From Cornus controversa (Eukaryota; Streptophyta; Magnoliopsida; Cornales; Cornaceae): a stretch of 64,000 nt of DNA. The stretch's first letter is position 1; the number at the start of each line of letters is the position of its first letter. A model generated the notes under the pieces. That model did no database searches and was not told the origin of the DNA. It saw nothing but the letters and a program-made list of their open reading frames with translations. Made by a program: the position numbers and the translations under genes. The DNA lies in contig CM048848.1 in NCBI GenBank assembly GCA_026545225.1, forward strand, positions 26,886,806-26,950,805, read 5' to 3'. This document shows positions 1 through 64,000 of this stretch, piece after piece.

Positions 1-128
1 TTAGCTTTGAGTATCAATTATATGTGCTGAATATAAGTCGATATCCCTTGAGAATAAACACTTTAAACATGCTACACTTAAAAAATATATATATAAAATA
101 AAATAAAATAAAATTTAAAAGAATAATC

Positions 129-433
129 CTATGGTTTGTGGCCGTTTTGGTTCGAGTTATTAGGTCCCTCGAGGTATCTTGAAACCTGGTGCCCTAAAGC
201 CATTTGGTTTGGGAGTCACAGGCTGAAAGCTCGTTACATGGACCAATTCGAAAGCCTAATAAACCTAGGCATTGCGTTATTGGTTAGTCTATGGTTTGTG
301 GCCGTTTTGATTCGAGTTATTAGGTCCCTCGAGGTATCTTGAAACCTGGTGCCCTAAAGCCATTTGGTTTGGGAGTCACAGGCTGAAAGCTCGCTACATG
401 GATCAATTCGAAAGCCTAATAAACCTGGACATT
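129..433 (+). repeat. 160-bp tandem duplication in Athila 3' UTR
   Basis: A block starting CTATGGTTTGTGGCCG at 129 recurs at 289, giving a period of 160 bp. The second copy ends near 433. The copies differ at only a few bases. The two other Athila elements in the window carry this block once, so the duplication is private to this copy. Confidence 0.9.
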
Positions 434-955
434 GCACAACCATAAAAAAATAAATAAATAAATAAATAAATAAATAAAAAAATTTGCATGTGTTCATGTT
501 TTGAGTGATACATTCAATAAAGGGATCCAATAAATTGAAGGGACTTGTAATTGCTCACTCAAGGCCGGGTTAAACCACATTGATGAATGCTAGTTCACTT
601 TTCATGAGGGGGCTAGAGTTAGTTTCTTTGAGTTGTGATTGATGTAAATTTTGGGTGAGAACCATTGTTTTGAATTATGAGGTTTAGGGATTTGAAAGTA
701 TTCTTCAATGCAAGTCTTTTAACTACATTTTGTAATCTTTGTCTTGATTAATGTTTGAAATAGGAATTTTGGCATGTTTGTGGGTAACATCTCTGGAAAC
801 CCTCACGAGACTTCACTCGTCCACTAGGGGTAACCTAGGGGTTTAAAAGGCTTGTTGCATATGCTAAATGCAATCGGATCTCCCACGAAAGAGGAAGTAG
901 TTTAGTTGTTTTATTTCATTTTTAGTTGTGTATTGCTAAGAGACTAGCAATATAT

Positions 956-968
956 AAGTTTGGGGGTG
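956..968 (+). other. Polypurine tract of the Athila element
   Basis: AAGTTTGGGGGTG lies immediately before the TG that opens the LTR at 969. The same tract precedes the 3' LTRs of the Athila elements at 13389 and 20431 on the minus strand. In LTR elements this purine run primes plus-strand DNA synthesis. Confidence 0.8.
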
Positions 969-2403
969 TGATATGTAATGAATATTGCATATTCAATGCC
1001 CTTAAAATTATATGAATTAGTGTCTTAGTAATATTTATTTCATATTTTTATTAATAATTTTAATATTTTTATGATTGCAGGTGATTAAGGGTAATTCTGA
1101 TTAGGAATGGTGAAATCGGGCTGCAAATGGTGCTCATTTAGTTATCACTGAAGCTTGGCCCATTAGAGATATGTTTATATTGAAGATCCAAACTAAATGG
1201 ACTAAAGAAATGGGCTGGAAATGAATTTAATTGAAGAAAAGGAGCACGGGCCCATTCGCATAGAAGATTGGGCCAATTCAGGCCTAAAAAGTCCTGGACC
1301 CGTGTTGGTATTCAGACCATAACTCCGTACACGATTGTCAAAACGACCCAAACTTCGCGTTGGTTGAAGGAAATTCAATTCTGCACAATTTCATATTTCA
1401 CGAAAATTTCCTAAAACGGACGTTTTCATCAACTTTCTGCCCTATTTGCGCAGCTGCCACTTTTTGGGCGCAAATGCCACTTTGTGAGGAGCAAGTGCCA
1501 TTTTATTATGCGCACTTGCCACTTTGGGTAGGCCAGGTGTCCCGTTGGTTTGTTTTCGCAAAGTAAAAAGGAGGAAACGAAGGAAAACTAGGGTATGGGG
1601 AGAGGGAGGAACACAGAGAGAAATACAGAGGCGATTCGTGACGATACGGACAAGACGATGGCGATTTCATCATCGTTCAAGCTTGGACATCCGATCATGA
1701 GTGGCTAAACACCATTCCGGGGAAGTGACGTAACCCTAACCTATCTTTCAATGTTTTAAGTTGTATACTAATTTGGGAATGATTTACTGTATGCATTGAT
1801 TGTATAACCGAGACGTAAACAATAGCTGTGCTATTGCTTTCAAATTGAATGTATTGATTCAGTGCATGTTTATTCTTGTTCTTGTAGAATGGATCTAAAT
1901 TTGCAATGATTAGGGTTTGCTCTTTTCAACTTCTGTGATTTTGTTAAGACAGGTTATACAATAGTTTTCACATATCGTTCAATTTAGATTTTTGATAATT
2001 CGTACTAAGCAAAGATGGGTTATAACATCATTAATTAGTCAGATGTATAGGCCATGCTAAGCGAAGACGAGTTATGCTTAATTGAATGTTGAACGAATTC
2101 TCTTGATAGAATTGAATTGGGCTTGTAGCCATTCTTTTCTGAATGCATAGAGTAAACGTCCCAAATTAGTACAATTATCATTGTTAGAGGGTTAGTGGTG
2201 AAGTCAGTTCCCAGGACCTTCTCTTCTTGATTAAATTTCATAATACCAATTAATTAAAAGCTTTAATTTGCTCAATTAATTTCACGATCAAACATCAACA
2301 ATTATTTTCCAATTATTTTAGAATTAATTCAAAGACTGAGTAACATAACAATTCAACCTTGCAAGTCCTTGAGGTTCGACACCCTCTATATAGCCCTCTG
2401 TTA
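969..2403 (+). mobile_element. Athila-type 3' LTR, right end truncated
   Basis: Begins TGATATGTAATG directly after the polypurine tract. It shares blocks with the Athila LTRs at 11959-13389 and 17859-19288 in reverse complement: the CGAAAATTTC region near 1400 and the stretch GACACCC..TAGCCCTCT near 2380. The homologous LTRs continue about 100 bp further, to a CA end. Here the sequence switches at about 2403 to the zinc-knuckle region of another element, so the right end is missing and no TSD can be scored. Small frames inside it (1360-1566 and 2035-2241) are not genes. At 1448-1530 the word GCCACTTT/GTGCCATTTT recurs as a degenerate short repeat. Confidence 0.75.
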
Positions 2404-2840
2404 GAGCCAAAGTGGTGTGCTACAAGTGTAAGGAACCAAGGCACTATAAGTTAGATTGTCCTTCAAGAGCACCGATGAGAGCATCTATAAGTTGCTTATG
2501 AGTTAGCCTAGCACTATGACTTGCTTTGGTTGTAGACAGCCAGGACACGTGAGGAGAGAGTGTCCAGAGTAGGGTGGAGATGCTCAGGGTGGTCAAGGCA
2601 CGTAGGAGATGCTCAGGGTGGTCAAGGCACGTAGTGGAGATCGGTATAGACCGTGACTGCACAGTCAGGCTACAGAGCATTGCTTCTACTATAGCCAGCT
2701 ATGTCTGCACAGAGTATGAGACCAGTAAAGGGATCTACCCCTAGTGTATCCACACAACAATCAGGTTTTTAGGCTAGTAGAGCACAAGATCAGAGGGCAC
2801 AGGGCATAGTATATGCTGTGACACCCGCAGATACCTTAGA
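2404..2840 (+). pseudogene. Ty3/Gypsy gag C-terminus with two zinc knuckles
   Basis: Two CX2CX4HX4C zinc knuckles are readable: one at 2418-2459 (CYKCKEPRHYKLDC) and one at 2522-2563 (CFGCRQPGHVRREC). Such knuckles bind genomic RNA during packaging. Stops follow each, and a 29-bp phrase containing GGTCAAGGCACGTAG is duplicated at about 2575-2635. The nucleotides between 2640 and 2840 keep the glutamine/serine-rich spacer character usual between gag and protease. Broken, no start codon. Confidence 0.7.
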
Positions 2841-2850
2841 ATAACCTTTA

Positions 2851-3510
2851 GTGGTCAGAGGTATATTTCTAGTGTACAATTATTGGGCACGTGTATTGAT
2901 TGATTTGGGTGCGTTATACTCATTTATTGCTTCATCATTTGTACAGGCATTAGGGCTAGAAATTAGTCCATTGGGTAGAGTTTTTTGTGTTAATACATTA
3001 GTAAGTGGTGCAATGATTCTTGACAGAGTGTGACGGGGGTGTGCTATTGAGATTGCCGGGCAGACACTTGAGTTTGATTTCATTCTCTTGGACATAAGTA
3101 GTTTTGATATCATTCTTGGGATGGATTGGTTGTTGGAGTTCCATGTGATGATTGATTATTTTAGAGGGAGAGTGACTATTTGCACGACCGAGGGTGATTG
3201 CTTTTGTGTTGTGGGAGATCAGAGTGATTCCTATACTTCTCTATGTTATGACATTAGTAATGGGGAATGACACAGTTTTATCTTGGCTAGTCTTTTGGTC
3301 GAGGGAGAGAAAATTCCAAGAGAGATATATCTGACGGTAGTATATGAGTTGTTGGAAGTATTTTCAGAGGATTTAATAGATTTGCCTCCCAAGAGAAAGG
3401 TAGACTTTGGCATTGACCTTATACCCAGTACGACACCCATTTCTATGGAACCGGTGGAGTTAGTAGAACTAAAATGTCAATTGGATGATTTGAAAGCTAA
3501 GAACTTTATT
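2851..3510 (+). pseudogene. Ty3/Gypsy aspartic protease relic
   Basis: Retropepsin-type protease that would cleave the Gag-Pol polyprotein. The active-site region reads VLIDLGALYSFIASSF, where the family has D-S/T-G; here the motif is DLG, so the catalytic triad is altered. The downstream flap and C-terminal segment is recognisable by ILGMDWL near 3115-3135 and the linker ([20 protein letters not shown]) at about 3313-3370, which leads into RT. A stop at about 3031 splits it into two frames (2851-3033 and 3088-3270), with a frameshift before 3283. Confidence 0.75.
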
Positions 3511-3511
3511 A

Positions 3512-4102
3512 GATGGTAGAGTTTGGTATTGAACTAAAACGTCATGGGGAGCACCAACATTGTCTACTAAAAATAAATATGATTCTTTGAGATTGTGCAT
3601 TGATTATCGAAAGTTGAATCATATGATAATTAAGAAAAAGTACCCGTTGTCGAGGATAGATAACCTATTTGATCAATTGAAGGGATTTCACTACTTCTCT
3701 AAGTTTGATTTAAGGTCGGGTTATTATCAATTGAGAGTAAAGGATGAGGATATCCATAAAACGGTTTTTTGTATGCGGTATGAACACTATGAATTCTTTG
3801 TAATGCCATTTGGGTTGACTAATGCACTAACGATATTTATAGTTTTGATGAATAGGGCATTTCATGAGTATCTAGACACTTTTGTGGTAGTGTTTGTAGA
3901 TGACATACTTGTGTACTCATCTTCGGAGGAAGAGCATGAGTTACATTTGAGGACAGTTTTGCAAATTAGTAAAAAGCACCGATTGTATACTAAGTATGAA
4001 AAGTGCAAGTGTTGGCTTCAAGAGGTGAAATTCCTTGGATATGTTGTTTCTGGAGGTGGAGTCTTAGTTGACTCATCTAAAATTAAGGTCGCGATGAGTT
4101 AA
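3512..4102 (+). pseudogene. Ty3/Gypsy reverse transcriptase relic
   Basis: Readable from 3560: [20 protein letters not shown] (fingers), [20 protein letters not shown] (palm), [12 protein letters not shown], and the catalytic box FVDD at 3893-3904, then [17 protein letters not shown] (thumb/connection). Normal function is copying element RNA into DNA. The N-terminal part is separated from the protease by stops near 3519 and a frameshift near 3560. The frame ends at a TAA at 4100-4102. The family usually has NAPATF where this has NALTIF. Confidence 0.85.
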
Positions 4103-4576
4103 GAGTCCGAAGAGTGTCTTTGAGATTCAGAGTTTTCTTGGTTTGGCAGGCTACTACATGAGGTTTGTAAAAGACTTCTTTAGTATTACAGCTCTTATGA
4201 CATGACTCACTCATAAGGGTGTGAAGTTTGTGTGGAACGAGGCATATAAGTTAGCCTTTCGTGAATTGAAGAAGAGGTTAACCACAACTCTTATTCAGAT
4301 CATGCCTAAGCATGGCTTTAGGTATGTGATTTATTATGATGCTTCAGGGATTGGACTAGGTTGCGTGTTGATGCAATGTGACGAAGTAGTTGCTTATGGG
4401 TTTAGACAATTAAAGACTCATGAGCATAACTATTCTACGCATGATTTGGAACCAGCGATGGTGATCTTTGCCTTGAAAGGGTGGAGACACTACTTGTATG
4501 GTGATAGATTCGTGGTGTATTTGGACTTGAACATAAGACAAAGGCGATGGGTTGAGTATATAGAAGATTACCAATA
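4103..4576 (+). pseudogene. Ty3/Gypsy RNase H relic, truncated
   Basis: The frame 4221-4577 carries the RNase H region: VIYYDASGIGLGCVLMQ (first catalytic Asp), then LKTHEHNYSTHDLEPAMVIF (catalytic Glu in the HDLE context) and LDLNIRQRRWVEYIEDY. It breaks at the position where the family continues toward integrase, so the C-terminal catalytic Asp region is changed (LDLN where SDHKSL-type wording is usual) and integrase is absent. The 4103-4220 stretch is the RT-RNase H connection in a shifted frame. Confidence 0.8.
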
Positions 4577-6323
4577 ATGTGGCTTTTTAGCATGAACCCT
4601 ATTCTTAGCAAAAAAATTATACAAATGGAAATTAGAATTAGAATGTCTTCTCTTTTTATAGCAATAGTGTTGACTATGTCCATTCTGACCACAAAAAGAA
4701 CAATAAAGCACATTGGACACAACATTAGCATGCAAAGACTCAACTTTGAGCTTAGGTTTTGGTTCAGATATAATCAAATTCTTGGGTTTAACAAAAACAA
4801 ATTTTCCCTTAGATGATGACCCTACAAAACCTAATCCAGTTTTACCTCCTAATGGCTTTCCAACACTAATCATGCTATCAAGCTTAATCTGCCCAAAAGT
4901 AAAAACAACTAATTTCTCTTGTAATTTTTTTAATTTAGGCTCAAGAAAATTAAATCTAGCAATAAGAACATCTTTGGCAGAGATAGCTTGACTTACCTCG
5001 TTTTTGAGACACTTGACTTTTCTTTGAAGATTTAGAATTTCTCTTTTACTTTCTTCAATCTTATTTCTGGATCTTCTCGGTTTCTTCTATCAGTGATTCT
5101 TTTTCACTTTCTACCATCTCCAACTGCTTCACTTGCTTTTTGTAGGCTCTTTTGACATTGACAGTTTCTGTAAACAACTCCTCAAAAGCCCTGGACAGTT
5201 CTTCCTTGGTTGGTTCTTCTTTTTCTTCATCTTCTGAATCATCAGACCCAACTTGGCTTAGAGTTGTAAACTTCTCTATTTTACCTATATTAGAAAAATG
5301 ATTATCAGCAGTATCATCACTCAATAAAGCAACAAAAACAAGATAATTATTTTCAACAGAAGAATCACCATCACAGTTAGAAGATTCAGACTAAAAAATA
5401 ATACCTTTCATGGATTTCTTTTTAGTGTTTGAATTTTCTTTGCAGTAAAGCTATTTTTTTAGGACTTGAACATTAATTAAATGTATGTCCTTTACCACCA
5501 CATGTCCAACGAGTGACCTCAGTTTTCTTAGAGTCATCTTCTTTCTCTTTCCTTTCCATACCTTTGGATGATGAGTTTTGACTTTGGAATTTAGAATGAT
5601 TTCCTTTTCTAAGATTTCTATCTTTTTCATATTTAATAATATTTCTAAATTTCCTAGCAAGGAGTGCAACATCATTATCTAAATCATATTCAAAACTTTC
5701 AATTTTTCAACTTCAGATTTTGAAGAATTTAAAACATTTGACAAACTTGAAGACTTTGAAGTCTTTGAGGTTTTTAAAGCCAAATTTTTTGGTTTCTGAA
5801 GCTTTGGATATTTCATCTCAAAAGTTTAAATTGATTCAATTAACTCAGCCACCTCTATAGAATCAACATCTCTACTCTCATCTAAGGCTTCCAACTTAGC
5901 TTGGAACCTATCAGGTAATGATTTCATGATTTTTTTGATAATCTGAAAAGATGGAATTTTCTCACCAAGGTTAGCACTACTTTGAACAATATCATTAAGT
6001 CTAGAATAAAAATCAGAAAACATTTCATCTCCATCCTTCTCTACAATCACAGCAGCATCTCCATCACCAGTGGTAGTGGTAGGAAATTTATAGCCATTCT
6101 TTAGAGCTATCCAAACTCTCTCTCCTTTAGATTTTAAAAGGCTTTCATGCGAGACTTCCAGAAAGTATAATTTGAACCATCAAACAAAGGAGTTCGATGA
6201 TTCGATCCACCCTCTTTCATACTAGATTCCACGATAATTTTTGAAAATAAAAATAAATTTTGATTTTAAAAATACTTTGCAAGGAACTACTCACAAATTA
6301 GAGAACAGTACTCTGATACCAAT
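4577..6323 (-). pseudogene. Ty1/Copia gag region relic with leader
   Basis: Reads right to left. Near the right end a Copia-type gag domain (UBN2 type) is visible at 5826-6050 (DFYSRLNDIVQSSANLGEKI; KSLPDRFQAKLEALDES). Next come basic and acidic spacer frames (5451-5675; 5061-5324, predicted coiled coil rich in Glu/Lys), then a CX2CX4HX4C knuckle, CSFCGQNGHSQHYC, in 4568-4873. Gag would package element RNA. Stops and frameshifts separate these pieces. Protease, integrase, RT and the left LTR are missing because the sequence breaks at about 4576 into the Ty3/Gypsy relic. Whether this was a gag-only Copia derivative or a simple truncation cannot be told. Confidence 0.75.
6310..6321 (-). other. 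Copia primer-binding site (tRNA-iMet type)
   Basis: On the minus strand TGGTATCAGAGT matches the usual TGGTATCAGAGC Copia primer site in 11 of 12 bases. It sits two bases inside the LTR boundary at 6324. The initiator tRNA-Met 3' end would pair here to start minus-strand synthesis. Confidence 0.8.
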
Positions 6324-7200
6324 TGTGAGTTGCGCAGTGTGGAAGCGATTGCGAAAAGTACTTTAAAACGTAGAGGGGGGGTGAATAGATCACTTGTTCA
6401 TTTGCTTAATTTTTCAAATTAATTTAATTTTAAGTCCAATTAATAATTAACCAAACAATTAAAGCACGTAAATAACTTAAAGTGCAAATAAAGTAAAGAA
6501 TGCACCGGATATACGTTGAAAACCCAAGGCAGAAAAAACCATGGAGGGAGGTGGAAAGCCTCAAGAAACCAATCCACTATAATGAAGCAATGTACAGTAG
6601 ACTCTATCTCAGACTCACACCCCTTTTCACTCTATCAAGAATCTGATGCAGAACACCTCAGGCTTATGATTACGACAACACATCCAACTACTGTAGACTT
6701 CTAGCTAACATCACGATCCTTACAGAAAGGTTGTTGGAAGAACAAAAATACTCGCAAGTGTTTCGGTCCATTCGTAGTGCGATATGATCACCTTTCTTCC
6801 TCAGCAAGCAAGAGAAGAGCCATCAATCCAATGTTCTGATTAGCGAATGATTTGATGCAGTCTCTGAGCAGCTAATTAGTAGTAGAACACCATCCTAACG
6901 ATCACTCGTGAAATATAGATGTGTTCTTAAAAAAATATAGCCCTAATTATACTGTATATACTTTCTCTCTATAAAAATAATAATCTTCCAGGCCTAATTG
7001 TAAAGAAAATATAGATACATATATATAGGCAAGGGAGTCCTAATTCTACTTGGAAAATATTGACAATCTTGACATGTCCCCTAGCAATCCTTACATGCCT
7101 CTGCAACTAACCTATTAAATCAAAACAAAAGATCTAACATACTTAACACATTAATTTAATCTAAAAGAAGTTCAATCACCATAATAAAATAACTCATACA
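6324..7200 (-). mobile_element. Copia 5' LTR (outer end approximate)
   Basis: On the plus strand it opens TGTGAGTTGCGCAG two bases from the primer-binding site, giving the expected ..CACTCACA-type end on the minus strand. An AT-rich stretch with TATATATA at 7020-7028 lies mid-LTR, where a core promoter is expected. The outer boundary is set at the ACTCATACA at about 7200 because it mirrors the inner end. It is not confirmed, since the partner LTR and TSD are gone. The small frame at 6516-6704 is within the LTR and is not a gene. Confidence 0.6.
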
Positions 7201-8106
7201 CCATTAAACTAATATCAAGTATCATGAACAATTGTGATTTCAAATAATACAATTAAGGAAGGAAAATAATAGAACCACCAATTATATGAGCAAGCACCCA
7301 ACCAAATTCCCATCGTACCTAAATTGTTGAGGGAGTCTAGACCTAGATCTAATCTAGGTTTCCGGGCTTATTCTATTCACAAGAACCCTATTTAATTATT
7401 TTGGAATTTAAAAAAAAATTCAACTAAAAGAAAATGAAAATGAAATTTTGAGGCATACTTTTAAAACCAATTTAACTATGAGCGAAGCTCATTTCATTTG
7501 AAATTTAAAACCCAAGTGTATTCTGTCCCTAAAAGCTTACCCATTTTTTTTTTTGAATTTTCTGGAATTTAAAAATAATTTTTTCTATTTTTCTAATTTA
7601 AAAATTAATTTTAAAACTTTTAAAAAATATATAAAAATACCCCGGACTGGGCCCAAAGTGGGCCCAGAGGTGGGCACCTGGCGAGTGGGACTGGTTGCCA
7701 TTGTCCCAGGCACCGATGACGCGCGAAGGTGGGTGGGATGGTTGCCGCCGTCCCACCTACCTTCTTCTTCCCTTTTTTTCATTTTTTTTCTTTTCTTCTT
7801 CCTTTTTCTTGTAACCTACTTTCAACAATGGAGCCAAAAGTTTCTGGCCATTTTTCGGTCACTTCCGGGCACCGAATCGCACGTATGAATATACCATTCA
7901 ACTCGTCTCGATCTAAGCTACGCATTGGTACCAAAATCACTCCCTCTCGTGGCCTAAATCAAAAATGCCCAAATTCAAGTTTTAAAATTTTAAACTCAAT
8001 TTCTTGTCAATCTACCCAACGATTCGCAACCAAACTTTCAAGGATTGTTCGAGGAGGCAAGATCTACCTATTAATTGGAACAAAAACCCTAAAAAATGAT
8101 GAATAC

Positions 8107-9526
8107 TGATGTGGCTAAACTCAAATTATATTGTAAGCTTATTTATGCCCATTTTATCAAAATATAATTTAACCACTCGCAAGAGCACGAATCTTTGTAG
8201 ATACGGTTCTATATAGAGGGTATCGATCCCACGAGGACTAGTCGCAATTGTCTTAAAGAAAGATTAATTTCACTTTAATCCTAAAAATAGGGTTTTGAGT
8301 TTTTGTTTATAAAACTATTGCATGAATATAATGACAATAAATTTAAAGAGTAAAAGTTGGGAGAGAGAACTAGGGTTGGTTTCCACCACTAGCCATTCAC
8401 ATGTTCATAAGTGTAGCAAGCATGGGATTCATAAATTAAATGCCTAACAATGTCATTAGGCTTGTGACCTCAATGACATATCAAAAGATTAATGTGTGTG
8501 CTAACCTATCATAATCCATCTTCAACAAGCAAAGCTCTTCAACCTAACTAACTACCTAATTACCCTACTCTCTAAGTGAACCTACATGCATCCAAACTAC
8601 CTTATCTTGGCATGGTTTATACAAGCACACACCACACATTCATTTAAACACCATTATCTAGCCATCATTTGCACTTCTTGTGGAATATGCAAATGTTGTG
8701 CATTCACATGAAAGAATCTACTCTAAGACAAGAATAAACTCAACATCAAATGAATATATAAAAGAAATGTATTAGTGTACATGGTCACTAGGCTAAATAA
8801 TCAACATTTGATTACAAGTCCCAAGTGCTACAAAGATGAACAAGTTTACATGGCTAGGAGTTGAAACCAACACCCTAGTAGAGAAGTTAGTTGCTCATGG
8901 CAGCCTTGCACTCTTCCATTGATGAAGAAAATGGAGCTTCAAGGTCTGGTTTAGCTCCTTCTTCTCCTCTCCTGAAAGTCTCTCTTGTGTATTCTGATGT
9001 GTGTGAGAGATATGTGAGAAATGTGGCTTCTTTGTGCTTTATGGCTCCTTTTTTCAACCTTGGGGCCCACCATATATATATATATATATCAATATATATA
9101 TCCATTATATCAAGAAGGTCCCCAAGGGTCTTGTTCAAGTCAGACAATCCCCCTAAGTCGTGCAAAAAGGGAGATTTTGTTGCAAGTGGGAGAGTAGGTG
9201 AGCAAGTGGGCAAGTGGCTTCTACAGAATCTCGATCAATCGAGATTGGATCTCGATTGATCGAGATTTCGATCAATCAAAATGAGATCTCGATCAATCGA
9301 GATTTCGATTGATCGAGATCAACATCTCGATTGATCGAGATGTCTTGGCTGCAATTTCTGATTTTTCTCTTCAGCTGCAAATGGCCTCAAACTTTGCTCC
9401 TTTTACTACAAGACCTACAACACATCAAAAACACAAAAATACTGTAAACATATCTCGGTAAACATAGAAACGGAACTAACATATGCAATAAAGAGGGTTC
9501 AAATGCATAGAATTGAACACTTATCA
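8107..9526 (-). mobile_element. Athila-type solo LTR with 5-bp TSD AATAC
   Basis: The plus strand opens TGATGTGGCTAAAC and closes GAACACTTATCA, so it is TG...CA on both strands. It is flanked by AATAC at 8102-8106 and 9527-9531. No primer site, polypurine tract or coding region is present, so it is a solo LTR left by recombination between two LTRs. It shares the layout of the Athila LTRs here (a GGTATCGATCCCACGAGG-like block near the inner end). The small frames at 8887-9259 lie inside it. Confidence 0.9.
9227..9342. repeat. Cluster of ATCTCGAT-TGATCGAGAT palindromes
   Basis: At least five copies of the palindromic word TCTCGATCAATCGAGA or its parts are packed in about 115 bp inside the solo LTR, some in direct and some in mirror order (for example 9229-9244 and 9293-9303). 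Each can fold into a short perfect hairpin, and neighbours can pair with each other. Confidence 0.85.
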
Positions 9527-9555
9527 AATACCTTAAACCCAATTTCATGTTCCTG

Positions 9556-9564
9556 CATATATAT

Positions 9565-9596
<32 letters not shown>

Positions 9597-9599
9597 CCC
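9556..9599. repeat. (TA)n(CA)n microsatellite
   Basis: An alternating TA/CA run inside the Tekay-like LTR. The related LTR at 63006-63032 has a pure TA run at the equivalent place. Another TA run lies at 9770-9792 and a CA/TA run at 10036-10066. Confidence 0.9.
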
Positions 9600-10371
9600 C
9601 TCCTATATAGTCATATATACATGCATATACATATCGAAAAATACCCTATAGCAGTACCAAACCCTCAGATTCTTAATATTTAATCCACAAAATCACTCTT
9701 AGCATGCATAATCATACAATTTCATAATTAAATACATGAATATACGTATACAAGCAACATATATACATAATATATATATATATATATATATAATCTATGT
9801 TTACGATTCAAAGGGGAAGGGAAGAGTTTGAACTTGCCTTTTTAACGAACAAGAACCCGTCTCGATGAATTGCTCCTTCTCTCCCTTCTCTTTTGCGTCT
9901 ACACTCTTTCAGTTTTTGTACGTGTAAATGACAGAAACCCTAACCCCTTTTCTTTTTCTTTTATTTTAATTTTATTTCTAGAAAATTAAAATAAAAATTC
10001 CTTAATAATTATATTAATAAATATAAAATACTTAGTCCACACACACACACACATATATATATATAGCCCAACCCAATAGTCTAGCCCAACCTGATAAAAT
10101 TAAAAATTAAAGAACATGCAGCCCAAAATCCCATATATTTTATTTAAAAGAAACTTCTCATTTAAAACAAATATTTCACACACAATTAAAATTAATCAAC
10201 ACTTGGCAATAATTCAAACATCACCAATTAATAAATAAAACAGGCATTAACAAAATTTAATTAAAACCATTTAAATAATTAAAACCCAATTAAATAATAA
10301 TAAATAAATCAAAACCCAATTAAATAATTGGAACCCAATTTAAATATCCTCCAAATTTATGGGGTATTACA

Positions 10372-11017
10372 TTTTATATGAAGTTTCTAGTGAAGAATCT
10401 TCTGATGAAGATTACATCTTCATGATAAACACATCTTCTTCTGAAGATAACACCATAAAACTTGGTGATATCATAAGCGAAGAAGTTTCCTTCACTGATG
10501 AACAACTAGAACAAATGTAAAAAATGCAAATCATAAAAAAAGAAGAAATTTATAGGATCTCTTCATTTTCAAAATTTAATCCATTCTCTACTCGAGCTTT
10601 CGAACTGTTTAGTGGAAATACATCGGCAAAATGTATTATTGATGGAACTGTCGAACTAAACATTTTTAATAAAGAAAAAATTGTTAGTTGGAAAAAGAAA
10701 TATCCTGAAGTTCGATATATTCACATAGGAGTTATTCAAATAAAAATAACTTCCCTATACAAAGGGGAAAAGATATCTTTATTCTAGTTATGGTTATGGA
10801 TAATAGATTCAATAACCTAATCAAAGCTTTAATTGGACGAATGCAATCCAATCTAGTTCACAAGGTTGTCTCGTTTAACATCAAACCTGATTATTCTGTG
10901 TCCATTAATGATCCCACAATAGAAAAAGCTATTCGGAACAAAATTCAATATCAGGATATAGATCATGATGAACAACTCAAGATTTATCTATTGAATGGAA
11001 AACAATCCATAAATTAA
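10372..11017 (+). pseudogene. Pararetrovirus A movement protein relic
   Basis: Endogenous Caulimoviridae sequence. The frame 10524-10787 contains FELFSGNTSAKCIIDGTVEL and YIHIGVIQIKITSLYKGEKI; the frame 10790-11017 continues with DNRFNNLIKALIGRM. This wording, with the IHIG..Q core followed by a short L-rich strand, is that of plant virus 30K-type movement proteins, which open plasmodesmata to virions. The two frames are offset by a stop and frameshift at 10785-10790. An acidic Glu/Ser/Asp-rich N-terminal piece runs up to the stop at 10518. The left end is cut by the Tekay-like LTR at 10371. It has diverged too far from lineage B to be the same virus. Confidence 0.75.
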
Positions 11018-11579
11018 CATGAACTACATAAACATCAACAAAACCACTTGATAAACAACTTGTTGAAGTTTTTGAACCACGACCTTATGATTCAGTCTTC
11101 CAACCAAGATTAATGAACTCATCTGATCTAAAAATACCATAACAATGGTTATTTCAAAACATTACTAATAAAACCCATTATTAGTATAGCTCCCAAAAAT
11201 AGAGATTCAAGCTTCTGGAGAAAATATCTATATTACCAATACAAAGCTAGAAGAAAGTCTTTCCAAGCCTGAGCCTCTCGTTAAAAAAAATTCTAGATGG
11301 AAAAATGAATTTCCTCAGAACTCTTATTGGAAAAAATTCTCTAAACTAAGTCGACAACATTCCAACGAAGAAATAAGTTTTAGAGAATCTAAGCCAATTA
11401 TTATAACTCCACCCCATTTTTTCTTAGACAAAGGAAAAAATGTTGATCAAACCAGCACACCCATATTACTCGAATCATCAACAAAATACCATATTAACGC
11501 TACATTAATCTACCATTTCCAACTCGAAAAGGAAGAAAATATTTTTGCTCTAAAACATGGAACAAGAAAACACACCTAT
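11018..11579 (+). pseudogene. Pararetrovirus A region between movement protein and protease
   Basis: Degenerate coding sequence without a long frame. It is interrupted at 11579 by the Athila insertion and continues at 30027 after removal of the insert (TSD CCTAT at 11575-11579 and 30027-30031). A readable segment before the junction leads into the protease on the far side. No capsid or zinc-knuckle signature is visible here, so the capsid region is either missing or unrecognisable. Confidence 0.5.
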
Positions 11580-11958
11580 TGATTCATGTGTGAGTGTGAC
11601 TCAAAAAGTATATCAATTAAAATTTTTCACACTTCGCAATAGAACGAATTCCTTGCAGAATAGGGCTATCGAAAGGGGTATCGTACCTCAGGGATTATGG
11701 TCTGATGAGTTGGAATACGGAATTAATTCTAATTAAATTTATAAGAAAAGAATTCTGATTTTTAAACTAATAAAAAAAATAAAATAAAATAAATCAAAGT
11801 AAGATAGATAATGAAGATAGTAGAAGAGAAATCTAGAGTGTTTGACTTCACCACTAACTCCACAATCAATGGTCAATTGAATCAACTATAGGGGAATTAC
11901 ATCATGCATAAGTGGTGTTGGTGGCTACAAGCTCACCGTCATCTGTTAAGAAGATAAC
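11580..11958 (-). mobile_element. Outer Athila 3' LTR, inner-end... distal piece
   Basis: The first 379 bp (plus-strand order) of the outer 3' LTR, opening TGATTCATGTGTGAG. It ends at ATAAC (11954-11958), one copy of the TSD made by the nested element. It aligns with 28511-28890 of the 5' LTR. Confidence 0.9.
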
Positions 11959-13389
11959 TGATTCGTGTGTGAGTGTGACTCAAAAAGTATATCAATTAAA
12001 AATTTTCACACTTCGCAATAGAACAAATTCCTTGCAGAATAGGGCTATCGAAAGGGGTGTCGAACCTCAAGGACTATGGTCTGACTGAGTTGAATTGTTA
12101 GGACTAATTCTAATTAAATTTAAAAGAAATAAATTCTGATTTTTAATTCTAAATTAACTAGTGAAGCAATTGAACAAAAGCAAGAGAAACTAATGAGTGT
12201 AGAGAATATAAGATAAGTCTAGGGTAATTGATTTCACCACTAACTTCACAATCAATGGTCAATTGAACTAACTATGGGGCATCATATCACGCATAAGTGG
12301 TGTCGGTGGCTACAAGCTCACCTTCATCCGTCAAGAAGATAACATATGATTAAGGCTAAGTCATGGACTATCTTCGATTGGCATGGGCCATCTGCCTAAC
12401 TACTCTAATCTAGGGTGCAGTATGGTTCATCTTCTCTAGGCATAATCCATCAAAGCTTTTAATGATATATTCAGTGAAAACCATTGTGTAATAATCACTC
12501 TCATGATCACAGAAAACAAGAGGGACGAGTTCAATAACAACAATCAAATATCTAAGACAAGATAAGAAATCATTGAAACTGAATTTATAAGACTTTTATT
12601 GCTCAATTCTATAATCAGAATCCTCTAAATTACACAATCTATGAATGAATACAAAAATTTCCAATAATTAGAACAATCAAACCAGTGATGTTTAGTTAGG
12701 GCTCCATCAAAACCCTGGTGGCTGAACTAGCGGCTCATGATACGCCTTATTCTCCAATGATTCTCCACTCCAAAAGCTCTTCAAAGCTGCTGCCAAGCCT
12801 CCTCAATACAGCCCCAATTTGTCACTTTAAATAGTCAAGAGAATACATCAAAGTCCTAATCCAATTAGGAATTAATTAGGTTTTCTCGCAGCACTACTCA
12901 GATGGGTTTTTCCTGCTGACTTCGCCCCAACTTTTGACCTACTAGAAGTCCGATTTACGAAATTTTCGTGAAATACAAAAGTGTGCAGAATCAAATTTCG
13001 TTCAACCCTTTGGGTAATTATGTCGATTTTGAAGCTCAAAAATAAGACTTCTGATCCGTTTTCCAAAACGGGATTAAGACTATATTATGCGCAGATTTGG
13101 GCTTCAGGCCCGAAACCATCTTAAGCAGCTGTAATTCTCTTGGACCTCTTTCTCAGGCTGATTTGAGTTAAAATATGGAGTTCAATGGATCCCTTTGATG
13201 TAGGCTTCATCTAACCTTCTTGCATATCATCTTTAAAAGCCCAAAATCCTGGTTTTAACTGAAATAATCATTAAGGTCCTAAAAATACAGAAAACACTAA
13301 AACAAAGTAAAATCACATAATAATCTATCACTAAGAGAATAAAATACATAAGTTAAGAGGCTAGAATGCGTAACATTCAACGCCTATCA
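11959..13389 (-). mobile_element. 3' LTR of nested gag-only Athila
   Basis: Length 1431 bp, TGATTCGTGTG...CGCCTATCA on the plus strand. It is nearly identical to 17859-19288. A TATA-like CTATTTAAAG lies on the minus strand near 12822-12832. The frame at 12872-13066 is LTR sequence. Confidence 0.93.
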
Positions 13390-13402
13390 CACCCCCAAAC
13401 TT
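13390..13402 (-). other. Polypurine tract of nested Athila
   Basis: AAGTTTGGGGGTG on the minus strand directly abuts the 3' LTR start. It is the same tract as at 956-968. Confidence 0.8.
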
Positions 13403-15725
13403 ACATATTGCTAGTCCCTTAGCAATAGAATAAAAGAAAACAAAAACAAAAGAAATTAACAAATACTAACTAAACTACCCAACTCCACTTTCGTAGGAGA
13501 AACGATTGCATTTAGCATATGCAACAAGCCTTTAAACACCTAGGTTCCCCCTAGTGGACGAGTATAGTCTCGTGAGGGTTTCCAGAAATGTTAACCACAA
13601 ACATTCAAAATTCTGGTTCAACAGTAATTCAAGAAGAAGATTACAATACATAGTTACAAACTTGCATTCAAGAATAATTTCAAACTTTCAAATTTCATAA
13701 TTCAAATCAATGGTCCCCATGCATAATTCACATCAACATATCTCAAAATAATCAACTCTAGTCTCCTCGTGTAAAGTGAACTAGCAGTCATCTCATGTAG
13801 CATAACCAAGCTCTGAATATATTAAGGCACATACTCTTTCAACTCACTAGCTCCCCTTATTGAAATCATACTTCCCAACATGAATACATGACTTTTTTCA
13901 TTTTTTTTCACTTCTTTTCTTTTTTCATTGCTTTATTGGTTGTGCAATGTCTTGATCTATTAAGCTTTCTGAAAGATCCATGTAGCAAGCTTTCAGTCAG
14001 TGACTCCCAAACCAGATGGCTTTAGGGCACTAGGCTTTAAGATACCCTGAAGATCTAATTACTCGAATCAGTCAGGCTACAAATCAAGACGACCAATGCT
14101 CATCTTTTCTCACCCTTTCACTTTTGACGCGAACACTCCGTGCTTCCTGAGGCATAGAGGCCTGGTTACTCATGAAAAGGATCAAATTGATTTGCTTATT
14201 CATCACATTCTTTTTCTCTCTTTTTTTTTTCTTTTTCATTGAAGTCAAGTAAACACATCATCGGTACTCATTCTCAAGAGATACTAATTAATATCAAGCA
14301 TATGTAACTCAATAACTCAAAACCAAAGTATATACCCCATAAGACTATGCTAGTGTGTTTGTGCATGTAAGGAAACTAAAACTAATCACTCCAAAACATG
14401 TTATTGCAAATCATGATTAAAACCACTTAATTTAAACCATAATTTCCAAAAATCTAAAATATACTCAAAAATTGCAAGTTACGCACCTACATAAGGTATT
14501 AATCCCTTGAATCATGTAAAAACATTCTATCTAAAAATAAAACAAAAGAAAATAAAATAAACAAACTAATAAAATAAAATAAAATCCTAATACAAGAAGA
14601 ATTTCACACAAATTTCCCCCATATTGCATTAAAGCACAAAAATAGGCATCGCCTCACCCCCAAACTTAAACTGTACATTGTCCTCAATGTACTATCAATT
14701 AAAGTATAAAGAAGAGTAAGAACGATGTTACCAGAAATTCGGAGAATGAGTGGCAAGAAAATAGAGCACACCAAGTTGTATGAAGGCAATGCAAGCACAC
14801 CCCCAAACTTGGATGTTACAACCTGTCAAAATAAACCACTATACCCCAAAGACCAAGTGAAATAATATGGGTGAAAATAAATATGAAATAGAATATATAT
14901 ATATTTTTTAAACTGAAGAAAGAAAAGAAAAAAACAATATGAAAAATAAAATAAAAAATAAAAATAAAACTAAAAATACAAAAGATAGTTACCTCCAAAA
15001 AATTAAGAAGAAGGTGGTGCCGAAGCATCTAAGTCATGGCCAGAATGGAGCATCAAAATCAACTAAGTTGTCCACAATCAATGTGTAATGTCCTCCCCCA
15101 AACTTGTAGTACAAAACCCCTCAGATAAATCCAACCAAATTTTCAAACAAAGTCTACTTCCTTGTGAAGAAGACACTTGAGAAAATTGATCATTTAATGA
15201 TGATAGAGAAAAATAGATTGGAATGGATGATGATGGGGATGAATGATGATGATCAAGTAGTGTTATGGAAGATTTTGAGAGTGTATTTTGATGTTGGAGA
15301 GGCACAAAGAGTCACCAAAGTGATGTATTTTCAAGTGGGAGCATACAAGTATTAAAGGGGCGATCGATCCCCCCTGCTGGGTGCTCTTCGGGCCTTTATC
15401 GCCCAAGGTCGACCGAGAATGCCATTTTTGGAGGGTCCATCGCCCAAGGTCGACCAAGACCTCTCTTTTTCACCTATTTTGAGTCCAAATACTTTGGTAC
15501 ACCTCTTGACATCCCCCGGAAGCAACTTATACATCAAAAACTCAAAGAAAACACATTAAAAACACACCTAATAATGGAAGAAAAATAAATAAAAACATAA
15601 ACTAATAAAATAAAATAAAATAAAATAAAATAAAAATAAAAATAAAAGAAATTAAAGGATAGAAATACATACAAATCCTACAATTTAACGTCCGTAAGCG
15701 ACGGTCATCAACTTCAATTGAAAGT
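13403..15725 (-). other. Long 3' untranslated region of nested Athila
   Basis: About 2.3 kb without a credible gene. It holds extra polypurine-like copies of AAGTTTGGGGG at 14655-14667, 14798-14810 and 15094-15105 (minus strand). It also has T-rich runs at about 13890-13930 and 14218-14242, A-rich runs around 14540-14590, 14930-14970 and 15600-15650, and one GGCGATCGATCCCCC palindrome at 15359. The outer Athila has its downstream ORF in the equivalent place, so that ORF has been deleted here. The frames 14604-15537 overlap on both strands and lack any domain. Confidence 0.7.
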
Positions 15726-17561
15726 TCACCCAATGCCACATCTCTTGAGGAGATTTAATTTCGTCCCTCCTATATGATCCTCACCTCCTTGTGTCGAACT
15801 CAAAGTGACCGGAATGGTCTCATTGGTTTCGAAAAATACATCTCTTTTCCTTGACGGAACATATTTCAATTTTACCCATGGAGGAGACTCTAATGATGGC
15901 ACTTGAGGAGTGATAGAAAGAATAGGCAATGGCTCAATCGGAATCCTCCAAGGTGGAGTATTTTTCATGGCTACTACATCAAGTAAATCATTCACCCTCG
16001 CAATGGATTTCTCAACATCTTGAGATAGAGCAACCGGATCAACTTCTTCCACATAATCATCAAAGACATCCATGAAGAAGCAATCACTCTCATCTAGAGG
16101 ATGTTGAATGGCATGAAAAGTATTCAATTTCACCTTAGGCTCGTGAGAAATTTTAGCATTAGGAATCTTGAACACTTTTTCTTCTTCTTCCTTCTCTCCC
16201 ACGTTTTTATCGATCACTTTCCCACTTCTCAAAGTGGTGATGGCTTGAATTTGCTCACGGTGTGGGTTGCTCAAAGAAGAAATATTGTCGAGGACATGAA
16301 CCCCTCTTGGGTTGGCAACTAGTTGGCTTGGTAGTTTCCCCTCTTCTTTTCTACTCACAACATTGACAAGTTGTCCAAACTGTGATTCTAGTTTGGCAAT
16401 CGATTGAGAGTGAGAATGTACCAATTGGGCAATGGATTGAACTGTTGCTGCATTAGCTTCCACCATCTCAATAATAGAGTCAAGTTTTTCAAGTTTTTCT
16501 AGGACAATTGTCATCTTGTCCTCAATGGCTGAATACCTCTGTGCCATAAGAACTTGTTCTTGATATAATTGTGAAGGCACATAGTTCTGAGGTTGAAAAG
16601 TGGGCTGAATTGCTGCCCCATGCTCTTGTGGAAGATTGACAAACTGCCCAATTGAAGGACAATTATTGACATGGTGCATAGGACTTGAGCAAAAATCACA
16701 TGGCTCAAAAATAAGAGGATATGAAGATTGATTATGAACTTGACTAGCCGCCATGAGTTGCACCACTCTCTGTGACACAACATCCATAATGGTAGACATA
16801 GCATCTGCAGAACCAATCTCAAAAATATCATCTGCCTTCCTTGAATGGGTTGGTCTACTTGAATGAGATGAAGACACATGTTGTAAAGAATTGTCATTGA
16901 GGTTCTCGAACAAAGTGCAAGCTTCCTCTTCACTTTTTAACATAAAAGTGCCCCCACATGATGCATCTACCATCTGTCTGTTACCTTCAGTTAGCCCTTC
17001 ATAGAAACATTGCACTAACTGCCACATTGGAACTTGATGATGAGGACACTTCCTAAGAAGGTCCTTGAATCCTTCCCATGCCTCAAAAAATTATTCTCCC
17101 TCGAATTGAGAGAAACCAGTGATAGCTCGTCTGAATTGATTGGTCCTCCCTATTAGAAAATATTTCTTCAAGAACTCATGTTGCAATTGAGTCCATGTAG
17201 TGATAGAGCTCACCGGTAGAGATCTGAACCAATACTTGGCCTTTTCCTTCAAAGAGAATGGAAATAGTCGCATCCTAAAAGCATTTTCAGAGAAGTTGTG
17301 AATTTTCGTTAATGAGCAAACTTCTATAAATTCATCCAAGTGCTTGTACGGATCCTCATGAGTCAACCCAAAATAGGATGGCAACATATGAATGATACTG
17401 GGCTTGATCTCATAGTTTTCTGCAGTGACATCAGGCAATTGAAAATCAGCTGGTGAATTATAAGTCTCTGGGACATAGTAGTCTTTAAGCAATCTCGCCC
17501 TCTCCACAATAGCATTAGGCACAAAATTGTTGTTCTCATTATTACCACGCACACCATCCAT
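15726..17561 (-). pseudogene. Athila gag fused to a pol N-terminal remnant, one nonsense codon
   Basis: A single reading frame of about 611 codons, interrupted only by a TAA at 17091-17093 where the outer element has the glutamine codon of EGEQF. The N-terminal part holds the retrotransposon gag fold (DEFIEVCSLTKIHNFSENAF; LFPFSLKEKAKYWFRSLPV). The second part has a CX2CX4HX4C knuckle at 16659-16700 (CDFCSSPMHHVNNC) and a heptad-rich stretch near 16400-16520. After residue ~290 of that part it passes without a break into sequence that in the outer element lies beyond the protease (NTPPWRIPIEPLP), then ends in a short basic tail. Gag would assemble virus-like particles and bind RNA. The start ATG at 17561 is the first in frame after the primer site. 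Confidence 0.85.
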
Positions 17562-17836
17562 GATATCAATATTCTCTTCCTCTTGCTCAATGGTATGGTG
17601 ATTGAAGTACCGGAAAATAAAAAAAATAAAAATTAATTAGATTAGTAGAAAAATAAAATTTCTAAACTAAAAAATAAAATAAAACTAATTAGTAATTGAA
17701 AAGAAAACAAAAAATAATAATAAAATAAGAAAAAATAAAAATAAATAAATAAAAGAAAAATAACAATAAAAAAAAATTCCTAAACTAAAAATTCAATTAA
17801 AACTAATTCTAAAAATCCAAACAATCAAATAGACAG
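17562..17836 (-). other. 5' UTR of nested Athila
   Basis: A-rich leader of about 275 bp between primer site and gag ATG, mostly AAATAA-type repeats. The reading frame of gag is open for about 15 codons upstream without another ATG. Confidence 0.6.
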
Positions 17837-17854
17837 TCCCCGGCAACGGCGCCA
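17837..17854 (-). other. Primer-binding site, tRNA-Asp type
   Basis: The minus strand reads TGGCGCCGTTGCCGGGGA, 18 bases that pair with the 3' end of plant tRNA-Asp (GUC), the primer known for Athila elements. It lies four bases inside the LTR. No mismatch was seen. Confidence 0.9.
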
Positions 17855-17858
17855 AAAT

Positions 17859-19288
17859 TGATCCGTGTGTGAGTGTGACTCAAAAAGTATATCAATTAAA
17901 AATTTTCACACTTCGCAATAGAACGAATTCCTTGCAGAATGGGCTATCGAAAGGGGTGTCGAACCTCAAGGACTATGGTCTGACTGAGTTGAATTGTTAG
18001 GACTAATTCTAATTAAATTTAAAAGAAATAAATTCTGATTTTAATTCTAAATTAACTAGTGAAGCAATTGAACAAAAGTAAGAGAAACTAATGAGTGTAG
18101 AGAATATAAGATAAGTCTAGGGTAATTGATTTCACCACTAACTTCACAATCAATGGTCAATTGAACTAACTATGGGGCATCATATCACGCATAAGTGGTG
18201 TCGGTGGCTACAAGCTCACTTTCAACCGTCAAGAAGATAACATATGATTAAGGCTAAGTCATGGACTATCTTCGATTGGCATGGGCCATCTGCCTAACTA
18301 CTCTAATCTAGGGTGCAGTATGGTTCATCTTCTCTAGGCATAATCCATCAAAGCTTTTAATGATATATTCAGTGAAAACCATTGTGTAATAATCACTCTC
18401 AGGATCACAGAAAACAAGAGGGACGAGTTCAATAACAACAATCAAATATCTAAGACAAGATAAGAAATCATTGAAACTGAATTTATAAGACTTTTATTGC
18501 TCAATTTTATAATACGAATCCTCTAAATTACACAATCTATGATTGAATACAAAAATCCCCAATAATTAGAACAATCAAACCAGTGATGTTTAGTTAGGGC
18601 TCCATCAAAACCTTGGTGGCTGAACTAGCCGCTCATGATACGCCTTGTTTTCCAATGATTCTCCACTCCAAAAGCTCTTCAAAACTGCTGCCAAGCCTTC
18701 TCAATACAGCCCCAATTTGTCACATTAAATAGCCAAGAGTATACATCAAAGTCCTAATCCAATTAGGAATTAATTAGGTTTTCTTGCAGCACTACTCAGA
18801 TGGGTTTTTCCTGCTGATTTCGGCCCAACTTTTGACCCACTAGAAGTCCGATTTACGGAATTTTCGTGAAATACAAAAGTGTGCAGAATTAAATTTCGTT
18901 CAACCCTATGAGAGAATTATGTCAATTTTGAAGCTCGAAAATAAGACTTCTGGTCCATTTTTCAAAACGGGATTAAGACTATATTATGCGCAGATTTGGG
19001 CTTCGGGCCCGAAACCTTCTTAAGCAGCTATAATTCTCTTGGACCTCTTTCTTGGGCTGATTTGAGTTAAAATATGGAGTTCAATGGATCCCTTTGATGT
19101 AGGCTTCATCTAACCTTCTTGCATATCATCTTTAAAAGCCCAAAATCCTGGTTTTAACTAAAATAATCATTAAGGTCCTGAAAATACAGAAAACACTAAA
19201 ACAAAGTAAAATCACATAATAATCTATCACTAAGAGAATAAAATACATAAGTTAAGAGGCTAGAATGCGTAACATTCAACGCCTATCA
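17859..19288 (-). mobile_element. 5' LTR of nested gag-only Athila
   Basis: Length 1430 bp, TGATCCGTGTG...CGCCTATCA on the plus strand. It is paired with 11959-13389. ATAAC follows it at 19289. Confidence 0.93.
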
Positions 19289-20431
19289 ATAACATATGAT
19301 TAAGGCTAAGCCATGGACTATCTTCGATTGGCATGGGCCATCTGCCTAACTACTCTAATCTAGGGTGCAGTATGGTTCATCTTCTCTAGGCATAATCCAT
19401 TAAAGCTCATAACAATATATTCAGTGATTACCATTTTGTAATAATCCCTCTCATGATCATAGAAAACAAGAGAGATTGAGTTCAATAACAACAACTAAAT
19501 ATCTAAGACAAGATAAGAAATCATTGAGATTGAATTTACAAGACTTTTATTGCTCAATTCTATAATAAGAATCCTCTGAATTACACAATCTATGCATGTA
19601 TATAAAGGTCGCCAATAATTAAAATAATCAAACCATTGATGCTTTGTTAGGGCTACATCAAAACCCTAGTGGATGAACTAGCCGCTCATGGTAGAAGAAG
19701 AAGCTTCAACTGTTGAGAAGAAGACATCATCTTTCTGAATTACGCGTATGACTTTGTTCTCCAATGGCTCTGCCGCATGTTTCTCTTCTCTTCTCAACCC
19801 TTTCAGACTCTCTAAGCTCTGTTCTCTCTGTCTCTAATCTCTCCCTATCCAGCCTCCAAGTCTTCACTTTATTCCCCCAAGAGAATACACCAAAGTCCTA
19901 ATCCAATTAGGAATAAATTAGGGTTTCCCACAGCACTAATCAGGTGGGTTTTTCCTACTGACTTCGGCACAACTTTTGACCCACTAGAATTCCGATTTGT
20001 GGAATTTTCGTGAAATACAAAAGTGTGCAGAATCAAATTTTGTTCGACATTGTTTGAGAATTATGTCGATTTGAGTCTCGGAAATAAGACTTCTGGTCCA
20101 TTTTTTAAAACGGGATTAAGACTGCATTATGTGCAGATTTGGGCTTCAGGCCCGAAACCTTCTTAAGCAACTGTAATTCTCTTGGACCTCTTTCTTGGGC
20201 TGAATTGAGTTAAATTAAATGGTTGAGTGAATCTCCTTGATGTAGACTTCATCTCACCATCTTGGATGTCTTCTTTAAATGCCCAAAAGCTTGGTATTAA
20301 CTGAAATAATCATTACTGCCCTGAAAATACAGAAAACACTAAAACAAAGTAAAATCATATAATAATCTATCACTAAGAGAATAAAATACATAAGTTGAGA
20401 GGCTAGAATGCGTAACATTCAACGCCTATCA
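19289..20431 (-). mobile_element. Outer Athila 3' LTR, proximal piece
   Basis: It resumes the outer LTR with the duplicated ATAAC and ends CGCCTATCA next to a polypurine tract (20432-20444, minus AAGTTTGGGGGTA). It aligns with 28885-30026 of the 5' LTR. Confidence 0.9.
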
Positions 20432-22042
20432 TACCCCCAAACTTACATATTGCTAGTCCCTTAGCAATAGAATAAAAGAAAACTAAAACAAAAGAAACTA
20501 CTAAATACTAACTAAACTATCCAACTCCACTTTCGTGGGAGAAACAATTGCATTTAGCATATGCAATAAGCCTTTAAACACCTAGGTTCCCCCTAGTGGA
20601 TGAGTATAGTCTCGTGAGGGTTTCCAGAAATGTTACCCACAAACATTCAAAATTCTGTTTCAACATTAATTCAAGAAGAAGATTACAATATATAGTTACA
20701 AACTTGCATTCAAGAATAATTTCAAACTTTCAAATTCTGCAATTCAAAGCAATGGTCCTCATGCATAATTCACATCAACATATCTCAAAATAATCAACTC
20801 TAGTCTCCTCGTGTAAAGTGAACTAGCAATCATCTCATGTAGCATAACCAAGCTCTGAATATATTAAGGTACATACTCTTTCAACTCACTAGCTCCCCTT
20901 ATTGAAATCATACTTCCAAACATGCATACATGACTTTTTCATTTTTTTTTCATTATTCTTTTTTTTCATTGCTTTATTGGTTGTGCAATGTCTTGATCTA
21001 TTAAGCTTTCTGAAAGATCCATGTAGTAAGCTTCAGTCAGTGGCTCCCAAACCAGATGGCTTTAGGGTACTAGGCTTTAAGATACCCCGAAGACCTAATT
21101 ACTCGAATCAGTCAGGTTACAAATCAAGACAACCAATGCTCATCTTTTCTCACCCTTTCACTTTTGACGCGAACACTCCATGCTTCCTGAGGCATAGAGG
21201 CCCGGTTACTCATGAAAAGGATCAAATTGATTTGCTTATTCATCACTTTTTTTTTCTTTTTTTTTTCCACTTCTTTTCTTTTTCATTGAAGTCAAGTAAC
21301 ACATTATCGGTACTCATTCTCAAGAGATACTAATTAATATCAAGCATATGTAACTCAATAACTCAAAACCGAAGTTTATACCCCATAAGACTATGCTAGT
21401 GTGTTTGTGCATGTAAGGAAACTAAAATCAATCACTCCAAAACATGTTATTGCAAACCATGATTAAAACCACATAATTTATGTAGGTGCAAGTTATGCAC
21501 CTACATAAGGTACTAATCCCTTAAATAATGTCAAAACATTCTATCTAAAAATAAAAGAAAACAAAATAAAATAAAATAACTAAGAAAATAAAATAAAATA
21601 AAATCCTAATACAAAAAAAATTTCACACAAATTTCCCCCATATGCAATAAAGCACAAAAATAGGCATCGCCAGGCATCGCCTCACCCCCAAACTTAAACT
21701 GTACATTGTCCTCAATGTACACCCAATTGAAGCATAGAGAAGAGTAAGAACGATGTTACCAGAAATTCGGAGTAGTGGAAAGAAAATAGAATAAATCACT
21801 AGCATGAAGGCAATGCAAACACACCCCCCCCCCCCCAAACTTGGATGTTACAACCTGTCAAAATAAACCACTATACCCCAAAGATCAAGTGAAAAGAGTA
21901 TGGGTGAAAATAAATATGAAAGAGAAAAAAATATGTTTTTTTTTCATTTTTTTTATAATAAAAATCTAACTACAAAAAGAAAAATAAAAAGAAAAATAAA
22001 AATTAAAAATAAAATAAAATACAAAAGATGGTTACCTTCCTG
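20432..22042 (-). other. 3' untranslated region of outer Athila
   Basis: About 1.6 kb without a credible gene, collinear with 13390-14990 of the nested element. It contains the polypurine tract next to the LTR and two further AAGTTTGGGGG copies, at 21683-21695 and 21823-21844. The last is expanded to a run of 13 G on the minus strand. Poly-T and A-rich stretches explain the frames at 20902-21333 and 21623-21838. Confidence 0.7.
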
Positions 22043-23269
22043 TCAAGGATGTGGTGGTGACTGAGTATCCGGATCCAAGTTTGCTTGACGCATCAGTGCA
22101 CACATCATCCTCCTCATCTCTAGTTGCTCTTGGCGAGTGTCACGAAAGTGATCCGCCATCTCTGTTCTCATTGCTCCAAACTGGGTGGATACTTCTGTCT
22201 GTAGGGTGCCAAACTGGGCCGTCAACCCAGCAATCTGTCCCTCTAAATACTGATAATCATGGCCACCAGCCTGTGCATGCACCTCCTCTTCCTCTGCCTC
22301 CATCTTCTCTGGATCTTCCACCGGTGGTATATCTATATGCTCTCCTCCCTGGGCCAACCGAGATACCTCACCAGGCGCCGCGATGACTCTCTGGTGCATA
22401 TGAGATCGACTCAGGTTCCAGTCATGCGTGCCATAATGAAGATCACGTGAAAAGGCAAGCTCGTCCTCATGGACTGCATATCCCTGTGTCACAAGCAACT
22501 GGTGAATAATAGTAGGGAATGGAAACTCCCAGTCACTTGTACTGTCTGGTGCCTTGGCCATAACTTTGGAATAGAATTTCTCCATCTGGCCCCAGACAAT
22601 CTGTGGGAATGACAACCAATGCCCAAAATGTATAGCATATAAGGCTCTGAGGAACTCTTGACGTCTTTCGGTTTTATGTCCAATTGGACATACATTCTTG
22701 AGTAGAACAACGTCAATGAACCATAAATGATTTGGCATTGAAGACTTTGAAGCTACATTCCTTTTTGGCCCGAAAAATTGGTTGGCACACAAATGTGCAA
22801 CCACATTACCCACTGACAACTCGTCGGGTAAAGGAGTATAGATATGAGATAAATCATCTGGGCACTCATGAGGACAACCCATGGCAATGGCAATGGCAAT
22901 GGATGACATGTCCACCCGAACTATTGTTCCATCTACGGAAGAAGTAAGCACATCCCGCTCATCAGGTGTCGGCATTAAGTTCTGATAAAATACCTTGACA
23001 AGCCTCGAGTAAATAGTAGATGAGAGTGGAACAAAAATGGATGCCGACTGACGACAACGGATGTCAGAAATCCCCCATCGTGTCTCGGGAAACATACCAT
23101 AAAGTTCGGCTATGTCAAACGTGGTTTCAAAGTTCAACGCCCTTGGATGCCATCTCTCTTGAATACCTTCTCGGTGAGATCGTGAAGAACCTGTGGTTGG
23201 ATCATGCCTCACTCGGCGAGGATTACGTGAACTTGAAGCACCTTGGTGACTTGCTCTCTTTGGTGCCAT
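22043..23269 (-). CDS. Athila downstream (env-position) ORF, intact, 408 aa
   Basis: An uninterrupted 408-codon frame in the position where Athila elements carry their third, envelope-like ORF. Residues 1-30 are basic and Ser-rich (MAPKRASHQGASSSRNPRRV). Residues ~45-270 form a globular region with LNFETTFDIAELYGMF, FVDGTIVRVD-like wording and HLWFIDVVLLKNVCPIGHKT, resembling the plant transposon protein / ATHILA ORF-1 family. That family assignment is from memory. The tail (~320-400) is acidic, then has coiled-coil character (LEGQIAGLTAQFGTLQTEVS). I see no signal peptide or membrane segment, so an envelope role is not supported here. It is the only long open frame in this otherwise decayed element. 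The ATG at 23269 follows a 0.9-kb spacer after pol. Confidence 0.8.
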   Translation of the reverse strand: MAPKRASHQGASSSRNPRRVRHDPTTGSSRSHREGIQERWHPRALNFETTFDIAELYGMFPETRWGISDIRCRQSASIFVPLSSTIYSRLVKVFYQNLMPTPDERDVLTSSVDGTIVRVDMSSIAIAIAMGCPHECPDDLSHIYTPLPDELSVGNVVAHLCANQFFGPKRNVASKSSMPNHLWFIDVVLLKNVCPIGHKTERRQEFLRALYAIHFGHWLSFPQIVWGQMEKFYSKVMAKAPDSTSDWEFPFPTIIHQLLVTQGYAVHEDELAFSRDLHYGTHDWNLSRSHMHQRVIAAPGEVSRLAQGGEHIDIPPVEDPEKMEAEEEEVHAQAGGHDYQYLEGQIAGLTAQFGTLQTEVSTQFGAMRTEMADHFRDTRQEQLEMRRMMCALMRQANLDPDTQSPPHP

Positions 23270-24117
23270 AGAAGTAGAAAAAGTGTGGTTGAGGAATTAA
23301 ATCGAACACTTGGTGTGCATAATTCTTTTGTAACCTTCAACCTCCTCTTTTCGATAATTTTTCCACCCAAATCGAACAAGTGAATGAACCAAATTGATCC
23401 CCCAAACTTGGTCTTCAAAAGTCCTCAAAAAGATATGAATAAATTCTTCAAAGAAAAACTTCACTTACTTTGATGTTGAACTTGAAAAAGTGAGAGCTTC
23501 CTTTGAGAACTAGTGATTTTTGATCCAATTTGATGTTGAAGTTGATGTTGATCAATGTTGAATTCTTGTTTAATAATCACCAATTGAAGAAATTAATTTT
23601 TTGGATGATGTAGGACTTGAATTGGAGTTCAAAGAGGTCTAGGATGCAAGTGGTAGCAACAAAGGATGAGAGGTGGCCTTTATAGGCCTTAAAAATTCGG
23701 GCAGCCCTTCCATGGGCCTGGGCGATCGATCCCCCCTTGGATGGGCGATCGATCGCCCACCTGCTGGTGGGTGATCACTTGAAAAACCATGGGGCGATCG
23801 ATCCCCCTCCTCTGGGGCTATCGATCCCCCTCCTGGATGCCTGTTGGACCTCCATCGCCCAAGGTCGACCGAGAGCACTATTTTTCACCCGTCTTGAGTT
23901 CAAATACCTCGGTACACCTCTTGGCATCCTCCGGAAGCAACTTATACATCAAAAACTCAAAGAAAAAAATATTAAAATGCAACTAGAATTGAAGAAAAAC
24001 TTAAGAAAACTAGAACTAAAAATTAAAATTAAAGAAAACTAAAGGAAATAAAGTATAAAAATACATACAGAACCTACAATTTAACGTCCGTAGGAGATGA
24101 TTGACTTTCTGAATGGA
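23270..24117 (-). other. Spacer between pol and downstream ORF of outer Athila
   Basis: Non-coding spacer. It includes an AAGTTTGGGGG tract at 23398-23409 and the GGCGATCGATCCCCC cluster at 23719-23870. Its pol-proximal end (CTACAATTTAACGTCCGTA near 24077) is shared with the nested element at 15680. The frames 23639-24042 lie over the palindrome cluster and are not genes. Confidence 0.65.
23719..23870. repeat. GGCGATCGATCCCCC palindrome cluster
   Basis: Four or five copies of a word centred on CGATCGATC or CTATCGATC with G/C-rich arms (23723, 23745, 23794 and 23818 as approximate centres), including a perfect GGGCGATCGATCGCCC. The nested element has one copy at 15359. The following block with TCGCCCAAGGTCGACCGAGA is shared by both elements. 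Confidence 0.85.
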
Positions 24118-24644
24118 TTAAGTCGGATAGACGGGATCCGTCAAGTCGACGGACTCTACGTCTCTTCTTGGCACACATCCTTCCACACAATGCTTCAACC
24201 TTTGGCCATTAACTTTCATCAAAGCAATTTCAAACAATTGCTATCCGGAAATGAGTCTCGAATAGGTAATGCATCGATCACCGGCTTAAACTCAATCCGA
24301 GATAAATGATCCGCAACCACATTCTCCGTCCCCTTTTTATCTTTTATCTCCAAGTCAAATTCTTGCAGCAATAAAATTCATCGAATAAGACGCGGTTTGG
24401 TTTCTTTCTTCGCCAATAAGTGTCTCAATGCTGCATGATCAGAGTAGACAACCACCTTAGACCCCAGTAAATACGAACGAAACTTGTCCAAGGCAAACAC
24501 TACAGCTAGAAGCTCTTTCTCTGTGGTTGTATAATTGAGTTGGGCATCAGAGAGAGTCTTACTAGCGTAATAGATGACATATGGCCGTTTCTCTACTCTT
24601 TGTCCCAACACTGCTCCCACTGCATAATCAGAGGCATCACACAT
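24118..24644 (-). pseudogene. Athila RNase H and pol C-terminus, integrase deleted
   Basis: RNase H frame 24378-24644: [15 protein letters not shown] (first Asp), [20 protein letters not shown] (Glu), [17 protein letters not shown] (Asp-His). It is followed, after one stop at 24378, by the linker with KGTENVVADHLSR. At about 24235 the frame jumps directly into the pol C-terminal wording KVNGQRLKH and ends near 24120. All of integrase (zinc-binding HHCC, DDE core) is missing between these. A frameshift near 24600-24644 separates it from RT. Confidence 0.85.
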
Positions 24645-25939
24645 GATTTCAAAAGGTAGAGCCCATTTGGCAATTGCATAATTGGTGCAGAAGATAATAG
24701 AGATCGAAGTTTTTCAAAAGCTTGCACACAATCTTCATCAAAGATAAAGGGAACATCTTTAGAAAACAAATGGCACAATGGTCGAGCCACTTTACTGAAA
24801 TCCTTGATAAATCTTCTATAGAACCCAACATGGCCTAAGAAGGATCGAACTTGCCTTACCGAAGTTGGATGAGGCAGAGTTGCAATTAGGTCGATCTTTG
24901 CTTTATCAACTTCAATGCCCCTCTCTGAAACAATATGGCCCAATACAATACCCTCTTTTACCATGAAATGGCTCTTCTCCCAACTAAGTACCAAATTACA
25001 CTCTCATCACCTTTGAAGCACAAGTGATAGATTGCTCAAACAGTGTTCAAAGGATGATCCAAAAATAGAGAAGTCATCCATGAACACCTCCAAGAATTTT
25101 TCCACCATGTCAGAAAAGATGGCCATCATACACCTCTGGAATGTAGCCGGAGCATTACATAATCCAAAAGGCATACGACGATAAGCAAAAGTACCAAAGG
25201 GACAAGTGAAAGTAGTCTTTTCTTGATCTTCTGGATCCATAGCTACTTGGTTATAACCAGAGTAGCCATCCAGAGAGCAATAATAGCTCTGACCAGCTAA
25301 CCTTTCAAGTATTTGATCAATAAATGGAAGAGGGAAGTGATCTTTCCTTATCATAGAATTGAGCTTTCTGTAATCAATACAAACACGCCAACATGTGGCA
25401 GTACGTTGTGGAACAAGCTCTCCCATAGAGTTAGGGACAATGGTAAGACCAGACTTCTTTGGAACCACTTGTGTCGGACTCACCCATGTGCTGTCAGAAA
25501 TTGGATAAATGATTCCTGCATCAAGTAACTTGACAACCTCTTTCTTTACCACCTCTTTCATGTTCTGGTTCAGTCGCCTCTGTGCCTCTCTGGTTGGCTT
25601 ATATCCTTCTTCCAGATAAATTTTGTGCATGCAAATTGAGGGATCAATGCCCTTAAGATCAGCAACACTCCATCCAATTGCTTCACGATGTTGGTATAAA
25701 ACCTCTACTAAGCTCTTCTCTTGAATATCTGTCAGATCAGAGGCAATTATAACAGGAAGAGTTTTCTGTGCCCCCAAAAATACATACTTTAATTTGTCAG
25801 GCAAAGGCTCCAACTCTAATTCTGGAGGGGACTCCAATGAAGGCACTAAGGGAGTGCTAGAGAGAGAAGGTAGTGGCTCAATTGGAATTCTCCAAGGTGG
25901 AGTATTCTGAATAGCATCCACTTTCAGCATAGAATGCAC
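24593..25939 (-). pseudogene. Athila reverse transcriptase with nonsense and frameshift
   Basis: Copies element RNA into DNA. The frame 25007-25939 carries the linker NTPPWRIPIEPLPSLSSTPL, the RT fingers ([20 protein letters not shown]), palm (MPFGLCNAPATFQRCMMAIF) and the catalytic box FMDD at 25073-25084. The frame 24593-24994 continues in the same phase with the thumb (LSWEKSHFMVKEGIVLGHIV) and connection. Two adjacent TGA codons at about 25004-25009 interrupt it, and a frameshift follows near 24620. The phase is the same as gag and protease, so a single Gag-Pol frame was ancestral. Confidence 0.9.
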
Positions 25940-26008
25940 TTCTTCACACGACCCTTCATCATTAATTTTCTCAAAGTCATAAAGAGACTTACATACCTCT
26001 AGGGAGTT

Positions 26009-26521
26009 TCAAGATATAGAGGATGAAACAAATTCCTCCACACATTCATCAATATCATCCATGCAGAACACATCAGTCTGATATGGGGGGTGTTGGATAG
26101 CATTGAACACATTAAGCTTGACATTCATGTTGCTAAATGAAATATCCATGATCCCCGACCTATAATTTATGCAAGCATTAGCAGTAGCTAAGAAAGGTCG
26201 ACCAAGGATCACTGGAATGTGCCTCTTCGGATTGTGAACCGGCTCAGTGTCAAGTACAATGAAATCAACAGGAAAGTAGAACTTGTCCACTTTAATGAGC
26301 ACATCTTCTATGATTCCTCAGGGCTGTTTTGTTGATCTGTCTGCAAATTGCAATACCACCGAGGTAGGCTTCAATTCTCCCAAGCCCAATTGTAAGTAAA
26401 CTAAATAGGGTAGCAAATTCACACTTGCACCAAAATCAAGAAGAGCTTTATCCACATGGTGCTCCCCAATAATGCATGAGATAGTTGGAGCACCAGGATC
26501 TTTGTACTTGGGAGGAGTACA
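26009..26521 (-). pseudogene. Athila aspartic protease relic
   Basis: The active-site motif reads ALLDFGASVNLLPYLV at 26400-26447 (DFG at 26429-26437); Athila proteases usually read D-L-G-A-S here. The downstream part 26009-26302 includes DFIVLDTE and HIPVILGRPFLATANACINY, the C-terminal protease hallmark. A stop (TGA) near 26318 splits them. It would mature Gag-Pol. It has the same phase as gag. Confidence 0.85.
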
Positions 26522-28365
26522 CTACTGAATTATCGAACTTACTTGTTGTGGCAGCATCACTTTCTTTGGCACATAGCTTTTAGAACGCCTTTTCTGAGTG
26601 CACAAGTCCTTCAAGAATTTAGCATAAGGAGAAATTTGCTTGATGGCATCAAGGAGTGGCAAATTAATCTTCACTTGTCGAAACACCTCCATCATGTCAT
26701 GCAGCTTGTCCCATTGCTTTCCCAATCTAGATACTTCAAGGAAACATTGTGGGAAAGGAGCCTTGGGCTCATAAGGAATTTCAGCACTTGGACTTGTGGT
26801 CACTTTTTCTTCTTCTTTCTTCTCACTCACCTTATTGTCAATTATTTTCCCACTTCTCAAAGTGGTAATAACTTGGACTTGCTCATGGTGTGGGTTGCTT
26901 GTGGAAGCTTGCATCCCTCTTGGATTAGCAATTGGTTGACTAGGGAGCTTCCTTTCTTCTCTTCTACTCAATGAAGTAGCAAGCTGTCCAAACTGAGATT
27001 CCAGTTTGGCAATGGATTGAGAATGCGAGTGCACTAGCTGAACTGTAGATTGTACTGTTGCTGCAGTAGCTTGCACTATCTCTATAAGAGAATCAAGCTT
27101 GTCAAATTTAGACAAGGTAAGAGTTAGCTTGTCTTCAAAAGCAGAAATTCTTTGGGCCATAGGACTTTGTGTTTGATATTGTTGTTGAGGCACAAAAGTC
27201 TTAGGTTGATATGATGGTTGCATTGCTGCCCCTTGATTACAGTAAGAAAAACCAGGATGATTCCTCCATGTGGGATTGTAAGTATTACCTCATGGAGGGT
27301 TCATTGGTCCAGTGAAAGTAGCTTGAACTTGCTCATGTTGAATATCAGAAAATTGCCCCACCGAAGGACAATTGCTCACATTATGCATAGGACTAGTGCA
27401 AAATTCACAAGGGCCTAGCAATGTAGAATTTGAAGCAGAAGGAGTTTGATTGGCAGCCATGATTGCTGCTACCTTCTGTGCAATTAAATCAATATCAGTT
27501 GGCATAGCTTCTGAAGCACCAACCTCAAAAATCCCATCAATTTTTCTGGTAGTGGCAGGTCTGCTAGAACGAGTAAAGGACACATGTTGTAGAGAGTTGT
27601 CACTAAGATTTTCAAATAAGGTCCATGCCTCTTCTTCACTCTTCAACATAAAAGTACCTCCACATGACGCATCAACCATTTGTCTATTGGCTTCTGTCAG
27701 CCCTTCATGAAAACTCTGCACTAGTTGCCACTTAGGAACTTGATGACGGGGACACTTCTTAAGAAGGTCCTTGAATCTTTCCCATGTCTCATAAAATTGT
27801 TCCCCCTCATGTTGGGAGAAACCAGTAATAGCACGTCTGAACTGATTGGTCTTCCCTATCGGAAAATACTTCTTGAGAAACTCATGTTGCATCTGAGTCC
27901 AAGTCGTGATAGAACCAGCCGGTAGAGAATTGAACCAATACTTTGCTTTGTCTTTCAGAGAGAATGAAAAAAGTCTCATTCTGAAAGCATCTTTAGAGAA
28001 GTTGTGAATTTTTGTAGTTGAGCACACTTCAATGAAGTCATCCAGATGCCTGTAAGGGTCTTCTTAAGTCAGCCCAAAATAAGATGGCAGCATCTGAATA
28101 ATGCTGGACTTGATCTCATAATTCTGTGCTGTGACATTGGGTAGTTGAAAACCTACTGGCGAGGTAAATGTCTCATGAGCAATCTAGCTCTTTCTCCATC
28201 AGCATTAGGAACAAGGTTGTTATTCCTTTCTTCTGCCATGTCTTCAATTATTTCTTCCTCTTGCACAATGGTATCAACAGGGATGTTCCTCTGTTGTCTG
28301 AGAGTACGTTCAGGTTCAGGATCAAGAGGTATCAAAGGATCAGCTACAGAACGACGACCTTGCAT
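26522..28365 (-). pseudogene. Athila gag with nonsense codons and one frameshift
   Basis: Capsid and nucleocapsid protein. The 28153-28365 frame is the N-terminus; 27290-28027 is the gag fold (AFRMRLFSFSLKDKAKYWFN) with the knuckle CEFCTSPMHNVSNC at 27368-27409; 26522-27223 is the C-terminal domain with a coiled-coil stretch and a PR-proximal tail. The 27290-28027 and 26522-27223 frames are in the same phase, split by a TGA at 27290-27292 (context fits CGA to TGA). A TAG at 26522-26524 separates gag from protease. A frameshift lies between 28027 and 28153. The nested element's gag is clearly related. Confidence 0.85.
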
Positions 28366-28487
28366 ATATTAGCCAAAAGCACCTGAAAAGAAAACAAAAA
28401 CAAAATTAAAAATAAAATATAAAAATTTCCTAAACTAAAAATCCAATTAAAACTAATTCTGTAAAATCCAATCAATCAAATAGATAA

Positions 28488-28505
28488 TCCCCGACAACAG
28501 CGCCA
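28488..28505 (-). other. Outer Athila primer-binding site, two mismatches
   Basis: The minus strand reads TGGCGCTGTTGTCGGGGA. Compared with the perfect tRNA-Asp site at 17837-17854, two C positions have become T. It lies five bases inside the 5' LTR. Confidence 0.85.
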
Positions 28506-28510
28506 AAAAT

Positions 28511-30026
28511 TGATTCGTGTGTGAGTGTGACTCAAAAATTATATCAATTAAAATTTTCCACACTTTGCAATAGAACGAATTCCTTACAGAATAGGGCTAT
28601 CAAAAGGGGTATCATACCTCAGGGATTATGGTCTGATGAGTTGGAATACGGAATTAATTCTAATTAAATTTATAAGAAAAGAATTCTGATTTTTAAACTA
28701 ATAAAAAAAAAAAAAAAAAAAATCAAAGTAAGATAGATAATGAAGATAATAGAAGAAAAATCTAGGGTGTTTGACTTCACCACTAACTCCACAATCAATG
28801 GTCAATTGAATCAACTATAGGGGAATTACATCATGCATAAGTGGTGTCGGTAGCTACAAGCTCACCTTCATCCGTCAAGAAGATAACATATGATTAAGGC
28901 TAAGCCATGGACTATCTTCGATTGGCATGGGCCATCTGCCTAACTACTCTAATCTAGGGTGCAGTATGGTTCATCTTCTCTAGGCATAATCCATCAAAGC
29001 TCATAACAATATATTCAGTGATTACCATTGTGTAATAATCCCTCTCATGATCACAGAAAACAAGAGAGATTGAGTTCAATAACAACAACTAAATATCTAA
29101 GACAAGATAAGAAATCATTGAGATTGAATTTACAAGACTTTTATTGCTCAATTCTATAATAAGAATCATCTGAATTACACAATCTATGCATGTATATAAA
29201 GGTCCCCAATAATTAAAACAATCAAACCATTGATGCTTTGTTAGGGCTACATCAAAACCCTAGTGGATGAACTAGCCGCTCATGGTAGAAGAAGAAGCTT
29301 CAACTGTTGAGGAAGAAGACATCATCTTTCTGAATTACGCGTATGACTTTGTTCTCCAATGGCTCTGCAATATGTTTCTGTTCTCTTCTCAACCCTCTCA
29401 GACTCTCCAAGCTCTGTTCTCTCTGTCTCTAATCTCTCCCTATCCAGCCTCCAAGTCTTCACTTTATTCCCCCAAGAGAATACACCAAAGTCCTAATCCA
29501 ATTAGGAATAAATTAGGGTTTCCTGCAGCACTAATCAGGTGGATTTTTCCTGCTGACTTCGGCCCAACTTTTGACCCACTAGAAGTTTGATTTACGAAAT
29601 TTTCGTGAAATACAAAAGTGTGCAGAATTAAATTTCGTTCAACCTTAAGCGAGAATTATGTCGATTTGAGGCTCAAAAATAAGACTTCTGGTCCATTTTC
29701 CAAAATGGGATTAAGACTGCATTATGCGCAGATTTGGGCTTTAGGCCCGAAGCCTTCTTAAGCAGCTGTAATTCTCTTGGACCTCTTTCTTGGGCTGAAT
29801 TGAGTTAAATTAAATGGTTGAGTGAATCTCCTTGATGTAGGCTTCATCTCACCATCTTGGATGTCTTCTTTAAATAACCAAAAGCTTGGTATTAACTGAA
29901 ATAATTATTAAGGCCCTGAAAATACAGAAGATACTAAAACAAAGTAAAATCACATAATAATCTATCACTAAGAGAATAAAATACATAAGTTAAGAGGCTA
30001 GAATGAGTAACATTCAACGCCTATCA
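28511..30026 (-). mobile_element. Outer Athila 5' LTR
   Basis: Length 1516 bp, TGATTCGTGTGTG...CGCCTATCA on the plus strand. It is followed by CCTAT at 30027-30031, the TSD. It contains a poly-A run at about 28704-28723 not seen in the partner LTR. The frame at 29282-29590 is LTR sequence, not a gene. Confidence 0.92.
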
Positions 30027-30868
30027 CCTATCTTTTGGGTACATTTAAATTCTCAGGTTATGAACCATATAGCCTAAGCGTTCTTGCAGATACAGGAGCA
30101 ACAGTCTATTGCTGCAAATGGAATGCCCTACCAGAAGAAAAATGACAAAAGATGAAACATCCTGTTCTAGTTATAGGAATTAACGACACTGAAACATTAA
30201 TCCAGTACAAAGCAAAAGATGTTTCAATTTGGTTAGCAGATAAACGATTTGTTATTTAAAATTTTTTATCTTTCCCGAATATGCATGGAGATTTTTTACT
30301 AGGTAACAATTTTCTTAATGCTTATTTACCTATGCATATTTATCCTAATTCTATTGTCTTAACTTTAAAAGAAGAGTTAATATTTATGCCACTATTAGAC
30401 AAATACATCTATCTTTGTGAAAAAAAATTAAGTCTTAAAAAAAGGAATGAAACACAACTTATTCAAAAAGATCATTGGCTTTTTAGAATACTTAAGCGAC
30501 AATTTAGTGAAAACCCACTAAAATTATGGTCTCGAAGTCCTTCCTATTGTACCCTCCAATTAAACAAATTGGATATTATAATACGGGTCAAACCAATAAT
30601 ATATCTTAGACAAGATATTGAAGAATTTGATAAGCAAATCAAATCTCTTCTAGAATTGGGACTAATTGAACAAACAACTAATCCTCATTCACGCCCGGCT
30701 TTTATGGTACACAACCATAGTGAGCTTGTGAGAAAACAACCTCGAATGGTTATAAATTATAAATGCCTCAATTAATATTTACAGTTTGATGGCTATTTTA
30801 TTCTTAGAAAAGTTTTCCTTATTAATCCAATAAGAGATGCTAAAATATTTAGCAAATTTGATTGTAGA
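30027..30868 (+). pseudogene. Pararetrovirus A protease and RT start
   Basis: Continues the virus after the Athila insertion. The protease site reads VLADTGATVYCC (D-T-G intact) at about 30088-30125. It is followed after a stop by the protease C-terminal part and the linker to RT (frame 30281-30775). RT fingers are visible as KPIIYLRQDIEEFDKQIKSL, PAFMVHN and PRMVINYKCLN, then, past a stop, the first palm segment with IFSKFDCRF at about 30845-30868, where it breaks off. The catalytic YIDD box is lost. The wording is Caulimoviridae-like rather than Ty3/Gypsy. The genus is not resolved. Confidence 0.75.
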
Positions 30869-31141
30869 TTCTCATAATTTTTCTCAATTTCTCACTTTCT
30901 TTCGATTGTAAATTTGCTTTCGCTGTGATAGTGTTTGTAAATGGAATCAGAGCCATTAACAGCTTTGAGCACACCAACAGGACATTATCACTTACATACA
31001 CATTTACAAACACAACCACAGCGGAAGGAAATTTATTATCGAAAGAAAGTGAGAAAACTTCTGAGAATTTACAATGCCCTCAGAGGTCAAGCCTTCGTTC
31101 CTTTTATAAACAAAAATTTTGTAGAAACTAAAGACCGGTGA
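30869..31141 (+). pseudogene. Possible viral leader end and start of first ORF
   Basis: Follows the broken RT. At 30942-30953 it reads TGGAATCAGAGC, one base from the TGGTATCAGAGC primer site used by Caulimoviridae. An ATG overlapping that site (30941) opens a 66-codon basic frame (30941-31141; MESEPLTALSTPTGHYHLHT). No promoter is visible upstream. I cannot name the protein. Confidence 0.4.
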
Positions 31142-32084
31142 TTGCTACAAGAATCGGTGTCTTTACTGTAGCCTTTTTGACTTTTGGAACAACTTTTTAC
31201 AGTTGAGCCAATAGACTACTGTGTATCTTTTGACTTTGTTGTCGGTAACTGTGCTACCGACAATGGGTTACAGTTGATAAGTTTTGTCATTTTTCGATCT
31301 CGTCGTGTGCTAGATGATGGTGCAATCATTTATTGAGATCTTTGAAATGATTTTTTTTATCCCTCCATCTGATTGATAAGATTGTGGAGTTCGTACTCAT
31401 CAAGTGGCAGAGATGATTCTGGACTTTGAGCATTTCAGGTTTTGTAGAAATGGTCGTCCATTATTGCATCATCTAAAATGTCTTAAGGTAAGTCCATTTT
31501 AAATTCAACAATATCTTTAAGAAAGGCTTAAGCATTAGCTAGGTGTTAAGACATATACTTAGGGTAATCAATGCTGAGATCTGTAATGAAGATTCTTCGG
31601 CCATCTGTTACAAAAAATGGAGGACACATGCTACTAAGGATTATTTTAGCAATCTCCTTTAAGTGAATAATGCTTTTGGTTGCTAGAGAAAAAAATACTT
31701 ATTCTGCTAGCAATTTCAAAAGAATTGAGCAATTTTTTCTGTTCAAATTCACTATTTTTTATAGCCTTTAGATACCAAATTTGGTATGGCTAAAAGAACT
31801 TTGTTTTATTTCTCCAACCAATAGTACTGGCTATCCAAATAGAGAGAGTTCTATTGTATGTCCAATGATGAGTTACTTTGAAGATCATGGATTTGTCCAC
31901 CCCCAAAAAAAAGTATCTGAATAATAACTTTATTATATTCCCCAATCGATAAGAGTTGGAATCCAAATAAGGTGTGTTCTAAGAATGAGCTTGGAAAACG
32001 TCATTTTTGTTGATGTACTCATGGTTTTCAAGAAAAAATTCATAAATAAGTTGAATCTGATCTTCAATAAAAAAATTTTTATTA
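31142..32084. other. Unassigned degenerate sequence
   Basis: About 940 bp with no frame over 60 codons. Near 31800-31860 and 31930-31990 there are two related stretches (CCAACCAATAGTACTGG and CCAATCGATAAGAGTTGG, each followed by ATCCAAATA) about 130 bp apart, hinting at an old internal repeat or a decayed coding region on the minus strand. Nothing ties it to the other elements in this window except its position between viral fragments. Confidence 0.4.
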
Positions 32085-32180
32085 AAGGTCCTTGAGAGAA
32101 AGGGGTCCCATTTTTCCTTATTTTTGCTCTATCCTAGATATGACATTTTGGAATTTATAAGGAGGATTATCACGATAGGT
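32085..32180 (-). pseudogene. Pararetrovirus B pre-protease fragment (array edge)
   Basis: Minus-strand viral coding sequence encoding the linker upstream of protease (around RIEQK). It is the truncated outermost remnant of the tandem array. Its left edge at about 32084 is a junction with unassigned DNA. Confidence 0.7.
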
Positions 32181-33112
32181 GGAAAGAGAAAGAAACCAAG
32201 AAAATCAAATACCCCAAACAGTTTATTGTAAGGACAATCCTGAACAAAATCCAAGCTTATCTGATGTTGAGATAGATCTCAACCTAATGACCATTAATAG
32301 AGAATTCAACATAGATAGAAAATTAGCCCAGAGGGAATTTATGCAAGATCAATAGAAAATCCAAAGAAAAGAATTATTTTCTCTATATTCCACCCTAGCA
32401 TTAAGCCAGATGAAGGAAAATTATTATAATCATCTTCAAAAAATTGAACAATTCATTCCCTTCTTCCAATAGAAAACAGAATAATTTCTTCTCCATTAAA
32501 ATTACAGTTTATGCCATTAGAATCGACTGTCATAGGTTGGAGTAGAGACAAGAAAGGAGTTCCATGGATAATTTTTTGGTTAAGATTTTTAGCAGGAGAA
32601 AACTGGTATTAATGCAAATCTGGTGATTGCAGATTTGGGTCGAGGAAATGTTATATTTTATTTGCATTTTGCTTCCATCAGCAGTATATAGTTTATTTCT
32701 TGTTTTAGTGTAGTATTGGGAAAGGATAAGTTTTTCCTTGATACAATTAATATATGCTCCTGAGTCTAAGAGAGCAACGGTTTCAAGGATAAACTCCTGA
32801 TTAATGACCAATTTGATTTGGACAAACCATTTTTGAAAATTTATAAGGTTAATTATTTTGTGGAATTTATTTTCTAAAGGAGGTCCATAGGTAGAAGGTT
32901 CTTCAATTGGAATACGCTCTAAGGGATCTTGTTGGGAGAAATGTTCTTGGACTTCTAGATCTTGAATTCAAAGCCTTAAGTCCTTGATTTCTCTTTTGAC
33001 CTCATGTATTTCTTCTTGAAGGTCCTGGAGAGAAAGGGGTTCATTTTTCCTTATTTTTGCTCTATCCTTGATATGACATTTTGGAATTCATAGGGAGGAT
33101 TATCATGATAGG
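32181..33112. repeat. Chimeric viral array, unit 1 (~932 bp)
   Basis: Plus-strand capsid-region piece (32181-32470; coding words NLMTINREFN and IPFF) joined head-on to a minus-strand protease-region piece (about 32471-33112). The protease motif reads LLDSGAY on the minus strand (frame 32530-32811). In-frame stops occur in both pieces. The joint at its left edge is the short shared word TGGA. Confidence 0.85.
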
Positions 33113-34046
33113 TGAAAGGAGTAAGAAACCAAGAAAATGAGGTACCCCAAACAGTTTATTCTGAGGACAATCCTAAACAAAATCCAAGCTTATCTGATGT
33201 TGAGATAGATCTCAACCTAATGACCATTAATAGAGAATTCAACATAGATAGAAAATTAGCCTAGAGGGAATTTAGGCAAGATTAGTATAAAATTCAAAGA
33301 AAAGAATTATTTTCTTCATATTCCACCCTAGTATTAAGCTAGATGAAGGAAAATTATTATAATCATCTTCAACAAATCCAAAAATTCATTCCCTTCTTCC
33401 AATGGAAAACAGAATGATTTATTCTCCATTAAAATTAGAGCTTATGCCATTAGAATTGACTATCATAGGTTGGAGTAGAGACAAGAAAGGAGTTCCAAGG
33501 AAAATTTGTTGGTTAAGATTTTTTATTAGGAGGAAATTGATATTAATGGAAATCTGGTTATTGCAGATTTGGGGAGAGGAAAGTTTATATTTTATTTGCA
33601 TTTTGCTTCCATCAGCAGTACGAAGTCTATTTTTTGTTTGAGTGTAGCATTTGGAAGGGATAAAACTTTCTTTGATACAATTCATATATCCACCTAAGTC
33701 TAAGAAAGCTATGCTTTCAAGATAAACTCCCTATTAATGACCAATTTGATATGGATAAACCATTTTTGAAAATTTATATGGTCAATTGTTTCGAGGAATT
33801 TATTTTCTGGAGGAGTTCCATAGGCAGAAGGTTCTTCAATTGGAATATGCTCTAAGGGATCCTATTGGGAGAATTGATCTTGGAGTTCTAAATCTTGAAT
33901 TCGAAGCATTAAGTCCTTGATTTCTCTTTTGACCTCATGTATTTCTTGTTGAAGGTCCTAGAGAGAAAGGGGTCCCATTTTTCCTTGTTTTTGCTCTATC
34001 CTAGATATGACATTTTGCAATTCACAAGGAGGATTGTTATGATAGG
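33113..34046. repeat. Chimeric viral array, unit 2 (~934 bp)
   Basis: Same structure and same joints as unit 1, roughly 90-95 percent alike by eye. The protease site is decayed: the Asp-Ser-Gly triplet appears as D-L-G on the minus strand near 33690. The frames 33402-33641 (plus) and 33419-33685 (minus) overlap here; the minus one is the viral protease phase. Confidence 0.85.
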
Positions 34047-34754
34047 TGGAAGGAGTAAGAAACCAAGCAAATCAAATACCCAAATAGTTTATTCTGAGGA
34101 CAATCTTGAACAAAATCCAAGCTTATTTGATGTTGAGATAGATCTTAACCTAATGACCATTAATAGAGAATTCAACATAGATAGAAAATTAGCCCAGAGG
34201 GAATTTATGTAAGATCAATATAAAATCCAAAGAAAATAATTATTTTCTTCATATTCCACCTTAGAATTAAGCCAGATGAAGGAAAATTATTATAATCATC
34301 TTCAACAAATCCAACAATTCGTTCCCTTCTTCTAATGGAAAATAATATGATTTCTTCTCCATTAAAATTAGAGTTTATGCCATTAGAATCGACTGTCATA
34401 GGTTGGAGTAGAGACAAGAAAGGAGTTCCAAGGATAATTTGTTGGTTAAGATTTTTTTATCAGGAGAAAACTAGTATTAATGCAAACCTGGTTATTGGAG
34501 ATTCGGGATGAGAAAAATTTATATTTTATTTGCATTTTTGCTTCCATCTACACTATGTAGTCTATTTTTTGTTTTAGTGTAGTATTGGGAATAGATAAGA
34601 CTTTCCTTGATACAATTCATATCTGCTCTTGAGTTTGAGAGAGCTATGGTTTCAAGGATAAACTCTTGATTAATGACAAATTTGATATGGACAAACCATT
34701 TTTGAAAATTTTTACAATCAATTGTTTCGAGGAATTTTTTTTCCGAAGGAGGTC
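34047..34754. repeat. Chimeric viral array, unit 3, left part
   Basis: Plus-strand capsid piece 34047-34336, then a minus-strand protease piece interrupted at 34754 by the Tat-like element. It ends in the TSD AGGTC at 34750-34754. The unit continues at 40254-40481; without the insert it is about 936 bp. Confidence 0.85.
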
Positions 34755-35360
34755 TGTAGGCATTAAAAAATTACATGATGGGCCTAAAATATAATTTGGG
34801 TTTATCTTTAATTTAGTCCACTTTGGAATGTGGTGCAATGAGTCAGATAATTTGAATCCCAGACCCACCACAAATAAATAAGTTATGAGCTGGTCTAAAT
34901 TGTCTGAGAAGTCAAAGCCCACTTGAAAATGGGTCTAATGGATAATTATATATATATATACGTAATTATCAAGAAAGATAATTATTATATATATATTGGA
35001 TAATTATCAAAATTATCATAAAAGATAATTATAGGATAATTATCAAAAGAATTAAAAAAGATTGAAATCTGCAGAAATCTTCACTCAAAATCCAAAGTTC
35101 CAAAGCACCTAAACCCTGAAAGAGAAGAACAACAAGCACATCATCCACGTGCCATTCTTTACGAAAGTTTCAATCCAATTCAAGATCAAGCTCTTGTAGC
35201 CCTTGAAGTCGGATCATCAAGGAGATCAAATCAGAGAAAGTTATTTTTTCTTTTGTAAAGATTTACAGAGGATTGTACCCCTTTTTCTTAAATTAATAAA
35301 ATTGTTTATTTGTCACTAATTTTTGTTCTTAGATTTTTGGACATGAAATTTGTGTGTACA
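34755..35360 (+). mobile_element. Tat-like element 5' LTR with internal deletion
   Basis: Length 606 bp, TGTAGGCATT...TTGTGTGTACA. Compared with the 3' LTR it lacks about 115 bp between GATAATTATCAAAAG and CTGCAGAAATCTTC, which is where the 3' LTR carries its TATA-like CTACAAATAGAGG. It has a shorter TA run (34948-34960). The minus-strand frame 34644-34922 reads LTR sequence. Confidence 0.88.
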
Positions 35361-35366
35361 AATTTC

Positions 35367-35384
35367 TGGCACGCCCGATGGGAC
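35367..35384 (+). other. Primer-binding site of Tat-like element
   Basis: TGGCACGCCCGATGGGAC lies six bases after the 5' LTR end. Position and the opening TGG are as expected for a tRNA 3'-end complement. I do not assign the tRNA with certainty. Confidence 0.6.
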
Positions 35385-35398
35385 CTCCTCTGCCTCTC

Positions 35399-37381
35399 AT
35401 CTCTATCTCCTACATCATACCTCCAAAACTCTATTTATCAGAATCTATGGCTCCTCCCAAGGTTCAGATGACAAACAATAAAAACTCAAAAGAAGTCGCT
35501 GCTACAATGGCTAACACTAAAGTTGCCGCAAGCAGTGACAAGAATACTAGGAACCTGTCAAGTGCCAGCAGCACCTTAGTAGGTCATATGACGTGTAGTA
35601 AGACCAAAGCAATTGCTTTGCTCAAAAATCAGCAAGATTTGGTGAACACCAATCTTGCTAAACTAATGGATGTGAAAACTAAACATGTTAACACCATTGA
35701 TCCTCAAGGTGCAAAGAACTCTGACGTAATTTTAGAAAAGTCGATGCCACCACATTCACCCCACTCCGTCTCTGACGCCAACTCTAGCGTCGGTTTGCTC
35801 TCAGAGTCGTTACTTGATATTTCAGAACAATCGGTCCCTCCAAAGAATGTTAGCCCTCATGGTCTTTCCTATTCGAATGTTGTCGCATCTATGATGACTG
35901 GAACAACCTCGACAGAAGACTAACTGGCAATCATAGCGCGCGCAATCGAAAACCTCACAAAGACTGTCGAAAAAGAGGACTTGCAGATCATAACGCTAAT
36001 GAGAAAGCTTGAAATCCAAAATCCTGACAAGTCAACACATCTGCCTTCGAATACTTCAAATTTATCTCTTCAAGGTACCCAATCGAAAGAGCGTCATCAC
36101 ACATCAGTGTCAAGACACATGGTTGACGAAACTAACCCTACTTCGCTAGTCGCTTTGCTACCTGTCCAATAGTTGCAGGACTTAATAACGAACATAATTT
36201 GAGCATAGTATAGCGGCGCCCCTCAAAGCACTCTTATGTACTCAAAACCCTACACCGAAAGAATTGACAATTTAAAGACACCAATGGGATATCAACCGCC
36301 AAAGTTCCAACAATTTAATGGAAGAGGCAATCCCAAACAACATGTTGCACATTTTGTGGAGACCTGTAATAACGTTGGCATCGAAGGGGACCTCTTAGTC
36401 AAGCAATTTGTTTGTTCCCTCAAAGGGAATGCATTTGATTGGTACACGGACTTCAAAGCTCGAAGTATTGACTATTGGGAGTAGATGAAGCGAGAGTTTC
36501 TTAACCGCTTCTACAGTACTCGTAGAGTAGTAAGCATGCTAGAACTCTCTAGGATGAAACAAATTAACGATGAGCTTATGGTCGACTATATCAACCGCTG
36601 GCAAGCTCTAAGTCTTGATTGCAAAGACCGTCTTTCTAAAGTATCAACAGTTAAAATGTGTATACAAGGCATACACTGGGAGCTTCTTTACATTCTACAA
36701 GGAATCAAGCCTCGTATATTTGAAAATTTTCTTACTCGTGCCCATGATATGGAGCTCAACATAACAAGTCGTGGTGCAAAGGCTTTTGCCTTTCCCAATA
36801 TATCTGACAACTGTCTTAAAGATGAAGAGGTTGAATCTGAAGAGGAAGATGAAATACTTCCTAACTTGAACGATGAAATAAATACATCTTATGTTACAAG
36901 CATCGTCTTTAACAACTTGTATGAAGAAACACGTCATCTTACTTCAACAACTTCATCTGAAAGTTCTCAGTTATATAAGACATTGAGTTAAAAAAACATT
37001 GGTAGAAGACTGGACAGACCAGGGGCAAGCCCTCCAGACAAAGCTCATTCAAGCTCTCCTCAAACAACTTCAAATAAAAGTGATCTGAATACTGTGTTCA
37101 CATGGAGGCCAAAAATGAAAGTTCAAGATGGGAATAGTTTTGCAAGGATCTCGCAAGAATTATTGCCTAGAAACACACGAGTTATGTCTCGGGAGTCACT
37201 TTTTCAAACTGTCTCTAACAATCAGAAAAATGAAGGTCTCCAAGAAGAAAGCGAGGAACAAGAACAAAATCATCTACAATCCCAGATAGAACAAGAGGCT
37301 CAAAAAATCAAAAGACTAGAGGAAGGAAAAGTGTGGGGACCAAAGCCCGAAGATGCCATCTGGATCGAATTTCGCAGCTGA
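35399..37381 (+). pseudogene. Tat-like gag, one phase with four nonsense codons
   Basis: All segments (to 35923, 35981-36172, 36236-36484, 36485-36991, 37094-37381) are in a single phase, so the gene decayed by point nonsense only: stops at about 35921, 36170, 36482 and 36989. The N-terminal third is Ser/Ala-rich. The middle has the retrotransposon gag fold: YQPPKFQQFNGRGNPKQHVA, FVCSLKGNAFDWYTDF, MKREFLNRFYST and VDYINRWQALSLDCKD. The C-terminal part is acidic, then Glu/Gln-rich. No zinc knuckle is seen. It would form particles; polymerase functions would have to come in trans. The first credible ATG is at 35447 (MAPPKVQ), but the phase is open from the primer site. Confidence 0.8.
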
Positions 37382-37650
37382 ATCAAAGCATACTAGGTGA
37401 GGTTTAATCCTTCTTTATAGACCATGACAAATGAAATACCTCTTCCTTCTGGGTGGGGAGATGAGTTCGAAGAAGATGTTTCTTCTCAAGTACAAGAAGA
37501 GTATAATGAATAAACAAAGAAAAAAGAAAATCTCCAAATTGATGTTGAGCTGATTCACACCTTTCAACACAAGCTTGGACTATCTCCTGAGTCTTGTAAA
37601 GCTGAAAACTAATTAAAGCTAAAAGTGCTCCCCGATACGAGCCTAATTTG
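37382..37650 (+). other. Tat-like internal region after gag
   Basis: About 270 bp of decayed sequence, probably the gag C-terminus, leading into the first minisatellite. In a complete element protease would start here; no D-T/S-G motif is visible. Confidence 0.5.
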
Positions 37651-38036
37651 TCGATAATACTCTATGACACGAGTATAAACTGTCTTACACTCCTTGAAAC
37701 GAGTATAAACTGTCTACCAGAAAAAAAAAAGATGACACTCCTTAACATGAGTATAAACTGTCTACGAAAAAAAGAAGCACTCCTTCACACGAGTATAAAC
37801 TGTCTACCAAAAAAAAAGATGACACTCCTTAACACGAGTATAAACTGTCTAACAAAAAAAAAGAGATGACATTCCTTGACACAAGTATAATTGTCTACTA
37901 AAAAAAAAGATGACACTCCTTAACACGAGTATAAACTGTTTACCAAAAAAAAAAAACACTCATGACATGAGAATAAACTGTCTGTATGAAAAAAAAATAA
38001 TAACCACTCATTGATATGAGTATAAACTATCTTTAC
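37651..38036 (+). repeat. Minisatellite 1: ACACGAGTATAAACTGTCTA, ~9 units
   Basis: Units of 30-47 bp with core ACACGAGTATAAACTGTCTA, a spacer of 8-12 A and GATGACACTCCTT. Units begin near 37670, 37700, 37748, 37790, 37835 and onward. Length varies with the A run. The plus frame 37648-37869 only reads through repeats. Confidence 0.9.
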
Positions 38037-38151
38037 AAAAAAAAAATAATAAATAAAAATAAAAATTTTGAAGCTTGCAAGAGATTTGTTAGGTTACCTG
38101 ACCTGCCGCCGAGATATTGATGATATTTGCTGCATCGTGGTGACTTGGCCT

Positions 38152-38560
38152 GACCCCGAAGGGACAAAAAAGTGACACCGAAGTGCACTAAGGGACCCGA
38201 AAGGACAATAAAAGTGACACTGAAGTGCACTAAGGGACCCTAAAGGGACAATAAAAGTGACACCGAAGTGCACTAAGGGACCCCGAAGGGACAATAAAAG
38301 TGACACCGAAGTGCACTAAGGACCCCGAAGGGACAAAAAGGTGACACCGAAGTGTACTAAGGGACCCCGATGGGACAATAAAAGTGACACGGAAGTGCAC
38401 TAAGGGACCCCGAAGAGACGAAAAAGTAGTGACACCGAAGTGCACTGAGGGAACCCGAAGGGACAATTAAAGTGACACTGAAGTGCACTAAGGGACCCCG
38501 AAGGGAGGAAAAAGTGACACTAAAGTGCACTAAGGGACCCCGAAGGGACTAATGAATGAC
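38152..38560 (+). repeat. Minisatellite 2: GACACCGAAGTGCACTAAGG, ~9 units
   Basis: Units of 42-46 bp with core GTGACACCGAAGTGCACTAA followed by GGGACCCCGAAGGGAC and AATAAAA. They are about 85-95 percent alike. It lies downstream of minisatellite 1 and is unrelated to it. The minus frames at 38033-38466 are repeats of VHFGVTF-type words and not a gene. Confidence 0.92.
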
Positions 38561-39180
38561 ATTTAGAACTCCATATTTTGAGAAAGACGATTTGACCTGC
38601 AAGAATTGACAAAAAAAATTTGAAACTTATGAAAAGTGTTGAGTAACTCACGTAATGTTGTCCTCCTCAATGAGTTCTATAGATCTATTCATCGTTCCAG
38701 AGATAGCACAAAATTCGAGTAGGGGCCACAAGTGGAATCTGATTTAAAAAAAATAGATTTGATTAATAGCAGTCACGGAATACAAAAGTTGCTACTAAAA
38801 AAAAAAAAGAAAAAAAATGTTTCTTTCAAAGTTCAATCATATGTTATATTATATTCCAATGGTTTATAATACAAAGAGTTGTGTAGCAGAGATGGCGTTG
38901 TGCTATAATGTCTCCCTATGAGGTCTTGTGTTCAAATCTACTAAGCAACAAAAAAGAAACTCCATTGTTTTAAAAGAAAAGAAAAAAAAAAGACAAAGCA
39001 GAAGAAGAAAAAAATAATAGTGGCGTTAAGAGGGGAAAAATAAGAAAAAAGAGAAAAAAAAAATCCAACAATCCAGCTTGGATAAAGAATAGAAAAAAAA
39101 AAAAAAAGCGCCTAAAGAAGAAGAAAAGAGAAGAAGGAAATAAAAAAGAAAGAGTCTAAAGCGTAGGCTACATATATATA
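38561..39180 (+). other. Tat-like internal region, purine-rich, non-coding
   Basis: Contains long A and GA runs (38797-38820, 38967-39060 and 39088-39150) and no frame of note. The minus frame 39026-39250 is a translation of the purine runs. Confidence 0.6.
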
Positions 39181-39191
39181 GTGGTGAGTTA

Positions 39192-39356
39192 ATCCTATTT
39201 GACATAGGATTTTCAGGACTCCAATTTCGTTTGAACATGGAAAACATCAAATCCTATTTCAAATTTGACAACCAAAAAAAAAAATCCTATTTGCAATAGG
39301 ATCCTCAAGTCTTCAATTCCGTTTGGACAAAAAAAAAATCCTATTTGCAATAGGAT
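39192..39356 (+). repeat. Repeated hairpin ATCCTATTTGCAATAGGAT
   Basis: Three inverted repeats, at 39192-39210 (TTTGAC loop), 39284-39302 and 39338-39356 (identical). A decayed fourth half-copy sits at 39251. Each has a 7-bp stem, ATCCTAT/ATAGGAT, and a short loop. They lie 140-300 bp upstream of the polypurine tract. Confidence 0.85.
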
Positions 39357-39494
39357 CTTCAAGTCTTCAATTCAACTTGACAAAGAAGACATCCTCTTTG
39401 TAATTGAATTTTCGCAAGAAAAAAAAAATTGTGACAATTAAATACTTCAATTCCTGCTTTAAATACATGACAAACTCAATATAGCGCGAGACTT

Positions 39495-39509
39495 GAAGTG
39501 GGGGTAATT
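39495..39509 (+). other. Polypurine tract of Tat-like element
   Basis: GAAGTGGGGGTAATT abuts the 3' LTR start at 39510. Confidence 0.75.
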
Positions 39510-39697
39510 TCTAGACATTAAAAAATTACATGATGGACCTAAAATATAATTTGGGTTTATCTTTAATTTAGTCCACTTTGGAATGTGGCCCAATGAGTCA
39601 GATAATTTGAAGCCCAAACCCACCACAAATAAATGAGTTATGAGCTGGTCTAAATTGTCTGAGAAGTCAAAGCCCACTTGAAAATGGGTCTAATGGA

Positions 39698-39773
<76 letters not shown>

Positions 39774-40248
39774 TATCGACAAAGATAATTATTATGTATA
39801 TATTGGATAATTATCAAAATTATTATAAAAGATAATTATAGGATAATTATCAAAAGAAAAGAAAGTTACAAATCTACCCCTCTGGTAAGCCTACAAATAG
39901 AGGTCCAGAGGTGGAAGAAGGGGAAGACCAGAAGATTCTCAGAAAAAGCTGAAACTCTGTAGAAGTCTTCAATCAAAATCCAAAGCTCCAAAGCACCTAA
40001 ACCCTGAAGGAGAAGAACAACAAGCACATCATCCACGTGCCATTCTTCACGAAAGTTTCAATCCAATTCAAGATCAAGCTCTTGCGACCTTTGAAGCTGG
40101 ATCATCAAGGACATCGAATCAGAGGAAGTTATTTTTTCTTTTGTAAAGATTTACAGAGGATTGTACCCCTTTTTCTTAAATTAATAAATTTTTTTATTTG
40201 TCACTAATTTTCGTTCCTAGATTTTCGAACACGAAATTTGTGTGTACA
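39510..40248 (+). mobile_element. Tat-like element 3' LTR
   Basis: Length 739 bp, TCTAGACATT...TTGTGTGTACA; the first bases are TC where the 5' LTR has TG. It carries a (TA)n(TG)n microsatellite at 39703-39770 and the promoter-like CTACAAATAGAGG at 39891 missing from the 5' LTR. Confidence 0.88.
39703..39770. repeat. (TA)n(TG)n microsatellite in 3' LTR
   Basis: About 15 TA units followed by about 17 TG units; the 5' LTR has only a short TA run here. Confidence 0.95.
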
Positions 40249-40253
40249 AGGTC

Positions 40254-40481
40254 CACAAGCAGAAGGTTCTTCAATTGGAATATGTTCTAAGGGATCCTAT
40301 TAGGAGAAATGTTCTTGGACTTTAAGATATTGAATTCGATGCTTTAAGTCCTTGATTTCTCTTTTGACCTCATGTATTTCTTGTTGAAGGTCCTAGAGAG
40401 AAATGGGTCCCATTTTTTGTTGTTTTTGCTCTATCCTAGGTATGACATTTTGGAATTCATAAGGAGGATTATCATGATAGG
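40254..40481 (-). repeat. Chimeric viral array, unit 3, right part
   Basis: Resumes the minus-strand protease-linker piece after the Tat-like element and its TSD copy, up to the TGGA joint at 40481. Confidence 0.85.
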
Positions 40482-41414
40482 TGGAAAGAGTAAGAAACCA
40501 AGCAAATCAAATACCCCAAACAACTTATTCTAAGAATAATCTTGAACAAAATCAAAGCTTATCTGGATATAGATCTCATCCTAATGACCATTAATAGAGA
40601 ATTCAACATAGATAGAAAATTAGCCCAGAGGGAATTTATGCAAGATCAGTATAAAATCCAAAGAAAAGAATTATTTTCTACATATTCCACCCTAGCATTA
40701 AGCTAGATAAAGGAAAATTATTATAATCATCTTCAACAAATCCAACAATTAATTTATTTCTTCTAATGGAAAACATAATGATTTATTCTCCATTAAAATT
40801 AGAGCTTATGCCATCAGAATCGACTGTCATAGGTTGGAGTAGAGACAAGAAAAGAGTTCCAAGGATAATTTGTTGGTTAAGATTTTTTATTAGGAGAAAA
40901 CTAGTATTAATGAAAATCTAGTTATTGCAGATTTGGGCCGAGGAATGTTTATATTTTATTTGCATTCTGCTTCCATCAGCAGTATGTAGTCTATTTTTTG
41001 TTTTAGTGTAGTATTGGGAAGGGATAAGAATTGCCTTGATACAATTCATATCTGCTCTTGAGTATAAGAGAGCTATGGATTCAAGGATAAACTCCTGATT
41101 AATGACCAATTTGATATGGACAAACTATTTTTGAAAATTTATATGGTCAATTGTTTCGAGGAATTTATTTTCTAGAGGAGGTCCACAGGTAGAAGGTTCT
41201 TCAATTGGAAAATGCTCTAAGGGATCCTGTTGGGAGAAATGTTCTTTGACTTCTAGATCTTGGATTCGAAGCTTTAATTCCTTGATTTTTCTTTTGATCT
41301 CATGTATTTCTTGTTGAAGGTCCTGGAGAGAAAGGGGTCCCATTTTTCCTTGTTTTTGCTCTATCCTAGATATGACATTTTGGAATTCATAAGGAGGATT
41401 ATCATGATAGGTGG
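40482..41414. repeat. Chimeric viral array, unit 4 (~933 bp)
   Basis: Plus-strand capsid piece 40482-40775, then a minus-strand protease piece (frames 40918-41109 and 41125-41502). The protease site reads LLYSRADMNCI, so the catalytic D-S-G is lost. Unlike the other units, the minus strand continues beyond 41414 into the authentic upstream viral sequence, so this is the innermost unit. Confidence 0.85.
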
Positions 41415-41784
41415 ATGTTTTGGATGAAGTTACATTATTATAAATGTCACCTTCATCTGCTTCGGAAGAGCTATCTTGATCTGGGAAAATTATTTTAAGC
41501 ATTTCTTTCTTAACATCTTATGTTATTTGTAAAGCACTTATTTTATCTTTAGTGACATTTTTGTCTTTAACTTTACATTGATTTTGGTAATGACCATTTT
41601 GCCCACATTTAAAGCAAGTAGGGGTTTTCTTGGAAAAGGATATTTTCTAAAATCGCTTTGTGGATTGTTGGTCTAAAGACTTGGACCTAGAAGATTTCTT
41701 GGGGTTCTTTTTAGCTTTTTTGTATTTTTTGTTGGTTCAAGGTTTTGTGGAGGAATAAGGTGTTTTGAGGGTGTCATAGCTAAT
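41415..41784 (-). pseudogene. Pararetrovirus B capsid C-terminus with zinc knuckle (minus)
   Basis: Minus-strand viral sequence upstream of the protease: an acidic segment (IIFPDQDSSSEADEGDIYNN), a knuckle CFKCGQNGHYQNQC at 41575-41616 and a Lys/Arg/Pro-rich stretch toward 41780. The knuckle is the RNA-binding tail of a Caulimoviridae capsid protein. Stops interrupt it. It ends at 41784 at a join with a plus-strand protease scrap (41785-41829) that runs into the next copy. Confidence 0.75.
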
Positions 41785-41829
41785 ACTACACTAAAACAAA
41801 AAATAGACTACATACTGTTGATGGATGGA

Positions 41830-42261
41830 AAATGCAAATATATTCACTTACATATTGTCCATGTAGGAGTAAAACCTCTCACTGCTAAAGGATTAGACAC
41901 ATCTCTTCTTTTGAATTTAAGAGACTGTAGACATCTTGATTTCCAAGATTCTTTTCTAGGAATGGTTGAAATGAGTCTCTACCAAGGACCTATCTATTTC
42001 AATTGTTACCCAATTTTTCAGTCTGTCTTGCAGACCCACATATCCTTGATGTCTTAACTGTCAATATCCAGACTCAAAGATATAAAATAAAAAACAATAC
42101 TGCAAATATCTGTCTGAGCTATTGAATTTACTATAGGGCAATGACCACTATCAACCCACAATATTGCATGCCAGTCGTCAATGACCAGGCAACTGTTCTT
42201 TTCCAAGCTAATCTAGAAACAAAAACAATAGCCACCACAAAAAAAACTTCTATGGAATGAA
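41830..42261 (+). pseudogene. Pararetrovirus B movement protein, copy 2
   Basis: 30K-type movement protein: IHLHIVHVGVKPLTAKGLDT, LRDCRHLDFQDSFLGMVEMS and YQGPIYFNCY, in frame 41818-42057. The remainder continues in another phase to a TGA near 42259. It would act at plasmodesmata. The N-terminus is missing: the frame enters through the protease scrap at 41785. Better-preserved relatives lie at 56119-56456 and 60507-60895. Confidence 0.8.
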
Positions 42262-42319
42262 GTGACTAAACCAGAATCATGGATTCTTAAGACATCTCAC
42301 AAAGAACAAATTATATAGG

Positions 42320-43680
42320 ATGAAGAAGGAAATGTTGAGATCAAATTTATTAAGACACAAACTACCCAATCACCCAGAATGTCCATCTCAAAAGCCAAAA
42401 GTGAAGCTTCTTTCCACACTACTAGAAGTTCCTGTGAACTCCTTAGATCTTCATTTTTCTAGATCTTTTAGGAGACAATCCAGCACTAGGTCCAATCAAA
42501 CTGGTACCAGATCTAGGATCCAGATGGAAGGAGTAAGAAACCAAGCAAATCAAATACCCCAAACAGTTTATTCTAAGGACAATCCTGAACAAAATCCAAG
42601 CTTATCTGAAGTTGAGATAGATCTCAACCTAATGACCATTAATAGAGAATTCAACATAGATAGAAAATTAGCCCAGAGGGAATTTATGCAAGATCAATAT
42701 AAAATCCAAAGAAAATAATTATTTCTCCATATTCCACCCTAGCATTAAGCCAGATGAAGGAAAATTATTATAATCATCTTAAAAAAATTGAACAATTCAT
42801 TCCTTTCTTCCAATGGAAAACAGAATGTTTTGACCAAGGAATCAAAGTTGTGGAAGAACATGAAAGTTCATGGAAACCACTTATTGGTCAACATGAAAAG
42901 GCAATCCATCCTCCTTTCAAAGTTCTTACAATGACAGGTGCAGACTCAACCCAATTGGTTAAACTAGCACCTCTTAAAATCCTTGATAAAGGAAAATCTC
43001 TTGCCAATGCAGAACAACTTTTCCAAATTTCTGAACAAAAACAATTTTGGAAATACCATTTTGAGTACTATTGGAGCTCAAACAAACCGATTTGAAAACA
43101 TCCTTGATTTGACCAGAGATAGCCAAAAATCTCACATAAATAGCCAAGGCTTCTCAAAACCTGATTAAGGACTCTCAAAGCCTCATTCTAGAAGTTATTA
43201 AGAACTTTCAAGACAATATTGAATCATCTAGACAATTATCTACAAACCAAAGGTTTTATGGAGGACTACATAATTCCCCTAGAAATCCAATTACAAATAC
43301 TCTCATTAAACCAGCAATCTAATTAGAACTTGAATTCAGCGTTAAGTCTAGTCATAAATAGTTTATGAAAGAATTGATTAAGAGATACAAGAATACTGAA
43401 AATCTGGACCCCATTCCATCAGGGCACAAACCTTATCCTCCCATTGATCCAGATAGGCCATTCACTGGAGTCCATCCTCTGAAGAAGAGGATGATATAGG
43501 ATTAAAACAACAGAAAACTGTTGAAACCCTTTCCAAAGACTTAAGCCCTGATTCTGAAGAATTAGAACAAATGGAAAAATAATTTGATTTATACAACAAT
43601 CAAAATCTTAAACCATACTATCCTAGGGCAACCCCTATTGATCTCTAATTAGAAGAAAAACCACATCCAACCACTTCATA
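42320..43680 (+). pseudogene. Pararetrovirus B capsid N-terminal region, copy 2
   Basis: Two larger frames (42320-42718 and 42754-43095), then fragments. The first includes SEVEIDLNLMTINREFNIDR, the segment re-used in inverted form in the chimeric array. The second includes PFFQWKTECFDQGIKVVEEH and then KSLANAEQLFQISEQKQFWK. The function of this N-terminal polyprotein part is not known to me. By position it is between movement protein and capsid core. Confidence 0.65.
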
Positions 43681-44719
43681 TAATGGATCCGCCATTTATG
43701 AATGGAATTTAGATGGATTAACCGATTATCAAATAGTCACTCTCTTACAACACATGATGATGGCTACCAACTCAACTAGAAATCGCAACCTCCATAACTC
43801 TGAAATTGGTGTTGCCAAATATCTCATTGCTGGATTCTCTGGCCAATTGAGAGGATGGTGGGATAATTATCTCACAACTAAGCAACAAAACAACATAATC
43901 CTAGTAGTCAAAAGAAGGCATAATGGAACCATTATTCTTGATGATAACGATCAACCCATACCAGATGCAGTAACAACCCTTATTACTGCAATTACCCAAC
44001 ACTTTTTGGGAAACAGTCCTGCCTTATATGAAAGAGGAAAAGAAATTCTGATTAATCTTCGATGTCCCACTCTGACTCATTTCAATTGGTACAGAGATGT
44101 TTTTCTTTCAAAACTTTATTAACGAAATGATTCAAATCATGATTTCTGGAAAAAAAGATTTATAGCAGGATTACCAACCCTTTTTGCTGAAAAGGTTTGA
44201 ACCGAATCAAAAATAAACATAATGGTTAAATTCCTTATAATCAATATACTTTTGGTGAAATAGTATCCGAAGTTTGTGCTGAGGGTCTCAACCTATGTAC
44301 AAATATTAAATTACAAAACCAATTGAAGAAGGAAAGAAAGTCAGGTCAAACTGAGTTAGGAAAATTTTGTTACCAATTTCGTTATAACACCCTCAGAACA
44401 CCTTATTCCTCCTCGAAACCTAGAACCAACAAAAAATACGAAAAATCTTAAAAGAACCCCAAGAAATCATCTAGGTCCAAGCCTTCAGAACAACAATCCA
44501 CAAACCGATTTCAGAAAAAATTCTTTTCCAAGAAAACCCCTACTTGCTTTAGATGTGGTAAAAAGGGTCATTACCAAAATCAATGTAACGTTAAAAACAA
44601 AAATGTCACTAAAGATAAAATAAATGCTTTACAAATAACAGAGATGTTATGAAAGAAATCCATAAAATAATTTTCCCAGATCAAGATAGCTCTTTTGAAA
44701 TAGATGAAGGAGACATTTA
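43681..44719 (+). pseudogene. Pararetrovirus B capsid core and zinc knuckle, copy 2
   Basis: Frame 43754-44122 holds the capsid core (KYLIAGFSGQLRGWWDNYLT; TQHFLGNSPALYERGKEILI). Decayed sequence follows with the basic stretch, then CFRCGKKGHYQNQC at 44544-44586, a CX2CX4HX4C knuckle. This arrangement is standard for Caulimoviridae capsid proteins. It is truncated at 44719 by the solo LTR, and the acidic linker continues at 48031. Confidence 0.8.
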
Positions 44720-47700
44720 TGTCACGCCCCGATTTTCAAGACTCAAAAATTGAGAGTGATTATAAAATAAATCATCACCTCATCACACACATCCTCAACA
44801 TATATAATATCACGACACTTGGAGTAATCGTCAAGTGAACACTTGTATCATCATCCATAATCATTCCAATATGAAAACCAACATTAAAGGCACAATGTCC
44901 ATATACAATATCTCAAAATAGAAGTCTCTTTATACATATCTAAACGCATCATGCCCACATCTCGAACGTGCGTAACACAAATCGTCAAAAATAAAAAATC
45001 TTTCTAACTCTAAATCCAACTCACGATTGCACACCACCAACCATCTCCTTGTCATGTCCTGAAAGTGTTAATGTAGGGGATGAGCAAGTTCAATGGCTCA
45101 AAGTAATACGTTGTGCAATCCGTCCAAATTCATATCTCATATTAATGCATAAACACAAATCGACATGCATAGCTTAACTACATATCATGCTTCCTTGCAT
45201 TCTAGTCCGAAATCAAAACTTTCACTCCACATAGCATAGACATCAAGATACTTGACTACCACAAAATTTTTAATTTAAACATGCAATAATGCACAATCTC
45301 ATCATATCTATAACATATGACCAAATGGAATCTAAACAGAAGTTCAACAGAATTATCATAAAACTCACATTTATACTCATTTCTTTCAAATGGTGGCATA
45401 TGCATCAAATGTAATTTGACAACCACATAATTTCAATTCATGCATAAAGCATATTATCCATCACATTTATGACATATGACAATTTCAAATCAGATAAATA
45501 TCCACACAAGTCTTGTAGTTCCACATAAGTTACATATAAGACCCAACACACACTCTCGGATTTGGTTCACACTCACACACATCACCGGATACGTGCCGAA
45601 ACTCCATATCCCAATTCCTAGTTATTTTAGGGCTACTAACTCACTGGTAATCAACCCTCTTACGCAAGTGTGAAGTATTTCAGCCACAGAGGATATGTTC
45701 CCCTACTACTTTCCCATGAGCCACTTTCGAGACATACCCCACTCTCACACAAAATAGTTCATATCTTGCACACACATTCACAATTTCGATGCATTGCACC
45801 CATTGAATGTCCAAATTCAATTCTAACATGTCACACAAGAGTCATAAGACATAAGTATAAGTTCATTTCCCAAAACTTGATTTTTATCATTTTTTCCAAA
45901 ATCCCGCACATGCCATACATATACCATTTTGCATATCTAATCAATTCATGCAGTATAACACATATACCAATCTTTTCACTCAAAGAAGCTCATCGAATTT
46001 AACCAAAATTCCATATATGCAATACATGTCACACAAGGTATATACCATCAATTCATGCATTCTAAATCATACATCAATTTAAATCAAGAATTTTATCATA
46101 ATTTTCGTTTAATCATAAATAGCATGAAAACATCTACTTTATGTCATTAACATGAAATTAAATTTGCAATGAAAGAGACAAATGCATACCCCCTACCTCA
46201 ATTTGGAGTGAGAAATTCAAATATTTCTAATTCCAAGAAAGTTGAAATGATCACCATCCATTGTTATATCGGAATCGTGTTACATCGCCACGCGTACCCA
46301 AAGCTTATAAAAAGCTTATAGTCTCAACCCAGTCTAAATCACCAAGTCTACTAGCCCAAGTCCAATCAAACCCACAATTAAAGATCATCATATTTCATTT
46401 TAAATGAAACTGGGCCTATTTTAATTTCTGGCCCAGTCCATTAAATTGATCCACAACAAACCCAAACCTCCATGCCCAATTAAATTGGGTAAGTCCAAAC
46501 CTCAAACATTTAAATTCAACCCACACCATAAATCTGCCAATTAACCTCAACTACCCAAACAAACCATAACAGTGCATAGCACACCTCAACAGTCGAATCA
46601 CCACCACCACCAAGCATTATACTCATTAGCCGAACCCAATTTCAGACCCCCAAACCACCACAAAATTCCACCATCTCTCCAACCCTTGCACGACACCACC
46701 TAGACGCAACATCATCAACTACCACATCATCCCAACTCATCACAAAACCCATTCTCGTCTTCAACTTGGAAACAACCAAGACCCAACACAAGGACCCATT
46801 TTCGGCCACCAAGTTGTCCATGAAGATCCAACCCCAACCGAGAACCACTCGGCTTCACCTCACCACAGCCGTGCACACACCTCCGTGAACATACGTCGGC
46901 TACCACTAAGCCTCGGCCCACCATCTAGCCAAGCCAAAATTGCCATCACCGCCATCATTCGCTGCGGTGGCAGGCTGCCACCACGATAGACCCACCAAGC
47001 TGAGCCTCTCACAACCGTGAATCGACCCACGACCACCCAACCGAAACCACCCATTTTAGCCAAGCTCCTATGGGAAAACCCAACACCAACCAAGTCTACC
47101 ACCTAACCAAATCCACCGTCCGAACAGACCAAGAAGACCAACAAGCTTCACCCCTTCTCGGCACCATCAACTTCCTCACCAAACAACCACCAAGGCAGCC
47201 TGAATAGCCACCATTCACCATTGATGTCGGCCACCAAAACTGGCTGTCAAAACAGCTGTGAGAACGAGTCCCACTGCTGAAAAACCATGAACAACCACCT
47301 GCTACCTGCACTACTTCCGGCACCTCAAACAACAACCAACATCCCTGCTAGTTGACCACCATACACTGCTGAACTGACCAACCAAATCCAGCCGAGTCCA
47401 CCACCTTGGCACACCGCAAACGAGCCGTGTCTCCACCTCACGCCATCATCGAACACCCACCACTAACCACCAGCCGCGAGCTCTTCTCTCCTGGCTTCGG
47501 GTTCTCCTTCTCTCACTCTAACTCAAGCTTTCTCTCTCTAAAGCGCTCTCTCTCTCTACACTTCTCTTCTTTCTCTCTCTATAGCTCGATTTCTCCTTCT
47601 CAGCTACCCTTCCAAGCTTTCTCTCTCTTCCCTCTTTCTTTTTCCTTTTCTACTCTTCTTTTCTTCTTTCTTTTTCTATCTCTCAGCCGACACTTATACG

Positions 47701-48026
47701 TGCCTCCACACTGTGCACTCGTAACCGCGACCGTTAGATATAGTAATTTTAGATTGTTGATGGCTTGAGACATTTGCTAAGCTTAAATGTAATATAAATA
47801 TATAAATGTATGTATGTATCCACAACCTATAATATAAATATCTTCTTTTCTTTACCAACTCTCTCTCAACCCAATCTCTTTAAACCATATCTTCCATATA
47901 TATATATATATATATATAATGCCATTTATATATATATATTCACACCCTTCCAAAATTAATTAATTTGAAAAAAAAAAATCGATGCAAATATAATTTGAAA
48001 GGGTCAAAAATAACTCAGTCCTTACA
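44720..48026 (+). mobile_element. Solo LTR, Tekay/Del-like, about 3.3 kb
   Basis: Opens TGTCACGCCCCGATTTTC, the start typical of chromovirus Tekay/Del LTRs, and ends near CTCAGTCCTTACA. It interrupts viral coding sequence that continues on both sides. The flanking direct repeat is ATTTA (44715-44719) against ATTTG (48026-48030), so the exact end is uncertain by one base. No primer site or polypurine tract is present inside, and the length is extreme but known for this lineage. It has a CT-rich block at 47490-47700 and TA runs at 47897-47935. Frames of either strand between 45476 and 47768 have no domains and are not called. Confidence 0.75.
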
Positions 48027-48030
48027 TTTG

Positions 48031-48660
48031 TGATGATGTAAGTTCATCCAAAACATCCACCTATCACGATAATCCTCATGAATTCCAAAATGTCATATCT
48101 AGGATAGACCAAAAACATAGAAAAACGGGACCCCTTTCTATCCAGCACCTTCAACAAGAAATACATGAGGTCAAAAGAGAAATCAAAGACTTAAAGCTTT
48201 GAATTGAAGATCTAGAAGTCCAAGAAAATTTCCCCGAACAGAATCCCTTAGAGCATATTCCAATTAAAGAACCTTTTGCCAGAGGACCTCTTCCAGAAAA
48301 TAAATTCCTCGAAACAATTAATCATATAAATTTTCAAAAATGGTTTGTCCATATCAAATTGGTCATTAATCAGGAGTTTATCCTTGAAACCATACCTCTC
48401 TTAAACTCAGGTGAAGATATGAATTGTATCATGGAAAGTCTTATCCCTTCCCAATACTATACTAAAACAAAAAAATAGACTACATACTACTGATGGAAGC
48501 AAAATGCAAATAAAATATAAACTTTCCTCGGCCCGGTTTTCTCCTAATTAAAAATCTTAACCAATAAATTATCCTTGGAACTCCTTTCTTGTCTCTACTC
48601 CAACCTATGACAGTCGATTCTAATGGCATAAACTCTAATTTTAATGGAGAAGAAATCATT
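48031..48660 (+). pseudogene. Pararetrovirus B protease, first of two in copy 2
   Basis: Plus-strand acidic linker and protease; the site reads LLNSGEDMNCI, with the catalytic Asp changed to Asn. A deletion of about 45 bp follows the site near 48530. It ends at a joint with an inverted capsid piece. Confidence 0.75.
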
Positions 48661-48927
48661 ATATTTTCCATTGGAAGAAGGGAATGAATTGTTGGATTTG
48701 TACAAAATGATTGTAATAATTTTCCTTCATCTGGCTTATTGCTTGGGTGGAATATTAAGAAAATAATTATTTTCTTTGCATTTTATACTGATCTTGCATA
48801 AATTCCCTCTGGGCTAATTTTATACTGATCTTGCATAAATTATATTGGTTGGAATTTATTCAGGATTGTCATCAGAATAATTTGTTTGGAGTATTTGATT
48901 TGCTTGGTTTCTTACTCCTTCCACCTA
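48661..48927 (-). pseudogene. Inverted capsid-region piece inside the protease region
   Basis: Minus-strand copy of the NLMTINREFN segment, with a 29-bp internal duplication (TTTTATACTGATCTTGCATA at about 48781 and 48818). The right joint is at TTCCACCTATCATGG (48919-48933), the same joint as the left edges of the array units at 32181, 33113, 34047 and 40482, seen from the other strand. Confidence 0.8.
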
Positions 48928-49739
48928 TCATGGTAATCCTCCTTATGAATTCCAAATTGTCATATCTAGGATAGAGCAAAAACAAGGAAAAACGGGACCC
49001 CTTTCTCTCCAAGACCTTCAACAAGAAACACATGAGGTCAAAAGAGAAATCAAGGACTTAAAGCTTCGAATCCAAGATCTAGAAGTCCAATAACATTTCT
49101 CCCAACAGGATCCCTTAGAGCATATTCCAATTGAAGAACCTTCTGCCTGTGGACCTCCTCCAGAAAATAAAATGCTCGAAACAATTAACCATATAAATTT
49201 GAAAAAATGGTTTGTCTATATAAAATTGGTCATTAATTAGGAGTTTATCCTTGAAACCATAGCTCTCCTAGACTCGGGAGCAGATTTGCATTCTATTAAG
49301 GAATGTCTTATCCCTTCCTAATACTACACTAAAACAAAAAATAGACTACATACTACTGATGGAAGCAAAATGCAAATAAAATATAAAATTTCCTCGACCC
49401 AAATTTGCAATAACCAGATTTGCATTAATATCAGTTTCCTCCTGATAAAAAATCTTAACGAACAAATTATCGTTGGAACTCCTTTCTTGTCTCTACTCCA
49501 ACCTATGAAAGACGATTCTAATGGCATTAGCTCTAATTTTAATGGAGAAGAAATCAATTTTAAATTCATTCATCCCCATCAAGAGAATATATTCAATTCT
49601 CTAAAAGGGACTTAATTGTGGAAAAAAATAAACAAATTTTCTCCCTCCAATCAGATCTTGCTCATGAAAAAATAGCCCTACAGATTTTCCCAGAATCTTT
49701 TCAGCTTAAAGTGAAAAAATTTCAGGATTCATTATAGCA
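48928..49739 (+). pseudogene. Pararetrovirus B protease, second of two in copy 2
   Basis: It repeats the linker (RIEQKQGKTGPLSLQDLQQE) and the protease, with site ALLDSGADLHSI (D-S-G intact) at about 49260-49300 and the C-terminal part in frame 49370-49615 (IIVGTPFLSLLQPM). Stops lie near 49092 and 49238. It leads directly into RT. Confidence 0.8.
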
Positions 49740-50580
49740 AGAAATTTGTTCTGACCGCCCAACAGCCTTTTGGTATAGGAAGAAACATATTGTATCTTTG
49801 CCTTATCTTCCAGACTTTAATGAAAAGGATATTCCAACTAAGGCAAGGCTAATCCAATTGAATCATGACACGATGGAAATTTTTTCAAATTTGAAAACCA
49901 AGATCTTCTTGAAAAGAATTTAATCTGTCCTAGTCATTCTCCATGGAGTTGTGCTGCAATCTATGTCATAAAAAATGTAGAATTAGAACAGGGATCACCA
50001 AGACTTGTCATCAGCTATCACCCATTAAATAAGGTATTGCAATGGATCTGATACCCTATCCCTAATAAAAGAGACCTTCTAAACCGATTACATGATGCCA
50101 AAGTATTTCCAAAATTTGATCTAAAGTCAGAATTTTGGCAAATATAAGTTACTAACAAAGATCGGTACAAAAATGCATTCACAGTCCCATTTGGGCACTG
50201 TGAATGCAATGTCATGCCTTTTGGCCTCAAAAATGCTCCCTCTGAATTTCAGAAAATAAGGAATGACGTCTTCAATCCTTATACTACTTTTAGTATTGTT
50301 TATATTGATGATGTTCTAATTTTCACCACCTCAATAGATCAACATTGGAAACACCTGAATCACTTTGTCAAAATAATGAAACATCATGGTTTAGTTGTCT
50401 CTGCCCCTAAGATGAGCCTATTCATGACCAATGTAAAATTTTTGGGGCACAAGATTCATTTAGAAAAAGATTCATTTAGGTAAAATCATCCCAATAGATA
50501 GATCCATTAATTTTGCGGATAAATTTTCTGATGAAATAAAAGATAAAACGCTACTCCAGTGATTCTTAGGAAGCCTCAAT
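49740..50580 (+). pseudogene. Pararetrovirus B reverse transcriptase, copy 2
   Basis: RT that would copy pregenomic RNA. Visible: PRLVISYHPLNK (fingers), FPKFDLKSEFWQI, MPFGLKNAPSEFQKI and the catalytic YIDD at 50301-50312, then VKFLGHKI. Frame 50214-50483 is the longest open part. Stops interrupt upstream (TGA near 50047, TAA near 50146). Copies at 56690-57150 and 61700-62428 agree closely. Confidence 0.85.
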
Positions 50581-51092
50581 TATATCTCTAATTTTTATAA
50601 AAATTTGGCACAAGATGCTGCAATTCTCCATCAGGGATTAAGAAAGAATCCTTCTCCTTGGACATCCCAACATACTGAGGCGGTTCAAAAAGTTAAATCC
50701 AAAGCCAAATTCATTCCATGCTTATGTCTTCCAAATCCATCTGCTTTTAAGATTGTTGGAACAGATGATTAAGAACAATTAGTTTGATTAACTTTTAAAA
50801 GATAGAAAACGTCTCAAAAGGATTATTCCACCATCAAAAAGAAGATCCTTGCCATAGTACTCAGCATCCTAAAATTTGAAGGAGATCTTCTGAACCAAAA
50901 ATTTATCTTAAAAGTTGATTGCAAAATAGCCAAAGATGTCCTCCAAAAGGATGTCAAGAATATCGCCTCTAAGCAATTTTTTGCTAGATGGCAAGCTCTT
51001 CTCTCTGCTTTTGATTTCGATATTGAATATATTAATGGCGAATCAAATTCCCTCCCTGATTTTTGGACTCGTGAATTTATGCAAGGAAAATA
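50581..51092 (+). pseudogene. Pararetrovirus B RNase H, copy 2
   Basis: RNase H region in shifting phases. Wording matches the better frame of copy 4 (57395-57670). The segment with the first catalytic Asp is deleted near 50765 (the GGYGG segment seen at 57310 is absent). The C-terminal end reads SAFDFDIEYINGESNSLPDF. Confidence 0.75.
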
Positions 51093-52182
51093 ATGAGACC
51101 AGCAACATCAAGAAGTCATCCTGAAGACCATCAATCCAAAGGCAAAGAGCTTGAACAATTAAACCCTCCTTTACCAAAATACTTTACTCATGACACTTTA
51201 TGGCATTTTATCCCAATAGAAAAAGATGAATTCCATCTACGCACCAAAGAAATTATCCAAATTTATTTCCCTAAAAATTACCATTATCCACCTTAAGCAG
51301 CTGAAAATGATAGATGGTATTTTGATGAAATTCTATCTTGCACAAATTCAACAAAAATAGAACATAAGACCTCCTCCGGAGCAACCTTTTCTCAAAAATT
51401 CTCATCTCATTTCACCCAAATTGGGTTTTCTCAGTTAAAAATCCTCAGAATCCATTCAAGAAAAGACTGGGGTGATCCTTCCAGGACAAGATGAATTCCC
51501 CATGCTTCTAATATTTTCCCTCAAGAGTTCAACTTTTTTTATTATCAGAAAGTATGGAAATTCATCCTTTACCTTCAAAATAACAAATTCAAACACTCTT
51601 GGTTCATAACCTTTGTCAAAAATAAATTCTATCAAGAAATCCCTTCTTGGTTCTCTAGTTGGTGGATCCAGTTTGTTCCTGATCTTGGAATCTTATCTAT
51701 TCCTCTACAAAAATCCTTTGAAGCTTATGATCGTATGCTGAAAACCATTTCTCCTTACCCAGATGATTCACTTTTGGATTTTAAGGCAAAATTTGCCATT
51801 CCATGGATTGTTGCGTGGCAATATGTTGTTGATCCCACTGAAAGTCCCTCAAGCCTATGCAGACAAATAGCATCCAAGTGGTGGGATAAATTTAATTATG
51901 ACCATTTTAACCTTAGCCAAATTGAGAAGATATCCAATTTTTATATCAAAGTTGAACCCTTCCAACCACCACCAAATCCTAATGATATAGATAAATTGTC
52001 CATCTTACAAAAAACTATCAAAGCTAAGATCCTTAGCAAAAATCCTAAGACAATAAATTGCTGTCCATCTTGCTTCTATTTTTTTTTTTGACTCAGATTC
52101 AAAAAATATTATCAATACTGGAGACAATGTCTCTTTTACCCCTGAAAATGAAGATAACTGTTATGTTATCTCATTAAAGTAA
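51093..52182 (+). pseudogene. Pararetrovirus B post-RT ORF, copy 2 (function unknown)
   Basis: A separate ORF after RNase H, beginning in a phase that overlaps its end. The N-terminus (frame 51093-51296) includes PPLPKYFTHDTLWHF and IQIYFPKNYHYPP. The middle includes WFSSWWIQFVPDLGILSIPL. Frame 51735-52091 has KFAIPWIVAWQYVVDPTESP and ASKWWDKFNYDHFNLSQI. It ends near a VSFTPENED-type acidic tail. It sits where Caulimovirus genomes carry the transactivator (TAV/P6), but I see no TAV signature, so no function is claimed. Three copies are present in the window. Confidence 0.6.
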
Positions 52183-52417
52183 AGATTGTAATAATTCATA
52201 TAATGGACAAATTGTCTTGGGAAAAAAAAAAGAAAAAGGTTTGCAATAGAGGAAAAATTGTCCTTAGAAGAAAGATATCTTTGTCCTCACCTTGAAAAGC
52301 AGATCCGAGCAAATTAAAGTAGATTATTTGTCTCTGATCAAGCTAGCATCTTTACCTATAATCATATTCTTTAATAAATGAAGTTCAAATTCATGTTTCA
52401 AATCCAAAGATGTTACC

Positions 52418-52425
52418 TATAAAAG
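52418..52425 (+). promoter_or_regulatory. Pararetrovirus B promoter TATA box, copy 2
   Basis: TATAAAAG in the context GTTACCTATAAAAGGGGTG, between the post-RT ORF and the primer site. The same context occurs at 54094-54101 (minus) and 59008-59015. It is positioned like the pregenomic RNA promoter of Caulimoviridae. A TTTAATAAATG (52371) lies about 45 bp upstream. Confidence 0.7.
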
Positions 52426-52643
52426 GGGTGTCCCCTAACCTGTGGAGAGGCACCTAAGTTTTAAGAAATAATTTTGTCAGTTTCTTAGAATTCTTCAGGT
52501 TTTCATGCATTAATCTTCAGAAGCTACTAAGTTTGTAAGTTTGTTTATGTTAAGTTTTTGAGTTTATTTATGTTTGTAAGTAAGCTTGTTTATAAGTAAC
52601 ATCAGTAAGTTGTTTTAAATTTTGTGTCATTCCTAATTCCACA

Positions 52644-53996
52644 AACCTTTTCAGCAAAAGAGGATTGGTAATCCTGCTATAAATCTTTATTTCACGAAAT
52701 CATGTTTGCGTCATTTCATTAATAAACTTTGGAAAGAAAAACATCTCTATAACAATTGAAATGGTTTAAGAGTGGGACATCGAAGATTAATCAGAATTTC
52801 TTTTCCTCTTTCATATAAGGCAGGAGTGTTTCCCAAAAAGTGTTGGGTAATTGCAGTAATGATGATTGTTACTACATCTGGAATGGGTTGATTGTTGTCA
52901 TCAAGAGTAATGGTTCCATTATGTCTTCTTTTGATAGCTAGGATTATGCTATTTTGTTTCTCAGCTGTGAGATAATTATCCCACCATCCTCTCAATTGGC
53001 CAGAGAATCCAGCAATGAGATATTTGGCAACACCAATTTTGAAGTTATAGAGGTTGCGATTTCTAGCTAAGTTGGCAGCCATCATCATGTGTTATAAGAG
53101 AGTGACTATTTGATAATCGGTTAATCTAAATTTCATTGATAAATGGCGGATCCATTATATCAAGTGGTTTGATGTGGTTTTTCTTCTAATTGGAGATCAA
53201 TAGGGGTTGGCCTAGGATAGTATGGTTTAAGATTTTGAATGTTGCATAAATCAAATTGTTGTTCAATTTGTTCTAATTCTTTAGAATTAGGGCTTAAGTC
53301 TTTGGAAAGGATTTCAACAGTATAATTTTGTTTTAATCCTATGTCATCCTCTTCTTCAGAGGATGGACTGGCAGTGAATGGCCTATCTGGATCAATGGGA
53401 GGATAAGGTTTGTACCTTAATGGAGTGGGGTCTAGATTTTCAGTATTCTTGTATCTCTCAATCAATTCATCCATAAATTGATTATGACTAGACTTAAGGT
53501 TGAATTTAGGTTCTAATTGGATTGCTGGTTTAATAAGAGACTTAAGGCTGAATTCAGGTTCTAATTGGATTGTTGGTTTAATGAGAGTGTTTGTAACTAG
53601 ATTTCTAAGGGAATTGGGTAATCCTCCTAAAACTTTTGGTTTGTAGGTAATTGTTAAGATGGTTCAATATTGTCTTGAAAGTTCTTGATAACATCTAGAA
53701 TGAGGCTCTGAGAGTCCTTACTCAGGTTTTAAGAAGCCTTGGCTATTTTTATATGGGATTTTTGGCTATCTCTGGTTAAATCAATGATGTTCTCTATCTG
53801 GTTTGTTTGAGCTCCAATAGTACTCAAAATGGAATCCAAAATTTCTTTGTTCAGAAATTTAGGAAAGTTTTTCTACAATGGTAGGAGATTCTCCTTTATC
53901 AAGGATTTTAAGAGGTTCTAGTTTAACCAATTAGGTTGGACTGCCTTTTTATGTTGACCAATGAGTGATTTCCATGATCTTTCATATTCTTCCACA
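52644..53996 (-). pseudogene. Pararetrovirus B capsid region, copy 3 (minus)
   Basis: Minus strand. The capsid core (frame 52747-53088; YLIAGFSGQLRGWWDNYLT) and its N-terminal part (53160-53474, then fragments to 53996). Upstream words such as MDELIERYKNTENLDPTPL match the degenerate 43360-43640 of copy 2. At 52643 it is joined tail-on to the leader end of copy 2, and at about 53997 to a protease-RT linker scrap. Confidence 0.75.
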
Positions 53997-54347
53997 ACTT
54001 AGAGTATAGTTGGAATATCCTTTTCATTAAAGTCTGGAAGATAAGGCAATGATACAATATGTTTGGTGCCTCTCCACAGGTTGGGGGTCACCCCTTTTAT
54101 AGGTAACATCTTCGGATTTGAAACATGGATTTGAACTTCATTTATTAAATAATAAGGATGCCATCTTGATTGTAGGTAAAGATGCCAGCTTGATTAGAGA
54201 CAAAGAATCTACTTTAATTTGCTCGGATTTGCTTTTTAGGGTGGGGATGAAGATATCTTTCCTTTAAAGCCAATTTGTCCTCTATTGCAAACCTTTTTCT
54301 TTTCTTTTCCCAAGACAATTTGTCCATTATATGAATTATTACTATCT
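53997..54347 (-). pseudogene. Pararetrovirus B linker scrap and promoter region, copy 3
   Basis: 53997-54062 is a minus-strand scrap of the protease-RT linker (matches 49785-49840). From 54063 it is the promoter/leader region on the minus strand, with TATAAAAG at 54094-54101 and the conserved CCTGTGGAGAGG block just downstream. No gene. Confidence 0.65.
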
Positions 54348-55475
54348 TTACTTTAATGAGATACCATAACAGTCATCTTCATTTTTAGGGGTAAAAGAGA
54401 CATTGTCTCCAGTATTGATAGTATCTTCTGAATCTGGGTCAAAAAAAGCAGAAGCAAGATGGACAATAATTTGTTGTCTCAATTCTTCTCTCGAAATATT
54501 AGGATTTTTGCTTAGGATCTTAGCTTCGATAGTTTTTTGTAAGGTGGACAATTTATTCGTATCATTAGGATTTGGTGGTGGTTGGAAGGGTTCAGCTTTG
54601 ATATAAAAATTGACCATCTTCTCAATTTGGCTAAGGTTAATATGGTCATAATTATATTTATCCCACCACTTGGATGCTATTTGTCTGCAGAGGCTTGGGG
54701 GAATTTTACTGGAATCAATAACATATTGTCATGCAACAATCCATGGAATGGCAAATTTTGTCATAAAATCCAAAAGTCAATCATATGGATAAGAAGAACT
54801 GGTTCTCAGCATACGATTATAGGCTTCAAACGATTTTTGAAGAGGAATCGGTAAGATTTCAGGATCAGGACAAAACTGGATCCACCAACTAGAGAACCAA
54901 GAAGGTATCTCTTGACAATTATTTTTGACAACGGTTACGAACCAAGAGTGTTTGAATGTTTTATTTTGAAGGTAGAGGATGAATTTTCATGCTTTCTGAT
55001 AATCAAAAAAGTTAAACTCTCGAGGGAAAATATTAGAAGCATGGGGAATTCGTCTTGTATTGGAAGGATCACCTTAGTCTTTTCTTGAAAGGATTCTGAG
55101 GATTTTTAACTGAGAAAATCCAATTTGGGTGAAATGAGACGAGGTTTTATGAGAAAAGGTTGCACCGGAGGAGGAGGTCTTATGTTCTATTTCTGCTGAT
55201 TTTGTGCAGGTTAGAATTTCTTCAAAATGCCATCTATCATTTCCAGCTACTTTAGGTGGATAATGGTAATTCTCAGGGAAATAAATTTGGATAATATCTT
55301 TGGTGGGTAGATGGACTTCATCTTTTTCTATTGGCATAACATGCCATAAAGTGTTATGAGTAAAGTATTTTGGTAAAGGAGGGTTTAATTGTTTAAGCTC
55401 TTTGCCTTTGAATTGATGGTCTTCGGGATGACTGCCTGATGTTGTCGATCTCAGTGTTTTCCTACAAAAATTCAC
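54348..55475 (-). pseudogene. Pararetrovirus B post-RT ORF, copy 3 (minus)
   Basis: The C-terminal frame 54348-54617 (FQPPPNPNDTNKLSTLQKTI; tail GDNVSFTPKNEDDCYGISLK) and the N-terminal frame 55074-55475 (LNPPLPKYFTHNTLWHVMPI; HTKTSSHFTQIGFSQL-like). The middle is broken by frameshifts. Here the C-terminal tail and the last codons are complete. Same unknown protein as at 51093-52182. Confidence 0.65.
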
Positions 55476-56002
55476 GAGTCAAAAAATTCGGGAGCGAATT
55501 TGATTCGCCATTAATATATTCAATATTGAAATCAAAAGCAGAGAGAAGAGTTTGTTATCTAGCAAAAATTTGCTTAGAGGCAATATTTTTGACATCCTCT
55601 TGGAGGACATCTTTGGTTGCTTTGCAATCAATTCTTAAGAGAAATTTTTGGTTGAGAAGATCTCCTTCAAATTTAAGGATGGTGAGTACTATGGCGAGGA
55701 TCTCTTATTGTTGGTGGAATAATTCTTTTGAGACGTTTTCATGTTTTAGAAGTGAATCGAACTAATTGTTCTTTTCCATCATCTGTCTTTTGGTTGAGAA
55801 TACCTCCATAGCCTGCTTCTGAAGCATCTATTTCAGCAATCTTAAAGGCAGAAGGATTAGGAAGACATAAGTATGGAATGAATTTTGCTCTGGATTTAAT
55901 TTTTTCAACCCACTCAGTATGTTGGGTTGTCCATAGAGAAGGATTCTTTCTTAATCGCTGATGGAGAATTGCAGTGTTTTGTACCAAATTTTTATAAAAA
56001 TC
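55476..56002 (-). pseudogene. Pararetrovirus B RNase H, copy 3 (minus)
   Basis: Frame 55739-55987 includes PSAFKIAEIDASEAGYGGIL, the first catalytic Asp segment of RNase H, and KEQLVRFTSKT. The rest continues leftward in shifted phases to about 55476. The upstream end at about 56003 is joined to half a zinc knuckle. Confidence 0.75.
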
Positions 56003-56118
56003 AGATTGACCCTTTTTCTCACATTGAAAGCAAATAGGAGCTTTCTTGGAAAAGGATTTTTTCTGAAATCTCTTTGTGGATTGTTGTTCTTAAGGGTTGG
56101 ACCTAGATGATTTCTTGG
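56003..56118 (-). pseudogene. Pararetrovirus B half zinc knuckle (minus)
   Basis: A minus-strand scrap of the basic region plus the first half of the knuckle (CFQCEKKG), cut before the His. It is joined on the left to RNase H and on the right, at 56118, to plus-strand movement protein sequence. Confidence 0.7.
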
Positions 56119-56690
56119 ACTGCAGACATCTTGATTTCCAAGATTCTCTTCTAGGAATGGTTGAAACGAGTCTCTACCAAGGACCTATCTATTTCAATTG
56201 TTACCCCAATTTTTCAGTCTCTCTTGTAGACCCACATATCGTTGATGTCTTAACTGTCAATATCCAGACTCAAAGATATAAAATGAAAAACAATACTAGA
56301 AATATCTGTCTGAGTTATAGAATCTACTACAGGGCAATGACCACTATCAACCCACAATATTGCATGTCAGTCATCAATGATCAGGCAATTATTCTATCCC
56401 AAGCTAATATGAAAACAGGAACAATAGCCACCACAAAAAAAACTTTTATGGAATGAAGTGACTAAACCAGACTCATGGATTCTTGACCAAGCAACAACCC
56501 CAGATATTCCTAAGACATCTCACATAGAACAAATTATATAGGATGAAGAAGGAAATGTTGAGATCAAATTTATTAAGACTCCTACCACCCAATCACTCAC
56601 CAACCTAATGACCATTAATAGAGAATTCAACATAGATAGAAAATTAGCCTAGAGGAAATTTATGCAAGATCAGTATAAAATCCAAAGTAT
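56119..56690 (+). pseudogene. Pararetrovirus B movement protein, copy 4, plus capsid scrap
   Basis: The movement protein lacks its N-terminus: frame 56097-56456 contains CRHLDFQDSLLGMVETSLYQ and YPNFSVSLVDPHIVDVLTVN. A short capsid-region scrap with LMTINREFNIDR follows at 56600-56690. That scrap is joined directly to RT, so the capsid core, knuckle and protease are deleted. Confidence 0.75.
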
Positions 56691-57150
56691 TGTCAAAATT
56701 TGATCTAAAATCAAGATTTTGGCAAATACAAGTTACTAACAAAGATCGGTACAAAACTGCATTCACAGTCCTATTTGGCCTCAAAAATGCTCCCCTTAAA
56801 TTTCAGAAAATAATGAATGACATCTTCATTCGTTATACTACTTTTAGTATTGTTTATATTGATGATGTTCTCATTTTCAGCACCTCAATAGATCAACATT
56901 TGAAACACCTGAATCACATTGTTAGAATAATGAAACATCATGGTTTAGTTCTCTCTACCCCTAAGATCAGCTTATTCCAGACCAATGAAAACTTTCTGGG
57001 ACACAAGATTTATTTAGGAAAAATCATCCTAATAGATTGATCCATTAATTTTGTGGATAAATTTCCTAATGAAATAAAAGATAAAACCTAGCTCTAGCGA
57101 TTCTTACGAGGCCTCAATTATATCTCTGATTTTTATAAAATTTTGGCAGA
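56691..57150 (+). pseudogene. Pararetrovirus B reverse transcriptase, copy 4
   Basis: Frame 56690-57040: SKFDLKSRFWQIQVTNKDRY, the catalytic YIDD at 56855-56866, ENFLGHKIYLGKI. The upstream finger region is missing because of the deletion joint, and about 30 bp before GLKNAP (the segment holding MPF) is lost near 56780. Confidence 0.85.
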
Positions 57151-57670
57151 AGACACTATAATTGTCCACCAGTGATTAAGAAAGAATTCTTCTCCCCAGA
57201 CATCCCAACATACTGAGGCAGTTCAGAAAAATAAATCCAAAGTAAAATTCATTCCATGCTTATGTCTTCCTAATCCTTCTGCCTTTAAGATTGTTGAAAC
57301 AGATGCTTCAGAAGGAGGCTATGGAGGTATTCTCAAGAAAAAGACAAATGATGGAAAAGAACAATTAGTTCGATTCACTTCTCAAACATGGAAAATGTCT
57401 CAAAAGAATTATTCCACCATCAAAAAGGAGATCCTCACCATAGTACTCAACATCCTTAAATTTGAAGGAGATCTTCACAACCAAAAATTTATATTAAGAA
57501 TTGATTGCAAAGTAGCCAAAGATGTCCTCCAAATGGATATGAAGAATATTGCCTCTAAGCAAATTTTTGCTAGACGTCAGGCTCTTCTCTCTGCTTTTGA
57601 TTTCGATATTGAATATATTAAAGGCGAATCAAATTCCCTCCTTGATTTTTTGACTCATGAATTTTTGTAG
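57151..57670 (+). pseudogene. Pararetrovirus B RNase H, copy 4
   Basis: Degrades the RNA strand of RNA-DNA hybrids. Frame 57395-57670 is open: SQKNYSTIKKEILTIVLNIL (Glu), KFILRIDCKVAKDVLQMDMK (Asp) and AFDFDIEYIKGESNSLLDFL. The first catalytic Asp segment (DASEGGYGGIL) lies at 57300-57335, in the phase interrupted by a stop near 57172. Confidence 0.85.
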
Positions 57671-58786
57671 GAAAAACAATAAGATCGGTAACATCAGGAA
57701 GTCATCTCAAAGACCATCAATCCGAAGGCAAAGAGCTTGAACAATTAAACCCTCCTTTACTAAAATACTTTACTCATGACACTTTATGGCCTGTTATCCC
57801 AATCAAAAAAGTTGAAGTCCATCTACCCACCAAAGAAATTATCCAAATTTATTTCCCTGAGAATTACCATTGTCCACCTCAAGCAGCCAGAAATGATAGG
57901 TGGTATTTTGAAGAAATTCTAACATACACAAAAATTAGCAGAAATAGAACATAAGACCTCCTACGGAGTAACCTTTTCTCAGAAATCCTCGTCTCATTTC
58001 ACCCAAATTGTGTTTTCTCAGTTAAAAATCCTCAAAATCCTTTCAAGAAAAGACTTGGGTGATCCTTCCAAGACAAGATGAATTCCCCATGCTTCAAATA
58101 TTTTCCCTCGAGAGTTCAACTTTTTTTCTTATCAGAAAGTATGGAAATTCATCCTCTACCTTCAAAATAACAAATTCAAACACTCTTGATTCATAACCTT
58201 TATCAAAAATAAATTATGTCAAGAAAACCCTTTTTGGTTCTCTAGTTGGTGGATCTAATTTGTTCCTAATCCTGGAATCTTACCTATTCCTCTACAAAAA
58301 TCCTTTGAAGCCTATGATTGTATGCTGAAAACCATTTCTTCTTATCTAGATGATTCACTTCTGGATTTTATTGCAAAATTTGCCATTCCATGGATTGTTG
58401 CATGGCAATATATCGTTGATTCCACTGAAAGTCCCCTAAGCCTCTGCACACAAATAACATCCAAGTGGTGGAATAAATTTAATCATGACCATATTAACCT
58501 TAGCCAAATTAAGAAGATGACTGATTTTTATATCAAAGCTGAACCCTTCCGACTGCCACCAAATCCTAATGATAGGGATAAATTATCCACCTTACAAAAA
58601 ACTATCAAAGTTAAGATCCTTAGCAAAAAATCCTAAGATTTTGAGAGAAGAATTAAGACAACAAATTGTTGTCTATCTTGCTTCTACTTTTTCTGACTCA
58701 GATTCAGAAAATACTATCAATACTAGAGACAATGTCTCTTTTACTCCTGAAAATGAAGATGACTGTTATGTTATCACATTAAAGTA
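57671..58786 (+). pseudogene. Pararetrovirus B post-RT ORF, copy 4
   Basis: Longest open part 58322-58636 (AKFAIPWIVAWQYIVDSTES; TSKWWNKFNHDHINLSQI), then 58569-58787 in the next phase, with the tail to the stop at 58785-58787. The N-terminal part (from about 57690) is broken by stops and a TAA near 57949. Compared with copy 2 it has the same length and domain order. Confidence 0.65.
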
Positions 58787-59007
58787 AAGATAGCAATAAT
58801 TCATATAACGGTCAAATTGTTGGAAAAAGAAAAGAAAAAGTTTTGCAATAGAGGACAAATTGCCCTTAAAAGAAAGATATCTTCGTCCTCACCCTGAAAA
58901 GTAGATCCGAGCAAATTAAAGCAGATTCTTTGTCTCTGATCAAGCTGGCATCCTTATCCTTTAATAAATGAAGTTCAAATTTGTGTTTCAAATCTGAAAA
59001 TGTTACC

Positions 59008-59015
59008 TATAAAAG
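59008..59015 (+). promoter_or_regulatory. Pararetrovirus B promoter TATA box, copy 4
   Basis: TATAAAAG in GTTACCTATAAAAGGGGTG, 220 bp before the primer site and after the post-RT ORF. The downstream CCTGTGGAGAGG block is shared with the two other copies. Confidence 0.75.
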
Positions 59016-59227
59016 GGGTGACCCCCAACCTGTGGAGAGGTACCTAAGTTTTAAGCAATTATTTTGTCAGTTTCTTAGAATCCTTTTGGTTTTCAAGCAT
59101 TAATCTTCAGAAGCTAGTAAGTTTGTTTATGTTTGTTTATAAGTTTATTTATGTTTGTAAGTAAGCTTGTTTATGAATAATATCAGTAAGCTGTTTTAAA
59201 TTTCGTGTCATTCCTAATTCCGCAAGT

Positions 59228-59239
59228 TGGTATCAGAGC
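59228..59239 (+). other. Pararetrovirus B primer-binding site, tRNA-Met
   Basis: TGGTATCAGAGC is a perfect match to the tRNA-iMet complement used by Caulimoviridae to start minus-strand DNA synthesis. By convention this is position 1 of the viral genome. Confidence 0.85.
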
Positions 59240-59267
59240 AATTCTCTTACTACTATTATCTTTGAAC

Positions 59268-60150
59268 CAGGGTCGGTCCTGAGATTACGAAAATCTCGAG
59301 AGTACCTAGGTGAATTTCGAACATGAGGTCCTTTATATGTAAGGTTATACACGCGCAATTTTTTTTTATAAAGTGCAAATTTTTAACACTCCTTAGTCAC
59401 AAATAAATGTGATCGTCTTGTATTTTGAGATGCAAAATTATCAATTAAAGTGCTCCAATCAAATTTATCCAACATATCTTTAATTTTCAATAGATATCAT
59501 AGCCAATCCATTCAATATCTCTCGTGACATCATCGATCGTAGGTAAGATTTGATCAACTTCAACTTTGAAAAGTTGATACAACTATAACTGGGAAAGTTA
59601 ATAATACTCTATATGCAATTCAACCATTTGGAAAATGTACAATAATCTAGCTTTTTTTATAAAATTTAATACTTCAATTGCCTTTTTTGTTCCTTGTGAT
59701 AAATCTTCTTTTAAGACTTTTAACTTTAAACATAATTCTACCGAGATATTGAATCTGAATTTCTTCAATATTGTTTGGCTGGAGAAGAAAATTGAAGGAG
59801 AGAGAGGGGGAAGAGAATTGTTGAAGACAGTGAGGAATAAAGAAAAAGAAAAAAAAATAAATTAAAAAAGAAAAAAGTCAATAGATTCATTGAAGGAGGC
59901 AAATAAAGAAATATATATATATATATATATCGACTGGTTTAACTTATACAATATATATAATAGTATTTTTTGTTTGGGGCCCCTTCCTCTCTGTCTTTTA
60001 ACTTATACAATATATAGAGTACTATTTTTTTGGGGGCCATTTTATCTCCGCTTTTAACTCATACGATAGATAGATATATATATTAGGGGCCCCTAGATTT
60101 TGGAGGCCCTTGGCGACCGCCTAGGTCGCCTATGGTCAGGGTCGGGCCTG
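59268..60150 (-). mobile_element. Non-autonomous hAT transposon, 883 bp, TSD CTTTGAAC
   Basis: Terminal inverted repeats of about 15 bp (CAGGGTCGGTCCTGA at left; CAGGCCCGACCCTGA as the reverse complement of the right end, 11 of 15 matching). A perfect 8-bp TSD CTTTGAAC lies at 59260-59267 and 60151-60158. The 8-bp duplication and CAGGG ends are hAT hallmarks. A transposase C-terminal relic remains on the minus strand at the left; the rest of the transposase is deleted. GGGGCCCC-type subterminal words recur near 59975, 60035 and 60088. The plus frame 59635-59865 is not a gene. Confidence 0.92.
59385..59525 (-). pseudogene. hAT transposase C-terminal relic
   Basis: The minus strand reads LNGLAMISIEN, then, after one frameshift, KDMLDKFDWSTLIDNFASQN. 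This is the C-terminal end of plant hAT-type (zinc-finger MYM/TTF-like) transposases as I remember them. About 45 codons remain out of a protein of several hundred. It fixes the element's orientation as minus. Confidence 0.7.
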
Positions 60151-60158
60151 CTTTGAAC

Positions 60159-60506
60159 TGATTTATAATTTTCCATTTTCACTATTTCTCGATTCTCGTG
60201 TGGTAAGGTTATCTTGTCAGCCATTTTGCCCAAGGTGCTTGTGGCGACAAGCGTTTTAGGATTGAATCCACAGTAGTGTTTAAACAGTTATAATGGATAA
60301 ATTAATGATATCAATGTTCCAGAAAAATAACAGTAGCAGTTCTTGATCTAGTTCTCATGTTATGAATTTAAGTGAAATATATATAGCTGATTTAGAGAAA
60401 ATTCTAGCTAATTGGACCATACCCAAAGCCAAAGTAAACGAGCTTTACTCTAAAGATTTTGAATTAAAACAATCTTACACTATTAAGACTATAGAACAAG
60501 ATCTAG
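60159..60506 (+). pseudogene. Pararetrovirus B leader and small first ORF
   Basis: Viral leader after the hAT insertion, then an ATG at 60293 opening a frame with one internal TGA at 60344 (context suggests CGA to TGA). It continues through NLSEIYIADLEKILANWTIP to stops near 60519, overlapping the movement protein start. About 75 codons. It could be the viral ORF1 or the N-terminus of the movement protein. No function is claimed. Confidence 0.5.
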
Positions 60507-60898
60507 ATGTTACTAAATAGTAACCTGACTTTTAAACTTCTGAACAAGTCTTCTCTTGATAAATTAATAAAAAAATTCAAATATATTCACTTAGGTCTTG
60601 TCCATGTAGGACTAAAACCTCTCACTACTAAAGGATTAGACACATCTCTTCTCATTAATTTAAGAGACTGCAGACATCTTGATTTTGAAGATTTTCTTCT
60701 AGGAATGGTTGAAATGAGTCTTTGCCAATGACCTATCTATTTCAATTGTTACCCCAATTTTCCAGTCTCTCTTGCAGACCCACATATCCTAGATGTCTTA
60801 ACTATCAATATCCAGACTCAAAGATATAAAATGAAAAATAATACTAAAAATATCAGTCTGAGTTATAGAATCTACTAGAGGGTAATGATCACTATCAA
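60507..60898 (+). pseudogene. Pararetrovirus B movement protein, copy 5
   Basis: Frame 60507-60731 opens with ATG and contains KYIHLGLVHVGLKPLTTKGL, RDCRHLDFEDFLLGMVEMSL. A TGA at 60729 is followed in the same phase by more movement protein, to about 60898. There a deletion of the whole capsid region joins it to the acidic linker before protease. It is the only copy with its N-terminal end in place. Confidence 0.8.
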
Positions 60899-61700
60899 CC
60901 CAACATCCACCTATCATGATAATCCTCCTTATGAATTCCAAAATGTCATATCAAGGATAGAGCAAAAACAAGGAAAAACAGGACCCCTTTCTCTCCAAGA
61001 CCTTCAACAAGAAACACATGAGGTCAAAAGAGAAATCAAGGACTTAAAGCTTTGAATTCAAGATCTAGAAGTCCAAGAGCAATTCTCCCAACAGGAACCC
61101 TTAGAGCATATTCCTATTAAAGAACCTTCTACCTGTGGACCTCCTCCAGAAAATAAATTCCTCGAAACAATTGACCATATAAAATTTCAAAAATGGTTTG
61201 TCCATATCAAATTGGTCATTAATCAGGAGTTTATCCTTGAAACCATAGCTCTCTTAGACTCAGGAGCAGATATGAATTGTATCAAGGAAAGTCTTACCCC
61301 TTCCCAATACTACACTAAAACAAAAAATAGACTACATACTACTGATGGAAGCAAAATGCAAATAAAATATAAAATTTCCTCAACCCAAATCTGCAATAAC
61401 TAGATTTGCATTAATACCAGTTTCCTCCTGATAAAAAAACTTAACCAACAAATTATCATTGGAACTCCTTTCTTGTCTCTACTCCAACCTATGAAAGTCG
61501 ATTTTAATGGCATAAGCTCTAATTTTAATGGAGAAGAAATCAATTTTAAATTCTTTCATCTCCCTCAAGAGAATATAATCAATTCTCTAAAAAAGGACTT
61601 AATTATGAAAAAATATAAAAAAAAATTTCTCCCTCCAATTCGATCTTGCTCATGAAAAAATAGCCCTACAGATTTTCCTAGAATCTTTTCAACTTAAAGT
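60899..61700 (+). pseudogene. Pararetrovirus B protease, copy 5 (single)
   Basis: Linker (PPYEFQNVISRIEQKQGKTG), then protease with an intact site LLDSGADMNCI (D-S-G codons at 61257-61265) in frame 61212-61403. The C-terminal part is in frame 61473-61655. Unlike copy 2 and the array, there is one protease and no inverted piece. Stops near 61053 and 61402. Confidence 0.8.
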
Positions 61701-62428
61701 GAAAAAAATTCAGGATTCATTATAGCAAGAAATTTGTTCTGACCTCCCAATAGCCTTTTGGTATAGGAAGAAACATATTGTATCTTTGCCTTATCTTCCA
61801 AACTTTAATGAAAAGGATATTCCAACTAAGGCAAGGCCAATCCAAATGAATCATGACATGATGGAAATTTGCAAAACTGAAATCTAGGATCTTCTTGAAA
61901 ATACTTTAATATGTCCTAGTCATTCTCCATGGAGTTGTGCTGCATTCTATGTCATGAAAAATGCAGAATTAGAACGAGGATGACCAAGACTTGTCATCAA
62001 CTATCACCCATTAAATAAGGTCTTGCAATGGATCCGATACCCTATCCCTAATAAAAGAGACCTTCTAAACCAATTATATGATGCCAAAGTATTTTAAAAT
62101 TTTGATCTAAAATCAAGATTTTGGCAAATACAAATTACTAACAAAGATCGGTACAAAACTGCATTCGCATTCCCATTTGGACACTATGAATGGAATGTTA
62201 TGCCTTTTGGCCTAAAAAATGCTTCCTCTGAATTTCATAAAATAATGAATGACATCTTCAATCCGTATACTACTTTTAGTATGGTTTATATTGATGATGT
62301 TCTAATTTTCAGCACCTCAATAGATCAGCGTTGGAAACACCTGAATCACTTTGTCGAATAATGAAACATCATGGTTTAGTTGTCTCTGCCCCTGATATCA
62401 GCTTATTCTAGACCAATGTAAAATTTCT
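61701..62428 (+). pseudogene. Pararetrovirus B reverse transcriptase, copy 5, truncated
   Basis: RT fingers (PRLVINYHPLNKVLQWIRYP), palm (FDLKSRFWQIQITNKDRY; MPFGLKNASSEFHKIMNDIF) and YIDD at 62287-62298. It breaks off at about 62428, where the Tekay-like LTR fragment begins. Stops at about 61981 and 62095 and a frameshift near 62357. Confidence 0.8.
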
Positions 62429-62776
62429 TTTGTTTTAAATGAAAATTTTCTTTTAAATAAAATATATGAGTTTTTGGACTGTATCTTCTTTAATTTTTAA
62501 TTTTATTAGGTTGGCCTATATATATATAGGTGGGTTAAGTATTTTATATTTATTAATATAATTATTTTAAAAAATTTTATTTTAGTTTTCTAGAAAGAAA
62601 ATTAAAATTAAAGAAAAAGAAAAGGAGTTAGGGTTTCTGTCGTTTACACGTACAGAGACCGAAAGAGCATAGACGCAAGAGAGAAGGGAGAGAAGGAGCT
62701 ATTCATCGAGACGAGTTCTTGTTCATCAAAATGGCAAGTTCGAACTCTTCTCTTATCTTTTGAATCGTAAACTTAG

Positions 62777-62823
<47 letters not shown>

Positions 62824-64000
62824 TTATTTATTTATTTATTATGTATATATGTTGCTTGTATACGTATATTCATGTATTTAATTATAAAATTGTATGAAAT
62901 GGTACTGCTATATGAAGATTAAATATGAAGAATATGAGGGTTTGGTACTGCTATAGGGTATTTTTTCATATGTATTTGCATATATATATAATTGTATAGG
63001 CGGGTGTATATATATATATATATATATATATACGAACATGAAATTGGGTTTAATGTATTCATCGTTTTTGAGGATTTTTGTTTCAATTAATAAGTAGATC
63101 TTGCTTCCCCGAACAATCCTTGAAAGTTTGGTTGCGAACCATTGGGTAGATTGACAAGAAATTGAGTTTGAAATTTTAGATTTTTAAAACTTGAATTTGG
63201 GCCTTTTTTTATTTAGGCCGTGAGAGGGGGTGATTTTGGTACCAATGCTTAGCTTAGATTGAGACGAGTTAAAGGATATATTTATACGCGCGATTCGGTG
63301 CCCGAAAGTGGCCGAAAAATGGCCAAAAATTTTTGGCTCCATTGTTGAATGTGAGTTATAGAAAGAAAAAAAAAAAAAAAGAGGGAAGAAGAAGGTGGAG
63401 GCAGTGCAACGGGCCCAACTCACCGAGGCCCACTTTGCGCCCAGTCCGGGTTATTTTTATATTTTTAAAAAATTTTAAAATTGAATTTTAAATTAGAAAA
63501 ATAGGAAAAATAATTTTTAAAATTTCAGAAAATTCTAAAAAAATTTAGATAACCTTTTAGGGACACAATATACTTGGGTTTTAAATTTCAAGTGGAAATG
63601 AGCTTCTCTCATGGTTAAATTAGTTTTAAAAGTATGCCTCAACTTTGGGTTTTCATCTTCTTTTATTTGTAAAATATTTTTAAAATTTTTGAAAAATTCT
63701 AAAAAAATTTGGGTAACCTTTTAGGGACAAAATACATTGCGGTTTTAAATTTCAAGTGGAGATGAGCTTCTCTCGTGGTTAAATTGGTTTTAAAAGTATG
63801 CCTCAAAATTGGATTTTCATTTTCTTTAAGTTCGATTTTTTTTTTTTAAATTCTGAAAAATTCCAAAAAATTCTAAAAAAAATCGGGTAACCTTTTAGGT
63901 ATAGAATGCACTTGGGTTTTAAATTTCAAGTGGACATGGGCTTCACTCGTCATTAAATTTGTTTTAAAAGTATGCCTCAAAATTGGGTTTCCATTTTCTT
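62429..64000 (+). mobile_element. Tekay-like LTR fragment, left end missing, runs off window
   Basis: Plus-strand counterpart of 7201-10371. It starts about 210 bp inside that LTR, so its TGTAATACCCC start is missing and it is fused directly to viral RT. It contains TTAGGGTTTCTGTCG (62630), TA/TTTA microsatellites (62781-62838 and 63007-63032) and, from 63480, three tandem copies of a block present once near 7440-7560. No coding region; the minus frame 63184-63423 is LTR sequence. Confidence 0.65.
63480..64000 (+). repeat. Threefold tandem repeat, 164-174 bp period
   Basis: The block with GTAACCTTTTAGGGA, GGGTTTTAAATTTCAAGTGG and AAAGTATGCCTCAA recurs with AACCTTTTAGG at 63551, 63715 and 63889. 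The last copy reaches the window edge, so more may follow. Confidence 0.9.

What the first reader, a model, noticed from the sequence alone, without database searches (positions are those of the whole stretch)
48031..49739. Same chimeric joint in opposite orientation inside a second virus copy
Copy 2 reads linker, protease, inverted capsid piece, linker, protease, RT. Its joint at 48919-48933 is the reverse complement of the array's unit joint. Read in viral direction, both loci have the layout knuckle - protease - inverted capsid piece - protease. So the rearranged protease region existed before the two loci separated, perhaps as a variant viral genome that integrated more than once, or by later genomic duplication. 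The single-protease copy at 60899 shows the unrearranged form.
Basis: partly seen in the sequence, partly recalled or inferred. Interest (0 to 1): 0.75.

Follow-up and report, generated by a model that had tools for sequence, protein, structure and literature searches.

The report
Scrambled fossil plant virus, copied joint
An ancient plant virus seems to have been captured once into this chromosome in scrambled pieces, and one freak joint inside it was copied five times at about that time, so the two look-alike places are neighbouring parts of one insertion and not two visits by a variant virus.

Summary
Copy 2 reads linker – protease (PRa) – inverted segment X – protease (PRb) – RT. Both joints (PR→invX, invX→PR) have the same breakpoints as in the four units of the 32–41 kb array, with 2-bp and 4-bp microhomology. 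The "capsid piece" is the stretch between movement protein and capsid core.

The interpretation needs changing. Array and copy 2 are not two loci: they lie head to head in one compound insertion (32076–62428, about 20 kb of viral DNA) of a florendovirus-like endogenous caulimovirid, later broken by nested insertions. Copy 2 starts at 41829; a 3.3-kb insert splits it.

In the host's 772-Mb assembly the joints were found only here: 5 of 29 and 5 of 40 scored places cross them, all ten in this window. Seven window proteases form one clade (100/100) against eight others. Array proteases are as far from each other (K 0.116) as from copy 2's (0.104), so the array is about as old as the insertion.

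Best reading: one microhomology-driven template-switch event around capture, multiplied soon through the duplicated protease. Scrambling is known for endogenous caulimovirids; a multiplied sub-genomic chimeric unit looks unusual.

The parts
48056..48658 (+). copy 2 first protease block (PRa), with internal deletions
   Evidence: 87% to 60902-61542; alignment
48653..48926 (-). copy 2 inverted X segment (MP-CP junction), middle part locally rearranged
   Evidence: 77% to minus strand of native X 42522-42831; alignment
48653..48658 (.). joint A (PR to inverted X), 2-bp microhomology TG
48919..48926 (.). joint B (inverted X to PR), 4-bp microhomology TGGA/TCCA
48920..49556 (+). copy 2 second protease block (PRb), directly followed by RT
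49557..52644 (+). RT, RNase H, ORF2 of copy 2; ends about 3 nt before the position matching the primer-binding site at 59228
   Evidence: Pfam RVT_1 and RT_RNaseH
48019..48055 (+). viral linker of copy 2, right of the 3.3-kb insert
44721..48018 (.). nested 3.3-kb insertion splitting copy 2; flanks ACATTTATG / ACATTTGTG; type not established
   Evidence: flanks; genome probe for its end did not complete
41829..44720 (+). upstream half of copy 2: MP, native X (42522-42831), CP core, zinc knuckle
   Evidence: Pfam MP and DUF7746
41782..41840 (+). protease fragment joining array (minus) to copy 2 (plus), head to head
   Evidence: 93% to PR block
41440..41778 (-). zinc-knuckle region at the viral 5' side of the array
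   Evidence: 90% to 44383-44720
40779..41415 (-). array PR1
40479..40784 (+). array inverted X 1
40249..40485 (-). array PR2, first part
34755..40248 (.). LTR retrotransposon in PR2 (LTRs 34755-35360 and 39510-40248; 5-bp target duplication AGGTC)
   Evidence: LTR K2P 0.075; gag-like ORF 36485-36988, Pfam E 1.3e-4 but 22.5 bits, below the cut-off 24.1
34348..34754 (-). array PR2, second part
34044..34353 (+). array inverted X 2
33415..34050 (-). array PR3
33110..33420 (+). array inverted X 3
32484..33114 (-). array PR4
32177..32487 (+). array inverted X 4 (shares three letters with native X that the other copies lack)
32076..32183 (-). array PR5, first 108 nt only; left end of the compound insertion
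52642..56118 (-). further scrambled viral blocks: CP (52642-54003), RT fragment (54007-54064), RNase H-ORF2 (54062-56005), zinc knuckle (56007-56118)
56118..62428 (+). permuted viral piece MP-X fragment-RT-RH-ORF2-primer site-leader-MP-PR-RT with its own deletion joints; 59226-60571 not matched to another copy (leader inferred, holds a third insert)
60906..61542 (+). single protease block followed by RT (comparison copy c3)
   Evidence: Pfam RVP

Best explanation
The stretch 32076-62428 is one compound insertion of a single genotype of a florendovirus-like endogenous caulimovirid, captured once in scrambled form. At or just before capture a polymerase (host repair polymerase or viral reverse transcriptase) copying the protease stopped at the PR/RT edge, switched by 2-bp microhomology to the opposite strand of the MP-CP junction, copied about 300 nt of it inverted, and switched back by 4-bp microhomology to the start of the protease. 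That gave PR-invX-PR. The duplicated protease, a direct repeat of about 640 nt, then served as homology for slippage or unequal exchange that gave (PR-invX)4-PR'. One product became the middle of copy 2; the multimer became the neighbouring array, joined head to head. Shown: the joints, their sameness, their absence from the other scored places of the genome, adjacency of array and copy 2, common ancestry of the window proteases tested, and that the array predates the LTR element inside it. Inferred: the single capture, the order of the two switches, which polymerase, and whether multiplication came just before, during or soon after capture.
For: Same breakpoints in five copies. 0 of 20 and 0 of 32 scored places outside the window cross joint B or A. 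Ten out-of-window PR copies in fetched stretches run into RT within 10 nt, with no invX between (nine, one). Seven window PRs form a 100/100 clade against 8 out-of-window PRs. RT probe: copy 2's RT 91%, best outside 83% over full length and 85% over part (40 of 206 candidates scored). Array and copy 2 abut through viral DNA. I count twelve distinct viral-viral joints in the block map, block edges overlapping or missing each other by up to 12 nt. PR K2P within array 0.116, array-PRa 0.104, array-c3 0.087; nested LTR pair 0.075 +- 0.011. PR singletons even over codon positions, 57/48/40. In 3 of 5 chimeric units the PR frame meets a TGA about 10 codons into invX, and the native X antisense has it too, so the chimera probably cut RT off from the start.
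Against: Copies are not a pure star: 26 informative sites against 9.4 expected, highest of 300 simulations 18, and the splits conflict. Order is unresolved: array alone is not in the best tree (AU p 0.257 and, with outgroups, 0.171); chimeric PRs are a side of a branch at 85/89 without outgroup but not with (AU p 0.265). Site 437 groups PRa with RT-linked PRs, against site 93. For X, copy 2 is further from the array (K 0.172) than array copies are from each other (0.095); its middle is rearranged and poorly aligned, with 9.9% singletons. X copy 4 shares letters with native X, so copies exchanged sequence or mutated alike. RT-linked PR copies also meet stops soon after the joint position (codons 25 and 43 from the anchor), as decayed copies do. 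Genome probes score a limited number of candidates.
Confidence: 0.68

Rival explanations
1. A rearranged viral genome with PR-invX-PR (or a 933-nt circle of PR+invX) multiplied as a helper-dependent variant before capture, and two of its products were captured together here.
For: Copies of similar age. PRb groups with c3 rather than with its neighbour PRa (92/89; PRa+PRb held together AU p 0.07), as if a chimeric piece and a normal genome had recombined within PR. Copy 2 ends about 3 nt from the primer-site position, a natural end of caulimovirid DNA; rice ERTBV ends also sit at intergenic region and discontinuities (PMC526188, passages).
Against: Joints in none of the 20 and 32 scored places outside. 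The stop in invX cuts RT off from the polyprotein. Shared differences among PRs show no third-position excess, 10/7/10 over codon positions 1/2/3, though only 27 sites.
Confidence: 0.2
2. The array grew much later in the plant chromosome by unequal crossing-over from a single copy-2-like unit.
For: Direct PR repeats are a ready substrate; unequal recombination of tandem EPRVs is described (PMC8256270, passages).
Against: Array PRs differ from each other as much as from PRa and more than from c3; identities within the array 87-92%, no near-identical neighbours (PR5p to PR1 93.5% over 108 nt); the LTR element sits inside unit 2 with LTR K 0.075, below unit divergence.
Confidence: 0.08
3. Segmental duplication plus inversion of one host locus produced array and copy 2.
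For: Head-to-head layout and local clustering.
Against: Similarity between the two places stops inside viral sequence.
Confidence: 0.03
4. Assembly artefact.
For: Repetitive region; no reads at hand.
Against: Units differ by about 10%, carry private indels, and one holds an LTR element with its own 5-bp target duplication.
Confidence: 0.01

Closest known systems
Endogenous florendoviruses (Geering et al. 2014, PMC4241990; passages and section 7 seen)
   Same: Domain order MP-CP-zinc finger-protease-RT-RH followed by ORF2 without known homology; endogenous caulimovirids mostly fragmented and rearranged; compound insertions; capture suggested during double-strand break repair
   Different: What I saw of it does not describe an inverted segment between two proteases or a multiplied sub-genomic unit; a word beginning 'inver' does not occur in the held text
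Florendovirus component A (same paper, section 7)
   Same: c3 (MP - deleted CP - PR - RT) has the same kind of deletion
   Different: The c3 MP-PR joint is crossed by 1 of 40 scored places, itself; the paper reports large numbers of component copies
Rearranged and tandem endogenous caulimovirids (review PMC10377300, passages; tomato LycEPRV PMC1899175, passages; rice ERTBV PMC526188, passages)
   Same: Inverted, duplicated and truncated viral pieces; tandem arrays and multicopy rearrangements; ends at viral DNA discontinuities
   Different: In the passages seen the arrays are head-to-tail genomes or mixed fragments; here a 933-nt two-part chimera is the repeated unit
Tomato inverted-repeat ECVs giving 22-nt siRNA (Valli et al. 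2023, known only as cited in PMC10377300; paper not held)
   Same: Inverted viral repeats in one locus, e.g. 54062-56005 against 57125-59047
   Different: No small-RNA data here
Microhomology-mediated template switching (MMBIR/FoSTeS; PMC2621351 seen in a search listing only; duplication-inversion-duplication pattern recalled)
   Same: Duplication with an inverted templated segment between, 2-4 bp microhomology
   Different: Templates are viral DNA at a capture site; polymerase unknown

Membership tests
Endogenous caulimovirid | MP, capsid, aspartic protease, RT and RNase H of caulimovirid type in host DNA | tested here: met
   Pfam MP 1.2e-6, DUF7746 2.2e-30, RVP 2.7e-6, RVT_1 1.2e-21, RT_RNaseH 5.2e-8, each above its cut-off; window lies in a 771.7-Mb assembly. 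That DUF7746 is the capsid is recalled
Endogenous caulimovirid | tRNA-Met primer-binding site | tested here: met
   Exact 12-mer at 59228-59239, 3 nt past the end of the ORF2 block; motif recalled; with up to 2 mismatches 5 matches against 3.55 expected, so only the exact match and its place count
Florendovirus | One large ORF MP-CP-zinc finger-AP-RT-RH1 | tested here: inconclusive
Florendovirus | ORF2 without homology to known proteins | tested here: met
   51495-52088: 0 Pfam families at 0.01; protein search gave 1 unnamed relative among 20 candidates
Florendovirus | RT within the florendovirus clade | not tested
   No named florendovirus RT was at hand; assignment rests on layout
Bipartite florendovirus component | Same deletion in many copies | tested here: not met
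   c3 MP-PR joint crossed by 1 of 40 scored places (50 candidates), itself
Replicating rearranged variant integrated repeatedly | Same joint in loci with different host flanks | tested here: not met
   0 of 20 (joint B) and 0 of 32 (joint A) scored places outside the window; one exact pattern in viral contigs 0
Segmental duplication | Similarity running into host flanks | tested here: not met
   within the window
Microhomology-mediated template switching | Short microhomology at joints with templated, partly inverted insert | tested here: met
   TG and TGGA at joints A and B; four of the other ten joints read by eye at 1-6 bp; the remaining six known only by block-edge overlaps or gaps

The most novel reading that the evidence does not exclude
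Capture of viral DNA at a chromosome break can in one step create a tandem, satellite-like array: a template-switch chimera is made and multiplied by error-prone repair synthesis during the capture itself. The transversion-rich private changes of the protease copies (69 ts: 76 tv against 31:12 in the nested LTRs) could be a trace of it. Against: RT and MP pairs that include c3 are also transversion-rich (28:24 and 18:14), so the excess is not special to the array.
Probability: 0.12. Interest if true: 0.6.

Novelty: new variant of a known kind. Interest (0 to 1): 0.35.

Why it matters
The locus is a readable record of how plant virus DNA without an integrase enters a chromosome: one genotype, about a dozen joints with short overlaps, and one chimera that was multiplied at about the time of capture. 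If multiplication at capture is real, virus capture is a possible birthplace of tandem repeats. It is also a caution: identical chimeric joints near each other do not prove a circulating variant virus.

Tried and rejected
Replicating variant integrated more than once: probes over both joints found them only in this window. Segmental duplication: no shared host flank in the window. Late array growth: unit divergence too high. Component-A reading of c3: joint not recurrent. A clear branching order of protease copies: not resolved; 26 informative sites against 9.4 expected on a star, most splits with one site each and many in conflict, so some shared history, exchange or repeated change exists. 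Solved-structure search with a protease piece: nothing at E up to 1. Exact joint pattern in viral contigs: 0; metagenome and prokaryote contigs were not searched. Literature searches; in their listings and the passages that I opened I saw no description of a multiplied PR-invX-type unit. PMC13308828 held none of five terms on rearrangement. For 'beetEPRV' only a repeat catalogue was listed, and PMC9868043 is not held, so prior description elsewhere is possible. Open because the probes did not complete: the identity of the 3.3-kb insert, and whether the shortened linker is private. That linker is about 20 nt in the array, against gaps of 241-343 nt between matched blocks (about 240-255 nt after allowing for knuckle matches that end early) in the 8 of 10 other copies whose fetched stretch includes a knuckle.

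Full report
What was checked. The finding says that copy 2 at 48 kb carries protease - inverted piece - protease with the same joint as the 32-41 kb array. A self-comparison, alignments of the joint regions and pattern searches confirm it. Joint B: 4 array units and copy 2 on the other strand, none expected from 100 shuffles; the sixth hit is the native segment. Joint A: the same five places. The breakpoints are the same in all five; joint A has 2 bp and joint B 4 bp of microhomology with the native sequences.

What the pieces are. Pfam names the movement protein, a capsid-type domain (DUF7746; that it is the capsid is recalled), a retroviral-type protease, RT and RNase H in separate open pieces; the ORF2 piece has no family. 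This order, and an exact tRNA-Met site at 59228 (motif recalled), fit florendovirus-like endogenous caulimovirids as described in PMC4241990 (passages and section 7). A tree with named florendoviruses was not made. The inverted piece X is the stretch between movement protein and capsid core.

One insertion, not two loci. The block map shows viral blocks edge to edge from 32076 to 62428 except for three stretches: 34755-40248, 44721-48018 and 59226-60571. Array (minus strand) and copy 2 (plus strand) meet at 41778-41840 through a 59-nt protease fragment. Copy 2 begins at 41829: its linker is interrupted at 44720/48019 by 3.3 kb flanked by ACATTTATG / ACATTTGTG, while the array shows the linker uninterrupted. 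Array unit 2 is split by an LTR retrotransposon with 5-bp target duplication AGGTC. The third stretch starts with the primer site and holds an insert with 8-bp flanks CTTTGAAC at about 59268-60145 (by eye); the rest is taken as viral leader by position only. I count twelve distinct viral-viral joints; A and B are the only ones present more than once in the map.

Is the joint elsewhere? The window's assembly has 771.7 Mb in 61 contigs. Joint B probe: 29 places scored; 9 lie in the window, of which 5 cross the joint, 3 match the protease side only and 1 the X side only; 20 lie outside, none crossing. Joint A probe: 40 scored of 59 candidates; 8 in the window, 5 crossing; 32 outside, none crossing, although some matches run up to about 15 nt past the joint. 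Control: the MP-PR joint of c3 is crossed only by c3 itself, 1 of 40 scored of 50 candidates, so c3 is itself rearranged upstream. Ten out-of-window protease copies in fetched stretches run into RT within 10 nt (nine, one); one of them (L014) has an internal deletion. Because candidates are capped and divergent copies score low, an unseen copy of the joints elsewhere is not excluded.

Ancestry and timing. With eight out-of-window proteases, seven window proteases form a 100/100 clade; PRb and c3 pair at 92/89; the chimeric proteases are an unresolved bush. Two short window pieces (PR2a, PR5p) were left out of the trees, and so were the L014 and L026 proteases. Without outgroup the chimeric proteases oppose PRb+c3 at 85/89. 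K2P of PR: within array 0.116 (6 pairs, 0.095-0.146), array-PRa 0.104, array-PRb 0.115, array-c3 0.087; LTR pair 0.075 +- 0.011. So the array looks no younger than the insertion and older than the LTR element. For X: within array 0.095, array-native X 0.074, array-copy 2 0.172; the last is raised by a rearranged, poorly aligned middle in copy 2. Private PR changes are even over codon positions (57/48/40, p 0.22), shared ones too (10/7/10, 27 sites), which gives no sign of a long coding life as a variant virus. In the PR frame a TGA lies about 10 codons into invX in 3 of 5 units and in the native antisense; two units also have a stop just before joint A, and the RT-linked copies have stops further on. 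The chimera probably lacked RT in its polyprotein from the start.

Results that do not fit neatly. The copies are not a pure star (26 informative sites against 9.4 expected, maximum 18 in 300 simulations). Site 437 puts PRa with the RT-linked proteases, site 93 with the array. X copy 4 shares three letters with native X (support 92/95); 3 of 5 out-of-window X copies carry the letters of the other copies there, while L023 has two of the three native-type letters and L024 differs, so exchange is likely but the direction is not certain. Private protease changes are rich in transversions, 69:76, against 31:12 in the LTR pair (p 0.005) and 60:20 in one CP and one ORF2 pair (p 7e-5); those two pairs were my choice, and the RT and MP pairs with c3 are 28:24 and 18:14, more like the proteases. 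Three breakpoints (joint B, c3 joint, linker deletion) fall within about 15 nt, which hints at a preferred break or stop site.

Mechanism. Duplication - inverted insert - duplication with short microhomology is what template switching gives; the duplicated protease then offers homology for multiplication. The review PMC10377300 (passages) names microhomology repair at breaks and concatemers as sources of such loci. PMC526188 (passages) reports rice junctions at the intergenic region and at discontinuities, and copy 2 likewise ends about 3 nt from the primer-site position. Whether a viral or a host polymerase did it cannot be told from sequence.

Verdict. Real, and the single origin of the joint is right; the two-locus, variant-virus reading is not supported. 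An unusual but explicable example of scrambled capture.

Noticed in passing
34755-40248: LTR retrotransposon (gag-like ORF, below the Pfam cut-off) nested in array unit 2, 5-bp target duplication AGGTC; the 3' LTR has a longer TA/TG repeat and an extra stretch
   Followed up: partly
59268-60145: Insert with 8-bp flanking repeats CTTTGAAC and similar ends, hAT-like by eye, in what is taken as viral leader
   Followed up: no
54062-56005 and 57125-59047: Two viral blocks of about 1.9 kb form an inverted repeat at 88% with 1.1 kb between; a transcript could fold to a hairpin
   Followed up: no
48056-49556, 32484-41415, 60906-61542: Private changes of protease copies are transversion-rich compared with the nested LTRs; RT and MP pairs with the 60-kb copy are similar
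   Followed up: partly
41420-41439 and 48019-48055: Some 220-240 nt between zinc knuckle and protease, present in 8 of 10 other copies looked at (the other 2 stretches hold no knuckle), are missing in both array and copy 2
   Followed up: partly
30260-30772: Open frame that looks like another retroelement protease-RT by eye; no Pfam family at 0.01
   Followed up: no
11578-30027: Large direct duplications, 73-97% identical, in the left half of the window
   Followed up: no
L013 (G000:C6:8813000-8822000): Another viral locus with two copies tail to tail
   Followed up: no
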